Assembly: GCA_032027145.1 (NCBI GenBank)
Contig: JAVSMP010000001.1
Span: forward strand, 3,415,116 to 3,479,115
Direction of reading: 5' to 3'
DNA from: Ignavibacterium sp.
Lineage (GTDB): Bacteria > Bacteroidota > Ignavibacteria > Ignavibacteriales > Ignavibacteriaceae
DNA: 64,000 nt
Shown here: in pieces, positions 1 to 64,000 of the stretch
Layout: each line of letters starts with the position of its first letter
Position numbering within the stretch: the first letter of the stretch is position 1
Translations under genes and position numbers: made by a program
The notes under the pieces: generated by a model
Told to the model about the DNA's origin: nothing
The model's database searches: none
The model's input: only the letters and a program-made list of their open reading frames with translations

Positions 1-174
1 GGTTTTTTTCAATACATCAATTTTGCGGCTGGTTATAATAAGTTTAGCACCAAGCTCTGAAAAATATTTCCCCATTGATTTTCCCAAGCCAGTACCGCCG
101 CCGGTTATTAAAATAACTTTATCTTTTAATGCATCGTTTTTAAACATAGAAGTCTTGTAGTTGTTATCTGACAT
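1..174 (-). CDS. SDR family oxidoreductase, N-terminal part (2,4-dienoyl-CoA reductase-like), cut by window edge
   Basis: Only the first 58 codons lie in the window; the rest runs off the left edge. The start ATG is the complement of 172-174. A short N-terminal tail is followed by a beta strand (KVILIT) and the glycine-rich NAD(P)-binding turn GGGTGLG (about residues 25-31), then a helix and the second strand (AKLIITSRK). This is the classical short-chain dehydrogenase Rossmann start. The GGGTGLGKSM wording and the K-x-x-L after the second strand resemble 2,4-dienoyl-CoA reductases (enoyl-CoA/fatty acid oxidation), but the catalytic Tyr-x-x-x-Lys is outside the window, so the substrate is a guess. 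It lies 55 bp downstream of the UpxY-like gene on the same strand. Confidence 0.85.
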   Translation of the reverse strand, partial: MSDNNYKTSMFKNDALKDKVILITGGGTGLGKSMGKYFSELGAKLIITSRKIDVLKKT

Positions 175-229
175 TTTATTTCTCAATTCTTATTTTTTTG
201 TAAAGATTAAAAGGCTCAATCAATATCAT

Positions 230-739
230 TCAAATTTTTGTAAAAGATATTTCATCTGAAAGATGAACAATTACAGTTCGATTTATAAGTTCTATAGATA
301 TAGCTAATTGATTACTGTTTTTCATTTTGATTATAACACCAGATATTCCCTTTAACGGACCATTTGTTATCTGAATTTTGTCACCGCTTACCAACCCTTC
401 AAATATCTTTGGTTCCAAATCCTTCTGAAGCATCATTTTTAAACTTTCAATTTGCCATTCCGGAACCACAGCCGGTTTTCGCCCATCGCATAAACACCTG
501 ACAATCAGTTTATCTTCCAGGGAAAGTAATCTTTCTTTCTCATCAGTATAAATAAAAATGTAGCTTGTAAAGAGCGGCGAAGTAATTACTTTCTTTCTGT
601 CACTCCATTGTTTAATTGTTTTCTTTACAGGCAGAAATACATCGATTCCTTTAATTTTCAACGATCGCTCAACTTTAAACTCAGCCCGCGGACGAGTATA
701 AAGTACATACCAGTTTCTGATTACTTGAGTATTATCCAT
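230..739 (-). CDS. UpxY/NusG-like transcription antiterminator
   Basis: 169 aa. The NusG N-terminal (NGN) domain spans about residues 9-105, with the opening WYVLYTRPRAE (10-20) and PLFTSYIFI (55-63). A KOW-type segment follows at about 118-140 (VSGDKIQITNGPLKG). Specialised NusG paralogues of the UpxY/LoaP type ride RNA polymerase and prevent early termination in long operons, usually for surface polysaccharide. The lack of a long acidic insert and the divergence from housekeeping NusG favour the paralogue over NusG itself. The only downstream gene visible is the SDR, so the target operon would lie left of the window. It is separated from the gene upstream by a 231-bp gap holding that gene's terminator, so it probably has its own promoter in 740-910. 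Confidence 0.85.
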   Translation of the reverse strand: MDNTQVIRNWYVLYTRPRAEFKVERSLKIKGIDVFLPVKKTIKQWSDRKKVITSPLFTSYIFIYTDEKERLLSLEDKLIVRCLCDGRKPAVVPEWQIESLKMMLQKDLEPKIFEGLVSGDKIQITNGPLKGISGVIIKMKNSNQLAISIELINRTVIVHLSDEISFTKI

Positions 740-910
740 ATTAGTTTTGGGATTGAGTGTATCTGTTTTTTCAAAATAGTTTTGAAAATAAATAAATCAA
801 TTTGAAAGAGAATATAATTAAAAAAGTTATTTTTAAGGCAATGTATTTCTTAACAGCTTTTTTCTGAATTCTGATTTTACAAAAGGATTTTAGCCAGTTT
901 AATAATTTAA

Positions 911-942
911 AATAAAAAACCCTGACAATAATTTGCCAGGGT
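911..942 (-). terminator. Intrinsic terminator of the repeat-containing T9SS cargo gene
   Basis: Read on the minus strand, CCCTGGCAA, a four-base loop and TTGTCAGGG form a nine-pair stem that closes fully only in minus-strand RNA (one G-U pair, which would be an A-C mismatch on the plus strand). It is followed at once by TTTTTTATTTT. It lies 29 bp past the stop codon of the gene at 971-3481. Confidence 0.8.
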
Positions 943-970
943 AAAAAGAAAAGTGAAAATTTTCTTTGGG

Positions 971-3481
971 TTACTTCATCAGCAGCATCTTTTTAGTTTG
1001 GATATATTGTTTTTCTCCGGCAGAGTTAACTTCAAGCATATATAAATAAACTCCTGATGCTAACTGTCTTCCATCAAATTCTATTTCCTGATAACCAGCT
1101 TCAAATGTTTTATTATCTAACACCTCCGTAACTAATTGACCTAGAAGGTTAAATATCTTAAGGGTAACATTACTTTGTTTAGGTAATGCAAACCTGATAA
1201 CTGTAGTAGGATTAAAAGGATTAGGATAATTTTGAGATAAGCTAAATTCAGTCGGTATCATTCCGGTTTGCTTTTGCAATATATATTCACTTGAACCTAC
1301 AAGAATGCTGAAATTTTTTGAAGCAGTATTTTCTCTTATCCTAAATGATTCAGAAGTTTTCAGATTATAAAGTTTGGAAAGGCTTTTATCCAATAAATAA
1401 ACTTCCTTGTCAGCAAAATTTTCAGTTCCGGTTATATTCATACTTACAGATTGGTCTGATAAATTCTTAACATTAAACTCAAACTCCTGCCCATCGTCAA
1501 TAATTGGTCTGTAATCTTTTTGCAGAAATTTATAGTTAGTCTCAAGTTTATTGTTGACCAGATTTATATTTACATCGCAAAACTGTGAAGGCGGTGCAAA
1601 AACATCCATCATATCAACACCCTCGTTAGCCTGCTCTGTAATTCCAATATTCACAGATGCTCTAACTTCTGAATTATCTGTAAGTGTTATCTCCAATTCA
1701 TTGCTGTTTACTGAGTTTTGCTTTGGTAAAATTGATGTTGTTGAATAAGGTATCTTAAGTACAGGTAATCCTGTGTTGTTAAAGAAGTAATATCCGTTAT
1801 AAGGTTCTAAAGAGCTTGGATTAGTATAAGTGCCATTCTGAAAGAAATGGATAGGTTGTGTAATAGCATTAGAGTTCTGGACTGCAAGCCAGGAAATATT
1901 TTTATCAAATGGATTTGAAATAAGGTTCCATTCACTATGAACAGGAATATCATAAAAATTATTATCTTCAACTATAACAGAATTAACGCTTTGATTAACG
2001 GTTATAGAGTTTTTACTTATTACCCAAAAAGCTTTACCCGGTTCAAAATTAAAGACAGCACTGCCATCAAATTCTGTAAAAGCACCAGTACCCGGATCCC
2101 AGAAAGCACGCCAGTCTCCTTTTACTCCCGATGTACCACTGATTATATTGTTTATCGGAATAATATTTGCACCTGGCAAACCGATCATTTTATAACTTGA
2201 AGTCTGAGTAGCATCACCAAATGTATAACTTGTATTAAGTGTTATTGTGGTTGGATAATGTCCGGTAATGTAAGTAAATAATGATCTGCTTGAATTTATC
2301 CAGGAACTACCATTCCAATTTTGACTTGTCTGTTCTGTTAGATTATCGTTTGAGTCGTATGTATAAGAATTTTTTTGATTATTTCTCCAGGTTGAAACGT
2401 CCCAGGATTGAAATAATATCTCTGTAAACTTATAAGTTGAACTATAGGTTACAGAGTATTTATTTAGGTTAACCCACGCTCCTGCAACCCAGTCTTGAGA
2501 AATCAATCCTGTTATATCATTATGTGCATTAAAAGTGTAGGATGTCTTAAGATCATTTTCCCAAGCTGTTGAGTTCCAGGTCTGACTTAGATACTCTATT
2601 TGATTATTATTTGAATCAAAAGTATATGAATATTTTGAATTGTTCACCCAGGCAATGCCCGTCCAAGTAACATAAATCTGCTCAGTCATTTTATTATTTT
2701 GATTAAATGTACTTGAGCTTCTGGAATAGTTATTCCAAGCCGTTCCACTCCAGGTTTGATATAAATTTTCGATCTCATTTCTGTTAGAATCATAGGTATA
2801 AATATATTGTGAACTATTATCCCAGGACGACCCGTTCCAGATTTGAAATACAATTTTTGTTATTTTATTAAATGAGTTATATGTATAGACACTCCTGCTG
2901 CTGTTTACCCAGGCAGAACCATTCCAGTTTTGATAAGTTTGTTCAGTTCTATTATTATTTTGATCATAGGTGTTGAGGTATTTAGAATTATTAACCCAGG
3001 TACTTCCATTCCAAGTCTGATAGATCATTTCGATTTGATTATCTTTCTGATCATATAAATAGGAATATCTGAAACTATTTTCCCAAGCTGAAACATTCCA
3101 ACTTTGATAAGTATATTGAGTGTTATTATCCCTGCTATCATAAGAATACAAATATTTGTTAGCATTAGCCCAGGCAACTCCATCCCAGTTTTGATAAGTT
3201 CGCTCAGTTGGCAAAAATCTCTTCTCAGCCATAGGTTTATAAAGTGAATTGCTATTCAGGGAACTTAAGAAATCTAAATTCGCTTGTAATCTTTCGGTAC
3301 TGCTTGATGAATTAACTTGTTGATTTTCATTATAATCTGCAAGAGTATGCTTTAGTATTTCAATAAATTTTTCCAAAGCATTATCACCGTTATCCCGGTA
3401 TGTACTTTTCTCTTGTGAAAGTATTTGCGCAGAGAAAAATAAAATTATTATTAAAAGTTTAGTTATGTATTTCATTTTCAA
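971..3481 (-). CDS. Secreted T9SS cargo with eleven 29-residue tandem repeats
   Basis: 836 aa. Signal peptide at 1-22 (hydrophobic LLIIILFFSAQIL, cleavage near SQ). Residues 95-413 are eleven tandem copies of a 29-residue unit with core x-Y-Q-x-W-N-G-S-A-W-x-N followed by Y-x-Y-T-Y-D-x-x-x-N. The spacing of aromatic and Asn residues suggests a repetitive beta structure. A middle domain of no recognised family follows (about 420-740). The last 95 residues are a type A T9SS sorting domain with NYPNPFNPTT and a GVYLYMLE strand, ending in KKMLLMK. It should cross the outer membrane by the type IX system and stay on or leave the surface. The repeats recall YD/RHS-like units but lack their core and any toxin end. 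The function is not recognised; adhesion or matrix is inference. It ends in its own terminator. Confidence 0.85.
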   Translation of the reverse strand: MKMKYITKLLIIILFFSAQILSQEKSTYRDNGDNALEKFIEILKHTLADYNENQQVNSSSSTERLQANLDFLSSLNSNSLYKPMAEKRFLPTERTYQNWDGVAWANANKYLYSYDSRDNNTQYTYQSWNVSAWENSFRYSYLYDQKDNQIEMIYQTWNGSTWVNNSKYLNTYDQNNNRTEQTYQNWNGSAWVNSSRSVYTYNSFNKITKIVFQIWNGSSWDNSSQYIYTYDSNRNEIENLYQTWSGTAWNNYSRSSSTFNQNNKMTEQIYVTWTGIAWVNNSKYSYTFDSNNNQIEYLSQTWNSTAWENDLKTSYTFNAHNDITGLISQDWVAGAWVNLNKYSVTYSSTYKFTEILFQSWDVSTWRNNQKNSYTYDSNDNLTEQTSQNWNGSSWINSSRSLFTYITGHYPTTITLNTSYTFGDATQTSSYKMIGLPGANIIPINNIISGTSGVKGDWRAFWDPGTGAFTEFDGSAVFNFEPGKAFWVISKNSITVNQSVNSVIVEDNNFYDIPVHSEWNLISNPFDKNISWLAVQNSNAITQPIHFFQNGTYTNPSSLEPYNGYYFFNNTGLPVLKIPYSTTSILPKQNSVNSNELEITLTDNSEVRASVNIGITEQANEGVDMMDVFAPPSQFCDVNINLVNNKLETNYKFLQKDYRPIIDDGQEFEFNVKNLSDQSVSMNITGTENFADKEVYLLDKSLSKLYNLKTSESFRIRENTASKNFSILVGSSEYILQKQTGMIPTEFSLSQNYPNPFNPTTVIRFALPKQSNVTLKIFNLLGQLVTEVLDNKTFEAGYQEIEFDGRQLASGVYLYMLEVNSAGEKQYIQTKKMLLMK
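2243..3199 (-). repeat. Eleven in-frame 87-bp tandem repeats inside the T9SS cargo gene
   Basis: Each 87-bp unit encodes 29 residues with conserved Trp 5 and Trp 10 (xxQxWxGxxW) and a Tyr-rich second half. Copies are diverged in DNA (third positions and linkers differ), so this is an old expansion rather than a recent slippage array. The last copy is incomplete at its C-terminal end. Confidence 0.8.
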
Positions 3482-3546
3482 TCTCGTCTTTAAATTTTTA
3501 ATCAGTTTAATTCATTACTTAATAAATTACTTAAATAATTAAAATG

Positions 3547-4356
3547 TCAAGGTCTTGTAGGCGGATCAGCTAATATTACCTCTGGTGTTGTTGATTCATC
3601 TTTTTTACCCAAAGTCAGAACCGCAACAACAGCAGCTGCTACTACACCGCCTCCCACAGCTATCCAGGTCCAAGGGAATGAAGAGGCTTTCTGGACAGTA
3701 AATTTTTCTGCTTCAGAAGTTTTACCACCCATTATTGGGCTGTAAACAGTAACATCATATTCTCCTGTTTTTGCTAAGTCACTAGTAAGAACATCAGCAG
3801 TAAGCTCTGTGGAACTGACATAAGTAGTTGATTTAGAGACACCATTAAATTTTACAACAGAGCCATACGCAAAGTTAGTCCCTGTTACTTTTAACTTAAT
3901 ACCCTTTTCACCTTGATCAACATTATTGGGTGAAATACCTGAAATTTTAGGATTTAAAGTCAGTGCCATATTATCGATTATTTTTTGTAATGACGGCGGA
4001 TCTTTAACCGGATCAACTTTATAATTAGGAACCATTATTAAAAGATTCTTCACTGCATCATTTGCTTCTTTTTCCAACTGAATTGCAATATAAACCAAAC
4101 CTAAGATCCTGTATGCTCTGCCTTTCTCAAGTTCTCCTACATTCTCTTTCTTTAAACATTGTTCAATAAGTGCAATTGCTTCTGTCCATTTACCAGCTTG
4201 ATACTCTTCTTCAGCTTTATCAAGTTGTTCAGTACATTGATCTTGAGTTTGTGCCCAAAGAACATTTAATTTAATTGAATCAGCATTAAACGTCAGAATT
4301 GGAGCAATAATTAAAATTGCTGCAATCAGTGTTATGCTGTTAATCATTTTTTTCAT
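3547..4356 (-). CDS. Exported IPT/TIG-domain protein with TPR-like N-terminus and C-terminal membrane anchor
   Basis: 269 aa. Signal-like hydrophobic segment at 7-22, a TPR-like helical region at about 41-112 (EEEYQAGKWTEAIALIEQCL), one IPT/TIG immunoglobulin-like domain at about 137-222 (ISPNNVDQG at its start) and a second hydrophobic helix at 230-250 before a short charged tail. A strong AAGGAGG sits just before the ATG. It is the last gene in line with the kinase, 75 bp downstream of it. The position suggests that it serves the same envelope-signalling unit, but no T6SS family is recognised and it could be a separate gene. The tail after the membrane helix carries KKDES, which would suit a cytoplasmic end. 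Confidence 0.65.
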   Translation of the reverse strand: MKKMINSITLIAAILIIAPILTFNADSIKLNVLWAQTQDQCTEQLDKAEEEYQAGKWTEAIALIEQCLKKENVGELEKGRAYRILGLVYIAIQLEKEANDAVKNLLIMVPNYKVDPVKDPPSLQKIIDNMALTLNPKISGISPNNVDQGEKGIKLKVTGTNFAYGSVVKFNGVSKSTTYVSSTELTADVLTSDLAKTGEYDVTVYSPIMGGKTSEAEKFTVQKASSFPWTWIAVGGGVVAAAVVAVLTLGKKDESTTPEVILADPPTRP

Positions 4357-4431
4357 TTGAACCTCCTTAGAAATAATATTTAAAACCTTTACTTAATCAA
4401 TTTTTTTTCTCAATTTATTTAAAGATTGAAC

Positions 4432-6798
4432 TTACTTTGATTTAGTTAATTCAAATTCTTTTCTGTCTTCACGATCATTTGCTGCTTCATAAATACTATA
4501 TGGCACCTCATATTTTTCTTCTTTTGAATTTACATATCCTTCTTTTTTGAGAACGATTTTATATGTGCCGGGTTTTAGCTGCAGCTGAACAGGTGTATAT
4601 TTTCCGGTTGTACTTCCATTAATAAATATTTCACAATACGGCGGGTTAGAAATTAAAGTAAGCTTTGCTATCCTGCTTAAATCATAAACAAATTTTTGAC
4701 TGCCGCCAGTAACATTAATAGTCATTGTTGGCGTTGAACCTAATGTTGGATGTGTTAATTTAATTTTATATCTGCCTGCTGGTAATTCAGTGTTAAAGGG
4801 AGAATTAGTATCCTGTGCTTTTAATTCATCATTGATATAGATACTTCCATAAGGACGAACCAGGATTTCAACCTTACCCAATGAGCCGGAAGATGAAATC
4901 AATTCTGCAGTAAGTGTAGTTGTTTTACTTACTTCAACTTCCACTGTTTCACTATAATCAGCAAAACCTTTTTTCTTAATTACTAATTTATGCTTACCAG
5001 CAGTTGTTTTTGAATTATTAAATGGTGTAGAACCAACAAATGCACCATCCAGATATACCGATGCTTCTGAAGGTTTTGAGGTAATTTTTAATCTGCCAAA
5101 CTGATCTGCTGATGTTTCGGTTGCAGATGATAATTTTTTATTGATAGTCTTCGTTTTATTTAATAGTATCTTAAATGATTCAGTGTAATCAGTATAACCA
5201 TCCTGTCTTAATACTAAATTGTAATCAGCAACTGGCTGTTCATTATTAAGAAAAGGAGTTTTTCCTACGGCTTCACCATTTAAAAATACTGTAGCACCAG
5301 CCGGGTTACTATCTATTTTTAAAATTCCAAAACCTTTGAAATTAGGATCCTTTGTAAGAGTAAAATTAAACAGCTTCGAGCTTTCTTTCTGAACATCAAT
5401 TTCTGTATCTAAAACATTAAATCCAGCCTTTTCAACTCTTATCCTGTGTTTACCGGAATTAATGGAATAATTTTCGATTGGTGAGTTGTTAATTGGATAT
5501 CCATCAACAAATAATTTCGCTCCCGAAGGATTAGTTGTAATACTTATTTTCTCTTTTTGGATTGGTCTTAAATTAAATGAAACGTTTTCATTCATACCGG
5601 ATTCAACTGTAATAATCGTATCAACAGATAAAAATCCATCTTTGCTTACAGTTAAAGATATTTTTCCGGCAGATTCCAATTTATAATCCTTAACGGGTGA
5701 AACTCCAATTGATTTTTGATTAAGCATTATATCAGCATCAGAAGGATTTGAAGTAATTGACAAATAAGTTTCATCTGTCGAATTGCCACCGGGTAGAAAT
5801 AAAAATAAAGAAGCAGCTAATAACACTATAACAGCTATAGACGGGAATAAAACAGCGGGTTTCTTAAAATCAAATTTACTGCTTTGTTTAACAGTTGGTT
5901 CTTTTACTACACGTTCAATAATTGTAGTATCCTGAGATTTGCCTTTACCTTTTTCAGGATGATATTCTCTTTCAAAGCTGTATATATCTTCAAGCATTTC
6001 ATCAGCAGTTTGATACCGTTTATCAGGATCTTTGTTGATTGATCTGGAAATAATTTTTGTAAATTTTTTCGGAATACCGGCATTAAATTTTACTGGTGAA
6101 GGAATTTCTCCATCAACAATAATTTTTTGAATAGTAAAATCAGAATCAGTTTTATCAAACGGAACCCTACCGGCAATCATTTCATAAACAGTCATTCCTA
6201 ATGAATACAAATCACTGCGTAAATCAACATTCTTTAACCCTTTAACCTGCTCTGGAGACATATAATATAAAGTTCCTGCTCTTGCCTGAGTTACTGTACT
6301 TGCAGGACCTTTTTGTTCAACTACTTTTGCCAGACCAAAATCTGTTACTTTTACTTTGTTAGTACCGGATAAAAGAATATTACTTGGTTTGATATCGCGA
6401 TGTATTACACCAACCTTGTGGGCATGACCAATAGCATTAAGAAGCTGCTTAGTTATTGATATAGCATCTTGAATATTGAACGGACCATTTTCCTGAAGGT
6501 ATTGGGATAATGGTACAGATTCAACATATTCCATCACCATAAAGAAACCGGCATCTGTTTCCCTTAAAGCATATACACCAACTATGTTTGGGTTTTCGAG
6601 TTTTGCTAATGCTTTTGCTTCTGTCTTAAATCTTCTGACAAAATTCTCATCCCTTGCAAGAAAAGGATCAATCATTTTCAATGCAACGATTTTTTCAAGA
6701 TTAGTATCAAGCGCTTTGAATACAACGCCCATACCGCCTCTTCCAATCACTTCAAGGATGCGATAGCTATCGACAGTTTTACCAATTAATGAATCCAT
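4432..6798 (-). CDS. Membrane Ser/Thr protein kinase with six PEGA repeats (PpkA-like)
   Basis: 788 aa. Hanks-type kinase at about 12-275: glycine loop GRGGMG (19-24), ATP-binding Lys41, catalytic HRDIKPSN (133-140), DFG (153-155) and SPEQ after the activation segment, all intact. A juxtamembrane linker leads to one transmembrane helix (about 317-336). Outside the membrane are six consecutive PEGA domains (from about 346 to the end), each with the NPxxAxxxxNG...G..P pattern. In known T6SS loci a kinase of this kind (PpkA) phosphorylates an FHA protein to trigger assembly. Here the kinase, phosphatase and FHA genes are adjacent and co-oriented. The PEGA ectodomain differs from the best-studied PpkA and may bind wall or envelope proteins (inference). 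The phosphatase gene ends 28 bp upstream. Confidence 0.88.
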   Translation of the reverse strand: MDSLIGKTVDSYRILEVIGRGGMGVVFKALDTNLEKIVALKMIDPFLARDENFVRRFKTEAKALAKLENPNIVGVYALRETDAGFFMVMEYVESVPLSQYLQENGPFNIQDAISITKQLLNAIGHAHKVGVIHRDIKPSNILLSGTNKVKVTDFGLAKVVEQKGPASTVTQARAGTLYYMSPEQVKGLKNVDLRSDLYSLGMTVYEMIAGRVPFDKTDSDFTIQKIIVDGEIPSPVKFNAGIPKKFTKIISRSINKDPDKRYQTADEMLEDIYSFEREYHPEKGKGKSQDTTIIERVVKEPTVKQSSKFDFKKPAVLFPSIAVIVLLAASLFLFLPGGNSTDETYLSITSNPSDADIMLNQKSIGVSPVKDYKLESAGKISLTVSKDGFLSVDTIITVESGMNENVSFNLRPIQKEKISITTNPSGAKLFVDGYPINNSPIENYSINSGKHRIRVEKAGFNVLDTEIDVQKESSKLFNFTLTKDPNFKGFGILKIDSNPAGATVFLNGEAVGKTPFLNNEQPVADYNLVLRQDGYTDYTESFKILLNKTKTINKKLSSATETSADQFGRLKITSKPSEASVYLDGAFVGSTPFNNSKTTAGKHKLVIKKKGFADYSETVEVEVSKTTTLTAELISSSGSLGKVEILVRPYGSIYINDELKAQDTNSPFNTELPAGRYKIKLTHPTLGSTPTMTINVTGGSQKFVYDLSRIAKLTLISNPPYCEIFINGSTTGKYTPVQLQLKPGTYKIVLKKEGYVNSKEEKYEVPYSIYEAANDREDRKEFELTKSK

Positions 6799-6826
6799 TT
6801 ACATTACCGAATGTATAATACTATAT

Positions 6827-8716
6827 TTAATTTTTTTCGAATGCTGATTTAATTGTAAGATTGCTGAATTCAACTTCAACATTTGAGTCAGCAAAAAAAC
6901 CAAACTTACCTTTAATAAAATCGCTGCTAAGATACGATTCTAAAAGTTTATTGTCATTATATATCATTATCCAGGGACCAAGACATTTCAACTTTATTTG
7001 AAATCCTTTTTTACCTGTATCCATAATCTGTTTGCCGGTTACAATTGTTTCCTTTTTATCATCATTAACTTTAATTAAGGAATAACTACGCGAATTGTTC
7101 AACAAGAATAAATAATAATTTTCGTTCCCGCTGTTTTCATCTCTGTTATATCCAACAATAACGCCTGCATTTTCATTAGAATATTCATCAAAGCGAACAT
7201 CAACATTTAAGTCAATATCTTCCATTGCCTGTTTAAAAAAAATCTTTTTAGATTTATTTGTTTTCAGAAACGCTATTCTATCGTCATTATTCTTAAAATC
7301 GCCTGCCGATAATCCGGGTTTTTCCCAATTACTTAAATTAAAGTTTGCAAAGATTATTTCCTTTTCATCATCATCTTTGTTTACTGTTTTATCATCAAGC
7401 TGTTTTTTCAGCTGGTCTTTATTTACCTTCGGATTTTTATTGTTATCGGATAAATTTTTATTATCAGATTTTTCAATTATCATTATTTTATTGTTTAACT
7501 CTTTATCATTTGGATCAAGTGTATAAGCTTTTTTAAAATTTAACAAAGCTTCATCTTTTTTGTTAACAGCTAATAATTCATTACCAGCTTGAATATATTT
7601 CAAAATCACATTCTCTCTGCCACTTAATGCACCAATATGCAGCGGATTCTGGTTTAAAATTAAATTATAAAGAACCATTGCACTATCAAGTTTACCTTCA
7701 GATAACAGATTATTCGCTTCAGTCAAAAGTGCATCAGGATTTTCATCTGTAATAATTTCTTCCTTAACCATAGTACTATCAGCAGCAGTGATATTCTTTT
7801 TAGAAAAAAGGTCAGTTATTTCTTTCTGATAAATTAAAATAAAGACAGCAATTAAAATGATCAGCAATAATAATACTGTAACCGGAAACCAGGAATTTTT
7901 CTTTTTAACTGCAGGTGTTTGTTTAATCTGATTATCATTCAAGTTTTCATCAACTATTTTGACTACCAGTACTGTAACATTATCATTTCCACCGCGATCA
8001 TTTGCCAGGGCAATCAGTTTTTTGCAGGCTTCCTCTTCAGAATTACTTAATACTATCTTTTTTATCTCTTCAGGAAGCACTTTTGAAAGACCATCTGAAC
8101 ACAAAACGAAACAATCGCCACCGCTTATTAAAATATTTTCAATCAAGTCAACTTCCAGATCGGTTTCAATCCCCATAGCTCTGATTAATACAGATTTGGA
8201 AGGATGATTTTTTGCTTCTTCCTCCGTAATAATTTTTTTACGTACCATTTCCCCAACTTCTGTATGATCGTTTGTAAACTGAATTATATTATCATCAGAA
8301 ATTTTATAAATCTTACTATCACCAACATGGGCAATATGTGCCCTGTCATTTTCTATTACAAGAGCCGAACAAGTTGTACCTTTTTTGCGGAATTGAAGAG
8401 CATCCTGAGAAGTTTGATTGATTTTATAATTAGCTTTTTTAAATGAATATAAAAGCGCACTGGAAATAATTTCAGAATCAAAAGAAAAGTATTCGTTTCC
8501 AATAACATCAACCGCTGTCTGGCTTGCTTCTTTACCTCCGGTATGTCCACCCATTCCATCGGCAACCATAAACAAAATGCCTTTGGATTGGTACATATTT
8601 AAACCATCTTTTGGAAATTTACCAAAGCTGTCCTGATTTTCAGTTCTTACAAGACCAATATCGGAAGCTCCAAAATATTTTATACTAAGCTGCTGCTTTT
8701 CTTTCAATAGATTCAA
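6827..8716 (-). CDS. PP2C-type phosphatase with TM helix, TPR and LamG-like tail (PppA-like)
   Basis: 629 aa. PP2C domain at about 11-255 with metal-binding DGMGGH (53-58), GDSK (132-135), CSDG (207-210) and GGNDN (242-246), so it looks catalytically complete. A transmembrane helix lies at about 277-297. The exterior part has TPR-like helices (about 325-415), a low-complexity Lys/Asn/Asp linker and a C-terminal beta-sandwich (about 455-625) resembling the LamG/3-keto-disaccharide hydrolase fold. PppA-type phosphatases in T6SS clusters reverse PpkA phosphorylation. Classical PppA is soluble and short (about 240 aa), so the membrane anchor and large ectodomain are unusual. It lies 10 bp downstream of the FHA-transglycosylase gene and 28 bp upstream of the kinase, which suggests one transcript. 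Confidence 0.85.
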   Translation of the reverse strand: MNLLKEKQQLSIKYFGASDIGLVRTENQDSFGKFPKDGLNMYQSKGILFMVADGMGGHTGGKEASQTAVDVIGNEYFSFDSEIISSALLYSFKKANYKINQTSQDALQFRKKGTTCSALVIENDRAHIAHVGDSKIYKISDDNIIQFTNDHTEVGEMVRKKIITEEEAKNHPSKSVLIRAMGIETDLEVDLIENILISGGDCFVLCSDGLSKVLPEEIKKIVLSNSEEEACKKLIALANDRGGNDNVTVLVVKIVDENLNDNQIKQTPAVKKKNSWFPVTVLLLLIILIAVFILIYQKEITDLFSKKNITAADSTMVKEEIITDENPDALLTEANNLLSEGKLDSAMVLYNLILNQNPLHIGALSGRENVILKYIQAGNELLAVNKKDEALLNFKKAYTLDPNDKELNNKIMIIEKSDNKNLSDNNKNPKVNKDQLKKQLDDKTVNKDDDEKEIIFANFNLSNWEKPGLSAGDFKNNDDRIAFLKTNKSKKIFFKQAMEDIDLNVDVRFDEYSNENAGVIVGYNRDENSGNENYYLFLLNNSRSYSLIKVNDDKKETIVTGKQIMDTGKKGFQIKLKCLGPWIMIYNDNKLLESYLSSDFIKGKFGFFADSNVEVEFSNLTIKSAFEKN

Positions 8717-8726
8717 CCTTTTAGAG

Positions 8727-10217
8727 TTAATTGAGTTGCTGTAAACTACTTAATAATGGATTATCAAAATCAAACCCGAATAATCTTGGATTTTCACCAA
8801 TTACTGCGGCAGAAAAGATATAGAAAACATAGTTATATGTTTCATCTGGAATTCTTTCTCGATACTTAACAAGTAAATTCCAAAAATTTCTTTGTTTCGG
8901 ATCTTCGGGTAATTCGTTGACAAGTTTTCTGAAATTATTTTCGCCCCAATTGTATGAGCCAATAACAAGTAAGCCAGAAGCTTGAGCTTCAGTCTGGTAA
9001 ATAAATTTAATATACTTAGCAGCAGCAGTTGTAGCTTTAGGTACATTAAAACGATCATCCAAGGGATCGTACTGATTTAGCTCAACTAAAGGTCCTGTTT
9101 CCAAACCATACTGCCGCGCAGTCATTGGTATAAACTGCCACATTCCTTTTGCATATCCGTATCGTGTTATTGGTCCAACAATATCAAACTTAAAGTCACT
9201 TTCCTGCAATGCCAGATAAAAAAACTGTGGAGGCAGGCTCTGTTTTAAAAACGCTTCAATTATAGGTCGGATATAATTGTTTTCCTGTGCACGTGTTATT
9301 GCTGATTTTAATCTTGGAGATGACTTCCACTTGTTAATAAATGTTTTTACTTCTCCAACAAAATTTTCAGGCATATTAATTTCGCACTCACCAAATAATC
9401 TTGCCATTTTAAGAATCAACCTGTCCTCTTCACTAAGATCATAAACATCAAGTTCACCAACATACTTATCGTAAATTTTTTCCATTCTGTTATAATCACC
9501 GCGCATTTTTTCAATAGTCTGTTCAACTTCAGTATTACCGGCATTTTCCACAGCAGATGATAATTTTGAGAGCTGAATATCAATCCCTTTCATCTGATAA
9601 AAGATTGATTCAGCCAGTTCTTTTTGTTCGTTAGCTTTAATATGCTGATAAACTGCATAAGCTGAGGCAAGTATTCCAATAAATGCAACAAGAGCAATTA
9701 TCAGCCAGTATTTTTTCGATTGCTTTTTCTGAACAACTTTAAATGCCTGCTGTATCATTCTTGTATGATCGCCGGCATTAGGATTATTACCTTCCTGTTC
9801 AAAGTAACGCTGGATATAACTTTGCAAAGAACTATCGGTATCGGATGCACCAGAAGTTGATGATGGTTTGCTTTCAGTGTCTTTAATTAATTCTAGTTTA
9901 ACTATAGGACCATTCTTCCCCAATTCAAGTTTAATCGGATTGGATAATATAATGTGATCAATTTTTTTTCCATCCAGATAGGTACCGTTACTGCTAAACA
10001 GATCAGCAATAAACCATTTACCTTCTTTATAAGATATCTCCAGATGATCACGGCTTACTAAGCCATCATCAATCTTAACTGCACAGGTATCAACACGTCC
10101 GATACGAAAAGTGTCTTTAAAAAAGTATTCTTTCTTTTGTGATTCTCCTTTTTCTATGGTTAATCGGACAATAGTTTTATTCTGTTCATTTTTTATTGAT
10201 GTAGGTTCTGTACCCAT
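8727..10217 (-). CDS. FHA domain - TM helix - lytic transglycosylase fusion
   Basis: 496 aa. FHA domain at about 20-110 with GR (40-41), SRDHLE (55-60) and SSNGTYLDG (75-83), the phosphothreonine-binding residues. A Ser/Thr linker leads to a membrane helix at about 170-190, then a coiled/helical stalk (about 195-300). The C-terminal part is an SLT/MltD-like lytic transglycosylase: catalytic Glu339 in ALQES, GMWQFIP (358-364) and SYNWGE (421-426). The FHA domain would be cytoplasmic and the enzyme periplasmic, cutting glycan strands. T6SS assembly is known to need local peptidoglycan opening in some species. Here the enzyme is physically joined to a phospho-reader and encoded next to the kinase and phosphatase. 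The domain assignment is firm; the T6SS role is inferred from context. Confidence 0.88.
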   Translation of the reverse strand: MGTEPTSIKNEQNKTIVRLTIEKGESQKKEYFFKDTFRIGRVDTCAVKIDDGLVSRDHLEISYKEGKWFIADLFSSNGTYLDGKKIDHIILSNPIKLELGKNGPIVKLELIKDTESKPSSTSGASDTDSSLQSYIQRYFEQEGNNPNAGDHTRMIQQAFKVVQKKQSKKYWLIIALVAFIGILASAYAVYQHIKANEQKELAESIFYQMKGIDIQLSKLSSAVENAGNTEVEQTIEKMRGDYNRMEKIYDKYVGELDVYDLSEEDRLILKMARLFGECEINMPENFVGEVKTFINKWKSSPRLKSAITRAQENNYIRPIIEAFLKQSLPPQFFYLALQESDFKFDIVGPITRYGYAKGMWQFIPMTARQYGLETGPLVELNQYDPLDDRFNVPKATTAAAKYIKFIYQTEAQASGLLVIGSYNWGENNFRKLVNELPEDPKQRNFWNLLVKYRERIPDETYNYVFYIFSAAVIGENPRLFGFDFDNPLLSSLQQLN

Positions 10218-10254
10218 AGTAGAAGCATAATGTCAATTCTTTAAGATAAAGTAT

Positions 10255-10854
10255 TTATTTTTTGTCTTGATTAAAACTAAGCATCATTCTTAATACAGCA
10301 GGCCCAATCGTTTGTCTTGTTTTTTTTGTAAATGTTGCCGTAAGTTTATACGCTTTTTTATTACCCATTACATAAATCTGATGCTGATATATTCTTAAAT
10401 CATCTGTAGGATACCAGCTAAAAATTGCTTCATAGGCATCGCTGCCATTTGTTAATTTTGTTGCACCTTGTTTAAGAAGCATACAGGATTTTAATTCGCT
10501 TTCCAGTGTTTGTATCTGTATCTGGGAATATTCAGTAAGATCTTCAGCAGCTGGTTCTGTATCAATTGTAACAATAACATTATGTTTAATCCCATCTGTA
10601 ACGGGACCTTCCAAAGTGTAAATTGTTTTATCTTTCCAATCTTCAAGCTGCTCTAACAAAAAACCATTGCCTTGAAACGGAATTGTTTTGTCTTTTACTG
10701 CAGGCTGCTGCGATTGTTGTGACTGCTTTTGAGGTTCAGCTTTTTGCTGAAGCTTTTCAGTAGAAGAGGCTTCAGCTTTTTCCGGCAGCTTAACTTCTTC
10801 CTCCTTTTTAGGAGGCTGATTTTGAAACTGTTTATAATATTCCGGGATATCCAT
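10255..10854 (-). CDS. DcrB/DUF1795-like protein (possible T6SS effector chaperone)
   Basis: 199 aa, no signal peptide. Residues 1-65 are a disordered Pro/Gln/Lys/Glu-rich tail. From about 66 the protein looks like the DcrB/DUF1795 fold, with a characteristic strand order and a C-terminal TRQTIGPAVLRMMLSF helix. Cytoplasmic DUF1795 proteins in T6SS loci (Eag family) bind hydrophobic segments of PAAR effectors before loading. This one lies well downstream of the PAAR gene and no effector with transmembrane segments is seen in the window, so its client is unclear. It sits 1 bp after the lipoprotein gene and 37 bp before the FHA-transglycosylase gene. The fold call rests on pattern recognition only. 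Confidence 0.6.
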   Translation of the reverse strand: MDIPEYYKQFQNQPPKKEEEVKLPEKAEASSTEKLQQKAEPQKQSQQSQQPAVKDKTIPFQGNGFLLEQLEDWKDKTIYTLEGPVTDGIKHNVIVTIDTEPAAEDLTEYSQIQIQTLESELKSCMLLKQGATKLTNGSDAYEAIFSWYPTDDLRIYQHQIYVMGNKKAYKLTATFTKKTRQTIGPAVLRMMLSFNQDKK

Positions 10855-10855
10855 T

Positions 10856-11521
10856 TTAATCTACACCTTCATCAGATAAATGCTCAATAAGAGAAATCCA
10901 CTCTTTGGAAGATTTAATTCTTTCAATTTCCTTATCTTTCTGATCATCAGTCATGTTCAAAAATAATCTTTCATTCATCATTAAGTCTTCTTCTGTTTCT
11001 TTAAATGCAGTAAGTCGGCGTAGCATAAGATACCCTTCATCACAAACACGACGAGGAATAGGTAGTTCCTCCATTAGGGCTTGAGGCTCTGTATCATCCA
11101 GCTTTCTTTTATCAAGAAGCATGGAATTAATTACAGAAGTAATTTTATTTCTGTTATTTAAAATAACAGATACCAAAACATCTGTTTCCCAAACAAAATT
11201 ATCAGCATTTTTTGTATCTAACGATTCCATAAGAGGAGTAAATGCTAAGTCGCCTATGGACAATAATACCATAGCAGCTTTTTGAGCTTCTTCTTCCTTA
11301 TCGGAGTGCAGAATTTTTACTAATTCAACTGCATCTTTTCTTGATTCTTCTGATATAACCTTGCTAAGTGTGTCTATCTTTTTATTGTCTTGTAATTTAA
11401 TCTCCTTAAGTATCGATGAGATATTCTTGTTTTCCATTTTTGGTTCCTCATTTATTGATGAATCATTACAGCTTGATAATAAGAATACAAATAGAAGATA
11501 AATAATATAAAGTCTGTTCAT
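10856..11521 (-). CDS. Lipoprotein with HEAT-like helical region, candidate immunity protein
   Basis: 221 aa. Lipoprotein signal peptide with a lipobox ending LLSSC (Cys18), so it should be lipidated and exported. The mature part is all-helical with HEAT/armadillo-like phrasing (EEEAQKAAMVLLSIGDLAFTPL). It follows the caspase-like gene by 19 bp. T6SS immunity proteins that guard the periplasm are often small lipoproteins directly downstream of their toxin, so an immunity role is a reasonable inference. No known immunity family is recognised. The adaptor-free mature part has charged ends and no enzyme motif. Confidence 0.7.
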   Translation of the reverse strand: MNRLYIIYLLFVFLLSSCNDSSINEEPKMENKNISSILKEIKLQDNKKIDTLSKVISEESRKDAVELVKILHSDKEEEAQKAAMVLLSIGDLAFTPLMESLDTKNADNFVWETDVLVSVILNNRNKITSVINSMLLDKRKLDDTEPQALMEELPIPRRVCDEGYLMLRRLTAFKETEEDLMMNERLFLNMTDDQKDKEIERIKSSKEWISLIEHLSDEGVD

Positions 11522-11540
11522 TCTTGAACTCTTGAAGTTT

Positions 11541-12569
11541 TTAGTAAAGTTGAAACTTTGTTTTTCCTCTTCTACTTCTCAGAAAATTATTTGTTGATCT
11601 TTTGGCATATTCAAGGCTGCGCCACCATGATTGATAAGCATTTACTTCTGAATAACTCAAAATATAAAATAACCAGTAGCACCACCCTCTATAATCACCG
11701 GGTCTGTCAGAAAAATATGCAAACCGGTCGGTAGGTGGAATATCTCTTGCCCAGTTTTTATAGGGATTCTTTCTTATAATTTTCCAATAATGGAGTTTAG
11801 AACTACATCCGAAATGACAGAAGACTTTGCATTTCAATTCTACTGCTCCTAAGTCATAAGGGCTACTAAAGGTATTTTCCCAGCCTGCATGAAGTAAAAT
11901 GTGATTTTCTCTTTTGAAAAAACCCCAATAGCGGTTTGAAGGAGATTTAAATGCATCCAGCACATAGTTCTTTAATGAATCTGGTAAAGTAATTCTTCTT
12001 AAATCAAGTTTTGCCTCGGGATGTCTGTCATTAATTGATGGAGGTCTCTCCTCAACTGCAACCGGGGCAAATTTATACTTATGGTGTAAAATGTCAGAAA
12101 ACGGAATCCCAACAAATGGATACGCAAGGCGAAATATTCCATTACGATTACTATCACCCTGTTCCCATCTATCGCCTTCAATATAATTATCGGATGAAAT
12201 ATCAGGATCAAAGCAGGTTCCTCTGCCGTAGCGCGAGTGTCCGGCATAGATAACATGAATCCCTGGTGTTTCCAATGCTTTGTAAAAATCATCTTTACTT
12301 CTTACAATTTCAATAAAAAAATGTACTTGTTGATCATCACTGATATATTCAAAGTGAGTTGAATCCAAAGCAGTAAAGTTTGAAGTAAAATTATTTTTTA
12401 AAAAATCTTCTAATGGTTCTTCAGAATATCTGCTGTCTCTGGCTTTTCTTGCTCTTAGGTCATCATCACGAAAATCTAGCCCTTGAGCCACAATAATTTT
12501 CCGTCTCTCGTATGTTAATCTAAAAGCACTTAACGAACCTGATGAACCAGAACTTGTTCCGTCAGTCAT
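11541..12569 (-). CDS. Caspase-like (clan CD pattern) protein, candidate T6SS effector
   Basis: 342 aa, no signal peptide, starting with a Gly/Ser-rich tail. Two conserved-looking strand-loop motifs resemble the His/Cys dyad of clan CD peptidases (caspases, gingipains, separase, CHAT). They are IHVIYAGHSRYGRG with His111 at the end of a hydrophobic strand, and CKVFCHFGCSSK with Cys255 at the end of another. The usual His-Gly pair is replaced by His-Ser, so activity is uncertain. Trp- and Tyr-rich C-terminus with many basic residues. It lies between the Ig/transthyretin-like protein (41 bp) and a lipoprotein (19 bp) in the T6SS cargo block. The gene is real by context and codon pattern; the peptidase call is a hypothesis. 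Confidence 0.6.
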   Translation of the reverse strand: MTDGTSSGSSGSLSAFRLTYERRKIIVAQGLDFRDDDLRARKARDSRYSEEPLEDFLKNNFTSNFTALDSTHFEYISDDQQVHFFIEIVRSKDDFYKALETPGIHVIYAGHSRYGRGTCFDPDISSDNYIEGDRWEQGDSNRNGIFRLAYPFVGIPFSDILHHKYKFAPVAVEERPPSINDRHPEAKLDLRRITLPDSLKNYVLDAFKSPSNRYWGFFKRENHILLHAGWENTFSSPYDLGAVELKCKVFCHFGCSSKLHYWKIIRKNPYKNWARDIPPTDRFAYFSDRPGDYRGWCYWLFYILSYSEVNAYQSWWRSLEYAKRSTNNFLRSRRGKTKFQLY

Positions 12570-12609
12570 ATTATAACTTGTTTATCTATAAGTTAATTAG
12601 TTGTAATTC

Positions 12610-13473
12610 TTATTTTGATTTGCCTATGCCTTTAATATTCTCAAATTCAATTTCGTATTTACCAGGCGGGACATTTTCAATTTTTGCATATCCATTTGAA
12701 TCGAGCTTCCCTTCTTTATTCTTTCCATCAGAAAATTTAATTTTATACGAAATATCTTTCAAGGGATTTCCTTCCTGATCCTCAAGTTTTATCTCAATCC
12801 AATCTTTAAACTTTAATAAATCCGAATCAGCATAAACACCGCCTACATCAACCCGAAAAAAATATTCAGGGTTTTTATATCCTTTTTCTGTCTCCTGATC
12901 GGTTGGTATGTTTTTGGTGTCAGTCTGAAATTTAAATTCCCAATCAACTTCTATCTTTTGATTCTTTACATTTGTTTTAAGACTTGCGATCAGATCATGT
13001 GCGCCATCATCATCATGTTCAAAAATTAAAACCTTACATTCAGCTCCTTCATAAGTATCGGTAACATCTGCAGAAATCTTTAAGACATCACCTCTCCTTG
13101 CTTCCTGTTTATCCCACTTTAGATTTTTAATCTTCGGCGGTAGGTAAACATATAAACAATTGGATTTTTTACTCAATCCAAGCTTTGATAGCTTTACTTC
13201 AGCGTATAACTCATCTTTTGCTTTTTCAGGAATTTTTATTTTGGTTAATAAATAATTACCGGCAATCTTAGTTTTAATGGTATCAAGCACTTTGCCTGAA
13301 GCATCAGATATTTCTATTTTAACTTCAGAGTTATTACCGACAAAGTGTGTATTAATCTCAAGCCCAACCTCTGCACCATTACACCCGATTCCGGCTGTCC
13401 ATATTACCCGGTCAATTGATGACTTAAGTTTTATTTTATTTGATTTACCTGTATTTCCTTTGTGGTCAGACAT
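12610..13473 (-). CDS. Ig-like/transthyretin-like protein sharing a C-terminal module with the PAAR protein
   Basis: 287 aa, no signal peptide. All-beta: an N-terminal region (about 10-110), an Ig-like region (about 115-220) and a C-terminal transthyretin-like module (about 225-280) with WIEIKLEDQEGNPL and GKLDSNGYAKIENVPPGKYEI. The last two regions match the C-terminal tail of the PAAR protein at 17862-18938 in order and wording (GKLDSNG.AKIE..PPGK), so the two genes share a duplicated module. Such modules appear on VgrG/PAAR proteins as linkers to cargo. This protein may be an adaptor or structural partner of the neighbouring effectors (inference). It starts 2 bp after the propeller gene. 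Confidence 0.65.
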   Translation of the reverse strand: MSDHKGNTGKSNKIKLKSSIDRVIWTAGIGCNGAEVGLEINTHFVGNNSEVKIEISDASGKVLDTIKTKIAGNYLLTKIKIPEKAKDELYAEVKLSKLGLSKKSNCLYVYLPPKIKNLKWDKQEARRGDVLKISADVTDTYEGAECKVLIFEHDDDGAHDLIASLKTNVKNQKIEVDWEFKFQTDTKNIPTDQETEKGYKNPEYFFRVDVGGVYADSDLLKFKDWIEIKLEDQEGNPLKDISYKIKFSDGKNKEGKLDSNGYAKIENVPPGKYEIEFENIKGIGKSK

Positions 13474-13475
13474 TT

Positions 13476-14627
13476 TTATTCCATCAGATATACAGTTGTA
13501 TTTGTACAGAACATCAGCCTTCCCTGATCATCTAAAACGGGCGGTGCAAAAATCTTTCCCTCAGCTTCAAAGTTTAATGATTCATTTCCTTTTGCATTCA
13601 GTCTTATCAGCTTATTTTCTGCAGCAATGATAATGGAGTTATCAGCAAATGCTGTTGCAGAGTTAATACCTCTGATTAATTTAGACCAAATAAGCTTCTT
13701 ATCTTTAATACAAAACACTTTGTTGTTAGTAAGAATAAATACAAATCCATCCGGTGTTAAGATTGGCGGACACAATACAGGTCTTGCATCAACAAAATCA
13801 TCTATAACCTCAACAGAATACTTTTCTTTTCCATCAAAACTTATACACTTAAGATTTACAAAATGTTTTGAAGAAGAAGCTAAATAAATATCACCTTCTT
13901 GGGAACTGCTTGCAAAAACTGAATTATAATCCTTTGGTAAATCAAAACTGTAATCCGGATTGGCTTCATCCGACTTTTTTCCTAAAATAAATATCTGCCC
14001 CTGAGTTGGTGAAAAGGTTAGAACAAAACCTTTTTCATAATTAACTAATGGTAATGACGGACAAATTTGATTATAATATCTCTTATGCCAGATAAAACCT
14101 AAACTTTTTTTTGCTGCCTGATAGATTAAATATTCCGGTACTGAAGTATCAACAATATCTGAATAATAAATCTGAGCTATTAAACCATCTGCATCTGGTT
14201 GGAAAAGTATTAGTTGTGATTCATCAATTATCCCGCTTATCGGGTACTTACTAATCATTATGTTATTTTGATAATCAATTGCTTCCATATCATCTTTACG
14301 GGCAGCTGACTGATAGAAAAGCAGCTTATTATTTAGAACAACCTGCGAACCATACCATTTGGATCGCCTCCATTTAATTTTCCCTTCCCCGCTAAAACAG
14401 ATTATTTCGGACATGTTATCCAGAAAATAATCCTTACCATCAGTTAAGATTAATCTGATTTCATGATTAGATGCACTCTTATCACCGATCTCAATTTCTC
14501 TTAGAATTTTGCCATTAACTTTTGGAATTGAGTTAATAAAAGAATCGTGGCGAGAATTTGAATAATACTGTGTGTACATATTATTAACTAAAAAAAAATT
14601 ATAAATCAAACATAGTATAATTAGCAT
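13476..14627 (-). CDS. Exported PQQ/WD-like beta-propeller protein
   Basis: 383 aa. The N-terminal 16-20 residues are hydrophobic (LIILCLIYNFFLV) and could be a signal peptide. A second Met at residue 17 is an alternative start. The rest shows repeated blades of the type DGxxxxxSxxxxIxCxSxxGKxKW and AENKLIRLNAKGNE, as in PQQ-like or Kelch-like propellers. It overlaps the end of the metzincin-like gene by 29 bp, which implies translational coupling. Because it seems exported while the upstream protein is not, a periplasmic immunity or partner role is possible. The family gives no specific function. Confidence 0.65.
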   Translation of the reverse strand: MLIILCLIYNFFLVNNMYTQYYSNSRHDSFINSIPKVNGKILREIEIGDKSASNHEIRLILTDGKDYFLDNMSEIICFSGEGKIKWRRSKWYGSQVVLNNKLLFYQSAARKDDMEAIDYQNNIMISKYPISGIIDESQLILFQPDADGLIAQIYYSDIVDTSVPEYLIYQAAKKSLGFIWHKRYYNQICPSLPLVNYEKGFVLTFSPTQGQIFILGKKSDEANPDYSFDLPKDYNSVFASSSQEGDIYLASSSKHFVNLKCISFDGKEKYSVEVIDDFVDARPVLCPPILTPDGFVFILTNNKVFCIKDKKLIWSKLIRGINSATAFADNSIIIAAENKLIRLNAKGNESLNFEAEGKIFAPPVLDDQGRLMFCTNTTVYLME

Positions 14628-17600
14628 TGCCTACTCCAGGGCTGCCGACCCAATTAATTATTGTACTAAAATCTGTTTTTATCAGGTTTCCATTTCCGGT
14701 TTCTTTCCCAAAAAGATATCTGATGATCTTTTCTTTATCAGTATCCCAATCAACCTGTATTCTTTTTCCTGAAGTAGTAAAATTATTTCCAAGTCTGAAA
14801 GTTACTTCAATATCATACTGGGAATTAGCTGGAGCTGTACCTGTATAAACCTGATAACCTGGAGTAAAAGCAACAAATAAATTTTTAATGTCGTTACTGT
14901 TCGATGTTGCTGCTCTAAACTTATTATTAAGCATAACACCAATATCATTATTCAATCTTTGAGCCCAGCTTCGTTGAGATTCAAAATTCCAATTTTCAGT
15001 ACTAGAATTGATAAACTTTAATGCAAGCCGGATTTGAACAACAAGAATACCATTAAATGTCTGACCCTCTTTCGCCATAATTGAAAATTCATCATCACCG
15101 AGTTTATATATTAATAAATCTACATTATGATTGGGAGAAATTAAATGATTGTTTATTGAATAAGAGGCTAACTCAACATTCCGATATTTGTCGTCCAGAA
15201 AAAAATTATGTTTGTGCTTAAGCCCTTGAAAAGTAATTTTAAATTTTGTGTCTTTCAGAAATTCGTTTAATTGTTTACCAGAACCGGATTCATCATTAAT
15301 CCAAAGTATATATTTCCAATAATTTCTGATACGCGGAGTACGGTTATGATACATTCTTGCTAATTCATCAAACCTATATGGACCTCCAACAGCAGTATAT
15401 GGCTGATCATATCTTGGTAGTCCGATCCACACGTTACTGCCTGTTTCATAATTATAAAGATAAGAATCCCAGTTGCCTGTAGCATGACCCATTTCATGGT
15501 GATTGGTTAGAACTGCATAAGTGTTTCCATCAACGTCCTTCAAAGAATTATTTGGATCAGGCGTACCAAAATAAGTAGGGTCAGCCTGGTAATCTCTGCT
15601 GCGGAATTTAGCATCACCGGTTCTCATCCAGGCGCCATTTGTGTTATCAGTAACACTAACTAAACATTTATGTCTGTCACCATTGGTATCGTTTTTTGCT
15701 TCCATATAAAAGAAAAGTCTGAGTAAAATATCTTCTGAGCCTGAATGCTTTTCAATTAAATAGTTTTTGTTCATCCTTGTCATCGCATTAGTCATTCCTT
15801 CTTTACGATGATTTGTTACATCAGCTGCTGTTCCGCCTTGATTGAAAATAAATCTGCAATTCCAATAGACTATTAAATAGTTAAGCGGCTTACCATCCAG
15901 TTCAGCACAGTCATGAAAATAATGCATTTCGTAATTACCGCAGCCAGTTAATGCGTATGCTTTAGTCCTATCAGCAGCATCAGTTGCAATCACACTTTTT
16001 GATTTATGCAAAGATGTATCGTCTTTTATTGCCAGTCTTGCACCAACAACATGATTTTTTTTATAATCAAAAGAGGTGTCCCCTTCGCCGGATCTTTGAA
16101 GTCCAATATCGTAGAAGTTATTACAAAAATAAACTACCCGGGTAAATATTGGTACATCGGTTATAAGATTTTTATTAAACTTACAATTTGTAAATACCGG
16201 TTGATCAGTATCCGGATTATAGATTTTCATCCTTCGTAAGTTCTTGTTCTTTCCATCAACCGTTTCCATAGTATCATAATCAATACAAAACAACGCATAA
16301 CGAGAATTATCATCCAAAGCCAAAGCAGTACCATTCGGTTTTTTATCAGATAAAATTTGACTTTTGGAAGAATCCACTAATACAATATCATCCAATGAAA
16401 AAGTAAGCGGCTTTTCTTTATCAGTAACCTTATCGCCAAATGGTTTCAAATCAAGTTCATCTTTAAATACTTTCTCAAACCTATCACCTTTATTTATATC
16501 TCCATCGTAACGTGTCCAATAATTTCTTGATGACCACTTTAATGGCAGATCATAATATTTCTGACGTTCTACAAAAGTTAATTTTTTTATTTCCTCAATA
16601 GTTTTTTCAACAATTACGGGATCAGTGCTGTCATCCTGAGTAAATATCCATTTATTTTTTGCTTCAAATTCAAAATAAAATTCTTTTCTTTCCGGCTTTT
16701 TTATCTTTTTCCCAAACTTAACTTTAATAAAGTAAGTGTCATCTTTATAAATTGTTTCGCTGGATATTTCTTTCTTATTATCTTCATAAACCTTAAAAGT
16801 TAAACCATCAGGCACCGGTAATTGTTTTTTCTGAATCTTGTCGTAGAAAACTAATTTAAGATTATAAACAACATACTTTAAATCAGCAGGGTCTATGTAT
16901 AATTGCTTAAAGTAAAATTTCCGCCAAAGAGGGCACTCTTCTTCTTTATGTGTGCGATTCTTTACTGCAGGGCAATTTATTTCTGGAATTTCATCTTTAT
17001 CAAAGAATAGTATTTCTACTCTTCTGTTACGCTGTGATCTGTAATTGTCTTTATTTTTTGATTCAATCGGGAAAGATTCACCACATCCTAAAAAAGGGTT
17101 TTTATCATCAATAAATTTAACATCTGATTCTCTTCTTGCATTCAGGTCTGCAATTGAAATTTCAAGCGCTTCAGCTATTTCCTTTGAGTAAAGATCATAA
17201 ACATATTCCCAAATTTCTTTAGGCCATCTATGTTTAGAGTCATTATTAACTAACTTAAAATTTTTATCAGCATTTGCTGAATCAATCTTATTAAAGAATT
17301 TTTGTGTAGCATTTCTTGTAGCATCATTATATTTATCATTAATTTCTCCAGGGTTGCATCCGCAATTTAATTTTGGTTCAAAGTATTTCATTATCTGCTG
17401 ATAATCTTCCACTTTATGTCTGTTGTATGATAACTCAGCCCATTCTTCTCTTTTTCCGATTAATATGTAAAGAACATTTTTTGCTCTTTCATCCGAAAGA
17501 GTAAAATTAAATTCGGGTGTACCAGAGGTATCAGTATGACCGGTTATGATCATTCTTACCTCCGGATCAAATTCAAATTGTCTAAAAACAACAGCGAGCG

Positions 17601-17853
17601 CTCTGATACCAGTTATATCCAGACTCTCATCATTAGATTGAAGATCACCATCTTCTGAGCTTTTCCCCTTTGGATTTTCAGGCATTAACACACAGCTGTT
17701 AAGATGGAAAAGGACATCTTCCATTTCAAGTACAGACACTTTAACAAACTTCAGAATAAGTTCGTTCTTTTTACTGGTTAATGCAGAAGATTTGCCATTC
17801 CCAAATATATCGCTGAAAATAACATCAACTTTATTTTGATCACCATTACTCAT
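14599..17853 (-). CDS. OmpA-like protein with metzincin-type zinc site, candidate T6SS effector
   Basis: 1084 aa, no signal peptide. The N-terminal third is an OmpA-like peptidoglycan-binding domain: ITGHTDTSG (103-111), SDERAKNV (120-127), then a helical insert, LGCGESFPI (255-263) and NRRVEILFF (276-284). A beta-rich region (about 315-420) and a large C-terminal domain follow. The latter holds HEMGHATGNWD at 786-796, that is HExxHxxGxxD, the metzincin zinc signature with Asp as third ligand as in snapalysin-like enzymes. A protein that binds murein and carries a protease site, lacks a signal and lies 8 bp after the PAAR gene fits a delivered effector. Effector status and activity are inferred; the OmpA domain and the motif are visible. 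Confidence 0.75.
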   Translation of the reverse strand: MSNGDQNKVDVIFSDIFGNGKSSALTSKKNELILKFVKVSVLEMEDVLFHLNSCVLMPENPKGKSSEDGDLQSNDESLDITGIRALAVVFRQFEFDPEVRMIITGHTDTSGTPEFNFTLSDERAKNVLYILIGKREEWAELSYNRHKVEDYQQIMKYFEPKLNCGCNPGEINDKYNDATRNATQKFFNKIDSANADKNFKLVNNDSKHRWPKEIWEYVYDLYSKEIAEALEISIADLNARRESDVKFIDDKNPFLGCGESFPIESKNKDNYRSQRNRRVEILFFDKDEIPEINCPAVKNRTHKEEECPLWRKFYFKQLYIDPADLKYVVYNLKLVFYDKIQKKQLPVPDGLTFKVYEDNKKEISSETIYKDDTYFIKVKFGKKIKKPERKEFYFEFEAKNKWIFTQDDSTDPVIVEKTIEEIKKLTFVERQKYYDLPLKWSSRNYWTRYDGDINKGDRFEKVFKDELDLKPFGDKVTDKEKPLTFSLDDIVLVDSSKSQILSDKKPNGTALALDDNSRYALFCIDYDTMETVDGKNKNLRRMKIYNPDTDQPVFTNCKFNKNLITDVPIFTRVVYFCNNFYDIGLQRSGEGDTSFDYKKNHVVGARLAIKDDTSLHKSKSVIATDAADRTKAYALTGCGNYEMHYFHDCAELDGKPLNYLIVYWNCRFIFNQGGTAADVTNHRKEGMTNAMTRMNKNYLIEKHSGSEDILLRLFFYMEAKNDTNGDRHKCLVSVTDNTNGAWMRTGDAKFRSRDYQADPTYFGTPDPNNSLKDVDGNTYAVLTNHHEMGHATGNWDSYLYNYETGSNVWIGLPRYDQPYTAVGGPYRFDELARMYHNRTPRIRNYWKYILWINDESGSGKQLNEFLKDTKFKITFQGLKHKHNFFLDDKYRNVELASYSINNHLISPNHNVDLLIYKLGDDEFSIMAKEGQTFNGILVVQIRLALKFINSSTENWNFESQRSWAQRLNNDIGVMLNNKFRAATSNSNDIKNLFVAFTPGYQVYTGTAPANSQYDIEVTFRLGNNFTTSGKRIQVDWDTDKEKIIRYLFGKETGNGNLIKTDFSTIINWVGSPGVGNANYTMFDL

Positions 17854-17861
17854 ATAATCAC

Positions 17862-18938
17862 TTAGGGCTTAAACGAAATTTTAATTTTACCGGGCGGGAT
17901 TTTTTCAATCTTTGTTTTTCCGTTACTATCAAGTTTTCCTTTCTTGATTTCTCCTGACGGCAGATAAATCTGATATTCTTTGTTGGCTAAAATATTACCT
18001 TCTTCATCCTTAAAAACTATCTCAATATCATCATCAACATCCAGTATTCCGGATTTAGCAACCATTTCATTACAGTAAGCATCAAAATAGAAAAACGGAC
18101 GTGAGTATCTGCCGATGTTTTCTTTGTAATCAACAATCTTAATCAGATCTTCATCAACTTTTAACTCCCATTCTGTTTCAGCCTTATCACTATTGATATC
18201 AGCATCAAGTTTTGTTAATAAATGGTCGCTGTAATTAATATCTTTAACAAAAATCCTGAACTCAACCTTACTTCCATCTTTTATACCGATTGATTTTACT
18301 TTAAGTTTTATTTTGTCACCCATCTTTGCTTTTTCCTTAGACCACTCAGCGCCAAACAGATCAAATAATTCCACTTTACATTGTCCTTCTTTTAATGCAT
18401 CGCGGGCTATTCTTCCATCGGAGTTAACTACTGCAGCAGATTCCTGATTGTCAGTATCGGTTAAAAGATAATTAACTCCGCTAACTGCATTTCCAGCTTC
18501 ATCTTGTAATTCAAATTCAATCCAATGTTCATTTCTTGTTGTAGCTTCGACATTACCGGATAAAGCATTTCTTGCACCTGCATTTGCAGAAGCAGCTCCG
18601 CTTGATCCCGCACCGCCTCCGCTTCCGCTTCCACTGCCTGCTGTACCAATCATAACTGTCATACAACCCATAACAATAGAATCAGGCGGACCAACACAGG
18701 TAGCCATATCTCCCATTCTTGCAGCAGGCACTCCACCAATTAAAACTGTTGGACTGCCGGGCGGAAGGATTGGTCCTCCAACGTGTGGAATAGGCGGTGT
18801 ACCTGGTGTAACCATCGGACACATGTGCATATCACCAACCCGGGCGGCTGGCATATTACCAATCAATACTGTCGGGCAGCCGGTAACAATTGCACCTCCG
18901 TGTGCACAAGTATCACCCATTCTTGCAGCGAAACTCAT
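17862..18938 (-). CDS. PAAR spike-tip protein with Ig/transthyretin-like C-terminal extension
   Basis: 358 aa. The PAAR domain (about 1-97) has three AARxGD repeats and HGG, conserved Cys/His for zinc (TCAHGG, HMCP, ATCVGPP) and repeated PTVLIG strands. A Gly/Ser/Ala linker (about 98-123) leads to a transthyretin-like module (about 135-190), an Ig-like region (about 190-300) and a second transthyretin-like module (about 305-355). PAAR proteins sharpen the VgrG trimer, and extensions carry or tether toxins. No catalytic domain is seen, so this tail is more likely an adaptor. It follows vgrG by 21 bp and precedes the metzincin-like gene by 8 bp. Confidence 0.92.
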   Translation of the reverse strand: MSFAARMGDTCAHGGAIVTGCPTVLIGNMPAARVGDMHMCPMVTPGTPPIPHVGGPILPPGSPTVLIGGVPAARMGDMATCVGPPDSIVMGCMTVMIGTAGSGSGSGGGAGSSGAASANAGARNALSGNVEATTRNEHWIEFELQDEAGNAVSGVNYLLTDTDNQESAAVVNSDGRIARDALKEGQCKVELFDLFGAEWSKEKAKMGDKIKLKVKSIGIKDGSKVEFRIFVKDINYSDHLLTKLDADINSDKAETEWELKVDEDLIKIVDYKENIGRYSRPFFYFDAYCNEMVAKSGILDVDDDIEIVFKDEEGNILANKEYQIYLPSGEIKKGKLDSNGKTKIEKIPPGKIKISFKP

Positions 18939-18959
18939 TTGTATTATCTCTGTTTATTA

Positions 18960-21077
18960 TTAATTAATTTTAACTAAGGATCCTTTAATTGTATTTATTC
19001 CTGAGGCTTCGACTGTAACTAACGAACCTTTGACCTGAGTATTTACACCAGCTTCAACGGTTGTATTCATTCCTTTAATTTTATGCTCTGCACTTGCTTC
19101 TGCTGTAATGTTGAGAGCCTTAATCTTAAGATCAGCTTTAGCTTCTTGTTTAATATTAGCAGAACTTAGCTCATAATCCTGATCGGTTTCAGTTTTCATA
19201 TTACCGGAATTGATTTTTGTATCCCCTTCTGTTTCGATAGTAAGATTTTTGGATTGGATTTTTATTTCTCCCTTAGGTGCAAGAATATCTATATCACCGT
19301 TCTTTGATTCTATCACAATTTTATTATTAGTTATATCAATTGTCAGATAATTGTTTCCCGGTTTATCCGAGAAATGAATTTTTTCACCTCCGCCGGAATC
19401 ATCTATTTTCATAAAGTGACCATTCTTTGTCATCACCTCAAGTTTGGTATTTTTATCATCCATCAGAATTTTATGCCCTTCTTTACTGATGACTTCAATT
19501 TTCTGTTCTTCATCATTCATTATTAGTTTATGGTCTTCTTTACTTATAATTTCAATTTTTTTATCAGCATCATTTAAAGAGAGCTTATGATTACCTGATG
19601 AGGTTAAAGAAATTTTTGTCTCTCGTGATGAATCATCCATTACTATTTCATTACCGGATGCAGTTCGTATGATATTTTGTTTTCTGTTTTTCTGAGCAAC
19701 AGGAGTTGCAGTAGATGGATTTGGAACGGTACCCAAACCAACAGGGCGGTCAGGATTTCCATCAACACAAGACCATAGCAATTCTGTTTCTTCATGATTC
19801 GGGAAATGGATTCCATATCCGGGTCCTGAATAAAACTGTGAAAGCCTTAAAGGCATTGTTGCTCCTTCATCACTAAGATCAAAATTCATCTTTGCCCGGT
19901 ATCTTCCATGATCATCAATGGATGCATATTCGTCGCCGGCATTTGATAATATTTTAGCACTCATAATACCGGTTACTTTTGGTACTGGTGTATTTCTCAA
20001 TGGTCTGTATTCGATACTGAATGGTATTGCTTCGAACTCACACTCAAAAGTTGGCTCATACTTTTTCTGATCAGGCAAAAAAGCAAAAAGACTTTTTTGC
20101 TGTCCTTTATAAGTAATACTTGTTAAAATATATTCGTTATTCCAATCATTACGATAATGTTTATCCATATTAAAACGATAACCAGCTCTGAACAATCTGC
20201 AATCACTTACTCCGTAAAAGATTTTACTCTGTGCAATAAATTCCTGATTTCTTACTTTCGCAAGAAATTCAGCTTCATTTTCATTCAGAAAATTATCTCC
20301 ATAATCATAGTAAAAGCCCGGATCATTGTTATTTATCTGACTCTGACCAATCAATTGTTTTTCAGGAAACATATAATTGTAATCTTTTAGTTTTACCAGA
20401 CCTGTAACAACTTTCTCCTTACAGCTTATTTCATGAATTGATTCATCTTCACCAAACGGGTCTTTGTTTAAATTAAATTTAATAGGTTCTTTGGAATCAA
20501 TTTTAGGCAGGTTATTATTATTATCAGTAATTACTACTATATCTTTATCACTTGAGTGATCGAAATAATAGTAAATACCATAATGTTCAAGTCGTCTGTT
20601 GATAAAATTGAGATCTGTTTCTTTATACTGAACCAAATACTCACTTTCAGGGTATGAACTCTTTAAATCAATTTTAAAATCAATACTGGATTTATTGAAT
20701 ATAGTCTTAATTAAGTCTTCTATTTTATAATTTTCAAACACAGCATTCTGATAATTAAGACCAAGCCGCCAAAGCGAGGGAACTAAAGTAACTTTATAAA
20801 AATTGTATTCATTTGATTTGCCATATTGCTCTAAGTTTGAAATTATTCCGTGAATTTTAAATGGGTCTTCATCACCTCGATTAAAAACAAGTGCAGCGGG
20901 ATTATTCAGGATTTTAGAAGAGTCCAACTCAAAATTATCAGAGATAAATCTGATCTGATATTCAAACAGCTCTGAAATTTTTTCTCTGCCTTCAAAAGAC
21001 AACACATTAATACCTTCATTTTTCACTTCAGAAAAATGTATTTCATAATGCGGCTGGTTGTGTTTATAACTAACCAT
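18960..21077 (-). CDS. vgrG: T6SS spike protein VgrG (TssI)
   Basis: 705 aa. The gp27-like part spans about 1-370 with the phage-tail fold. The gp5 OB-fold follows, with SDEGATMPLRLSQFYSGPGYG and FPNHEETELLW (about 405-440). The C-terminal needle is made of short repeats of the form HKLIMNDEEQKIEVISKEG in which Ile/Val/Leu alternate, ending in ITAEA and VEAS-type strands. The protein ends with the needle, so there is no toxic extension. It trimerises under Hcp and is capped by PAAR. It lies 117 bp after tssH and 21 bp before the PAAR gene. It is the only vgrG in the window. Confidence 0.96.
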   Translation of the reverse strand: MVSYKHNQPHYEIHFSEVKNEGINVLSFEGREKISELFEYQIRFISDNFELDSSKILNNPAALVFNRGDEDPFKIHGIISNLEQYGKSNEYNFYKVTLVPSLWRLGLNYQNAVFENYKIEDLIKTIFNKSSIDFKIDLKSSYPESEYLVQYKETDLNFINRRLEHYGIYYYFDHSSDKDIVVITDNNNNLPKIDSKEPIKFNLNKDPFGEDESIHEISCKEKVVTGLVKLKDYNYMFPEKQLIGQSQINNNDPGFYYDYGDNFLNENEAEFLAKVRNQEFIAQSKIFYGVSDCRLFRAGYRFNMDKHYRNDWNNEYILTSITYKGQQKSLFAFLPDQKKYEPTFECEFEAIPFSIEYRPLRNTPVPKVTGIMSAKILSNAGDEYASIDDHGRYRAKMNFDLSDEGATMPLRLSQFYSGPGYGIHFPNHEETELLWSCVDGNPDRPVGLGTVPNPSTATPVAQKNRKQNIIRTASGNEIVMDDSSRETKISLTSSGNHKLSLNDADKKIEIISKEDHKLIMNDEEQKIEVISKEGHKILMDDKNTKLEVMTKNGHFMKIDDSGGGEKIHFSDKPGNNYLTIDITNNKIVIESKNGDIDILAPKGEIKIQSKNLTIETEGDTKINSGNMKTETDQDYELSSANIKQEAKADLKIKALNITAEASAEHKIKGMNTTVEAGVNTQVKGSLVTVEASGINTIKGSLVKIN

Positions 21078-21194
21078 TACTTACCTCTTTTTAAAAATTT
21101 CATTTTAATAATTTTACATACTTAATTCACTGCTTCACAGATTCATTCTCTTAAACCGTCAATCAAAATGTCATCACTAAATAATAATCCAGTC

Positions 21195-23813
21195 TTAAGA
21201 AAATTTATATTTGAATGAACCGTCTTTAGCTTTTGTAACCATCAGTTTATCAGGTTCTTTGCCTTCAGCCATAAAGGCAATCATCTGAGAGGAAATTTCG
21301 GGTGCCAGTTTTTTATCAATAATTGCATCAATATTTCTTGCTCCTGTTTCTGCTCTTGTGCAGGATTCAAGAATATCATCAACAACTTTTTTATCAAATG
21401 ATAATTCAAGTTTTCTGTTCTGCATCAAACGTTTTTTAATTTTATTTAATTTAATCTCAACAATCGGACGCATTGCCTCGGCATTCAATGGCAGAAAAAC
21501 AATTGGTTTAACTCTTCCTAAAAACTCGGGTCTAAAATATTGATTAAGATATGGTCTTAACTCTTCGAGTAAATCTTCCGGAGAATTCATCCCTTCATTA
21601 TACTTTTGAAATACAACATCCGAAGCAATGTTGGATGTCATAAAAATAATAGTATTTGAAAAATCAATATTTCTTCTGTCAGCATCCTGAAGCATACCTC
21701 TGTCAAAAACCTGCATAAAAAGATCTATTACACTTGAATTAGCTTTTTCAATTTCATCAAGTAAAACAACACAATAAGGTCTTCTTCTGACCGGCTCACT
21801 TAATGCACCACCTTCGCCATATCCAACAAGACCCGGATCAGCTCCAATCAATCTTGATGTATTATATTCGTTCTGATATTCTGTCATATTCAAAGTAACC
21901 ATAAATCTTTCATCACCGAATAAAACTTCTGCAACTGCTCTGGCTAATTCGGTTTTACCAACACCGCTTGTTCCGATAAGCATAAAAACACCAATCGGTC
22001 CTTCTTCTTTTTTAATTCCGACTTTTGCACCCCGTAATACATCGGCTATTTGTTTAATTGCATGATCTTGTCCTAAAACACGCTTTCTTAATTCATCTTC
22101 TAATTGCAGCATAGTAGTCATTTCATCTTTAGTCATATTACCGACCTTAATTCCTGTCCAAGCTTCGATTACTTCTGCAACCGTGTTCTTAGTTACTTCT
22201 GCAAACACCTGTGGTCTTACATCCTGAATTTCACTAAGTTCTTTTTTAACCTTTTCAATTTCATCAATGATTGATTTATCTGCTCCACCGTTATTAGCTG
22301 CTGCAAATTTTTTCTTCCTTAATTCCATAAGCGTGCGTGTCAGTTCACTTTCCTTCAGCCATTTATCTTCTTTTTCTTTAACCTCTTTTTCAAGATTTTC
22401 TTTTTTTACTTTTAGCGCTTCAAAGCTTTCTTTATTAAAAGCAAGATCCATATCAGAATCTTTTTTAAGTGAGCTGATTGCCATTTCTGTAGATTTTAAT
22501 TCGCTGATCAACAGTTCAAGTTTAGGCGGTTTACTTGTTAATGACATCTTAACTCTTGTTGCTGCAGTATCGAGTAAATCAACTGCTTTATCGGGTAATT
22601 GTCTTCCGGCAATATATCTTCTGGAAAGTTTAACCGCTCCTTCAAGCGCTTCATCAGTAATATGAATTCCGTGATATCCTTCGTATTTGGTTTTGATACC
22701 GCGCAGCATTAACACAGCTTTATCATCATCAGGTTCACCGACATATATCGGCTGGAATCTTCTTTCAAGTGCAGCATCTTTAGCAAAATATTTATTGTAT
22801 TCAAGATATGTTGTAGCTGCAATTGCTCTGAACGAACCTCTTGCAAGTGCAGGTTTAAGAAGATTAGCAGCATCACCTCCGCCTGCAGAAGCACCTGCAC
22901 CAATCAGAGTATGTGCTTCATCAATAAATAAAATTGCCGGTGTTGGCGAATTTGCTATTTCTGTTATTACAGCTTTCAATCTTTTTTCAAACTCGCCTCT
23001 CATTTTTGTTCCTGCTTGTAAAGAACCTAAATCAAGTGAATAGATTTGATTATTCTTCAATACATCAGGCACTTCATCAGAAGCGATCTTTATAGCTAAA
23101 CCTTCTACCAAAGCAGTTTTCCCGACACCCGGTTCACCAAGAATAATTGGATTGGATTTTTTTCTTCTTGATAATACTTCAATAACCTGAATGATTTCAT
23201 CATCTCTTCCAAGGATTGGATCAATCTTTCCATCTTTAGCCTGAGCTGTTAGATTTGTAGTAAACAAATCAAGGACTGTTCCATCGGCAGGAATTTCTTT
23301 TGCTTCTTCAGCTGATAGCATTTCAGATGCAACTGAAGCATCTTCAACTGAGCCTTTAAGAATATTATAAAACTCAGTCTTTAATTCTTCCTGTTTAATA
23401 GGTGCAAGAATATTTAACAAGTTGCTGCTTATTGCCTGCTCTGATGCTATAAAAACTTCAAACAATGCTCCTGATCTGATTTTCGTTTCGTGGTGATGGA
23501 CGGAGCTTGTTATCCATGCTTGTTCCAGAAGTTCAGCAAGCAATGGAGACAGTTTTGGTTTGCCTGTATTTCCCTTTGTCATCTCTTCCAGATTCTTAAT
23601 CACCCGGGATTGTACCTCACCCGCATCAATATTGTAATGTTTAAGAATCAAAGGTACATCACCCATTCCATCTTCGATTAAACAATTAAGCAGATGATCA
23701 AAAGTAATTTCATAATGTGAGCGATTTATTCCTAAACCAGTTGCCGTATCAAGATTTCTGATAAGATAGTTATTAAGCTTTACAAGAAGTGATTTTAAGT
23801 CCTTACTCTGCAT
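21195..23813 (-). CDS. tssH: T6SS sheath-recycling AAA+ ATPase ClpV (TssH)
   Basis: 872 aa, the usual length of ClpV. N-terminal Clp-N region (1-150), first AAA+ module with Walker A GEPGVGKT (226-233) and LFIDEAHTLIG, a coiled middle domain (about 425-530), second Walker A GTSGVGKT (614-621) and VVLLDEIEKA. The T6SS position and the non-canonical N-domain separate it from housekeeping ClpB. It disassembles contracted TssBC sheath in the cytoplasm, using ATP. A 109-bp gap separates it from tssG, and another 117 bp from vgrG. Confidence 0.95.
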   Translation of the reverse strand: MQSKDLKSLLVKLNNYLIRNLDTATGLGINRSHYEITFDHLLNCLIEDGMGDVPLILKHYNIDAGEVQSRVIKNLEEMTKGNTGKPKLSPLLAELLEQAWITSSVHHHETKIRSGALFEVFIASEQAISSNLLNILAPIKQEELKTEFYNILKGSVEDASVASEMLSAEEAKEIPADGTVLDLFTTNLTAQAKDGKIDPILGRDDEIIQVIEVLSRRKKSNPIILGEPGVGKTALVEGLAIKIASDEVPDVLKNNQIYSLDLGSLQAGTKMRGEFEKRLKAVITEIANSPTPAILFIDEAHTLIGAGASAGGGDAANLLKPALARGSFRAIAATTYLEYNKYFAKDAALERRFQPIYVGEPDDDKAVLMLRGIKTKYEGYHGIHITDEALEGAVKLSRRYIAGRQLPDKAVDLLDTAATRVKMSLTSKPPKLELLISELKSTEMAISSLKKDSDMDLAFNKESFEALKVKKENLEKEVKEKEDKWLKESELTRTLMELRKKKFAAANNGGADKSIIDEIEKVKKELSEIQDVRPQVFAEVTKNTVAEVIEAWTGIKVGNMTKDEMTTMLQLEDELRKRVLGQDHAIKQIADVLRGAKVGIKKEEGPIGVFMLIGTSGVGKTELARAVAEVLFGDERFMVTLNMTEYQNEYNTSRLIGADPGLVGYGEGGALSEPVRRRPYCVVLLDEIEKANSSVIDLFMQVFDRGMLQDADRRNIDFSNTIIFMTSNIASDVVFQKYNEGMNSPEDLLEELRPYLNQYFRPEFLGRVKPIVFLPLNAEAMRPIVEIKLNKIKKRLMQNRKLELSFDKKVVDDILESCTRAETGARNIDAIIDKKLAPEISSQMIAFMAEGKEPDKLMVTKAKDGSFKYKFS

Positions 23814-23922
23814 TTTTATCTCCAGGAAATATTTTTATTTGATAATTAATTCTCATCAGAACTATTATACATTAAATTATTTTTTTGCTGATGAGTGAAC
23901 TAAAACAGTGAATGTTGAAACT

Positions 23923-24942
23923 TTAATTTATCTCAAAAAGTTGTTCATAAGGCATATAAACTGAAATGATTTCGGAATGTGGTTTTCCAAGCCAAAGTGT
24001 TGAACCTAGCTTTAATCTATCATCATTCCAGGCAATAGTAGTTATAGTTTCACTTTTTATCTTAAAGCAAAAGTCATATTCAAGTCCATCGTTAAGATAT
24101 ATTGCCAGCAGTTCGGTTAGTTTTTTTGATTGTGTTTTACCGGGCAGAAATTCTAAATAATCACTGAATGACATTGGACCAATTTCGACACTTATTCTTC
24201 CGGTATAATCCAGTGCTTGTCTGCCGATAAAACTTGTTTCACCAAGAATATTATTATCATCTCCAAGCAAGGGTGCATCTGTTAGTTCAAGCCAGGTTGG
24301 CACAAACTCATTTATCTTATTTCCAAATTGCGGAAATAAATAATTCAGTAAAACTTCTAATCCGGATTTGTTTCTTACTCTAAGACTGAATAAACCGGAA
24401 AACTTGAGTAAGGCATAATCTGAAAGTTCGTTGTTTTTATTTTTTCCAAAGAAACCCCTGCCGCTAAAGGAACTAATCCTTTGAATTATTTTATTATTTT
24501 CATTGGAATTAAGATTCAGATAAAATCTGTATTTTTTCCATGACTGGTAATACAACCAGTAAAATCTGTTGTTAAAAATATCAAGAAAGTTTTGTAACGG
24601 AACCTGTCCTGCACCTAATATCCTTTGCTGAAAATCAACCTGCTCTACATAACATCTTGGTATTGGAGAATTAATGCCATATAAACCCAAAAAAGTAACA
24701 AGAAATGTAACCTCATCATTTTCAAATATAATTTTTTTGATGTCTGTCGGAGGATATTCGTACTTCTCATAAGGTCTAAATCTAATTCCGGTCTGTTCAA
24801 AAATAGATTCTTCCCTTTTAGGATGTAATTTTTTTACATAGCTGTCAGCAATTCTTGTAGCCTGCCAGACATTATACAATGGTCCGTTGTTTACAAGATC
24901 TTCAATTACAGCGGCAGTATTTTCCCGATTATCGGTTCCCAT
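23923..24942 (-). CDS. tssG: T6SS baseplate protein TssG
   Basis: 339 aa. TssG (VasB/ImpH) forms the baseplate wedge with TssF, TssE and TssK. The MGTDNRE...LVNNGP opening is typical, and the RFRPYEKYEYPPTDI and FLGLYGINSPIP stretches are TssG family marks. The start overlaps the end of tssF by 37 bp, which fits the usual tssF-tssG coupling; there is no other Met near the family start. No unusual domain is seen. Confidence 0.93.
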   Translation of the reverse strand: MGTDNRENTAAVIEDLVNNGPLYNVWQATRIADSYVKKLHPKREESIFEQTGIRFRPYEKYEYPPTDIKKIIFENDEVTFLVTFLGLYGINSPIPRCYVEQVDFQQRILGAGQVPLQNFLDIFNNRFYWLYYQSWKKYRFYLNLNSNENNKIIQRISSFSGRGFFGKNKNNELSDYALLKFSGLFSLRVRNKSGLEVLLNYLFPQFGNKINEFVPTWLELTDAPLLGDDNNILGETSFIGRQALDYTGRISVEIGPMSFSDYLEFLPGKTQSKKLTELLAIYLNDGLEYDFCFKIKSETITTIAWNDDRLKLGSTLWLGKPHSEIISVYMPYEQLFEIN

Positions 24943-26759
24943 AAATATTCTTTATTTGTTCCGGATTCTGTAATCCTTAGTTGCACAAACGAATTTACAG
25001 TTACATATTGTGATAAAAACTTATTCAGTAATAATCCAAAGAGATAGATATCACCCGCACCGTGTTCAAACTCATTTGGGTCAATAGTAATATGAAATTC
25101 TATTCCGCGGATAATACTTCTGTTTTTCATCTTACTGATAATTTTAGGTTTATCTATTCTTAATATGCCATCAATACGTTTTTTATTTGGATGATTATGT
25201 ATTTTGAACCAGTTATAAAGATTAAGAATACTCTTTAACGTCTCAACTTCTGAAAGGCTTGTATAACTGACTGATAGATTAGCAATAAGTGACCAGAGAT
25301 AATTGCTCTTGTCAGGTCCTTCAAGAACATCAGTTGGAATAGTAACATTTGATGCTTCTATGCCAACAGGAAAATTTATCGGTTCTTTAATGGCTCCAAC
25401 TTCCAAATATGAAGCCGGTAAAAACCCGTTTGAAAGAGTTGCCTGAATGCTTAATGTTTCTTTGGGAAAATCATCCTCTTCCATACTCGGTCCAAATAAA
25501 CGAATAAATGTTTCTGACATATCGCTTATTTGAGTTCTTCTGAATACAGAAAAAAACCTTTTATAATTATAATCCGGATCACTTGTATCAAGAATATCGT
25601 GTGAAGAAATCGGTATATATTTATATTGTTCAATTTTACTCTCACTGATTCCCGAAACCTTATCAACTGAATATATCTCTCTGCTTTTTCTTCTGTCAAT
25701 ATCAGGAACTATATAATATTCCGGCAAACGCTGATTGACAATTACTTCTTCAGTCATTCTGCTGAATAGATTAACTATCGGTGTACAATGCAAAGAAATA
25801 TTTTTTATTGTTGCCCATTTTTCTTTTACAATTCTTCTGTTAAAATCTATTTTAATTTCAAATGCGCCTGACTGTCCTGAACTTTTAAACTGTTCTAATC
25901 CATTTATCTGAATAAAAAAGAATTTTTCAGGAAAAGAAAAGTATTCCTGAAGAAGTTTATATCCGCTGAATGTTTGTTTTGAATAAGGCAGAATTGAATT
26001 ATCCCTGATTGAATAATCCTCAGTAAACAAATCAGGTATTTCAATTCTGAAATCTTTGATCTCTGTATATGGTGCTTTATTATCTGATAACTCTTTAACC
26101 GAAATTGAGGAAACAAAATTTGTAAGGAAATAGAGCAGTTCATATTTAATAGATGCAGCGCCTTGTAAATATATCTGAAAGTTATTCATTTGAAGAGATT
26201 CATAATCAACATTTCTATCAGGCTGAATTTTAAGTTTCAGAATTGAATTTCCCTTAGTTGAGTCCTCAACGGTAACATCTGAAAGAGCCATTGGTCTTAC
26301 AACTACATCCTGAGTTGTGCGGAAAATAAAATCAGCAGGTTCTTCTTTCTCAGTTAGACGGCTTTTATCAGAAACTCCGGCATATACTTTATATCTGACT
26401 TTATATTTTGATGAGGTGGTTTGAATTTCACTGCCTTTATTAACAACAATTGGTTTGGATATTGCCCCTGGTTTATGTTTTAACTGAAGAATTGAACACG
26501 AAGGAAATGGTTTTAAAAGATTAGGAAACAATATTTCAAGAATACCTCCGGCAATTTCAGGAAATTCATCATCCAGTCTTTCCTGAATTCTTCCTGCAAG
26601 AAATGCAAAACCTTCAAATAGTCTTTCAACAAACGGATCTTTTCTTTCACGCTCGCTCATTCTGAGTCGAGAGCCAAGTGTAGGATGTTTTTTAGCAAAC
26701 TCTTCACCAGCGGTCTGAAGAAAATTATATTCACGTTCGAAATATTTTTCTATCCCCAT
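24906..26759 (-). CDS. tssF: T6SS baseplate protein TssF
   Basis: 617 aa, the usual size of TssF (VasA/ImpG). The N-terminal motif YFEREYNFLQTAGEEFAKKHP and FLAGRIQERLDDEFPEI are family hallmarks. It builds the TssF2-TssG wedge around the spike hub in the cytoplasm. The start codon overlaps the tssE stop by a single base, and the 3' end overlaps tssG by 37 bp, so the tssE-tssF-tssG trio is tightly coupled. Confidence 0.95.
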   Translation of the reverse strand: MGIEKYFEREYNFLQTAGEEFAKKHPTLGSRLRMSERERKDPFVERLFEGFAFLAGRIQERLDDEFPEIAGGILEILFPNLLKPFPSCSILQLKHKPGAISKPIVVNKGSEIQTTSSKYKVRYKVYAGVSDKSRLTEKEEPADFIFRTTQDVVVRPMALSDVTVEDSTKGNSILKLKIQPDRNVDYESLQMNNFQIYLQGAASIKYELLYFLTNFVSSISVKELSDNKAPYTEIKDFRIEIPDLFTEDYSIRDNSILPYSKQTFSGYKLLQEYFSFPEKFFFIQINGLEQFKSSGQSGAFEIKIDFNRRIVKEKWATIKNISLHCTPIVNLFSRMTEEVIVNQRLPEYYIVPDIDRRKSREIYSVDKVSGISESKIEQYKYIPISSHDILDTSDPDYNYKRFFSVFRRTQISDMSETFIRLFGPSMEEDDFPKETLSIQATLSNGFLPASYLEVGAIKEPINFPVGIEASNVTIPTDVLEGPDKSNYLWSLIANLSVSYTSLSEVETLKSILNLYNWFKIHNHPNKKRIDGILRIDKPKIISKMKNRSIIRGIEFHITIDPNEFEHGAGDIYLFGLLLNKFLSQYVTVNSFVQLRITESGTNKEYLWEPIIGKILPL

Positions 26760-27211
26760 TAGTTTGTATCCTTCTCAAACATAACTTTCGTCCAACCGGT
26801 AGTTGAAAATTCTGTAAGTAAAATTTCTTTATTTGGTATATCTTTTATGGTTGCAACCACTTTTAAAGTTATCTTCATCGACTCCTGATCAAAATCTGTT
26901 TTATGAACTTCAACATTAGCAATACGAGGTTCATACTTCAGTATAACATTTTTTATCTCTTTTTTAACCGGATCAATTGAATTGTTAGAATTAAAATATA
27001 ACTGAAGAATGTCAGGCATTCCAAAATCAGGCAGATGCTGAACAGAGCCCTGTCTGGTTGATAAAACCATTCTTAAGTTTTCAATTATACTTGATCTTAT
27101 TTTTTGTTCTTCTGTAAGATCATCGAGCTTTGAAAAATCAGTCTCATCTATATTCTTTGTTTCAGATGAAAATTGTCCAACTAATAAATCGTAGAGGCTT
27201 AAGTTTTTCAA
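26759..27211 (-). CDS. tssE: T6SS baseplate protein TssE (gp25-like)
   Basis: 150 aa. GPW/gp25-like domain with IENLRMVLSTRQGSVQHLPDFGMPDI (spread over about 43-69) and KNVILKYEPRIANVEV. These include the conserved Arg-x-Gly and the EPR knob typical of T4 gp25 and TssE. It joins the sheath to the baseplate. It is 240 bp downstream of hcp, a gap that holds two hairpins, and overlaps tssF by one base. Confidence 0.94.
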   Translation of the reverse strand: MKNLSLYDLLVGQFSSETKNIDETDFSKLDDLTEEQKIRSSIIENLRMVLSTRQGSVQHLPDFGMPDILQLYFNSNNSIDPVKKEIKNVILKYEPRIANVEVHKTDFDQESMKITLKVVATIKDIPNKEILLTEFSTTGWTKVMFEKDTN

Positions 27212-27327
27212 TTGATGTCAGTTATTAGATTAGATTTTATAAAATACGTATTACTTCAACTAACTTAATCAGCAGCTCAAATAAAGGTATCCGCAGCATA
27301 ATTAAGTTAACGCAACAGTAAACTAAT

Positions 27328-27368
27328 AACACAGACCTGCCTGCATATAACAAGCATTAGTCTGTGCT
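27328..27368 (-). other. Stem-loop in hcp-tssE intergenic region (possible mRNA stabiliser or attenuator)
   Basis: On the minus strand AGCACAGAC pairs with GTCTGTGTT (nine pairs, G-U included), and an inner GCTTG/CAGGC stem extends it. No T-run follows, so it is not a classical terminator. It could protect the 3' end of a processed hcp message or reduce read-through. Confidence 0.4.
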
Positions 27369-27401
27369 ATAAATAAATCATATAAATAATTAAACTAAAT
27401 A

Positions 27402-27438
27402 AAATGATTGTGAATAATCGGAATATCATTCATAATCA
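27402..27438 (-). terminator. Weak terminator candidate after hcp
   Basis: Eleven-position inverted repeat TGATTATGAAT / ATTCACAATCA on the minus strand (one A-C mismatch) with a 12-base loop, followed by TTTTATTT. It begins 14 bp past the hcp stop. AT-rich stem, so efficiency is probably partial, which would let tssE and later genes be transcribed at a lower level. Confidence 0.4.
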
Positions 27439-27451
27439 TCATAAAATTTAA

Positions 27452-27919
27452 TTAGAAAGTATTTTCCTCGAACATAATACCGCCTTCAATATACTCCCAG
27501 ATAAATGTTCTTGCCAGCATTGAAACCTTTTCAAGATGTCCAACACCTTCATTCTTGGGATCATAAGTCGGAGGCATCCAATTTTGGACTGAAACAATTT
27601 TTGCATCTTTAAGTGTATAATGGAAGTACGGTTCTTCCTCACCAGTTTGCATTCCGATCCTATAGAGTGTAACTTTAATTTCTTTGCACATCTGTCCGTT
27701 AGAGCAAATCTGATACAACTGCGGTGTAAGCGGATCAATTGCCTTAACAATAGTAAAGGCGGTTATCTTTCTTGATCCTTGAATTTTGTTTTCTTCCTTT
27801 TCATAAGGGAGATAAACTTCATGAGCAAATTCATACACTAAACTGCTCCCATTGTCACGAGGACCTTTCAGTTCATTTCCTTCGTGATTTTTGATTACGA
27901 TCTCACCTTTAACTGCCAT
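27452..27919 (-). CDS. hcp: T6SS inner tube protein Hcp (TssD)
   Basis: 155 aa, the usual Hcp size. Beta-barrel protein of the Hcp family: SSLVYEFAHEV near residue 26-36, SRKITAFTIVKAID and the C-terminal IEYIEGG-like strand. Hexameric rings stack into the tube inside the TssBC sheath. AAGGAGC precedes the ATG. It follows tssC by 52 bp and is followed by two hairpins, which fits the need for more Hcp than baseplate proteins. No C-terminal toxin extension. Confidence 0.92.
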   Translation of the reverse strand: MAVKGEIVIKNHEGNELKGPRDNGSSLVYEFAHEVYLPYEKEENKIQGSRKITAFTIVKAIDPLTPQLYQICSNGQMCKEIKVTLYRIGMQTGEEEPYFHYTLKDAKIVSVQNWMPPTYDPKNEGVGHLEKVSMLARTFIWEYIEGGIMFEENTF

Positions 27920-27971
27920 AGTAGTGCTCCTTTTTATTATTGATAAATTATTTATTTAGAGTATCCGATTT

Positions 27972-29441
27972 CTATTGGCCTTCTTCAGAAGAATGGAATG
28001 CGATTAGTTTCAGATTAACATCCATACCAGTAATAGCAACATGAGGTCTAAACTCCGCACTAATCTGGAAAAAGCCGGGTTTCTCAGGTAATTCCTCAAC
28101 ATGCAGTTGATATGATCTTAAAGGTCTTTCAGCAATTACAGATTCAGGTGCATTTGGAAAATCTGCAACAAGAGTATCTAACCATTTTTTCATATCCTTT
28201 TCGATATCACCAGCACCGGCATTCTTACCGACAAATATTAGCTGTCTGTATTTAAGATAGTGAGCAATTCTGGTAACAAGCATAGTATATTGTAATCTTG
28301 CACCTACAGCATAATTGGCTGTGGCTTCAGCGTCATTCTTTATTTTCTTTGGTCTGTTAACAGATGGTACCTCAAAGAAACATGCATAATCTGTTCTATC
28401 CCAGTGAGCAAGAGGAATGAATCCAAGATCACAAAGTTCCTGGTCTTTTGCCTGTCCAACAGAAGCTTCGATTGGCACTTTTACTTTTTTCTGACCATGT
28501 TCTTCATAAGTAGGAGTTGGCAGGTTTTCAACTTTTCCACCGGAGTCAACTCCAACAATTTTTACGCTCCAGCCCCATTTCTCAAAGCTCTTAACCATAT
28601 TTGAAGCAAGAGCAAATGAAGCATTGCACCACAAGCTGTTATCACTACCTTCTTTATAAACTCCCTCATTATAGTTGAAGTTTTTAGTTGGTTCAGATTC
28701 AGCACTATATGGCAGTCTTCCAAGAAATCGCGGCAAAGTTAATCCAATGTATTTAGATCTGTCATCATCTCTGAAAGCTCTCCATGCAGTATATTCTGCA
28801 CCATCGGTTATCTGATCAACTAAAAAACGGTTGTTCATTACATCTCCAAAACTCTTTTCGCCAAAGAATTTATGACCAGCGTTACCGATAAATGGTATTT
28901 GTGCGGATTCTGAAAGTACAGATAAATGCTGAAGTAAATTTATATCCTGTGCAGAGTTGTCAACTTGTAAATCAGCAATGATGGCTGTATAAGAATGACC
29001 GCCTACTTTATCATAAGCGCCCCAATAGACGTGATGCCAGAAACCGGAGTCTTTTTCATATCCTTCTCCGTTTGCTGCTTCATTTAAGTCTTCATACAGT
29101 TCTTCTTTTGTAACATCAAGAAGTTCAAATTTAACCGGTTTACTGAATTCTGTATTTTGTACTAAAAACAATAAACCGCGCCAAGTTGATTCGAGTCCTT
29201 TAAATTCTTCATTATGAAGAATCTCATCCATCTGGGCACTAAGAACAGTATCAATATCAGCAATAAAAGAATCTACAAGCGCACCAGTAACTTTAAATAC
29301 CTGTGATTCCTTGCCAACCTTACTTATAAACTCTGCTACTGCATCTTTCTTAGTATCATCCAGCATGGTTAATAATTTATCAACAGAGGTTTCCTGAGTT
29401 TTTTGTTCCTGCCCTGTTGAGGTGGTTTTTTCATTTTCCAT
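27972..29441 (-). CDS. tssC: T6SS contractile sheath large subunit TssC
   Basis: 489 aa. TssC/VipB family: MDEILHNEEFKGLESTWRGL, the FGVMIGD-type region replaced by LQVDNSAQDINLLQHLSVLSE, RFLGRLPY and NRPKKIKNDAEATANYAVGARL are all family-typical. With TssB it forms the cytoplasmic sheath that contracts to fire the tube. It lies 41 bp after tssB. Confidence 0.96.
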   Translation of the reverse strand: MENEKTTSTGQEQKTQETSVDKLLTMLDDTKKDAVAEFISKVGKESQVFKVTGALVDSFIADIDTVLSAQMDEILHNEEFKGLESTWRGLLFLVQNTEFSKPVKFELLDVTKEELYEDLNEAANGEGYEKDSGFWHHVYWGAYDKVGGHSYTAIIADLQVDNSAQDINLLQHLSVLSESAQIPFIGNAGHKFFGEKSFGDVMNNRFLVDQITDGAEYTAWRAFRDDDRSKYIGLTLPRFLGRLPYSAESEPTKNFNYNEGVYKEGSDNSLWCNASFALASNMVKSFEKWGWSVKIVGVDSGGKVENLPTPTYEEHGQKKVKVPIEASVGQAKDQELCDLGFIPLAHWDRTDYACFFEVPSVNRPKKIKNDAEATANYAVGARLQYTMLVTRIAHYLKYRQLIFVGKNAGAGDIEKDMKKWLDTLVADFPNAPESVIAERPLRSYQLHVEELPEKPGFFQISAEFRPHVAITGMDVNLKLIAFHSSEEGQ

Positions 29442-29482
29442 TTTGTAAAGCCTCCACGCTTTTTTAATTATAAGTAAAGATA

Positions 29483-29998
29483 TTAATTAGATTTTTGTTC
29501 TTTATCCTGAGAGCTTCCAAGCTTAGCAAGTAATTCATCAATACTTCCGCTGCCATCTTTAAGAACTCCCTCAATTGCCTTTTTAAGATTTGCATCTTTA
29601 AGAACCGCAACCTTTAATTGTTTGAGTCTTTCACGTGCATCAAGCAATTGCTTTAACGGTTCAACTTTTTTAACAATCTCATCCGGATGAAAATCTTTGA
29701 TCTCTTTGAAATCCAGATTTACCTCCATTTTGGATTCAGGGTCATCAGATAGTTTGTTGTTTACAGTAAGTTTTAATTTAGGATTGATATCCTTTAAAAC
29801 TCTCTGATAGTCGCCCTTGTTTGCTATTACGCGCAATCTCCTGTCCTTGATCATACCAAGGCTTCCTGGCTCACTTCTGCTGAAGTTTCCCGGAATCATC
29901 ATTCTGTAGTCAAGTTCAACACTTTCCTTTGCATCGCTGCTCGGAAGTATTGATACTTTTACACGCTGCGCAATCTTTGGTGCTGTTGGTCGTGCCAT
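29483..29998 (-). CDS. tssB: T6SS contractile sheath small subunit TssB
   Basis: 171 aa, as expected for TssB/VipA. PGNFSRSE and DRRLRVIANKGDYQRVLKDINPKLKLTVNN are family-typical, and the C-terminal helix is rich in Leu/Lys (VEPLKQLLDARERLKQL). It pairs with TssC. It begins 1 bp past the tssA stop codon and is followed by tssC, the usual B-C order. Confidence 0.95.
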   Translation of the reverse strand: MARPTAPKIAQRVKVSILPSSDAKESVELDYRMMIPGNFSRSEPGSLGMIKDRRLRVIANKGDYQRVLKDINPKLKLTVNNKLSDDPESKMEVNLDFKEIKDFHPDEIVKKVEPLKQLLDARERLKQLKVAVLKDANLKKAIEGVLKDGSGSIDELLAKLGSSQDKEQKSN

Positions 29999-29999
29999 A

Positions 30000-31703
30000 T
30001 TAACGCTCCTTTTTTTGTTTAAGTTTTAATGCAATTATACTGTCATATTTTGCAATTTTATTAAATAAATCTGTCTGATCATTTTCCAAATCAGTTTTTA
30101 ATTCTTTGTCTTTAGTCTTTGCAATAATTTCTTTGTTTACCAAATACATAGCCTGCCATACCGATGTACATAGCGCTGGTTCCCAAAGTGTTATATTGTA
30201 TTCATCAATCAGACCAATTAATTCAGTTAAATGAACTTTGGCAAGATCATACATTTTTGCCTGCATACAATAATTTGCAAGATTGAGTCTTCTTAAAAAC
30301 TTTCCTTTTCTTCTTTCATCAGAACCGATAGCTTTTTGCATCGAAGCAATATTAGCTTCAATATTATTCGGCAATTCTATACAAGCTTGTTTATATTCAT
30401 TATTTATCTGTTCATAGTCTTCCCCCATAATCGGAGGTAATATTATCTGATCTCTATTCTCTGCTTTCGCGGCTGAAGTCATTACATCTTCAAGTATCCA
30501 TCTTACAGTATCATCATCAGCAAATGGAGTGGTTTTATCTTTAAACTTTAATTTATAAATGTCAGGTATTCTGTTAACAAGCTGAGATAGTTGTCCTTTA
30601 ATATCCTGTGCTGCCAAAGTGTAATTACCGCCCTTTTGTTCAAGAGCTTTAACAACATATCTGTGTGCATCAAACCAGTATGGAAAAGCACCATCGGCTT
30701 TAAGAAGGTTTATTTCAACTCTGGGAATCAACGAATCCCACTCAGAATTTTCAAACCACTTTTTAATATTAGTCTGCATAATGCTGTTCGGAGCTTCAAT
30801 CTGAGTAATTCCATCTGTTTCCTGCGGCTTTATTAATCTGCCCCATTGTAGTTGTCTGATAATTCCAAATACAAAAAAGGAATCGGGAACTTTTTCTTTT
30901 TTATTTCCATCAACAATCTGTTCAAAAAACTGAGTTAATATTTGCCTCAACTGAATAACGCCATCATTTTCATTTGTTACTTTTACTGGTTGAGCAGCAG
31001 TCTGCTGTACGGGTGCAGCATGTTGAACCGGTTTCTCAATCTCTTTTGGAGCAGGTGCAGTTTCACTTACAGTTTTTGTAATAGTTTCAGCTTGCTTTTC
31101 CGGTTGTGGCTGTGCAGTTGGTTGTTCTGTTTTTACTGCTGATGGAGATAAGATTTTATTAGCAGTATCGGCATGATCTGCCAAGGCTTCAGCAATAAAT
31201 TTTAATACAGGCGGATTATCAGGAAACAGCTTTGCACATTCGTTCACTATTTCTTTTAATACTAAATCAGCTTCAATAAATTCTTTTGCATTTGTTGAAT
31301 CAGGTTTTTCTTTTTCTATCAGTTTAAAAAATCTCGGCTGATTCAAAAACTGTATTGCTTTACTTCTATAATTTGCATTTGATGGATAAAGATTATTTTC
31401 ATAGTTCTTTAAATAATGATAAATAATTTTTAAACCGTTAAGTAATCCTTTGATTTTTTCGGTACGGAACATAGCAAAGCTTAACCAGCTTGCAATTTTT
31501 ATGTCCTTGCTTTTTTCTGTCAATATGGTTCTGCTGAGTTCAATGCACTTTTTATAATCCGGAGTAGTTTTTTGAATTTCCATATTAAGGACAAAATACT
31601 CCTCTTCATTACTTGCATCATTACCAACTGGCGGATTATCCGATATTGGTTCTAAGTAATCCTGTACTACTTCAGGTATCTCAAGCTCCGAAATTTCAGG
31701 CAT
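30000..31703 (-). CDS. tssA: T6SS assembly protein TssA (ImpA domain)
   Basis: 567 aa. The ImpA N-terminal domain opens with YLEPISDNPPVGND (about 16-29) and covers about 15-185. A Pro/Gln/Ala-rich linker follows (about 195-240), then a long helical C-terminal region including WGRLIKP and EDVMTSA. TssA proteins prime baseplate and sheath assembly and may cap the distal end. It is 32 bp after tagF and ends 1 bp before tssB. The linker makes it longer than many TssA. Confidence 0.9.
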   Translation of the reverse strand: MPEISELEIPEVVQDYLEPISDNPPVGNDASNEEEYFVLNMEIQKTTPDYKKCIELSRTILTEKSKDIKIASWLSFAMFRTEKIKGLLNGLKIIYHYLKNYENNLYPSNANYRSKAIQFLNQPRFFKLIEKEKPDSTNAKEFIEADLVLKEIVNECAKLFPDNPPVLKFIAEALADHADTANKILSPSAVKTEQPTAQPQPEKQAETITKTVSETAPAPKEIEKPVQHAAPVQQTAAQPVKVTNENDGVIQLRQILTQFFEQIVDGNKKEKVPDSFFVFGIIRQLQWGRLIKPQETDGITQIEAPNSIMQTNIKKWFENSEWDSLIPRVEINLLKADGAFPYWFDAHRYVVKALEQKGGNYTLAAQDIKGQLSQLVNRIPDIYKLKFKDKTTPFADDDTVRWILEDVMTSAAKAENRDQIILPPIMGEDYEQINNEYKQACIELPNNIEANIASMQKAIGSDERRKGKFLRRLNLANYCMQAKMYDLAKVHLTELIGLIDEYNITLWEPALCTSVWQAMYLVNKEIIAKTKDKELKTDLENDQTDLFNKIAKYDSIIALKLKQKKER

Positions 31704-31735
31704 CTCTGTTTAGCTCCGCTTTATAATTTTAAACA

Positions 31736-32683
31736 CTAGTTAAGATGAGTTTTAATATAGTTCAAAAATTCAGTTAAGTTTAAATTATAATCTATCATCA
31801 AACCATCCTGAATTAAATTTTTACCATTGCTAATACTATTCTGATCAGTTGTATTTACAGTTATCTCTGAATTGTTGCTGTTTAATAAAAGGTCTATAAA
31901 ATCTTTAGGAGTCGGTTTGGAAAATGTAAAAAATATTACACCCGAATTATCATCATATTTAATCCAGAAAACTGCCGGTGATGTATTTGGATTTTTAAAC
32001 AATATTTGTATTAACTGAATGTAAAAGCTTATGATTAAATTGCTATCTGATTGAACTCCTGTTGATTTATATTTAATACAAATTAAATGCAGAAATATTT
32101 TAATATTATTTTCCAGATAATTGTTTAACTGAATTACTTCATTATCATCAAATCCAAACAGACTGTTCAAATCAGTTCTTGAAACAAAATTTTTATAATC
32201 ATTAAATATATTTGGATTTTTTGATCCGAACTGATTAAGATTATCCATCACTGCTTTTAAATCTGCTGTATCTTGAATCGTTTTGTTTTCTTCAATTACT
32301 TCTTCAAAACTCACAAACAATCTGTTATAAAAAGAAGGGATCAGATAGTTAGGCTCGTTTGCTTTTTTCTCAATATTCCTGAATACTAAAAAGGGATAAC
32401 TTCTACCGCTTTTATCACAACTTGGAACCATAATTCCGATAGTAATATTATCAGTATCAGTAAACGGATAAATGAAATTTATATTTGATATTTTATCGTA
32501 ATAGTTCTTCCATTCATTTTTAAGTTTTAATTTGGCAAGTGCCAATCCTTCCTGAAGCCAGCTATCAACTGTTAATATTTCGTTACCTGAAGCATTATAT
32601 TTAATAAAATCAGCAAACCCTGTAAGCTTTCCAAAAAAGCCGGTGGTAACATTTTTAGTATTTGTGCTATTATCATTTAACAT
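31736..32683 (-). CDS. tagF: T6SS post-translational regulator TagF
   Basis: 315 aa. TagF domain at the N-terminus: TGFFGKLTGFADFIKYN followed by LQEGLALAK and GIMVPSCDKSGRSYPF (family signature). In characterised systems TagF holds T6SS assembly down independently of the phosphorylation cascade. Here it lies between tssM and tssA, 3 bp after the tssM stop, and is not fused to a PppA domain, unlike in some bacteria. The C-terminal half is less conserved. Confidence 0.88.
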   Translation of the reverse strand: MLNDNSTNTKNVTTGFFGKLTGFADFIKYNASGNEILTVDSWLQEGLALAKLKLKNEWKNYYDKISNINFIYPFTDTDNITIGIMVPSCDKSGRSYPFLVFRNIEKKANEPNYLIPSFYNRLFVSFEEVIEENKTIQDTADLKAVMDNLNQFGSKNPNIFNDYKNFVSRTDLNSLFGFDDNEVIQLNNYLENNIKIFLHLICIKYKSTGVQSDSNLIISFYIQLIQILFKNPNTSPAVFWIKYDDNSGVIFFTFSKPTPKDFIDLLLNSNNSEITVNTTDQNSISNGKNLIQDGLMIDYNLNLTEFLNYIKTHLN

Positions 32684-32686
32684 AAA

Positions 32687-35600
32687 TCAGTTAAGTGAAT
32701 TAGGCATCTTAAATGATTTGAAAAAATTCTGAGAAAACGGATGTTTTGAACTTCCGGCATTTAAGATATAACTTGCAGTAACATCATATAAATTCGGTTT
32801 TGCGAAATTCCAGCTGAGTATTAACTGAGATGCAGAATTGCCTCTTGAAATAGATGCATCATTAAGAAGTCTGAAAAATGACCAATCACCGTTATAAGAT
32901 TTAATATCAGAAGTTCCAAACTCATTTAATGTTAAATATAAAGATGAACCAGAAGAACTTTTATCAGGCCAGTTAAAAACTGTTTCGTAAGGTGCACCCA
33001 TTTTATAATTATCAATCACACCGTCAATTTTTAAGTAATATTGTATAACCGTTGCTTTTCTATCTGATATAGTTTTTGAATCTGGTAATTGCGGTTTGAG
33101 TTTAAATGTTAAATTTAACTCACCGCCTTTATAAAGCATACTTGTTATCTCATCAGCTTTTTTCAGTGCATTAAGTAAATCAGCAGAGAAACTGGCTCCG
33201 GTTCCTTCCTGCTGATTAACCTTCCAATCATCTTTCTTGATAAATGAACTTAGCTCAGAATTATAAAAAGTCCAAAATACCCCGGTTTGCGGATTAAAAA
33301 ATTCATCAAAGTCCTGTATTGGTGCATCAGTTCCTTTATCATTAAATGGAAATGACTTGGCAAGAATCTTATTAAATACATCAACAACTTTGGTTTTCCA
33401 CTGAACACTGATTGATGAAGTTGCATCAGAAAGAGTTGCTCTCCAGGTTGCATTGACTGGTTCGGTTAACAATGATTGTAATTCCGGTACATTATATATT
33501 GCACTCTGTATTGTCTTAACAGCAGTTTGATAATCAAGCGCCTGCTGATTCATAACCTTAATAGCGTAATCTTTTACTAAATCAGGTCCGCCTTTTAGTC
33601 CTTCAAGTATTCCATTTAACATCCCATACTGCATAATTATAATATTTAAATCAGGCGGAGCAGAACCATCTTCAGGACCAACAACAAATTTTCTTAATCT
33701 CTTAATATCAGAATTACTTGCGGTGCTGTAAAAAGCTGCATAAGGATTAGTTGAATCAACAGGTGTTTTGATATTTGCTAATACGCTTGACTGATCGGCA
33801 AATACTTTTAATAAAAGCACTAATGGGGAAGTGCCCGGATCACTGAGTAGTTTTAAACTGTTTGCCGCAAATGGTATTGATTCAAATCCAGAGTATTTTA
33901 TGCTCTGAAAAAATTGTACCCATGTTTGTGTATAATCTCTGATATATAAATCAGTCAGTTGATTTCTCATATCTTCGCTATTATAATTATCATAATATGA
34001 GCGGCTGTTTTGAGACTTGCCAAGCACCCAATCTTCTTTACCCGGATTTTTGCTTTCTTCAGATATTGCCTGCTCAAAATAATTCCTCCATCCATCTAAA
34101 GTAAAAATGAATGGTATTCTGATATCTGTGTACATTATCTGTCCGGTTTTTCCCTGAACCAATTGTCCTAAAGTTAATTCTGCAGGATATTGAGTTCTGG
34201 CATTTTCTTTCATTCTTGCATAAATACTTTCAGCACTCGGTTTGTTTTGGAATTTATTTCTTACCAAACTTAGCAGAGTGTTATCATTTTGAATAGGATA
34301 AACTGCCGGATTGGATAATTTCTCTGTAAAAAATGTGGTGTAATTTCTGAAATAATTATTCAAAGAATCCTTATCTGCAGAAGAAACAATTGAATTTGAA
34401 TTAAGAAATTTATTTTTAAGAATGCCAGTAAAAGTATTAATTAATACTTTTTGATTTATAGTATCCAGCTTTGACCGTTCGCTGCCAAGCAATAGATAAG
34501 CTTTAAGATTGTTATAAATTTGTTCACCAGAATATTCTTGTCCTTTTGAATAATTTGTAAGTGTATTAATAATATCGTTGTATATATACTGTGTAAAGAA
34601 CGGATTAGTTTTATTTAAATAAAGACTGGTTAAATTATCGAGTGCATCTTCGCTTCTATCCAATCCGAAATTAAAAAATGAATTGTTGAAATCATTATTC
34701 TCTATCTGAACAATAATCTGTCTTAATGAATCTGCCTGAGTGAAGTTTTTAAGTAAATCGCCGCTCCAGTTAATCTTGCTGAATGAATTTGCTTTTGCAC
34801 TTATTTTATCAAGTGCTTCAGAACTTCCGCTTCTGCCTAAAAGAAAGAATAATCCAAATAATAAAAACACAAATGCAGATGCGCCTATTGTTATAAGCCT
34901 TGTAACATTGCCCTGCTTAATAACAGATGCAGTTTGACCTACAACATAATTCTGATCAGGAATAACGACTTCATTAAGAAGATCTTTAATAAAATAATTT
35001 TTAGTCTCCAGCATCTCATCAAACTGTTCGCCCTGTGCTGGTGGAAGGTTAAACTGCTGAGCTATTTTTTTAATTGCCAGGTCAAGTGGGGCGCCCTCTT
35101 GTGTTCCGCTAGTAAAATAAAATCCACGGAAAATCGGATTATCCTGATAAGGATTTGATTGAAACACTTCACCAATTAAATATGTAAGTTTTTCTTTTAA
35201 TGAATTAAACTGATACGGGAATAAAAAAACTTTTCTTCTTTGTTCTCTTTTAAGCGGATTACTTAGCCTGATAGTTCTTGCTTTATAGATAACTTCGGAT
35301 AATTTATTAAATTCATTTTCAAATGCTTCTTTAGGATTTTTTTCAATTTGTCCCTGCGAACTAAATGTAGAGCCCCAGATCTGCGAGCGCTCTATCTCAC
35401 TAAAATCACCAAAGTATTCTACAAATCCCTGTATCAAATCACATTTTGTAAATACAAAATAAACCGGAAAGACAATACCCAGATTAGAAATTAATTCATC
35501 AATTCTTCCTCTGATATTTTTAGCATGTTCATACAACTGAGCATTATCATTCTTGATTATCTCATCGATGTTTAACGCAACAATAACCCCATTGATTGGT

Positions 35601-36208
35601 TTTTTCTTTCTGTTCTTTTTCAGAGTTTCAAGAAAGGCAACCCATTCTGGTCTGTCTTCAGATTCAGATATATATCTGCCTGCTGTATCCAGAAATATTG
35701 CACGGGTCGAAAAGAACCAATCACAATTCCGTGTTCCTCCCACACCTTTAACAGAATCTTTACCATACGGAAATTCTAATCCGGAATTTTGAATTGCTGT
35801 TGTTTTACCCGCTGCAGAAGGTCCGATTATCATATACCATGGTAAACTGTAAAGTGCAGCTTTACCAGTTTTTCCGCGTCCAAGCTTTGAATTTTTTAAC
35901 GCTGTTATTGCGGCTTCAAGTTGCTTCTTAAATTGGTCTATCTCAGCTCTTTTTTCCGGGCTTAACATTTGTGAATCAGATGAGCTGCTTATTGAGTTCT
36001 CAATTTGTCCTGCTTTCTGTGCATCTTTCATTTTCTTGAAAAGAATAACAATAACAGTAACAAGCAGAATAAAAATTATTATACCGATTCTAACTGTCCA
36101 GGTTATATGTATAACTGAACCGAGATAAATAACAAGAAATATCAGAATTACTAAGCCGAGAGCTAATAATATATTTTTACTTTTTAAGATTCCTGCAATT
36201 TTACCCAT
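32687..36208 (-). CDS. tssM: T6SS inner-membrane protein TssM (IcmF)
   Basis: 1173 aa. Two membrane helices at the N-terminus (about 13-31 and 38-57), cytoplasmic NTPase domain with Walker A GPSAAGKT (129-136), a third helix near 437-458 (TIGASAFVFLLFGLFFLLG) and a large periplasmic part. It bridges TssL and the TssJ lipoprotein to form the envelope-spanning channel. The Walker motif is intact, as in subtype i systems. It begins 44 bp after tssL and ends 3 bp before tagF. Confidence 0.95.
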   Translation of the reverse strand: MGKIAGILKSKNILLALGLVILIFLVIYLGSVIHITWTVRIGIIIFILLVTVIVILFKKMKDAQKAGQIENSISSSSDSQMLSPEKRAEIDQFKKQLEAAITALKNSKLGRGKTGKAALYSLPWYMIIGPSAAGKTTAIQNSGLEFPYGKDSVKGVGGTRNCDWFFSTRAIFLDTAGRYISESEDRPEWVAFLETLKKNRKKKPINGVIVALNIDEIIKNDNAQLYEHAKNIRGRIDELISNLGIVFPVYFVFTKCDLIQGFVEYFGDFSEIERSQIWGSTFSSQGQIEKNPKEAFENEFNKLSEVIYKARTIRLSNPLKREQRRKVFLFPYQFNSLKEKLTYLIGEVFQSNPYQDNPIFRGFYFTSGTQEGAPLDLAIKKIAQQFNLPPAQGEQFDEMLETKNYFIKDLLNEVVIPDQNYVVGQTASVIKQGNVTRLITIGASAFVFLLFGLFFLLGRSGSSEALDKISAKANSFSKINWSGDLLKNFTQADSLRQIIVQIENNDFNNSFFNFGLDRSEDALDNLTSLYLNKTNPFFTQYIYNDIINTLTNYSKGQEYSGEQIYNNLKAYLLLGSERSKLDTINQKVLINTFTGILKNKFLNSNSIVSSADKDSLNNYFRNYTTFFTEKLSNPAVYPIQNDNTLLSLVRNKFQNKPSAESIYARMKENARTQYPAELTLGQLVQGKTGQIMYTDIRIPFIFTLDGWRNYFEQAISEESKNPGKEDWVLGKSQNSRSYYDNYNSEDMRNQLTDLYIRDYTQTWVQFFQSIKYSGFESIPFAANSLKLLSDPGTSPLVLLLKVFADQSSVLANIKTPVDSTNPYAAFYSTASNSDIKRLRKFVVGPEDGSAPPDLNIIIMQYGMLNGILEGLKGGPDLVKDYAIKVMNQQALDYQTAVKTIQSAIYNVPELQSLLTEPVNATWRATLSDATSSISVQWKTKVVDVFNKILAKSFPFNDKGTDAPIQDFDEFFNPQTGVFWTFYNSELSSFIKKDDWKVNQQEGTGASFSADLLNALKKADEITSMLYKGGELNLTFKLKPQLPDSKTISDRKATVIQYYLKIDGVIDNYKMGAPYETVFNWPDKSSSGSSLYLTLNEFGTSDIKSYNGDWSFFRLLNDASISRGNSASQLILSWNFAKPNLYDVTASYILNAGSSKHPFSQNFFKSFKMPNSLN

Positions 36209-36252
36209 AGTAATAAAAGAATAATTTTAAAAGATTTATAGAAAATACCGCA

Positions 36253-36945
36253 TTATGATTTCAATGAATTGAGAATATCCATAACATCATCTAATTTTCC
36301 GGAAACTGAGAATGATAAAATGACATATAAGACCAACAGCAATGCTGCGGCACCAACCGGATAAATCCATAAAGGCAAACCTGTGTTAACAGTCTGTACA
36401 ATACTTTGTTTTGGTTTTCCGTTTGGTGAAAGTGCATCTAATGAACGATATGCTTCAGGATGTAATTCCAGATTAAGATCATCTATTACTCTTCTTAAAT
36501 TTTCAGGAGATTGCAGCTGATATTTGCCTTTGAATCCAAGACTTAAGCATAGATAAAATATTTCAAGAACATCCTTATTTGCACTGCTTCTCTGCCGCAA
36601 TTCACTCATATAAGTAAAAAATTCTTCCCCTGCGTTAAATGTATCGAATAATTTTATTTGTAATGGTTCGGTAAGCCATTCGCTCTTTTCTGACCATTCG
36701 GAGCTGATGATAGTTTCATCAAGCAATGCAACAAGCGCAAATTTTGCATGTTTTATCCTTTCATTATCCACACCGATTTTTCTTGCATTACTTTCAAATC
36801 TCTCGAACATTTCCAGCACACGCGATTTAAGTGTATTTGCAGCGCCGTAGTTAGTTGTTGCTCTTAATTGTAAAATAAGTATCAGACATTCAGAAGCTAA
36901 ATCAGAAAGATTTTTCTTTTTCTCCATCGGATTATCTTGTGCCAT
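36253..36945 (-). CDS. tssL: T6SS inner-membrane protein TssL (DotU family, no OmpA domain)
   Basis: 230 aa. DotU/ImpK cytoplasmic helical domain (about 12-175) with FALVALLDETII and FYLCLSLGFKGKYQ, both conserved. One C-terminal membrane helix at about 192-212 (YPVGAAALLLVLYVILSF). It lacks the C-terminal OmpA peptidoglycan-binding part of some TssL proteins, so murein anchoring must come from elsewhere. It follows tssK by 44 bp. Confidence 0.94.
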   Translation of the reverse strand: MAQDNPMEKKKNLSDLASECLILILQLRATTNYGAANTLKSRVLEMFERFESNARKIGVDNERIKHAKFALVALLDETIISSEWSEKSEWLTEPLQIKLFDTFNAGEEFFTYMSELRQRSSANKDVLEIFYLCLSLGFKGKYQLQSPENLRRVIDDLNLELHPEAYRSLDALSPNGKPKQSIVQTVNTGLPLWIYPVGAAALLLVLYVILSFSVSGKLDDVMDILNSLKS

Positions 36946-36989
36946 TTAAAAACCCTATAAAAATATTTTTAATCAGAGTGATCAATAAA

Positions 36990-38330
36990 CTAAAACAGTA
37001 AAACCAACTCCATCTGTAATGATTTAAATTCAGCAGCAATAAAAAAAGCTATATTGTTTTTCTGGACTATCTTTTCCCAGAATCTGCCTTCTTTATTTAT
37101 TTTGAAATATTGTGCTTTCTCATTTACAGAAACTCCTGCTGGCGGTCGTGCAACATATTCAATCGTTACACCCTGTATGCCGGCTTGATGAACTGCAAAG
37201 ATTTCTTCGTAAGCAGATATTTTGATGTTCTTTGGCAGTTCAGTAATTATTTTCTTTTCAGGAATATCACCCGTTACAGAGATAAAGAATTGTGCCTGAA
37301 TATGATTTGGTGAAAGTTGTCCGACAAATAAAGTTTCAGCTTGTCTTCTTAATTGTATAACAAGATCCTTTCTCTCAACTGTCTTCTGAACATTCAACAT
37401 AGTTTGTATCTCATTAACAACATGTTCAAATATTTCTGTAAGATGTTTATGATCGTAAATTGGCAATGAATCAACTCTTAACTCTGAGTTGGAAAAAGTT
37501 GATAACTGCCCCGCTACTGTTAATAGAAAAGAATATAGCACTTCGGGATGAATATGTTTTGAATTATGATAATAATTTAACAATGGAATAAAGGAATTAA
37601 TTGATTGAAGCATTAAGAGAACTTCAACCTGTGTTAATGATAATTCAGGCTTTTGAATATTTGTCTGTGCTTTTAACTCTTTGCTTTTAGAAACGAGTGT
37701 GCTCAATATATTTCTAACGTGCTGCAGTATTACTTCTGAAGCTGAGATTTCAAGACATGGTGGAATATATTGCACCTCCATCTGATATTTTCCATCGGAA
37801 CTTCTTGATATTTCGCCAAGTTTTATCGAAACAAAATCTTCTAAAGATTCATCTTCAAACTTAAATTGAAAATTAGGTTTGGCTATTCCAATGTTTCTAA
37901 GATTTGTTCCTGTATTATAATCCATTACATCAGTATTCTGCATTACAAATCTGTAAGGATCATTAAATTGTGAATCTTCAAGCTGACAATTTTTGCCTGA
38001 AGAATGTTCTACCGGTAAGGCAAGATATACACTAAGCCTTTCAGCAGTTGCAGAGAAAATACTTTCAAAATTTCTGCTTTTAGGTGCAGAATCATTTTCA
38101 GGGATATTGAATATCATTCCATCCGGCATTACACCGCTGCAGTTTATAAGGCTGAAATTACCGCCTGAAAGTGAAGCATTATCAATCATTATTTTTTTTA
38201 ATCCCCAATTGCTGGAGTTGATCATTGATAATCTGGAATTGATGTAATAATGATTGTATCTGTCTGTTTGCTGGAAATGATGAGGATCCAGTTTCATTCC
38301 TTCATACCAAACTGTTTTTTGCATTTTCAT
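36990..38330 (-). CDS. tssK: T6SS baseplate-membrane connector TssK
   Basis: 446 aa, the standard TssK length. VWYEGMKLDPHHFQQTDRY at the N-terminus (MxLxPQHFQ-type signature) and YEEIFAVHQAG and TIEYVARPPAGV near the C-terminus are family hallmarks. TssK trimers link the baseplate wedges to TssL/TssM. It follows tssJ by 51 bp and precedes tssL. Confidence 0.95.
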   Translation of the reverse strand: MKMQKTVWYEGMKLDPHHFQQTDRYNHYYINSRLSMINSSNWGLKKIMIDNASLSGGNFSLINCSGVMPDGMIFNIPENDSAPKSRNFESIFSATAERLSVYLALPVEHSSGKNCQLEDSQFNDPYRFVMQNTDVMDYNTGTNLRNIGIAKPNFQFKFEDESLEDFVSIKLGEISRSSDGKYQMEVQYIPPCLEISASEVILQHVRNILSTLVSKSKELKAQTNIQKPELSLTQVEVLLMLQSINSFIPLLNYYHNSKHIHPEVLYSFLLTVAGQLSTFSNSELRVDSLPIYDHKHLTEIFEHVVNEIQTMLNVQKTVERKDLVIQLRRQAETLFVGQLSPNHIQAQFFISVTGDIPEKKIITELPKNIKISAYEEIFAVHQAGIQGVTIEYVARPPAGVSVNEKAQYFKINKEGRFWEKIVQKNNIAFFIAAEFKSLQMELVLLF

Positions 38331-38381
38331 AAAATTGTAATCGCTTTTAATGCTTGGAAAAATCTTTAATTAAGTAATGAA

Positions 38382-38828
38382 CTAATTATCAACCTGAACA
38401 GAGATTGAATTATCCTGAACCTTAACTGTTAGTTTGTCTATTCCATCTTTTAAATCAACAACGCTCTGCCATCCATCTGCAGAAGGTGAATGAAAATCCG
38501 CCAAAACCCCAAGGAAAGCTGCTTCTTTCTTTATCTCAAGTTCATCAAGATTAAAACTTTCACCCGGTACCATTGTTTTTTCATAAACAGAATTTGGGAT
38601 AAGATCAGACCCTAAAGCCGCAACTGCATTTTTAGTGAGAGATTCAAAACTTGAAAGACGGAATTTATCAGCATTTGCTAACTGGTAAATTGTAACTACA
38701 ACAGCATTACCGCCGTTTGAGTTATCATAACTTTTAAAACTTACTTGTATATATTCTTTACCGCTGCCGCATCCGGAAAATAAAAGCATTGTAAAGACTG
38801 GTAAAAGTGTTAAGATTATTTTTTTCAT
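38382..38828 (-). CDS. tssJ: T6SS outer-membrane lipoprotein TssJ
   Basis: 148 aa from the ATG at 38828. A TTG four codons upstream (38840) is less likely. Lipoprotein signal with lipobox LLFSGC. The mature part reads as the TssJ/VasD transthyretin-like fold: VVVTIYQLANADKFRLSSFESL and the closing GESFNLDELEIKKEAAFLGVLADF. It anchors the TssJLM complex in the outer membrane. Its presence is a mark of classical (subtype i/ii) systems and is not expected in the Bacteroidota subtype iii. Confidence 0.9.
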   Translation of the reverse strand: MKKIILTLLPVFTMLLFSGCGSGKEYIQVSFKSYDNSNGGNAVVVTIYQLANADKFRLSSFESLTKNAVAALGSDLIPNSVYEKTMVPGESFNLDELEIKKEAAFLGVLADFHSPSADGWQSVVDLKDGIDKLTVKVQDNSISVQVDN

Positions 38829-38870
38829 ATCTATCAACAATATTTTTTAAGTTAAATTGATTTGTAAAAG

Positions 38871-40079
38871 TTAATATTCGTTTACTTCGTTCCTGGCAGA
38901 TATTCTTTTCTGATATCCTTTGATAAACGGCGGTCTGAAATATTTCTTTTCCAAATGATACGGATCCGAAATATATTTTTTATAATTGGTTTTTATCGCT
39001 TCAAGTATTTTTACCTTTTTTGCATTTGGTATCAGATTATCCATTGCGGATGTTTGTTTGCTTAATGTTTCTCTTTCAATTATTTCAGGATCAAGAGATT
39101 GAAGTAATGATTGACTGCCTTCAGTTGCCGATGTTCTGTATCCTTCCAGTATTCCAATCTGATGCGTAAGTAATTTTTGAGTTTCTTCTTTTATAAGACT
39201 GATTCTCTTCTTTTGTTCTTCTGCTGAAAGATCGGGATTAAATAAATATTCCTTAATATCCTTTAATGACCCGGTTGGAATAGTCTGATAAATAGTAACA
39301 CCAAAAAACTCCTGCCTGAATTGTAAATAACCCTGGATAAGTTTTGTGATGGTATCAAGCAGTACATCCACAGATTCAGAAAAATATGAGCTGAATGAAT
39401 AATCAACCTGTGGTTTTGTAGTTGGTGCAGAGTGGGAAGTTTCGATGTTTGATTTTATCTGAGGCTTTTCTTCGGTTATTATTTTTGGTGAGGGTTCTGT
39501 CTTAACAGAGCTGATAAAACTTTGATCTAAAAATTTAGATGCAAAATATTCTGATAATACTTTGTTAACATCATTTGATAAAAGTCCATCCAACCCCTGC
39601 ATTATTGACATTCTAAGCATCTCACTTTTTAACGGAGACTCATCATAGAAATATTTTTCGGATAATTTAAGTATGGAATCAGATATTTTTTGCACTTCAT
39701 CAACAAACGGATTTGAAAAGATCATTGTCTTTTGATCATCCCACTGAGGTGCGCTTTCAACCTTGATTTGTTCAACTGCTATATCAAGTTCATAATCGCC
39801 AATTCTAATCACATCGCCGTTTTTTATTGCATTCTCATCATTCGGAAATAATTTATTTCCGTTCAAGTAGGTAAAATTTGCAGAACCAAGATCAACAACT
39901 TGTAATAAACCATCGGTATTAATAATCCTGGCGTGATTTCTTGAAACAACTTTTCTCTGATCTTCTAATACAATATCATTATCGGCTTCTCTTCCCAATT
40001 TTACAGGATATTGTGTAAACTCAAATTTACGGTTAAATGAACTATCAGAAATTTTTCGGAGTGTAATTAGTAATTTCAT
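38871..40079 (-). CDS. tagH: T6SS FHA-domain protein (Fha1/TagH/ImpI-like)
   Basis: 402 aa. N-terminal FHA domain (about 4-95) with LGREADNDIVL (28-38), SRNHA and GSANFTYLNG for phosphothreonine binding. The rest is helical with a TagH/ImpI-like C-terminal region (about 230-400) and a charged middle linker. In known systems the kinase PpkA phosphorylates the FHA protein and this starts assembly. As the first gene of the T6SS transcript it sits next to the 1.07-kb gap that must hold the promoter. No clear Shine-Dalgarno sequence before the ATG. Confidence 0.87.
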   Translation of the reverse strand: MKLLITLRKISDSSFNRKFEFTQYPVKLGREADNDIVLEDQRKVVSRNHARIINTDGLLQVVDLGSANFTYLNGNKLFPNDENAIKNGDVIRIGDYELDIAVEQIKVESAPQWDDQKTMIFSNPFVDEVQKISDSILKLSEKYFYDESPLKSEMLRMSIMQGLDGLLSNDVNKVLSEYFASKFLDQSFISSVKTEPSPKIITEEKPQIKSNIETSHSAPTTKPQVDYSFSSYFSESVDVLLDTITKLIQGYLQFRQEFFGVTIYQTIPTGSLKDIKEYLFNPDLSAEEQKKRISLIKEETQKLLTHQIGILEGYRTSATEGSQSLLQSLDPEIIERETLSKQTSAMDNLIPNAKKVKILEAIKTNYKKYISDPYHLEKKYFRPPFIKGYQKRISARNEVNEY

Positions 40080-40925
40080 AAAGCAATAATTCCAATATTA
40101 ATATTTGTTTAAACACAGCTTCGCTTGGTCAGTTACATTTTAACTTTCAAGCTTAATTGATGTAATCCAAATTTCCGGTTTTTACATACCGAGAACAAAC
40201 TACAAAATCTAATTACAATAAAACTTTATTTACAGAATTGAGTAAAACCAATAAAAACTTCTTATACTATTATTACTTTATTATTGATCACTTTTTTTTG
40301 CTCAATTAAAAGTAATTTATAAGAAATGTTCATTAATTGAGAACAATTAAAACAAAAGTCTTTTACCAATAAAAAATCTATGCTTGCTCAAAAATATGTT
40401 TTTTATTCAAAAATCAAAACTAATTTAATGAAAATGTTTAGTTAGGATACAGCGTCAAGATTGGCAGTGATCAAAGGTTATTTACAGGATGCTGATGAAC
40501 TATTCTTTTAATTAAAAAGTTTAGAATTTCCTTTTACCTACTAAGGCAGGATTATTTTAAAATTCCTCAATATAAAATCAGAAATTATTAAAAATGAGTA
40601 TAACAACAGTTTTTCAGAAGTTACTACAAAGTGGTAAACAGAATAACATTACTACTTAATTCTTATACAATTAGATTCTAAGTTCACACTAATAAACGGC
40701 GGCAATTTTGTCATAAAGAAATTAATCCGGAGTTTAATACTTGAGTAATATTAAAATTAAAATTTTATCCAACTATATTTTTTATCATTAAAACTATTCA
40801 AACAACCCTTACTTGAACCCTCATTAGTTTTAAAATTTTAATCACTGAATGCTTTTCCCTACCAACGTAAACAGAGTAGTACTAGTTTATTTTTCTAAGT
40901 TAATTTGTTAATTTTGGAGCGTACT

Positions 40926-40993
40926 TAGGAAAGGCTTACCCCCAGGCCTGAAACTAAGGCAAAGCCCTGGTACGAAAGTATCAGGGTTTTTTT
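40926..40993 (+). ncRNA. Structured leader or small RNA ending in an intrinsic terminator
   Basis: On the plus strand CCCTGGTAC-GAAA-GTATCAGGG (40965-40986) is a nine-pair stem with a GNRA tetraloop, followed by seven T. Just before it, CCAGGC (40942-40947) could pair with GCCCTGG (40964-40970, one bulge), and GCCT/AGGC can form a competing stem, so mutually exclusive folds exist as in an attenuator or riboswitch. GGCTTACC and GGCAAAGCC recall parts of the c-di-GMP-I (GEMM) riboswitch core, but order and spacing do not match the consensus, so no class is assigned. It ends 152 bp before the glycosidase start; a free-standing small RNA is equally possible. Confidence 0.4.
40965..40993 (+). terminator. 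Strong intrinsic terminator with GAAA tetraloop
   Basis: Nine-pair stem (one G-U pair that forms only in plus-strand RNA), GAAA loop, then TTTTTTT. No plus-strand gene precedes it in the window, so it must end a leader or small RNA that starts inside the gap. Confidence 0.75.
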
Positions 40994-41145
40994 ATGAATA
41001 TAACATTCCGCTTTAAGATCTTTATTAAATCCTATTAAATTTTTTTTAACCATTGTAGAGTTATTTAGATTGTTTTGATACATTATTGTTAATTTAAAGG
41101 TGTCATTTAATAAAATTGTCAACAGGAAATTAATTTGGAGTTATT

Positions 41146-43584
41146 ATGAAAACCGCAATTTCTCTCTTTGCAATTTTAATCTCCTCAATAAGTTTTCCAG
41201 GTTCTCTGGATAGTGTTCAAATTGGACCCGGCGTAACTCATTATCATCAGATTCTTGATTCTGGTCCTTGGAATATTAACATTATTAAAATTGATCTTCA
41301 GAATCCGTGGCTTAAGTTTCAATCTGTAAAAGCAGGGGATAAGTTACTTGCATTTGAAAAAACATCTTCAATGGCTTTAAGAAACAATTATGAAGAACAC
41401 AAAGTTGTTGCTGCAATTAATGGTGATTTTTACAATACAAGCACTGGAGAGCAAATCGGATCACAGGTAGCAAATGGAGAACTACTTAAATCAAACAATA
41501 ATTGGCTTAATGTCGGTTTTGATGTTTACAAAAAACCTGTTATCGGATTAAATAGTTTTTCAGGTTCAATAATTACAACTGACAGCATTAAAAATATTTC
41601 AGGCGTTAACAAAACCAGAAATAATAACGAACTGATTTTTTATAACTCGTTTATGGGCGCTACTACATCAACTAATCAGTTCGGTACAGAAGCCAGGATT
41701 ATTCCAATTGATAACTGGCTGGTTAATGATACAATAAGATGTTTGGTTGAAACAGTTATTTCCGGAGTAGGAAATGCTGCTATAGGAAATAATAAAGCAG
41801 TGATTTCCGGGCACGGCAGTGCAAGTGCATTTATTGAAAATAATCTTTCAACTGGTGATACAATAAAAATAGTTTTAAAATTATTACCCTCATTGCCAAG
41901 TCTTGACCAGTTAATTGGCGGAAATACCTGGCTGGTTCAAAATGGCGTTGTTAATCCTGATAATGGAGATCGTCATCCACGCACTTCTGTAGGATTTAAT
42001 CAGGATACAACTGAATTTTTCATGTTTGTTGTTGACGGCAGACAACCTTTGCTAAGCATCGGTATGACTTATAAGGAACTTGGCGATTATATGAAAACTT
42101 GGAGTGTACATAATGGTTTAAATCTTGATGGAGGCGGGTCATCCACAATGGTTGTAAGAGGTAATATTGTTAACAGCCCTTCGGACCCCGCTGGTGAACG
42201 GTCAGTGTCAAATAGTCTTTTGTTAATCAGCACTGCACCAACTGGAGTTCTTGCTTCTATAAAGATAAATCCACGCGAGATTTTCATCAATGGAGGAAAG
42301 AGCATTACTCTGACTGCTAAAGGGTTTGATGAATATTATAATCCTGTTACAATACCTGCCGGCTCTTTAGTCTGGAGTTGTGATCCCTTAATCGGCAGTA
42401 TAACTCAAAACGGAAAGTTTACTGCTTCATTTGATACAGTATCAGGTTTTATTTATGCAGAAGTAGGAGATATCAGAGATTCGGTAATTGTTCATCTTAC
42501 TAAAATCTCTCAAATAATTTTAACACCGAATCCGGTTATTTTACAGCCCGGTCAATCACAGCAGATGACAGCAACAGCTTATGATAATTATAACAACACT
42601 ATTTCTCTTCTACAGAGTGATTTTCAATGGTCAGTAACTAATAATTTAGGAACGATAAATCCCAGCGGATATTTTACTGCAAGTAATACAGGCTCAGGAC
42701 AGATAATTGCAACAATTGATAGTGTCAGCGGAACTGCTGAACTACTTATTGGAACTTCAACTACAGTAATGCTTGATGATTTTTCCGATCTTTCCGGATA
42801 TACTTTAACCGGTACAAGAGTTAATCTCGCTCAATGCAGCTTTTCATTTGATAGTACTATTTATATTTCTGAACCAGGTTCGGGAAAATTAATTTACAGT
42901 TTAACAACCGGGGGTACAAGTGCATTATATCTTAATAAAGAGATTCAAATATCTGGAATACCCAGTAAACTTAGTTTGCAGGTTTATGGCGATGGAAAAA
43001 AACATTGGCTAAGAGGTGAGTTTAAGGACAAAGACAACGAAACATTTTTAATTGACTTTACAAGCGGTGATCCGGGAATTAACTGGACAGATACCTGGAA
43101 ATATATCGAGATAAATTTGAGTGATGCTGTTCCCAGTTGGGTAAATCCTTCTGCTATTCTTGATTTCCCGATAAAATGGGTAAGAACATACCTGGCTGAA
43201 ACAAATGATGGAAAGAAAGATAATGGTGTAATATATTTTGATGATTTTCGTGCACATTTTATTGTAACTGATGTTGAGAAAGAGGAAGGGATACCCGGTA
43301 ATTTCAAATTGAATCAGAATTATCCCAATCCGTTTAATCCTTCAACTATAATAGAGTTCGAAACCAAAAGCAGACAATTAATTTCACTTAAAGTTTTTGA
43401 TGTCTTGGGAACAGAAGTAGCAACTCTTGTTAATGAGTATAGACCTGCTGGTAATTATAGTGTAAAATTCTCTAAAAATAATCTTAGCTCAGGTATTTAT
43501 TATTATCGGCTACAAGCTACAGATCCTGAATCAAATTCAGGACAAAATTTTACCGAAACAAAAAAAATGATACTATTAAAATAG
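41146..43584 (+). CDS. Secreted phosphodiester glycosidase-domain protein with T9SS sorting domain
   Basis: 812 aa. Signal peptide at 1-19. NAGPA/phosphodiester glycosidase domain at about 45-365, with VVAAINGDFYN (about 88-98), HPRTSVGF and LNLDGGGSSTM (about 325-335) as family marks. Two Ig-like (Big-type) domains (about 370-545), a carbohydrate-binding-like beta-sandwich (about 548-705) and a type A T9SS sorting domain with NYPNPFNPST close to the C-terminus (about 725-812). It likely removes a phosphodiester-linked sugar from surface or environmental glycans; the substrate is unknown. TTTGGAG precedes the ATG. It may be controlled by the terminator-like leader upstream. Confidence 0.88.
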   Translation: MKTAISLFAILISSISFPGSLDSVQIGPGVTHYHQILDSGPWNINIIKIDLQNPWLKFQSVKAGDKLLAFEKTSSMALRNNYEEHKVVAAINGDFYNTSTGEQIGSQVANGELLKSNNNWLNVGFDVYKKPVIGLNSFSGSIITTDSIKNISGVNKTRNNNELIFYNSFMGATTSTNQFGTEARIIPIDNWLVNDTIRCLVETVISGVGNAAIGNNKAVISGHGSASAFIENNLSTGDTIKIVLKLLPSLPSLDQLIGGNTWLVQNGVVNPDNGDRHPRTSVGFNQDTTEFFMFVVDGRQPLLSIGMTYKELGDYMKTWSVHNGLNLDGGGSSTMVVRGNIVNSPSDPAGERSVSNSLLLISTAPTGVLASIKINPREIFINGGKSITLTAKGFDEYYNPVTIPAGSLVWSCDPLIGSITQNGKFTASFDTVSGFIYAEVGDIRDSVIVHLTKISQIILTPNPVILQPGQSQQMTATAYDNYNNTISLLQSDFQWSVTNNLGTINPSGYFTASNTGSGQIIATIDSVSGTAELLIGTSTTVMLDDFSDLSGYTLTGTRVNLAQCSFSFDSTIYISEPGSGKLIYSLTTGGTSALYLNKEIQISGIPSKLSLQVYGDGKKHWLRGEFKDKDNETFLIDFTSGDPGINWTDTWKYIEINLSDAVPSWVNPSAILDFPIKWVRTYLAETNDGKKDNGVIYFDDFRAHFIVTDVEKEEGIPGNFKLNQNYPNPFNPSTIIEFETKSRQLISLKVFDVLGTEVATLVNEYRPAGNYSVKFSKNNLSSGIYYYRLQATDPESNSGQNFTETKKMILLK

Positions 43585-43705
43585 TGCCAGAGGTTACTCA
43601 GAATATTAGATTTAATTAAAAGCGTTAATAAAAATATTTTAAGTTGAAAGTAATTGTAAATTAGGATTTGTAAAGAACACTTTTATTGATAAACATAAAC
43701 TTTAA

Positions 43706-44536
43706 TCAGCTACTTTTCCTGGTGAAGACAAAATAGAATGTCGGGGTAATAAATTTGTTTACAATCCCTGATTTATTATTTGCTATTTTTTTTATAATTG
43801 TGTCAATACGGGTTATCTTACAAAATGAGATAAACTTTAAATGAATGTCACTCCATACTATTCCTTTATTTCCATCAAACAATTCTTCAACTGCTAATTT
43901 AGTATTCAGCTCAAAACAAAAATCTTTGGCAAATAATTCAATCAATTCTTTAAGTGATAGCAGCTGTGCAATATCATTTCTGTAAAAGTCATTTTTACGA
44001 AAATATTTTAAAAAATATTTTTTTATTGTCCGGCGTTTTAGTATTGAAATAAACGGTAATCCGAAATGCGGATCGGAAATCAGATTAATAAATGAAAGTT
44101 TATTTGGAGTGCTCAAATAGACAATTCCATCCGGCTTCAATACTCTTTTAATTTCCTCATAAAAAGAATGAATATTATTTAAATGTTCGATTACATCCTG
44201 AACAATAATTAAATCTGCAAACTTATCTCTGACAGGCAAATTAGTTACATCACCGTTAATCTTAGAGAATTTGATATCAGAATTATTCTGCCTTTGTAGT
44301 CTTATCAAACTTAGATCAACACTAACCACAAAGTTATCTTCTGCAAGCACTCTTGTAGTTCCGCCTTCACCTGAACCAAGGTCAATAATTAAGAAATTTT
44401 CTATCTTATTTTTTTGTTCAATGATTGACCGGACAAATCTACCACGCTCAAGCGATAGTTTGCGAGACTTTTCCCACCTTAAAAAGTTTGGATGCAAAGG
44501 GTCAAGCCAAATGGGGGTATTGCTATTTACTTCCAC
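43706..44536 (-). CDS. Class I SAM-dependent methyltransferase
   Basis: 276 aa. Methyltransf_11/25-like domain: motif I FLIIDLGSGEGGTT (about 48-61), an acidic strand end VVSVDLSL, then DLIIVQDVIEHL (about 107-118) and LKPDGIVYLSTPN. The start is a GTG at 44536 inside the end of the glycosyltransferase gene (10-bp overlap); no ATG is available near the family start. The neighbouring glycosyltransferase suggests work on a glycan or lipid, but the substrate cannot be read. Convergent with the glycosidase gene. Confidence 0.8.
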   Translation of the reverse strand: MEVNSNTPIWLDPLHPNFLRWEKSRKLSLERGRFVRSIIEQKNKIENFLIIDLGSGEGGTTRVLAEDNFVVSVDLSLIRLQRQNNSDIKFSKINGDVTNLPVRDKFADLIIVQDVIEHLNNIHSFYEEIKRVLKPDGIVYLSTPNKLSFINLISDPHFGLPFISILKRRTIKKYFLKYFRKNDFYRNDIAQLLSLKELIELFAKDFCFELNTKLAVEELFDGNKGIVWSDIHLKFISFCKITRIDTIIKKIANNKSGIVNKFITPTFYFVFTRKSS

Positions 44537-45612
44537 TCAGGTTTACCAATAAGTGAGTTGATAAAGTTTATTATCAGAAATATTTCAAATGCGATTTGCA
44601 TAGGAATTATCTGCCAGAAACTAAAATGCTGTCCAAGTTCTTCCTGATGTTTGGTAACAACATAAAAATCATAAACAAGTTTCACTGTAAAAGGAAAGAT
44701 AAAATTAAATGAAACTGGGAAAAGAACCACTGAAAATAATGAGCTTAGATTTACGGTATGCCACAAACCTAAAAAAAGTTTTTGCTTAGGCAGGTAATAA
44801 AGAGAAGTTTTAAGGTGTCTGCTCTTCTGCCTTAGATAGCTTTTTAATGAATTGGGCGGATCAGAAAAAACAAATGTATCAGGTTCGACAATAGTACCAA
44901 TTAACATTTTACTTTTAACTGCTTCGCGCAAAAGCAAATCATCATCACCGGAAATTGTTTGGGTAGTATTGGAATAACCGCCAACACGATTAAACGAATT
45001 TTTTCTGAATGCAAAACTTCTTGCAGAAGCAGAATAAGGTATGTTCAATCCAACTGCTGATATAGTTAAATAGGTATTTCTGAAGTTTTCAAATGCAGCT
45101 AACTTCTGAATAAAATAACTTCCGCTTTTTATCGGTGAAACACCGAATGCAAAATCAAATCCTGCATCAAGTTTACCAGCAGTTTCTTTCAGCCAATTAT
45201 TTTCAGGTCTGCAGTCTGCATCTGTTATAACGATTAGATTATACTTTGAGTTTTCAATACCCAGTTGCAATGCACCTTTTTTACCTTCAAACTTTTTTTT
45301 GTCCGCTTTTATCAGTTTATAATTTGTCTTTGATTTGATATACTCTTTAATCAGCTCGTTAGTTTTATCGGTAGAATTATCATCAACAAGTATTACTTCA
45401 AATTTTTCAACAGGATAATTTATTTTATCTAATGATTCAAACAGCAAAGGAATATTTTCCTCTTCATTCTTTGCTGCTATCACAACGGATAACTCTGGTT
45501 TATTTATGCTGCCTGATTTTTGTTTAATCTGATATAAATATCCTTTATAAACACTAACAGCCATCAGAAGAAAAAAAAATATTATAGAATAAATTGTAAT
45601 TTGAATTTCCAT
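44527..45612 (-). CDS. Family 2 glycosyltransferase, membrane-bound
   Basis: 361 aa. N-terminal membrane helix (about 4-22), GT2 domain at about 40-265 with SVVIAAKNEEENIP (about 43-56), VDDNSTD, ITDADCRP (metal-binding DxD-like) and a GDDDLLL acceptor motif, then QKSRHLKT (QxxRW-like) and C-terminal helices (about 285-350). This is the arrangement of processive or membrane GT2 enzymes that build polysaccharides or glycolipids. It is coupled to the methyltransferase by a 10-bp overlap and lies 6 bp after the exonuclease gene. Confidence 0.88.
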   Translation of the reverse strand: MEIQITIYSIIFFFLLMAVSVYKGYLYQIKQKSGSINKPELSVVIAAKNEEENIPLLFESLDKINYPVEKFEVILVDDNSTDKTNELIKEYIKSKTNYKLIKADKKKFEGKKGALQLGIENSKYNLIVITDADCRPENNWLKETAGKLDAGFDFAFGVSPIKSGSYFIQKLAAFENFRNTYLTISAVGLNIPYSASARSFAFRKNSFNRVGGYSNTTQTISGDDDLLLREAVKSKMLIGTIVEPDTFVFSDPPNSLKSYLRQKSRHLKTSLYYLPKQKLFLGLWHTVNLSSLFSVVLFPVSFNFIFPFTVKLVYDFYVVTKHQEELGQHFSFWQIIPMQIAFEIFLIINFINSLIGKPEWK

Positions 45613-45618
45613 TTTACA

Positions 45619-46308
45619 CTAACGATTAGCTAAATACTCTTCCCAAATTTTATACAACTGATAAGTAGCATAAATATCTTTTGAACAATAGACTGCGATA
45701 TCTTTTATTTTACCTGCTTCATAAAGGGTTTTCACTTCCATTCCCGATATATCTTTTGATTTTGGAGATTCAATTCCAAATGCGTGACAATAAAAATCAA
45801 GATTAAATTTTCTTGTTGTACTGTAAAAAGTAAATTGCTCGAGCAGATCAATATGCTCATCACCATACCGGTATGCCATTAAGTTTTTGCTTGGCTTAAT
45901 TTTCAGAATTGCAGAACGCATCATTAAGAAAGGAACATCAAAATTTCTCCCGTTAAATGTTACAAATTGATCAACATATTTTGCAATTCTCCAGAATGAC
46001 TCCAGCATTTCTTTTTCAGTTAAGCCTTTATAAAATACATTTGTATTTTCAGAATTCCATTCTTCTGATTTTTCTGATTCGTAGTACACATAAGATTTAT
46101 CTTTCATAACATCATACATGCCAATTGCAATACACCTTGCAGTAAAGGGATAAAGCGAGGTATATCGAATAGTCTCATCTTTCATTGTTTCTCTCTTTAC
46201 CGGATCATTTTCTTTTTCAGAGTACTTTAATAAATATTCCCGCTGGCTATCAGAAAGAGAATCGAAAGGAACAGAACAAGTTTCAATATCAAAGATTAGT
46301 TTACGCAT
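45619..46308 (-). CDS. Predicted 3'-5' exonuclease (DnaQ-like/PolB-related)
   Basis: 229 aa from the ATG at 46308, which has a perfect GGAGG seven bases upstream (46314-46318). A longer reading to 46341 would start inside a palindromic repeat and is rejected. DEDD motifs: FDIETC (Exo I), FVTFNGRNFDVPFLM (Exo II) and YCSKDIYATYQLY (Exo III). The family is related to the exonuclease part of family B polymerases and is common in Bacteroidota. A role in DNA or RNA trimming is inferred only. Confidence 0.85.
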   Translation of the reverse strand: MRKLIFDIETCSVPFDSLSDSQREYLLKYSEKENDPVKRETMKDETIRYTSLYPFTARCIAIGMYDVMKDKSYVYYESEKSEEWNSENTNVFYKGLTEKEMLESFWRIAKYVDQFVTFNGRNFDVPFLMMRSAILKIKPSKNLMAYRYGDEHIDLLEQFTFYSTTRKFNLDFYCHAFGIESPKSKDISGMEVKTLYEAGKIKDIAVYCSKDIYATYQLYKIWEEYLANR

Positions 46309-46335
46309 TTTAACCTCCAAATAATGAATTAAGAA

Positions 46336-46424
46336 TGTCATTGTAAATCCCTGATTCTATCGGGGTGAAGCAATCCGCAACCATAAATTATATTGTTTAG
46401 TTCGAGGATTTACTCGCAACGACA
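46336..46424. repeat. Interspersed palindromic repeat, copy 1
   Basis: Imperfect palindrome whose arms are TGTCATTGTAAATCC and GGATTTACTCGCAACGACA, filling the whole gap between two genes. The internal GAAGCAATCC and the CATTG/CGCAA ends resemble dispersed CATTGCGAA...GAAGCAATC repeats found between genes in many genomes. Confidence 0.5.
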
Positions 46425-46425
46425 A

Positions 46426-46869
46426 TTATTGAAGAATCTCAACTCCAGGTTCAAATGTTTTAATCTTTTCAATAAACTCATTTGTTAATGGTGTTGATTT
46501 CCTTGTTTTGGGATCAACAAAAACTACTACTCCTTTACCATCAACAATGATTGAACCGCTTTTTTTATTTACAATTATATGATCATATCCAAAAGAAGAT
46601 TTTTTTATATATGATATCCTGGAGTAAATATCCAACTCATCATCAAAATAAGAATGTCCGCGATAATTAATTTCATTCCTAACCATAAAAAACAAATTAC
46701 CGTCTGAAAAAATTCCTCCCTTAGGAATTAAGCCGGCAGCTTTAATATATTCAAGTCTCGCTGTTTCAAAATAATTTATGTAAACGGCGTTGTTACAGAC
46801 ACCAAGCATATCTACTTCGTGAAAGCGTACCTTAACTGATGTCTTATGTGTAAAATCTTTTATTTCCAT
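46426..46869 (-). CDS. Acyl-CoA thioesterase, hotdog fold (YbgC/4-HBA-CoA thioesterase-like)
   Basis: 147 aa. VRFHEVDMLGVCNNAVYINYFETAR is spread over about 14-38 and matches the YbgC/FadM signature R-x-x-E/D-D-x-x-G-x-x-x-N-x-x-Y. Asp19-equivalent acid present; single hotdog domain. It hydrolyses acyl-CoA thioesters in the cytoplasm; chain length cannot be read. The 3' end abuts the palindromic repeat. Confidence 0.87.
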   Translation of the reverse strand: MEIKDFTHKTSVKVRFHEVDMLGVCNNAVYINYFETARLEYIKAAGLIPKGGIFSDGNLFFMVRNEINYRGHSYFDDELDIYSRISYIKKSSFGYDHIIVNKKSGSIIVDGKGVVVFVDPKTRKSTPLTNEFIEKIKTFEPGVEILQ

Positions 46870-46951
46870 TTATTTTTCCATTGCTACATCGTTGTATTGC
46901 TTCATTGTTAAAATTAAAACAATTGAACAATGAGATAATCCAACAATTTAA

Positions 46952-47974
46952 TTAACTAAATACTTCATCAATTATATCAGCAGCTTTTTTAACATCATCA
47001 AAAGAAACATCCAGATGTGTAATAGCGCGTATCAAATCTACTTTACCTATTGAAAGAAGTAATCCCTTATCCTTGGATTTTTTTATTCCTTCTTCAACAG
47101 AGATATTTTTTGGACGAAAAAGCAGAATGTTTGTCTGCACTGCTTTCAAGTCAATCTCAAGATTTGTATTTGCATTAATTCTTTCGGCAAGAAATTTAGC
47201 TTTCTCATGATCATCTTTTAACCGATCAATATTATTCTGTAAAGCATACAAACCGGCAGCAGCAATAATTCCGGCTTGTCTCATTCCCCCGCCCCAGGCT
47301 TTTCGAATCCGGTAAGCCTCTTTGATAAAGTCTTTTGACCCAGCAATGATAGAACCAACCGGTGCGCCTAATCCTTTTGATAAGCAGCAGGAAACTGAAT
47401 CGAAGTGTGAGGCATAATCCTTTACAGAAATGCCGGATGCAACAGAAGCATTCCAGATTCTTGCTCCATCTAGATGATAGTTAAGATTATATTTTTTTGC
47501 TAATTCCTTTAATGCAATAATATTTTCAATCGGACAGATTGTTCCGCCAGCACGATTATGAGTGTTTTCTATTTCAATAACTTTTGTCCTTGGCATATAA
47601 TAAGCAGAAGAGGGACGGATAAATAATTCAACCTGTTCAACAGTAATAATTCCATATTTACCATCTATCGGATTAAGCTGAATACCGCTTAATGCAGCTG
47701 GTGAACCAGATTCATAATTAAAGATGTGGGCATCACGTTCGCATATAACTTCATCACCGGGTTTTGTTAAAATATTTAAGCAAATCTGATTTCCCATCAC
47801 TCCGCTTGATACAAAAAGCGCTGCTTCTTTACCAAGTAAATCAGCAGCATATTGCTCAAGTTTGTTTACTGTTGGATCTTCTTTAAATACATCATCGCCT
47901 ACTTCGGCATTATACATTGCTTTTCGCATTGCTTCTGAGGGACGTGTAACTGTATCGCTTCTAAGGTCAATCAT
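46952..47974 (-). CDS. ltaE: Low-specificity L-threonine aldolase (PLP-dependent)
   Basis: 340 aa, standard length. RSDTVTRPSEAMR at the start, EVGDDVFKEDPTVN, HLDGARIWNA and the PLP lysine in CLSKGLGAPVGS are classical. It splits L-threonine/allo-threonine to glycine and acetaldehyde. It stands alone between two repeat-bearing gaps. The nearby thioesterase does not imply a shared pathway. Confidence 0.93.
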   Translation of the reverse strand: MIDLRSDTVTRPSEAMRKAMYNAEVGDDVFKEDPTVNKLEQYAADLLGKEAALFVSSGVMGNQICLNILTKPGDEVICERDAHIFNYESGSPAALSGIQLNPIDGKYGIITVEQVELFIRPSSAYYMPRTKVIEIENTHNRAGGTICPIENIIALKELAKKYNLNYHLDGARIWNASVASGISVKDYASHFDSVSCCLSKGLGAPVGSIIAGSKDFIKEAYRIRKAWGGGMRQAGIIAAAGLYALQNNIDRLKDDHEKAKFLAERINANTNLEIDLKAVQTNILLFRPKNISVEEGIKKSKDKGLLLSIGKVDLIRAITHLDVSFDDVKKAADIIDEVFS

Positions 47975-47984
47975 TTTTTACTCC

Positions 47985-48067
47985 ATATCATTGCGAACAT
48001 GGTTTCACTAAACGAAGCAATATAAATAAATAATTACATATCACTTCGCTTTTGGTCGCGATGATAT
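47985..48067. repeat. Interspersed palindromic repeat, copy 2
   Basis: Arms ATATCATTGCGA and TCGCGATGATAT (one mismatch) with an inner ACGAAG/CTTCGC pairing. It shares CATTGCGAA and GAAGCAAT words with the copy at 46336-46424, which suggests the same family. Confidence 0.5.
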
Positions 48068-48073
48068 TAATTA

Positions 48074-49726
48074 TTATAACTTAAATTTTTTCTTCATCCA
48101 CATTAAAATATTAATACCAAAAATCCAGAATCCAAATGCAGATGACAGAACCGGAATTATCAACGGATATTTAGTATAGAAAGTTATCTGATCGTTTAAT
48201 GGAACATCAACAACCAAATAAGTTCGGGTAAACATTTCAGTTTCAACTTCAGTAACGCCAAATTTATTTATCAAACAGCTTATTCCTCCATTGGCACAAC
48301 GAACTACAGCTCGTCTGTTTTCAACTGCACGTAAATCTGCAAATTCTTTATGTTGATAAGGTCCGCTAAGTTTACCATACCAGCTATCATTTGTAACTAC
48401 TGTCAGAAACTCAGCGCCGCGTTCAACAAAGTTATTTGGGAATGCCGGAAATACAGATTCATAACAAACCAAGCCTCCGATTTTTACAGTGTCACCATTA
48501 TCATAAAAATTAAAGACTGTAGTATCCTGTCCGATATTCCAGCCGCTGATTCCTACTCCCCATTTTAGAAGATCACCTAAAAACGGAAGCTGATCAACAA
48601 AGGGTGTGTGTTCGCCGAGCGGTACAAGATGAATCTTACCATATCTTTGAACTTCATAAGAATCATCTTGCAGTAATAAGATTGAATTATAAGTTCCGTA
48701 AAAATATTTTCCGATCTCACTATATTTTGCAGACTTTGGAGGATCAGCACCAAAAATCCTGAAGTCGGGCATACCAGTTAATAATGATACTTTATTAGCA
48801 TTCAGGAAAGAATAAATTGTATCAACTTCTTTTTCGTAACCACCCGATAATAAATAAACAGGTAAAGCTGTTTCTGGCCAGATAATTAATTTCGCACCTT
48901 GATCAATACATTTTTGTGATAGTTCAAAATAATTATCAAGTATTTGTCCCAAACCTCCTAATTCCCATTTATTCCAGGGATCAATATTTGGTTGAATGAT
49001 TCCAACTTTTATTTTCTTCTCAATTTCATCCGATGATGAGATTTTTATAAAGCCATAAATAATAATCAGAACAAAAATTCCTGCTGCTGCAGATATATTC
49101 AATAATCCGGATGAAGATTTATCTATAAAATGTTTCAATCCTTTAAATATGAAAATGTTTATCCACAATACTATAAAAGATAAACCAAATGCCCCGACAA
49201 CATCAGCAATCTGAATAAAAGAAGTAAACTTTGTCAAGCCGTGCCCGATTGTAAGCCACGGAAATTTTAAATCAGTTAATGTTAAAATATATTCTCCTGT
49301 AACCCAAAACATCGGAAAGAAGTATAGAGAAAGATCCTTCTTAAAAACTTTTCTTGATAAAAAATAAAGAGATGAATTTATAAGCATCACACAGGGCAGA
49401 AAGAACACAAGTACAACACCGCTCAACATTAAAAACGGATCAGCTTTACTTTGCCAGCTCCCGACCCAGTATATTGTGGTAATACTCATTGCAAAAAATG
49501 TCAGGTAAGAAGCTTTATTAACATCAGCTAAACTTTGTCTTTTAGTAACAACAAAAAAGAATGGAACAAAAGCAATAAATAAAAAGAGAGTAAACGGAAA
49601 AGGAAACGGAGTAAATGAAATACCAAACATCAAACCAGAAAGGATTAATAAGTACCTTTCTCTTTTTCTGATCTTTTTTTCTTCAGCTGATAATTCAATC
49701 TTATTTTTTCTATTAAATAATTTCAA
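48074..49726 (-). CDS. lnt: Apolipoprotein N-acyltransferase
   Basis: 550 aa. Several membrane helices in the first 230 residues, then a nitrilase domain (about 235-500) with the catalytic triad motifs: WPETALP (Glu), GKIHLVPLGEHTPF (Lys) and LVCYESVFP (Cys), and a last helix near the end. It adds the third acyl chain to lipoproteins on the periplasmic face. This suits a genome that encodes TssJ and other lipoproteins. Its start overlaps the dedA stop by 4 bp. Confidence 0.93.
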   Translation of the reverse strand: MKLFNRKNKIELSAEEKKIRKRERYLLILSGLMFGISFTPFPFPFTLFLFIAFVPFFFVVTKRQSLADVNKASYLTFFAMSITTIYWVGSWQSKADPFLMLSGVVLVFFLPCVMLINSSLYFLSRKVFKKDLSLYFFPMFWVTGEYILTLTDLKFPWLTIGHGLTKFTSFIQIADVVGAFGLSFIVLWINIFIFKGLKHFIDKSSSGLLNISAAAGIFVLIIIYGFIKISSSDEIEKKIKVGIIQPNIDPWNKWELGGLGQILDNYFELSQKCIDQGAKLIIWPETALPVYLLSGGYEKEVDTIYSFLNANKVSLLTGMPDFRIFGADPPKSAKYSEIGKYFYGTYNSILLLQDDSYEVQRYGKIHLVPLGEHTPFVDQLPFLGDLLKWGVGISGWNIGQDTTVFNFYDNGDTVKIGGLVCYESVFPAFPNNFVERGAEFLTVVTNDSWYGKLSGPYQHKEFADLRAVENRRAVVRCANGGISCLINKFGVTEVETEMFTRTYLVVDVPLNDQITFYTKYPLIIPVLSSAFGFWIFGINILMWMKKKFKL

Positions 49727-50331
49727 TTAATTCTTTTCTTCTTAATAAAATAGTTAATGACTAGTAACAATATTACTATAGCTGTTACTGCAACAACTAT
49801 ATTGCTGTAGGTGTTAAGATATCTATCTACAAGAGCAACATTTTCACCAAAAAAAATTCCAAGATAAATCAGTATAATATTCCATAGCAGCGAACTGATG
49901 GAAGAAAGAAACATTGTTTTGTGTACATCAAGACGGCTCATTCCTCCAAAAAATGAAATAACTGCTCTTGTGCCGGGTAAAAACCTGTTTGCAACGATTA
50001 AATAATATCCCCATTTACGAAATGCTGTTTCTGCTTTTTCAATTGTCTGAAGATTTATAAACTTCAATTTTCCTGAGTGAATTAGTTTTTTATCCAACAA
50101 CCAGCCTATACCGAAAGCTGTAAGGAAACCTGCAATACTTCCTCCGGTAGCAAAGATAAGAGTTGGGATAAAATGTAAATAATTTGTTCCAACTAATGTA
50201 CCTCCGATTACAATAACAATATCACTCGGCGATGGAGGGAAAAGATTTTCGATATAAGCAAAAGTGAAAAGCAAAACATAAATCAAGATTGGGGTTAAGC
50301 TTGATAAGTGGGTAAGCAGCTCTTCAATCAT
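49723..50331 (-). CDS. DedA family membrane protein
   Basis: 202 aa. DedA/VTT domain: [19 protein letters not shown] near the N-terminus, then [27 protein letters not shown] with the conserved R-x-x-P-x-x-R motif, and four to five hydrophobic segments. DedA proteins recycle lipid carriers such as undecaprenyl phosphate or move phospholipids. Lys-rich tail (KKKRIN). Overlaps ispF by 8 bp and lnt by 4 bp. Confidence 0.9.
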
Positions 50332-50821
50332 TAATTTCCTTCTTTACAAGTAAGACTGTGGCGTAAGAAATAACTCCTTCGTTTCTTCCAACAAAGCCGA
50401 GTTTTTCCGTAGTGGATGCTTTTAATGAAACTTGTTCAATATCTACTTTAAGTATCTCTGCAATCTTACTTCTAATCGCAGCAGAATAAGGAGAAATCTT
50501 CGGCTGCTGCAAAGCAAGAACACAATCAAGATTCCCGACTTCATAGCCTTTAGATTTTACTAACTCATTAACCTGTTTTAATAACAGCTTGCTATCTGCA
50601 TCTTTCCATTTTTCATCTGTATCCGGAAAATAAACACCAATATCACCAAGTGCTAAAGCACCAAGCATAGCATCACATATTGCATGCAAAAGCACATCGG
50701 CATCTGAATGACCAGTCAGACCTTTATCATAAGGAATTTCAATCCCCCCGATAATTAACTTCCTTCCTTCAGCAAAAGCGTGAACATCAAATCCAAAGCC
50801 TGTTCTAAAATTTAATTTCAT
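50324..50821 (-). CDS. ispF: 2-C-methyl-D-erythritol 2,4-cyclodiphosphate synthase
   Basis: 165 aa. GFGFDVHAF (metal-binding Asp and His), [20 protein letters not shown] and [13 protein letters not shown], plus [15 protein letters not shown] near the end, are the full IspF signature. It forms the cyclic diphosphate in the non-mevalonate isoprenoid pathway. It leads a coupled ispF-dedA-lnt run; isoprenoid carrier supply and envelope work are compatible functions. Confidence 0.95.
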
Positions 50822-50907
50822 TTAATTCTCTTTGTTAGCCTTGATAAACTTTATATGCAATGCGTGAATTGATTGAATATTTAGCACGCAAAGAAAGATG
50901 AGTATGT

Positions 50908-51189
50908 TTAATATCGAACTTCAAATCTTGAAAATTCATTTTTATTCTCTGACCATTCAACAAAGCAGTTAACAACATGCGCTCTTGATGGACCAATTTT
51001 TAATTGTTTAATCAATTCAAGTATCAATACTTCATCACCTTCAACCTCAGTTAGTACTTCGCCTGTAAACAGATTTTGCGTATAGCCTTTCAACCCAAGG
51101 TTTTCAGCATGTCTCATCACAAAGTATCTGAAACCAACTCCCTGAACAAGTCCGTTAACGATTATTTTTGTCCGTTTACTATTATTCAT
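50908..51189 (-). CDS. acyP: Acylphosphatase
   Basis: 93 aa. VQGVGFRYFVMRHAENLGLKGYTQN region (about 15-39) with the catalytic Arg and Asn of acylphosphatases, and the EVEGDEVLILEL strand-helix that follows. It hydrolyses carboxyl-phosphate bonds in the cytoplasm. Its start overlaps the end of the EamA transporter gene by 8 bp. Confidence 0.92.
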   Translation of the reverse strand: MNNSKRTKIIVNGLVQGVGFRYFVMRHAENLGLKGYTQNLFTGEVLTEVEGDEVLILELIKQLKIGPSRAHVVNCFVEWSENKNEFSRFEVRY

Positions 51190-52084
51190 TTTTAGTTGAA
51201 AATATTTCTGACAATATCAGCCCTAAAAAAATAAGAACACATCCAATCAAGCCAAAATTAGATATTTTTTCATTTAGTAAAAAGTAAGCAAAGACAGCGG
51301 CAAAAATAGGTTCGATGGAATAAATTATTCCTGCTTTTGTAGGTGATACTACTTTCTGGTATTTCAACTGAATTATTGTTGCAAGTACTGATGCAAAAAC
51401 AGAAGTGTAAAGAACTGTAAAGATGAGATTACCAGTCAGGGTAAATCTAACAGTTTCAAGAGAAGTAACAGAAAACACTGCGGCTAATAAAAATCCACCA
51501 ATAGCAGAAATTAAAAGCTGAACAAAAACCATTGGAAGGTAATCGTACTTTTTAGTAAATACATCTACATACACAACCTGAAAAGCAAATAACAAAGCAC
51601 AGATTAAGGTCAGAAGGTCACCAAGATTAAAATCAGAGCCAAGTTTTTGCATAAAACTAATAACATTATCTCCTCCGCTTGATAACATAAGCAATCCTAT
51701 AAGCACTAAAACAATACTAATAAGATTAAACCAGCCGGGTTTTCGTCTTTCAATAATCAATTGTAAGATTGGAATAAAGACAACAAATGTTCCGGTTATA
51801 AAACCAGATTTTGTTGCAGTGGTAAGATTAAGTCCGATTGTTTGAGTAGCAAAACCGGAGAAATAAAAAACTCCAAGTATTGAGCCGGCTAAAAAAGTTT
51901 GTTTGTTTATTACAATCAGTCTGTTAAAAGCAAAAGGGATGATTAACAGCGCTGCAATAGTAAATCGGATACCAACAAATAATGTTGGAGAAATATCTGA
52001 AAAAGCATCCTTCATTAAGGCAAATGTAGCACCCCAAATGATCGTCATTGAAAATAATGCAGTTTCGCCAAAATATTTTTTCAT
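51182..52084 (-). CDS. EamA/DMT family transporter
   Basis: 300 aa, ten hydrophobic segments in two EamA repeats (about 5-135 and 153-292), with TIIWGATFALMKDAF at the start of the first and YSIEPIFAAVFAYFLLNEKIS in the second. Exports or takes up small metabolites across the inner membrane; the substrate is not predictable. 36 bp downstream of era. Confidence 0.88.
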   Translation of the reverse strand: MKKYFGETALFSMTIIWGATFALMKDAFSDISPTLFVGIRFTIAALLIIPFAFNRLIVINKQTFLAGSILGVFYFSGFATQTIGLNLTTATKSGFITGTFVVFIPILQLIIERRKPGWFNLISIVLVLIGLLMLSSGGDNVISFMQKLGSDFNLGDLLTLICALLFAFQVVYVDVFTKKYDYLPMVFVQLLISAIGGFLLAAVFSVTSLETVRFTLTGNLIFTVLYTSVFASVLATIIQLKYQKVVSPTKAGIIYSIEPIFAAVFAYFLLNEKISNFGLIGCVLIFLGLILSEIFSTKNE

Positions 52085-52120
52085 GAGTGCATAGTTCTGA
52101 GCTTTATTTCAGGCTAAACC

Positions 52121-53035
52121 TTAACCTTCTTTTTCACGAATGTAACCAAACGATTTTAAAAATACTGGATTTGAGCGCCACTTTTCTCTTACTTTAACTC
52201 GCAGTTCAAGATAAACTTCTTTGCCTAAAAATTCTTCAATTGCTTGGCGGGATTTTTCGCCTAATTGTTTTATTGCCCTGCCGGCTTTGCCAATAATAAT
52301 AGGTTTCTGAGAATCACGCTCAACAACAATTTCTGCACTGATGTAATCTTTGGCGCTTTGTCTTTCTTTAAATTCAGCAATTAAAACTTCACAACTGTAT
52401 GGAATTTCATCTTCATAAAGTTCAAAAATCTTTTCGCGAATTATTTCTGAAACAAAAAATCTCTCATTCTGATCAGATACAATTTCATCATCGTAATATT
52501 TTGGACCTTCAGGCAGGTTTTCTGCAATTTCGTTTTTTAATCTTTCTATGTTAAAGCTTAAGTTAGCTGAAACAGGAATTACAGATTTAATTTTTTTTGT
52601 GTCTTCATATCTTTGTATAAGCTGAACAGCTTTATCCTGCGGTATTGTATCAATCTTATTGAGTACTAATATTTTAACTTTCGAATCATCATCCATAAGG
52701 TTTTTTATAATTTCATTCTCTTCTGATTCTTTTAGTGAACCAATTGAGCTGACATCAAAAATTATTATAAAAACATCTGCATCTTTAATTGATGATTCAA
52801 CATCTTCCATCATTCTTTCCTGAAGCAGATAAACCGGTTTTAAGATTCCCGGTGTATCAAGAAAAATTATTTGATATTCCTTTTCGGATAGAATACCAAG
52901 AATCCTTTTTCTTGTTGTTTGGGGCTTTGCCGTTATTATTGAAATTTTCTGACCGAGCAAAGCATTCATTAAAGTTGATTTGCCAACATTAGGCAAACCA
53001 ATTATTGCTGCGTAACCTGATTTATTTTTCATCAT
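52121..53035 (-). CDS. era: GTPase Era
   Basis: 304 aa. G1 GLPNVGKST (about 13-21), G3 DTPG, G4 NKID, then a C-terminal KH domain with the characteristic VERDSQKPIIIGKAGRAIKQLG. Assists 30S ribosome assembly by binding the 16S 3' end. Two successive ATGs (53035 and 53032); the first is kept. A Bacteroidota-type promoter element lies 20 bp upstream. Confidence 0.95.
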   Translation of the reverse strand: MMKNKSGYAAIIGLPNVGKSTLMNALLGQKISIITAKPQTTRKRILGILSEKEYQIIFLDTPGILKPVYLLQERMMEDVESSIKDADVFIIIFDVSSIGSLKESEENEIIKNLMDDDSKVKILVLNKIDTIPQDKAVQLIQRYEDTKKIKSVIPVSANLSFNIERLKNEIAENLPEGPKYYDDEIVSDQNERFFVSEIIREKIFELYEDEIPYSCEVLIAEFKERQSAKDYISAEIVVERDSQKPIIIGKAGRAIKQLGEKSRQAIEEFLGKEVYLELRVKVREKWRSNPVFLKSFGYIREKEG

Positions 53036-53053
53036 TTTTAAATTTATTAGGGT

Positions 53054-53062
53054 GCAAATATA
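53054..53062 (-). promoter_or_regulatory. Bacteroidota-type -7 promoter element before era
   Basis: Minus-strand TATATTTGC matches TAnnTTTG, the -7 consensus for the primary sigma factor of Bacteroidota. No clear TTG is seen at the -33 position, so the call is tentative. It would give a leader of about 15 bases. Confidence 0.35.
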
Positions 53063-53150
53063 ACAATGATAAGGGAATTAATAGATAGCCGAAAGCTGCA
53101 ATTAAATCAACAGAAGAAAATTCTGATTAGAGAAAGGAGTACATAGTGAA

Positions 53151-53657
53151 TCAGTGAGTAAAATTATTTTTTGATTTCTTTTGATATTCGTAAAAAAAAT
53201 AAGCAGATACCAACATTACAAAAGATAAAACTGAACCGAAGATTGTAATGTTTTTCTTTCCGAACAAATCTGAAATATAATTACCTAAACCTTTAGAATA
53301 AGTGGTAACTACCCGACTTGACTCAGGTGCTGAAGAGGATATGATTTGATAGAATATGTAAACAACAGTTCCAAGTACAATAATTCCCAAAAAGGAAAGG
53401 ACGATAAATAAAAAATATTTCTGTTGTTTTGCTAACACTTTTCTGCGTTGAATCTTTTGCAGAACTGATTTTGAAAAATCCGGAGTAACTGATTCTAAAT
53501 TCATTTTGTGCAAAATTTTGTCTGCATTTACAAGAGCGAGGTATCTTGATTTCAATTCCGGAATATTTTTAATCGCATCATTTATTATTCTAACTTCCTC
53601 AGCACTAAGCTCATTATCAATATACTTATTCAGCATCTCATCGCTAATGTTGCTCAT
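53151..53657 (-). CDS. Anti-sigma factor-like membrane protein
   Basis: 168 aa. An N-terminal helical region (about 1-70, MLNKYIDNELSAEEVRII) resembles the anti-sigma domain of RskA/RsiW-like proteins but lacks the zinc-binding HxxxCxxC. Two membrane helices (about 82-105 and 140-158). The start overlaps the ECF sigma stop as ATGA, the normal sigma/anti-sigma arrangement. It would hold the sigma factor at the membrane; the signal is unknown. Confidence 0.75.
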   Translation of the reverse strand: MSNISDEMLNKYIDNELSAEEVRIINDAIKNIPELKSRYLALVNADKILHKMNLESVTPDFSKSVLQKIQRRKVLAKQQKYFLFIVLSFLGIIVLGTVVYIFYQIISSSAPESSRVVTTYSKGLGNYISDLFGKKNITIFGSVLSFVMLVSAYFFYEYQKKSKNNFTH

Positions 53658-54226
53658 AATAATTCCTTTTTTAAATTCCTTTTTTGAATTATGTCTTTTA
53701 ACAGATTGCGTGAACGATGCAGTATCACTTTAACATTTGGCACCGAAATATTTAAAACCTGACTGATTTCTTCACTGCTCATTTCCTCTAAATAAAACAT
53801 TGATATTACAGCAGCATTTTTAGCTGGTAATTCATTTATAATTTTATTTATTATTTCTGAAAGCTCTATTTTATTATAATCATCTGCGCTGTATTTACTT
53901 TCCAGATAGTCCAGATTATCAATTGTCTGCATTTCATTTTCAACTTTTCGTTTTATACTTGACAATTTAGTCAATGCAGTGTTATAAACTATTCGATAAA
54001 ACCACGTAGAAAATTTCGATTCAAATTTAAAAGAACCAAGATTATTATAAGCTTTCATAAAACAATCCATTAAAACTTCTTCTGCATCAAATTCATTCTT
54101 TAACATTCTCTTAAGCATCGTAAAAGATTTGTTCTTATAACGATCTACTATGACAGTATAATCCGCAGTATTTCCCTTTAATACTGATTCAATAATTTCT
54201 ATATCTGAAAGATCTTTCACTATCAT
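53654..54226 (-). CDS. ECF-type RNA polymerase sigma factor
   Basis: 190 aa. Sigma-2 region with FDAEEVLMDCFMKAYNNLGSFK and FSTWFYRIVYNTALTKL, and sigma-4 region with INELPAKNAAVISMFYLEEMS and ISQVLNISVPNVKVILHRSRNLL. It pairs with the anti-sigma gene (ATGA overlap). A TGTAACC-N17-GTC element lies upstream in both directions, which suggests autoregulation. The start ATG is only 4 bases from the GTC, so translation may begin a few codons later or a second promoter is used. Confidence 0.9.
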   Translation of the reverse strand: MIVKDLSDIEIIESVLKGNTADYTVIVDRYKNKSFTMLKRMLKNEFDAEEVLMDCFMKAYNNLGSFKFESKFSTWFYRIVYNTALTKLSSIKRKVENEMQTIDNLDYLESKYSADDYNKIELSEIINKIINELPAKNAAVISMFYLEEMSSEEISQVLNISVPNVKVILHRSRNLLKDIIQKRNLKKELL

Positions 54227-54230
54227 TATA

Positions 54231-54258
54231 GACTAATCCGTTTTAAGAAAGGTTACAA
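54231..54258 (-). promoter_or_regulatory. Candidate ECF promoter reading into the sigma gene
   Basis: Minus-strand TTGTAACC, 17-base spacer, GTC (then TATA). The same -35 word, spacer length and GTC recur in the opposite direction at 54300-54327. GTAACC-type -35 elements are known for some ECF sigma factors. The GTC is very close to the annotated ATG. Confidence 0.45.
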
Positions 54259-54299
54259 ATTAGATGCTCAATTATAATGTCAGCCTTGATTCAATTCAA

Positions 54300-54331
54300 T
54301 TGTAACCTAAAATGTTTTTGTCAAGTCAAAT
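54300..54331 (+). promoter_or_regulatory. Candidate ECF promoter reading into the small membrane protein gene
   Basis: Plus-strand TTGTAACC (54300-54307), 17 bases, GTCAAAT (54325-54331). It mirrors the minus-strand element exactly in the conserved words. It gives a leader of about 60 bases with AAAGGAG before the ATG at 54397. Confidence 0.5.
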
Positions 54332-54396
54332 GTAATAGAAAACAAATTAAGATTTATAAACATATCTTTCATTAAGGATTAAAAAAGGAGAAAATT

Positions 54397-54747
54397 ATGG
54401 CTTCCGAAGTTATTGCAGTATTTATTCCGATAATAATAACATTAGTTGTTGGGATAGTAATCATTGTTGCTTTTTATCTGGAATCAAAAGAAAAACAGCT
54501 GCTAATTGAAAAAGGTCTTTCTGGCGAGGAAATAAAAAAATTTCTGGAAAAGAAAAGAGATGGGCTTGGATTGATGAAGATCGGCATTATCTCCATCTTC
54601 TTTGGTTTAGGATTAGGTATCGGAATGATGCTTCAAGATTGGAGCAGCAAAGAATACTGGATTCCACTGTTTCTTATTGTTAGCACCGGTGTTGGATTTG
54701 TATTAGCTAACATTATCGCTAACAAAATGAAAAACAAAGACACATAA
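54397..54747 (+). CDS. Small membrane protein (DUF6249-like)
   Basis: 116 aa. Three hydrophobic helices: about 6-28, 52-72 and 84-107, with a charged segment KEKQLLIEKGLSGEEIKKFLEKK between the first two. This pattern is seen in small Bacteroidota proteins of the DUF6249 type next to ECF sigma/anti-sigma pairs. Good AAAGGAG start site. It faces the sigma gene and has the matching promoter element, so it is probably a target or partner of that sigma factor. Confidence 0.7.
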   Translation: MASEVIAVFIPIIITLVVGIVIIVAFYLESKEKQLLIEKGLSGEEIKKFLEKKRDGLGLMKIGIISIFFGLGLGIGMMLQDWSSKEYWIPLFLIVSTGVGFVLANIIANKMKNKDT

Positions 54748-54756
54748 AACAAAAAG

Positions 54757-54825
54757 GGATTATCTCAAGATTATCATCATTAGTTTATTGAGAGATGACA
54801 GATAAAATTATTCTTGAGATAATCC
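54757..54825 (-). terminator. Terminator between trxB and the small membrane protein gene
   Basis: Perfect 14-base inverted repeat GGATTATCTCAAGA / TCTTGAGATAATCC enclosing 41 bases. On the minus strand it is followed by CTTTTTGTTTT, so it mainly ends trxB; the plus-strand side has only a weak T-run. It may act both ways. Confidence 0.65.
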
Positions 54826-54844
54826 TCTTAAAAATAATTTATTA

Positions 54845-55804
54845 TTATTCCTGTGCTTCAAGCCAGCGCTCTGCATCCAAAGCAGCCATACAACCTGTAC
54901 CTGCAGCAGTAACAGCCTGACGATATGTTTTATCAGCAACATCACCGGCTGCAAACACACCTTCAATATTAGTGTAAGTTGACCCTGGTTTAGTTATCAG
55001 ATAACCTGTTTCGTCCATATCAATTATGCTTTTAAATAGACTTGTATTCGGCTGATGTCCAATCCCGATAAACAATCCATCAGCAGTAAATTCAGTTACT
55101 GAACCGGTTTTAGTATCTTTTAACATCACACCAGTCATACTCTTTCTTCCGCCCTCTTCTTTGCCTAAAACTTCCGTAATTACTTTATTAGTTAAGAATT
55201 TAATTTTAGGATTCTTTAATGCCCTTTCATACATAATTTTTGATGCTCTGAATTCATCTCTTCTATGAATGATTGTAACTTCACTTGCAAATTTTGTTAA
55301 GAAGTTTGCTTCTTCCATAGCTGTATCACCGCCGCCGACAACAATTACTTTCAGACCTTTAAAGAAAAATCCATCGCAGGTTGCACAAGCAGAAACACCA
55401 TATCCCATATATTTGGATTCACTTTCTAATCCAAGCAATTTTGCTGATGCTCCGGTGGAGATGATTATAGAATCTGCTGTGTATTCTTCTTCATAAGATT
55501 TTAATTTAAATGGTCGTTTTGAAAAATCAACTTCTGTTATCTCTTTATAAAATGATTGAGCTCCAAATCTTTGAGCTTGTTTACGCATAACATCCATCAA
55601 TACCGGACCATCAATTCCATTTTCAAAACCCGGATAATTTTCTACTTCAGTCGTAATTGTTAACTGTCCGCCAGGCTGCATTCCTTCAAATATCACAGGA
55701 TTTAGTCCAGCTCTTGCTGTATAAATTGCAGAAGTTAATCCTGCCGGTCCCGAACCTATTATTAATACTCTAAAATGATTTTTTTTACCACTTTGTTCAG
55801 ACAT
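54845..55804 (-). CDS. trxB: Thioredoxin-disulfide reductase
   Basis: 319 aa, standard length. FAD-binding GSGPAGLTSAIYTARAG (about 17-33), redox-active CATC (about 140-143), NAD(P)-binding VVGGGDTAMEEA and a C-terminal VFAAGDVADK. It reduces thioredoxin with NADPH in the cytoplasm. A single gene between two gaps, ended by a strong inverted repeat. Confidence 0.95.
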   Translation of the reverse strand: MSEQSGKKNHFRVLIIGSGPAGLTSAIYTARAGLNPVIFEGMQPGGQLTITTEVENYPGFENGIDGPVLMDVMRKQAQRFGAQSFYKEITEVDFSKRPFKLKSYEEEYTADSIIISTGASAKLLGLESESKYMGYGVSACATCDGFFFKGLKVIVVGGGDTAMEEANFLTKFASEVTIIHRRDEFRASKIMYERALKNPKIKFLTNKVITEVLGKEEGGRKSMTGVMLKDTKTGSVTEFTADGLFIGIGHQPNTSLFKSIIDMDETGYLITKPGSTYTNIEGVFAAGDVADKTYRQAVTAAGTGCMAALDAERWLEAQE

Positions 55805-55888
55805 TTTTTCTCCAGAATTATCAAATTAACAAAATTTTTATTTTTCACTCAGGTAAGATTCAGATAAGTTGAGGAAGTTTCAAGTTGA

Positions 55889-56815
55889 TTAGTCCGCATC
55901 TTTTAGAAATCCAGCATTTCTTTGCAAGCCTTTTAGCTTTGTCCGTTTAATCGGACTTTCAGCAAACCTTTCATTAAAGCCTTTGTTATCCAGATTTAAT
56001 ACTTCATCAAGAGAAAGCTCTTTGTTCTTGGGGTAAAAATCCTGAATTGAAGTTGTGAATGAGAATTTATTATTCCATGGACAAACATCCTGACAAATAT
56101 CACAACCAAAAATCCAGTTTTCAAATTTTCCCTTCAACTCAGGTAAAATCTCACCTTTATTTTCAATTGTCTGAAAGGAAATACATTTATTTGCATCAAC
56201 AACATATTCCTGAACAATCGCTTTAGTTGGACAAGCATCAATACACGCAGTACAAGTACCGCAATGATCAGTAATTATATCCGAATAATCAAATGTCCAA
56301 TTAGTAATAATCTCTGCAATAAAAAACCAACTGCCTTTGTTTGGATTAATAATATTTGTGTGCTTCCCCATCCATCCTAAACCAGACTTAACAGCCCAAA
56401 CTTTGTCCATAACCGGACCGGTATCAACATACGATTTAGTTTCAAGTTCAGGTTCAATTTGTTTTAATTCGCTCTCAAGCTTTTCAAGCATTTCCCACAT
56501 AATAAAATGATAATCTTTTCCCCAGGCATAACGCGAGACTTTTCCCTTTCCCTTTTCTTCGATATGCCTGAATGGAGTATAGTAATTAAGTGCGAGTGAA
56601 ATAACACTTTTAGCAGAAGGAAGAATCTCCTTGATATCTTTTCGCTTATGAAAATTTCTTTCCATATAACCCATAGTTGCCTGATATCCTTTATCAAGCC
56701 ACAACTGTAGTTTTTCAGTTTCTCTTTCAAGCAGATTCACTTTTGCAAATCCAACCAAATCAAATCCGAGCAGTTTTGCTTTTTCTATTACTATTTGATT
56801 AGTTAATTGCGGCAT
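55889..56815 (-). CDS. queG: Epoxyqueuosine reductase
   Basis: 308 aa. Cobalamin-binding domain start (LGFDLVGFAKVN), SLALNYYTPF and the catalytic Asp region YVDTGPVMDK. Two 4Fe-4S motifs follow: CGTCTACIDACP and CDICQDVCPW. It makes the last step of queuosine in tRNA. It stands alone; a short repeat occupies the upstream gap. Confidence 0.94.
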   Translation of the reverse strand: MPQLTNQIVIEKAKLLGFDLVGFAKVNLLERETEKLQLWLDKGYQATMGYMERNFHKRKDIKEILPSAKSVISLALNYYTPFRHIEEKGKGKVSRYAWGKDYHFIMWEMLEKLESELKQIEPELETKSYVDTGPVMDKVWAVKSGLGWMGKHTNIINPNKGSWFFIAEIITNWTFDYSDIITDHCGTCTACIDACPTKAIVQEYVVDANKCISFQTIENKGEILPELKGKFENWIFGCDICQDVCPWNNKFSFTTSIQDFYPKNKELSLDEVLNLDNKGFNERFAESPIKRTKLKGLQRNAGFLKDAD

Positions 56816-56867
56816 AAGGTTTAATAAATTGCTCAGTTAAGTACTTGATGTTTTAGAAATTTCATAT

Positions 56868-56900
56868 TGTCATTCTGAACTTATTTGCAGAATCTTATCA
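56868..56900. repeat. Short dispersed palindrome (CATTCTGA...AGAATC type)
   Basis: CATTCTGAACTTATTTGCAGAATC contains the ATTCTG/CAGAAT stem seen in widespread intergenic GTCATTCTGAnC...AGAATCT repeats. It lies in the gap upstream of queG, and AAGAATCT-like words recur at 56935-56955. Confidence 0.4.
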
Positions 56901-56977
56901 TTTTAATTTTCAGCGTAAATCAGGAAAGACTGCACCAAGAATTCTAAAGAATCTCTTTCAACTGATTGATTTTAATA

Positions 56978-57823
56978 CTATTGAAAATCCTTAAATACTT
57001 TATCCTGTACTATTCCCTTTTCAGAATGTTTTACAGTTGCAATTGCAAATTCAGGATCGTGACAAAAATATAGCATCCAGTTTTCATCAGCAGCTAACTT
57101 AAGATATTTTTTCTTTTCCTCAACTGTTACTAATGGCTGAATGTCATATCCCATTATATACGGGATTCTGATTTGCGAAACGAATGGAATTAAATCACAG
57201 CAATAAAGAAGTGTATTAGATGAATCAGATATTTTTATTATTTGCTGACTAATTGTATGACCGTTAATAACTTTAAACGAAATATCATCATCAAACTCTT
57301 GTTCACCATCAATAAAAGTCAGAACTCCCGCATTAGCTAAAGGTTCAAAATTTTCTTTGATATAACTTCCTTTATCCCTGTCGGATGGATTCATACCCCA
57401 TTCAAAATTTTTCCTTTGAACAAAATATTTAGCATTTGGAAAAGAAGGGATAATTTTACCGTCTTCAATTTTTGTTGAGCCACCGGTATGATCAAAATGC
57501 AGATGGGTTAAAATTACATCAGTAATATCAAGGGGGCTTATACTGTTTAATTCGAGAGACTTTTCAAGACTGAGTTCAGGATCAATACGATAGATATTTT
57601 TTGATTTGTCATCCCACTTATTTCCCATACCAGTATCAATCAGGATTTTCTTATCCTTGCTGATAAGCAAAAGATTTCTTGTAGCAAGAGTAACTCTGTT
57701 TTGTTCATCGGCAAGATTTGATTTTTCCCAAAGCGGTTTAGGTATTATTCCAAACATCGCACCGCCATCTAAACCGATCTTACCAGAAACAATTGTTTTA
57801 AGTTTATATTTGCCAATTTGCAT
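56978..57823 (-). CDS. MBL-fold metallo-hydrolase
   Basis: 281 aa from the ATG at 57823. A longer reading from a GTG at 57916 would run through the ferredoxin terminator and is rejected. Metallo-beta-lactamase fold: VILTHLHFDHTGG (HxHxDH zinc site), VINGHTISQQIIKI (next His), LYCCDLIPF and the closing CHDPEFAIATV. Substrate unknown (N-acyl lactone or glyoxalase-like members exist). No partner gene nearby suggests one. Confidence 0.88.
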   Translation of the reverse strand: MQIGKYKLKTIVSGKIGLDGGAMFGIIPKPLWEKSNLADEQNRVTLATRNLLLISKDKKILIDTGMGNKWDDKSKNIYRIDPELSLEKSLELNSISPLDITDVILTHLHFDHTGGSTKIEDGKIIPSFPNAKYFVQRKNFEWGMNPSDRDKGSYIKENFEPLANAGVLTFIDGEQEFDDDISFKVINGHTISQQIIKISDSSNTLLYCCDLIPFVSQIRIPYIMGYDIQPLVTVEEKKKYLKLAADENWMLYFCHDPEFAIATVKHSEKGIVQDKVFKDFQ

Positions 57824-57900
57824 AGAATAATACCTGAAGAAATTTAGAGTAAATTTAAATAAGATTTTAGAAAGGTCGTAATGAAATGAAATAAAAATAA

Positions 57901-57919
57901 AGGGTGGATTTCCCACCCT
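57901..57919 (-). terminator. Intrinsic terminator of the ferredoxin gene
   Basis: On the minus strand AGGGTGG-GAAAT-CCACCCT followed by TTATTTTTATTT, 5 bp past the ferredoxin stop. Its position also decides against the longer start of the MBL gene. Confidence 0.8.
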
Positions 57920-57924
57920 AAAAT

Positions 57925-58257
57925 TTATCTTCCTATACTGTCAAGATATTCTTTTCTCTTCAATAATGTATCAACATCTTCAACATGCTTTGGATCAGGG
58001 ATACAACAATCAACTGGACAAACAGCAGCACACTGCGGCTCATCGTGAAATCCTTTACACTCGGTACATTTATCCGGAACAATATAAAAGAAATCGGTTG
58101 AATAAAAACCAGTCGCACCTGAAGGAGCAGCATCATCTTTGCTGTAATGTACACCAGCTAATTCCCAATCAACTCCGCCTTCATAAATTGCAGTATTTGG
58201 GCATTCTGGTTCGCAAGCGCCACAATTGATACATTCTTCAGTTATCATTATTGCCAT
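57925..58257 (-). CDS. 2[4Fe-4S] ferredoxin (YfhL/Chlorobium type)
   Basis: 110 aa. First cluster motif [12 protein letters not shown] (about 9-20) and second [21 protein letters not shown] (about 64-84), the latter with the eight-residue insert of the Chlorobium/alvin-type ferredoxins. A 40-residue insert between the motifs ([13 protein letters not shown]) is longer than usual. It carries electrons between cytoplasmic oxidoreductases. AAGGAGA precedes the ATG. Confidence 0.93.
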
Positions 58258-58383
58258 AAATTTTCTCCTTAATTTATTAACAGAACTTGAATACTAATAT
58301 AATTTCTAAATCTATATGCTATTTATAAAAACTTAAGCTCTTCTTCAAGGCAAAATTTAAAAAACAAGCATAATTTCAAAGAT

Positions 58384-59112
58384 TTACCAACTTCCGCTAG
58401 CGCCGCCTCCACCAAAAGAACCACCGCCGCCGCTAAATCCGCCGCCCCCACTCCAACCCGAACTACCACCCCAGCTTCTGCTTCCACTTGACCATCCGCT
58501 TGATCCTGATCCGGTACGATAAATCCCTCCGGGTGACATCGGTCCAGAATTACGAGCAATTAAAAAGATTACAATTAAAAAAATGATTACAAACATAATT
58601 GGAAATTCATCACCTGATCCGTTATTAGAATCATCAGCATGATATTCTCCGCCAATAGCCTTAATAATAGCATCAATTCCATTTGAAATGCCGAGATAGA
58701 AATTTCCGCTTTTAAATTCTGGAGTGATTTCATTTCTTATAATTGAACTTGCTATCGCATCCGGAATAGCTCCTTCAAGTCCATATCCAACTTCAATCCG
58801 CAATTTTTTATCATCTTTGGCAATTAAAAGCAAAACCCCATTATTATTTTTTTCTGTTCCAATTTTGTTGTTTGTTGCAGTTTCTTCCGAAAGCATTTCT
58901 ATCGGATAGCCCTCAAGTGAAGAGATAACTAAGACAACTATTTGAGTAGAAGTAGTGTCCTGATAAGCTCTTAATCTATTGTTAAGATCATTCAGTTCAG
59001 TTTCACTTAGAGTACCGGTAAAGTCATTAGCCCACATTTTAAGTTTCGGTATCTCAGGCTGGGCAAAAACAAAAACAGTACAAAAAGCAAACAGAAAAAT
59101 GAAGTATTTCAT
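58384..59112 (-). CDS. TPM-domain membrane protein (YgcG-like)
   Basis: 242 aa. Signal peptide (1-17), TPM phosphatase-like domain (about 28-155) with DFTGTLSETE, TSTQIVVLVIS and GYGLEGAIPDAIA, one membrane helix (about 172-189) and a Gly/Ser-rich tail ending in GGGGASGSW. Paired with LemA as in many genomes (1-bp gap). Function of the pair is not settled; a role in envelope stress or membrane upkeep is suspected. Confidence 0.9.
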   Translation of the reverse strand: MKYFIFLFAFCTVFVFAQPEIPKLKMWANDFTGTLSETELNDLNNRLRAYQDTTSTQIVVLVISSLEGYPIEMLSEETATNNKIGTEKNNNGVLLLIAKDDKKLRIEVGYGLEGAIPDAIASSIIRNEITPEFKSGNFYLGISNGIDAIIKAIGGEYHADDSNNGSGDEFPIMFVIIFLIVIFLIARNSGPMSPGGIYRTGSGSSGWSSGSRSWGGSSGWSGGGGFSGGGGSFGGGGASGSW

Positions 59113-59113
59113 T

Positions 59114-59722
59114 TTAGAATTCTACTTTGGGTGGTGTGTCAGCACCTTGAATCGCTTTAAAGTACTGTTTCTCACCAAAGCCAAAAATCCCTGCTAACAT
59201 AGATGCAGGAAACCTTTTAATTGTAGTATTGTACTGCTGAACTACTTCATTAAATTTCTTACGCTCAACAGAAATTCTATTTTCAGTTCCTTCTAATTGT
59301 GCCTGAAGCTGTAAAAAGTTTTCATTTGCTTTAAGTTGAGGATAATTTTCAACTGTAACCAATAATCTTGATAAAGCTCCGCTCAATTCGCCCTGCAAAG
59401 ATTGAAATTTTGCAAAAGCCTGCGGATCATTTAATACTTCCGGAGTTATATTAAACTGGCTAACTTTTGCGCGGGCTTCAGTAACCTGGGTCAATACTTC
59501 TTTTTCAAAATCAGCATAACCCTTTACTGTGTTCACGAGATTTGGGATCAAGTCTGCCCTTCTTTGATATTGGTTTTCTACCTGCGACCACTGCTGCATA
59601 ACAGCTTGATCTTGTGAAACCATATTGTTATAGGTACTCATTCCCCAAAAGAACAGCATTGCGAGTGCTAAAAGAATTACTCCTCCAATTGCACAGCCGA
59701 TCATCATCCCTTTATTTTTCAT
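59114..59722 (-). CDS. lemA: LemA family protein
   Basis: 202 aa from the ATG at 59722, which follows a perfect AAGGAGG. A longer TTG start at 59758 is unlikely. N-terminal membrane helix (about 5-27), then a helical domain with YNNMVSQDQAVMQQWSQVENQYQRRADLIPNLVNTVKGYA, the LemA signature (spread over about 28-66). The bulk of the protein is outside the membrane. Operon with the TPM protein. Confidence 0.92.
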   Translation of the reverse strand: MKNKGMMIGCAIGGVILLALAMLFFWGMSTYNNMVSQDQAVMQQWSQVENQYQRRADLIPNLVNTVKGYADFEKEVLTQVTEARAKVSQFNITPEVLNDPQAFAKFQSLQGELSGALSRLLVTVENYPQLKANENFLQLQAQLEGTENRISVERKKFNEVVQQYNTTIKRFPASMLAGIFGFGEKQYFKAIQGADTPPKVEF

Positions 59723-59834
59723 TGGACCTCCTTCTTTCAATTTATTTGGAGTTAACAATATAGATTATGTTAATTTGTAGTTAAAAAATAATACTTAATT
59801 TAATACAAATGTACAGTTAAAAACATTATTTTTA

Positions 59835-60674
59835 TCAGGGTTTGCTGCCATAAAAATCAAATTGTAAGCGTTCAAGTGCATTATTAATAATTGTAAGATT
59901 CTTCTCTTTTGCGAATTTTTCAGCATTTTCTATATTACCAGTGTAAAACCGAAGCCACAAAAAATTTCCTGTGATAATTCCATCAAATATTCTGTCTTCA
60001 ACAAAAGAGTTGATTGTCAGATAACCAAACAGAACATTCCATCCAAGAGAAATTAGACCATTTAAATATTCTCCGGTGTAAAACTGACCAAATCCGGGAA
60101 TAACGTATGAGCTATATTTTGCAAAGCTTTCATTGTAAGAATCATTAACTACTGATCTACAAATAACAGCTAAAGCAGAATCCAGATTTTCTTCTGAAAA
60201 TATTTCTGCAGCTCTTTCCCATTCGTTTGAAAAAATATAATTCCACCCTAACCAATATTTTATTTCTTTCGTTTTGTTAAAGTATTTTGGGCTGGCGAGC
60301 AGTGAGTTTAGTATTTTTTCAGATTGTTGTGTGGTTCTGCGTAAAGTATTTGTTCTTGCAGATAGTATTTTTGCATTAAATAATTGTTCGTCATTTTTTG
60401 AATTAATCTCAGAGAGTATAAAATATTTTAATGCTTCATTATACTTAGCACCGGCTTTATATGATAATCCTATTAACATATTAGCATCAAATTCATAAAG
60501 CTTTTGTTCATCAAAAAACAAGAGTCTTTTGGATTCAGTTATCGCATCAAAATATTTTTCCTGTTCAAATAAACTTCTTGCATAATTATATTGTTCTTCC
60601 AAAGAATTCTGTGCCAGACACGGGCAGACTAATAACATCACAACTAATATTATTTTCTTAATTGCAAAAATCAT
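59835..60674 (-). CDS. Exported TPR/membrane protein, paralogue of the next gene
   Basis: 279 aa from the ATG at 60674 (a longer start at 60722 is possible). Signal peptide (IILVVMLLVCPCLAQ), TPR-like helices (about 20-160), then the YVIPGFGQFYTGEYLNGLISLGWNVLFGYL motif (about 185-215), a membrane-embedded pattern also present in the upstream gene. The start overlaps that gene's end by 17 bp. The PGxGQxYxG pattern resembles DUF5683-like membrane proteins. Function unknown; the neighbour YidD-like gene hints at membrane biogenesis. Confidence 0.7.
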   Translation of the reverse strand: MIFAIKKIILVVMLLVCPCLAQNSLEEQYNYARSLFEQEKYFDAITESKRLLFFDEQKLYEFDANMLIGLSYKAGAKYNEALKYFILSEINSKNDEQLFNAKILSARTNTLRRTTQQSEKILNSLLASPKYFNKTKEIKYWLGWNYIFSNEWERAAEIFSEENLDSALAVICRSVVNDSYNESFAKYSSYVIPGFGQFYTGEYLNGLISLGWNVLFGYLTINSFVEDRIFDGIITGNFLWLRFYTGNIENAEKFAKEKNLTIINNALERLQFDFYGSKP

Positions 60675-61503
60675 ATTCGGGAATAAAAAACTTTTCTTCT
60701 TCAATAAAAGAATAAATATCATTTATAAAATCAAAATTAATTTTCGCATTGAATATCTGTGCTGAAGCTACTGAGCCATATATATTGCCTGCATAAAATC
60801 CTGCACCAGCTAAAGTAAAAATCCATGCGCGGATTGGATGATTATTGTTAAAATTCGTGTAAGCCAAATATGAAAATAATCCAGTAAGTAAAAATGAAGT
60901 GATTCCATCGCTGTAGTTTTCTGTATAAATTTTTCCCAAACCAGGGATTAACGTTGAATAAACTCCAGCCAGAATTTCACTTTTATAAGCAGGTTTTGTT
61001 TTACGTAAATAAAAGTTTTGAACAATAGATTTTTCCTGAACATCAAAAGGTTCTAAAAATATTTTTTCAGCAGGCATTAATTCATTGTTTAGTAAATATG
61101 AAAGATTAACAATTTTTTTCACACTGTTTGAAAAATTGGATTTTAAATAGAATAATTCATTTGCTTTTGAATTTAGTTCAGAAAATAATTTCAGTTTAAA
61201 TAATGATTTCAACTCTTCAATCCTGCTTAATTGATAAAACCGTGAAGTTTCTGGTAGTTTGTTGAAATATCTTATTGCATTAGTCTGATCATCAATAGCA
61301 GAAAAAGCTATAGCAATTTTAAACCGGACAGTGTCTTCATCAGAAAATTTCAAATACTTTTCATATTCATCAATAGCTCTTAAATAATCATGATCACAAA
61401 ACAGATAATCGGCAAAAAGCTTGATGTTTTCTGGCGAATTAAAATTTATATTCTGAGACAGGGCAGTTATTGAAATGATTATCTGGATTAAAAGAACTTT
61501 CAT
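60658..61503 (-). CDS. Exported TPR/membrane protein with IPGLGKIYT motif
   Basis: 281 aa. Signal peptide (1-16), TPR-like helices (about 27-150), then STLIPGLGKIYTENYSDGITSFLLTGLFSYL (about 187-217) with two further hydrophobic segments. Same layout as the downstream gene, so a tandem duplication. It is coupled to the YidD-like gene by an ATGA overlap. No enzymatic motif. Confidence 0.72.
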   Translation of the reverse strand: MKVLLIQIIISITALSQNINFNSPENIKLFADYLFCDHDYLRAIDEYEKYLKFSDEDTVRFKIAIAFSAIDDQTNAIRYFNKLPETSRFYQLSRIEELKSLFKLKLFSELNSKANELFYLKSNFSNSVKKIVNLSYLLNNELMPAEKIFLEPFDVQEKSIVQNFYLRKTKPAYKSEILAGVYSTLIPGLGKIYTENYSDGITSFLLTGLFSYLAYTNFNNNHPIRAWIFTLAGAGFYAGNIYGSVASAQIFNAKINFDFINDIYSFIEEEKFFIPEYDFCN

Positions 61504-61982
61504 CTGGTTTCTTTAACCTGTGTTCCGGCGGGAATTATCTTAATAAGCTCTTTATCAAGGGTGTACAAATCAACCGGATCATAAAAATGATGCCTGCCAT
61601 AAAACGGATAATGCTCTGCTCTTTCAAAAATGTTTGTATCTCTTGAAAACCGATCAAAGAACATCAATGTACCCTGAAAAATATTTGTTTGTTTAACTGC
61701 TGCAAAAAGAAAAGCAGAACAAGTTGGATAAAAAGGACAATTATCCCCATCAACATCTGAAATGAAAAATCTATATGCGTTGATTACAGGCTTCAAAACA
61801 AGATCACTAAAAGAGTTAATTGAAAAATCAAATTGTTTTGCGTTTGTTTCGGCTGATATTTTATAATCCGGGTCAGATTTTTCCCATCTAACCCAATCGG
61901 TTTGAGAATGTGCAGTAACAAAAAGCAGCAATACCAGAAGTAATAGTTTATTTTTATTTATTATCAAGCAAGGCTCTTGCAA
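61500..61982 (-). CDS. YidD-like protein with N-terminal signal sequence
   Basis: 160 aa. Hydrophobic signal (LLLLVLLLFVTAHS) followed by PVINAYRFFISDVDGDNCPFYPTCSAFLFAAVKQTNIFQG, which is the YidD motif (Y..FIS...G..CxFyPTCSxY) spread over about 62-101. Ordinary YidD is about 80 aa, cytoplasmic and sits by yidC. Here it is longer and seems exported. No ATG is available near the start: it begins at TTG 61982 or TTG 61967, overlapping the acyl-CoA dehydrogenase end. It is coupled to the next gene by ATGA. Confidence 0.75.
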   Translation of the reverse strand: MQEPCLIINKNKLLLLVLLLFVTAHSQTDWVRWEKSDPDYKISAETNAKQFDFSINSFSDLVLKPVINAYRFFISDVDGDNCPFYPTCSAFLFAAVKQTNIFQGTLMFFDRFSRDTNIFERAEHYPFYGRHHFYDPVDLYTLDKELIKIIPAGTQVKETR

Positions 61983-63099
61983 TTACAACCTTTTGAATTT
62001 CAGAAGTTCCCTCATAAATTTCAGTTATCTTTGCATCCCGCAAATATCTTTCAACCAAATATTCGCGAACATATCCATAACCGCCGTGTATCTGAATTGC
62101 ATCAAGTGCATTTTGTACAGCTACCTTTGATGCATAAAGTTTAGCCATTGCAGCTTCTTTATAATAAGGTTTGCCGGCATCCTTTGCTGCGGCTGCTTTT
62201 AATGTAAGCAGTTTGGCAGCATCAACTCGAACTGCCATATCAGAGAGCATAAACTGAATAGCCTGAAAATTTGAGATTGTCTGCCCAAATGCTTTTCTTT
62301 CTTTAGAATATTTTACTGCTGCATCAAGCGATGCTTCTGCAATACCGACAGCTTGTGATGCGATTCCGATTCTGCCGCCATTTAATGTATTCATCGCAAA
62401 GTTAAAACCTTTTCCTTCTTCCCAAACCACATTTTCAGCTGGTACTTTACAATTCTGGAATGTTAATGAACAAGTATCAGAGCTTCTTATACCGAGTTTA
62501 TCTTCTTTTACTCCATGTTCAAAACCGGGTGTTCCTTTTTCAACAACAAGTGTAGAGATACCTTTATGACCTAATTCTTTATTTGTAGTTGCCATAACTA
62601 AAACATAATCAGCAGTAGTGCCGTTTGTTATCCAGTTTTTAATCCCATTTAATACAAAATAATTACCTTCTCTGTCGGCAGTTGTTTTTTGTTTTGTTGC
62701 ATCACTGCCTGCCTCAGGTTCTGATAAAGCAAAAGCTCCAAGCTTTTCACCTTTGGCTAATGGAATCAGATATTTCTCTTTAACATAGTCTGACCCATAT
62801 TTCTCCAAGCCATAGCATACCAATGAATTATTAACAGACATAATCACACCAACGCTTGCATCAACTTTAGAAATTTCTATCATTGCCAGAACATAACTGA
62901 TAGTATCAAGACCCGCCCCGCCAAATTCAGGTGGTACCATCATACCCATAAAACCAAGTTCACCCATTTTTTTTACTATCTCATACGGAAACTCAGCAGT
63001 TTTATCTCTATGAACTGAAGAGGATGCAATTTCATTTAATGCAAAATCTTTTGCAGATTCCTGGATCATAAGATGTTCTTCAGTAAGATTGAAATTCAT
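61954..63099 (-). CDS. Acyl-CoA dehydrogenase
   Basis: 381 aa from the ATG at 63099 (AAAAAGGATTTGCC before it; a longer TTG reading adds a Lys-rich tail unlike the family). FAD-binding LGAFALSEPEAGSDA and WITNG, the base EGTSEIQ (catalytic Glu of short/medium-chain enzymes in IYEGTSE) and AIQIHGGYGYV. Oxidises acyl-CoA to enoyl-CoA with electron transfer flavoprotein. Ends inside the YidD-like gene start. Confidence 0.92.
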   Translation of the reverse strand: MNFNLTEEHLMIQESAKDFALNEIASSSVHRDKTAEFPYEIVKKMGELGFMGMMVPPEFGGAGLDTISYVLAMIEISKVDASVGVIMSVNNSLVCYGLEKYGSDYVKEKYLIPLAKGEKLGAFALSEPEAGSDATKQKTTADREGNYFVLNGIKNWITNGTTADYVLVMATTNKELGHKGISTLVVEKGTPGFEHGVKEDKLGIRSSDTCSLTFQNCKVPAENVVWEEGKGFNFAMNTLNGGRIGIASQAVGIAEASLDAAVKYSKERKAFGQTISNFQAIQFMLSDMAVRVDAAKLLTLKAAAAKDAGKPYYKEAAMAKLYASKVAVQNALDAIQIHGGYGYVREYLVERYLRDAKITEIYEGTSEIQKVVIARALLDNK

Positions 63100-63254
63100 G
63101 GCAAATCCTTTTTTAATTTTAATAAAACATTTAATTTTAAATTGCTTGTTAATAGTATTTATTTTATCCAAAAATAAACTAATAATTCAAATGTATCAAT
63201 CTCGGGGAAAAACTGGTTGGTATTTTTGTCAAGAAAAACAATGAAGATCAGGTT

Positions 63255-64000
63255 ATGACGGAAGAATTAAAAACAGAGGGTCCGGTAAGGAAAACCTTAC
63301 TGAAAGGACTAACTCCAAAAGAATTAAAAGATTTTTTTGTAGCAGCTGGTGAAAAAAAATTTAGAGGAGAGCAGTTATTTGAGTGGATATATGGGCATAT
63401 GGCGCAAAGTTTTGACGAAATGACCACACTACCAACTTACCTTAGAAAAAAACTAAATAATTACTGCGAGTTAAACTCTCTAACTTTGGTTTCAACACAA
63501 ACATCAAACCGAAGCGGAACAAGAAAATATTTGTTTAAAACTTTTGATGAACATCTGATTGAATCAGTAATAATTCCGGAACCAAAAAGAATTACTCTTT
63601 GTATATCTACACAGGCAGGATGCCCGCTCGACTGCCAGTTTTGTGCAACCGGACTGATGGGTTACAAACGCAATCTTAGTTCGGCAGAAATAATAGACCA
63701 GTTTTTGATGGCATCAAAAGAATTCGGCAAAAATAAGATTTCAAATATTGTTTATATGGGAATGGGAGAGCCGCTGCTCAATTATTCAAATACCTTAAAG
63801 TCACTTCAGATTTTTGCTGAAGAAAAAACAAGAGATATCAGTTTAAAAAGAATTACTGTTTCAACAGCAGGTATTGCCCCTAAAATTATTGAACTTGCTG
63901 ACAGCGGATTGAAGGCTAAGCTTGCATTTTCTTTACATTCTATGTTTGAAGAAACCAGAAGTAAAATAATGCCGATAAATAAAAAATATTCTTTGTCCGA
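63255..64000 (+). CDS. rlmN: Dual-specificity RNA methyltransferase RlmN, 5' part, cut by window edge
   Basis: Reading from the ATG at 63255 gives 248 codons to the window edge. KFRGEQLFEWIYGH, then the radical SAM CX3CX2C motif in QAGCPLDCQFCATG, YMGMGEPLLNY and LAFSLHS are RlmN signatures. It methylates A2503 of 23S rRNA and A37 of some tRNAs. No earlier in-frame ATG; the Shine-Dalgarno is weak (ATCAGG). It faces the acyl-CoA dehydrogenase across a 155-bp gap. Confidence 0.93.
   Translation, partial: MTEELKTEGPVRKTLLKGLTPKELKDFFVAAGEKKFRGEQLFEWIYGHMAQSFDEMTTLPTYLRKKLNNYCELNSLTLVSTQTSNRSGTRKYLFKTFDEHLIESVIIPEPKRITLCISTQAGCPLDCQFCATGLMGYKRNLSSAEIIDQFLMASKEFGKNKISNIVYMGMGEPLLNYSNTLKSLQIFAEEKTRDISLKRITVSTAGIAPKIIELADSGLKAKLAFSLHSMFEETRSKIMPINKKYSLS

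Follow-up and report, generated by a model that had tools for sequence, protein, structure and literature searches.

A transmembrane protein family joining an FHA domain to a lytic transglycosylase is tied to the T6SS and carries a near-invariant juxtamembrane threonine

Wall enzymes and FHA proteins in described systems

Specialised transglycosylases have been called "an exception in T6SS clusters", in an account where assembly of the membrane complex most likely needs another enzyme to be domesticated (PMC10433429). In the T6SS of EAEC, the lytic transglycosylase MltE serves membrane-complex assembly and is stimulated by the C-terminal domain of TssM (PMC10433429); it is a housekeeping enzyme, anchored in the outer membrane according to its PDB title. 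The fusion protein described here is also a lytic transglycosylase, but differs from MltE in being of a predicted inner-membrane MltD type, in having an FHA domain of its own, and in being encoded at the T6SS locus in part of its carriers. TagX/AsaE of Acinetobacter is a wall enzyme that is encoded with the T6SS, bound to the membrane and required for the membrane complex to assemble (PMC10433429, PMC10564176); its activity is disputed, one source describing an endopeptidase (PMC10433429) and the other a lytic transglycosylase (PMC10564176). FHA goes unmentioned in the PMC10564176 text, a point on which TagX/AsaE would differ from the fusion.

On the regulatory side, the locus studied here resembles T6SS loci of the PpkA-Fha-PppA type in holding a Ser/Thr kinase, a PP2C phosphatase and an FHA protein (PMC10433429, PMC3953482). 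Unlike those systems, it encodes, in addition to TagH (38871–40079), a second FHA domain that is fused to a wall enzyme. In PpkA-Fha-PppA systems, TagH/Fha is not known to carry an enzyme. Fha binds phosphothreonine 14 of TssL, an example of an FHA domain acting at the T6SS membrane complex (PMC3953482). The FHA domain of Bdellovibrio DgcB binds its own phosphorylated tail, with the ligand N-terminal to the domain (PMC6733907), whereas the candidate ligand in the fusion, Thr152, lies C-terminal to it, by the membrane helix. FHA folds of the DgcB, GarA and OdhI kind match that of the fusion with Z of 14–15. GarA and OdhI also recognise a phosphothreonine on their own chain, and neither they nor DgcB are known to have a membrane helix. 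MltD, which shares its catalytic-domain fold and motifs with the fusion, is a lipoprotein with LysM repeats; the fusion, in contrast, has no LysM and no Cys in residues 1–44, and carries an FHA domain, a membrane helix and an FGFDFDNPL segment.

No FHA-transglycosylase fusion is reported among the matches listed in the open-access literature; the sequence-only reading of this DNA had regarded direct phospho-control of such an enzyme by a fused FHA domain as undescribed. In the parts considered, PMC3482391 holds a generic FHA mention only, and the T6SS of Pantoea has its FHA protein separate from an effector-like enzyme (PMC3942780, PMC3235180).

The fusion protein and its gene neighbourhood

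In the 64-kb stretch of Ignavibacterium DNA analysed (hereafter the window), an uninterrupted open reading frame with an ATG start (8727–10217, minus strand) encodes a protein of 496 residues. It is laid out as an FHA domain (~14–112), a juxtamembrane GxxTxx[IV]R motif (149–156, with Thr152), a transmembrane segment (~171–189), a helical stalk (~190–285) and an MltD-like SLT domain (~285–490, with Glu339). Pfam places FHA at residues 38–95 (1e-14; 55.1 bits against a cut-off of 20.7) and SLT at residues 322–435 (1.6e-13; 50.7 bits against 21.3); the third Pfam match, Yop-YscD_cpl, is an FHA-like overlap. The stretch GDHTRMIQQAF starts at 9773, and within it the Thr152 codon, ACA, occupies 9762–9764 (both minus strand). 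Residue 339 is the Glu of LALQES, aligning with the Glu of IES in P. aeruginosa MltD. We are virtually certain of this FHA-TM-SLT architecture on one chain, and the pairing of a phosphothreonine-binding-type FHA domain with an MltD/SLT enzyme, which the sequence-only reading had proposed, is borne out by the intact frame, the Pfam matches and the fold matches.

An AlphaFold2 model computed from a 57-row family alignment (pLDDT 86.8, pTM 0.63) resembles MltD of P. aeruginosa (8rhi) over residues 271–495 (Z 19.9, rmsd 3.2, 187 residues aligned, 21% identity) and Rv1747 FHA-1 over residues 13–112 (Z 16.2), and begins a long helix at residue 150. Domain score, catalytic Glu, motifs and modelled fold are those of an SLT/MltD-type transglycosylase, for which cleavage of peptidoglycan glycan strands is predicted. 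The protein is not MltD proper, there being no LysM in its Pfam matches and a score of 46.6 bits on the NCBIfam MltD equivalog against a cut-off of 508. In FHA domains, an Arg, a Ser, a His and an Asn are residues of the phosphothreonine pocket; all four are present in the fusion (R41, S55, H58, N77) within the modelled FHA fold, and phosphothreonine binding is predicted. A single hydrophobic segment (~171–189, mean Kyte-Doolittle 2.43) separates the two domains, with a net charge of +5 ahead of it and −1 behind. Because of this charge difference, the positive-inside rule predicts a cytoplasmic FHA domain and a periplasmic SLT domain, and from hydropathy and charge alone we infer the opposite-sided arrangement that had been suggested earlier.

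The window also holds a complete T6SS-i cluster, on the minus strand throughout, running from TagH at 40079 to PAAR at 17862. TagH/Fha (38871–40079), not to be confused with the fusion, is an ordinary T6SS FHA protein; at 23.4 bits, the match to its C-terminal domain falls slightly below the cut-off of 23.7. It is followed by the TssJ lipoprotein (38382–38840), TssK (36990–38330), TssL (DotU; 36253–36945), TssM (IcmF; 32687–36208), TagF (31736–32683), TssA (30000–31703), TssB (29483–29998), TssC (27972–29441), Hcp (27452–27919), gp25-like TssE (26759–27211), TssF (24906–26759), TssG (23923–24942), ClpV/TssH (21195–23813), VgrG/TssI (18960–21077) and the PAAR protein (17862–18938). Beyond the cluster, still on the minus strand, come less known genes, a 1084-residue protein with a weak OmpA-like stretch lying at 14599–17853, and then a DcrB-family protein (10255–10854) directly upstream of the fusion gene. 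Downstream of the fusion are a PP2C phosphatase with one membrane segment, a TPR-like stretch and a weak C-terminal match of the 3-keto-disaccharide-hydrolase kind (6827–8716), a Ser/Thr protein kinase that has five PEGA matches as well as a membrane segment (4432–6798), and a TPR/TIG protein (3547–4356) that, in a comparison of loci, is a recurrent downstream neighbour of the fusion; these domains were assigned by Pfam and the membrane segments read from the sequence. The fusion gene is thus located beside a TssA–M locus, with kinase and phosphatase genes next to it, as the sequence-only reading had stated; this is the arrangement of T6SS phospho-regulation of the PpkA/PppA type.

Thr152 and a candidate phospho-switch

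Within the genus and family, four orthologues that align over the full length (51–97% identical) retain the linker as well as Glu339 and the FHA residues; the closest named homologue is the 97% identical protein of Ignavibacteriota bacterium isolate IGN3. A search for further FHA-SLT fusions and their context, as had been suggested, was made by pattern in GTDB genomes and gave 61 named loci, assigned by their record titles to Ignavibacteriota, Rhodothermota/Bacteroidetes, Acidobacteria, Desulfobacterales, Pseudomonadota, Gemmatimonadetes, Calditrichia, Aminicenantes and others, which rules out a curiosity of a single lineage. Homologues from cultured bacteria are among them, in Roseithermus sacchariphilus, Thiohalocapsa marina and Aquabacterium humicola. 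Together, the full-length orthologues and the spread across phyla exclude a chance open reading frame, a sequencing artefact or a random joining of unrelated domains.

Since the named loci were retrieved by FGFDFDN or by S[QTV]K[KRN]EYFF, conservation of those letters among them is by construction, and we set the conservation of FGFDFDN aside as evidence. Counts were made over 65 non-redundant aligned rows, 62 of which reach the FHA domain. L047–L049 have their N-terminus missing at the locus edge; a fuller stretch from the genome of L047 (L121) shows an FHA domain with the usual residues, then a linker of ~550 residues. Left out of the 65 were identical copies, L093 and L108 (in each of which the gene is split in two), L051 (truncated and divergent, re-read as L137), L052–L055 (taken as the same genomes as L006–L009), and L111 and L112 (fragments below the hit threshold).

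Glu339, Ser340, Trp360-Gln361-Phe362 and Tyr422-Asn423 are each present in 65/65 rows. A membrane helix lies between Thr152 and Glu339 in all 65 as well, its FHA side being the more positively charged in 63. The FHA pocket is nearly as constant among the rows that reach it (R41 60/62, S55 61/62, R56 57/62, H58 62/62, N77 61/62). Beyond these rows, the divergent L137 keeps the pocket and has lost the Thr152 motif and Glu339; L134, L125 and L126, added later, keep both pocket and Thr; and L135, a distant FHA-TM-SLT cousin from a genome without TssF (G473), has its Thr one column off.

New here is a near-invariant threonine, Thr152, in the juxtamembrane GxxTxx[IV]R motif (Thr in 63/65 rows). In majority residues the motif reads G149-[ED]-[HR]-T152-x-M-[IV]-R-x-A-[FY] and lies just ahead of the membrane helix, on its predicted cytoplasmic side; position +3 holds I, V, M or L in 64/65 rows, and the GxxTxx[IV]R pattern has a single occurrence in the 64-kb window. 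FHA domains have a preference for the +3 residue, and acidic residues are favoured near kinase sites. The fusion has what a self-ligand FHA switch of the DgcB/GarA kind calls for, namely a conserved threonine that belongs to the chain of the FHA domain, is predicted to share its side of the membrane and is followed by a hydrophobic residue at +3. Among the 65 rows, Thr152 is absent only from L043 (R41N, N77T, T152R) and L106 (R41S, S55R, T152A), and these are also the only rows whose pocket is damaged. A rapid tree computed with those columns removed puts the two on different branches, L106 being a long branch of unsure placement. Because these are just two independent pocket losses (sign test p=0.5), the co-loss carries no statistical weight. 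Taken together, the conservation and co-loss of Thr152 suggest a phospho-switch of the self-ligand kind in a wall-opening enzyme of the T6SS. Judging from conservation only, we moderately favour FHA-mediated phospho-control of the transglycosylase; the likeliest ligand would be the protein's own linker threonine, and that Thr152 is this ligand is plausible, if a little short of an even chance.

Phosphorylation genes accompany the fusion in part of the family. Of 41 loci with sufficient flanking sequence, some of them close relatives, 13 have a PP2C or kinase gene no more than 2.5 kb away and 28 have none that close; the expectation, taken from elsewhere in the same loci, is ~0.08 per locus. 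The order fusion-PP2C-kinase-TPR recurs in several loci of Ignavibacteria and Rhodothermia.

These features can be combined into a model to which we give even chances: a dedicated single-pass inner-membrane transglycosylase that opens the wall for the T6SS-i under FHA-based Ser/Thr-phosphorylation control, clearing peptidoglycan space to fit the TssJLM membrane complex or the path of the needle. The membrane kinase of the operon would phosphorylate Thr152 and/or another T6SS protein, and the FHA domain would bind the resulting phosphothreonine, either on its own chain or on an adjacent copy. Clustering, or a changed register of the long membrane-spanning helix, might then position or activate the SLT domain in the periplasm where assembly takes place, and PP2C would reset the switch. 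We infer phosphorylation, self-binding, activation and a wall cleavage serving T6SS assembly from sequence features. The most specific form, in which a widespread transmembrane transglycosylase family reads its own kinase-phosphorylated Thr152 to gate wall cutting and license T6SS building sites, is put forward only tentatively. If the model is true, the T6SS gains a second FHA branch beside TagH, a phosphorylation switch may set when and where cells open their own wall for it, and no wall-opening enzyme before the fusion would, to our knowledge, have had a phosphothreonine sensor built in. The fusion would also be a clean case of cytoplasmic control over a dangerous periplasmic autolysin. In joining a wall cutter to T6SS phosphorylation signalling within a single protein, the multi-phylum family offers a concrete answer for its carrier lineages, one that can be tested at three single residues, R41, T152 and E339.

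The strongest competing explanation is that the FHA domain only recruits, tethering a constitutively active enzyme to phosphorylated TssL, TagH, TssK or the kinase, while Thr152 is structural, at the start of a helix. The conserved pocket fits such a role, as does the precedent of Fha binding phosphorylated TssL (PMC3953482). In the model, the helix from residue 150 would make Thr152 a possible cap, and Gly149 and Ala158 are as conserved as Thr152 (63/65 each), with Arg at position 156 in 58/65. A pure helix cap, however, does not predict that the Thr152 motif is missing in both rows with a damaged pocket, and we regard recruitment alone as rather unlikely.

Association with the T6SS

The link between the fusion and the T6SS was followed through several sets of genomes. 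In the source genome and 40 relatives, full-length copies occur in five genomes and TssF in six, all five copies being in TssF-positive genomes; the remaining TssF genome (G026) is without the fusion. Two other genomes of the genus, which are 84% and 99% complete, have neither. In four relatives, TssF lies 16–18 kb from the fusion gene. The phylum sample comprised 395 genomes, with E<=1e-24 defining a carrier and E<1e-100, our own cut, a strong TssF. It holds 13 carriers and 15 strong-TssF genomes, with nine in both groups: strong TssF is found in 9/13 carriers against 6/382 non-carriers (Fisher p=5.7e-12). The cut sets aside 17 weak TssF hits, possibly T6SS-iii, none in a carrier genome; when all TssF hits are counted, the comparison is 9/13 against 23/382 (p=2.7e-8). 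One carrier, G279, was counted although its copy, L137, is catalytically broken, and without it TssF is present in 9/12. As G026 and five other strong-TssF genomes (6/15 in all) lack the fusion, it is not a general T6SS need.

In 149 genomes of the phylum of G436, Acidobacteriota by its record title, the association is weak: TssF is present in 19 genomes, the fusion in three, and both in two (p=0.043). Here six genomes reach E<=1e-24, and the three with E<1e-100 were taken as carriers; the others are G473, with its distant FHA-SLT cousin, and G471 and G595, whose SLT-type proteins have no FHA-region match to the family profile. Adding G473 gives TssF in 2/4 carriers (p=0.08).

Among the named loci, TssF was tested in 50 of the 61, and TssC in the 11 that were TssF-negative and in 11 other genomes. 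TssF is present in 39/50, and three of the 11 negatives gave a TssC hit, of canonical strength in G429 and G431 and merely a TssB-TssC-fusion-like ORF beside the gene in G419, so that 42/50 carriers have TssF or a TssC-type ORF. Neither was found in 8/50 carriers, which are MAGs where absent genes may be hidden, nor in four of the 13 carriers of the phylum sample (G053, G089, G272, G279). Strict T6SS-specificity is thereby ruled out: the fusion occurs neither only with a T6SS nor always with one. The sequence-only reading had named, as a finding that would tell against it, FHA-SLT fusions common in genomes without a T6SS; the carriers with neither gene bear this out in part. The family is strongly tied to the T6SS but not exclusive to it. 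The earlier idea stands in outline, corrected in that the family extends beyond T6SS genomes and sharpened by the Thr152 hypothesis, and on these statistics we hold a T6SS role of the fusion to be likely.

Physical proximity gives a similar picture. The fusion and TssF share a contig in 11 of the 39 TssF-positive named carriers, always 10.3–32.7 kb apart; one of these contigs is a 4.8-Mb chromosome. In G589, another carrier, 33 kb separate the two genes, on a contig of 7.5 Mb. In the other 28 the two genes are on separate contigs, and in G430 the fusion lies deep within a 1.8-Mb contig without TssF, hence away from the T6SS locus, so that in many carriers the fusion may lie outside the T6SS locus. 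At least one T6SS-like gene was found in the fetched flanks of 20/61 named loci, a lower bound because single-sequence queries were used and flanks were often short. A TssB-TssC fusion-type gene is adjacent or within 4 kb in loci from three phyla; for TssB-TssC fusions in the open literature, the match examined is, in the part considered, a GFP fusion.

These data bear on a second alternative, in which the protein is a general envelope enzyme under Ser/Thr kinases and its T6SS link is secondary, arising from shared lineages or kinase-rich genomes. Three of the carriers without TssF and TssC are genomes 98–100% complete, NamZ, a wall-recycling enzyme, adjoins the fusion gene in two T6SS-less Ignavibacteria genomes, and both the many separate contigs and the distant cousin of G473 are in line with such a role. 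Against it stand the TssF enrichment in the phylum sample and, weakly, in Acidobacteriota, the spacing of at most 33 kb in 11/11 same-contig pairs, the T6SS-like genes in flanks, and the TssB-TssC fusion-type neighbours in three phyla; we consider it clearly improbable. That the fusion is instead an anti-bacterial transglycosylase toxin delivered to prey, for which effectors such as Tse4 offer a parallel (PMC10433429), is very hard to reconcile with its N-terminal, predicted cytoplasmic FHA domain, its conserved membrane helix, its persistence as one chain across phyla, and the lack of any PAAR, VgrG or Rhs domain among the Pfam matches of the window's protein. Nor did any immunity-like gene stand out among its annotated neighbours. 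Equally improbable is a non-enzymatic scaffold whose SLT fold merely binds the wall, since none of the 65 rows departs from Glu339 or the other active-site motifs, despite the lost catalytic Glu of the divergent L137.

The fusion's C-terminal segment has a distinct form, FGFDFDNPL. Exact FGFDFDN is present in 11/16 rows found without that pattern: 11/13 with a T6SS, the other two differing by one residue, and 0/3 without. Second copies in two T6SS-less genomes (L125, L126) are also without it. Eight T6SS-less rows selected by the pattern keep the segment, by construction, so its link to the T6SS is a hint only. Eight Acidobacteria loci share a common non-T6SS neighbourhood of DUF1501, PSCyt2/PSD1, LssY_C and S51 peptidase genes.

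Fused TssB-TssC reading frames close to the FHA-transglycosylase gene

In loci from other genomes, single open reading frames that join a TssB to a TssC domain lie near the gene for the FHA-transglycosylase fusion. Both domains (PF05591 and PF05943) are recognised by Pfam in L099 (7856–9856), L072 (4964–6337) and L121 (4299–6173), and similar fused frames in L128 (10040–12037), L100, L103, L104 and L059 are assigned by similarity only. In Rhodothermia-type loci the fused frame adjoins the gene for the FHA-transglycosylase; in loci of Acidobacteria and Desulfobacteraceae it is either adjacent to that gene or no more than 4 kb away. Some carrier genomes (G431, G434, G439 and G460) have a strong TssC together with a second, weaker TssC-like frame. 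A search of the literature showed no description of a fused TssB-TssC protein, which could possibly act as a sheath adaptor or terminator.

Neighbours and divergent members of the fusion family

Two carriers from the same class as the window, G272 and G089, have neither of the T6SS markers TssF and TssC, and there the fusion gene adjoins a gene for NamZ, an exo-N-acetylmuramidase (called by Pfam in L041 of G272 and by cluster membership in L042 of G089). TssF and TssC were likewise not found in G279, whose divergent relative of the fusion (L137, 3–1328) retains an intact FHA pocket, has lost both the catalytic glutamate and the threonine motif, and is encoded next to another FHA protein. A further variant, from G052 (L121, 963–4082), carries a Pro/Ser-rich linker of ~550 residues, in which GFF motifs recur, between the FHA domain and the membrane-proximal threonine motif.

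Other clusters in the same bacterial family as the window (L025, L027 and L031) appear, from inspection of the open reading frame list by eye, to combine genes for FHA, PP2C and kinase proteins and to lack those of a T6SS.

A winged-helix-SLT protein and other genes of the window

Besides the FHA fusion, genome G589 encodes a protein with a winged-helix domain (Trans_reg_C, 1.8e-16) and an SLT domain on one chain (L133, 6053–7672). This is a second cytoplasmic-signal domain joined to the same type of enzyme, and the protein reads like a CadC-like regulator bearing a wall-enzyme domain.

Within the window, the PP2C phosphatase at 6827–8716 combines a membrane segment with a TPR-like stretch, and its C-terminal part weakly matches a carbohydrate hydrolase (E 0.0013, below the curated cut-off); it is possibly a wall- or sugar-sensing phosphatase. 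Between the PAAR and accessory genes lies a gene for a 1084-residue protein with a weak OmpA-like stretch (14599–17853), homologues of which are present in the T6SS loci of relatives.
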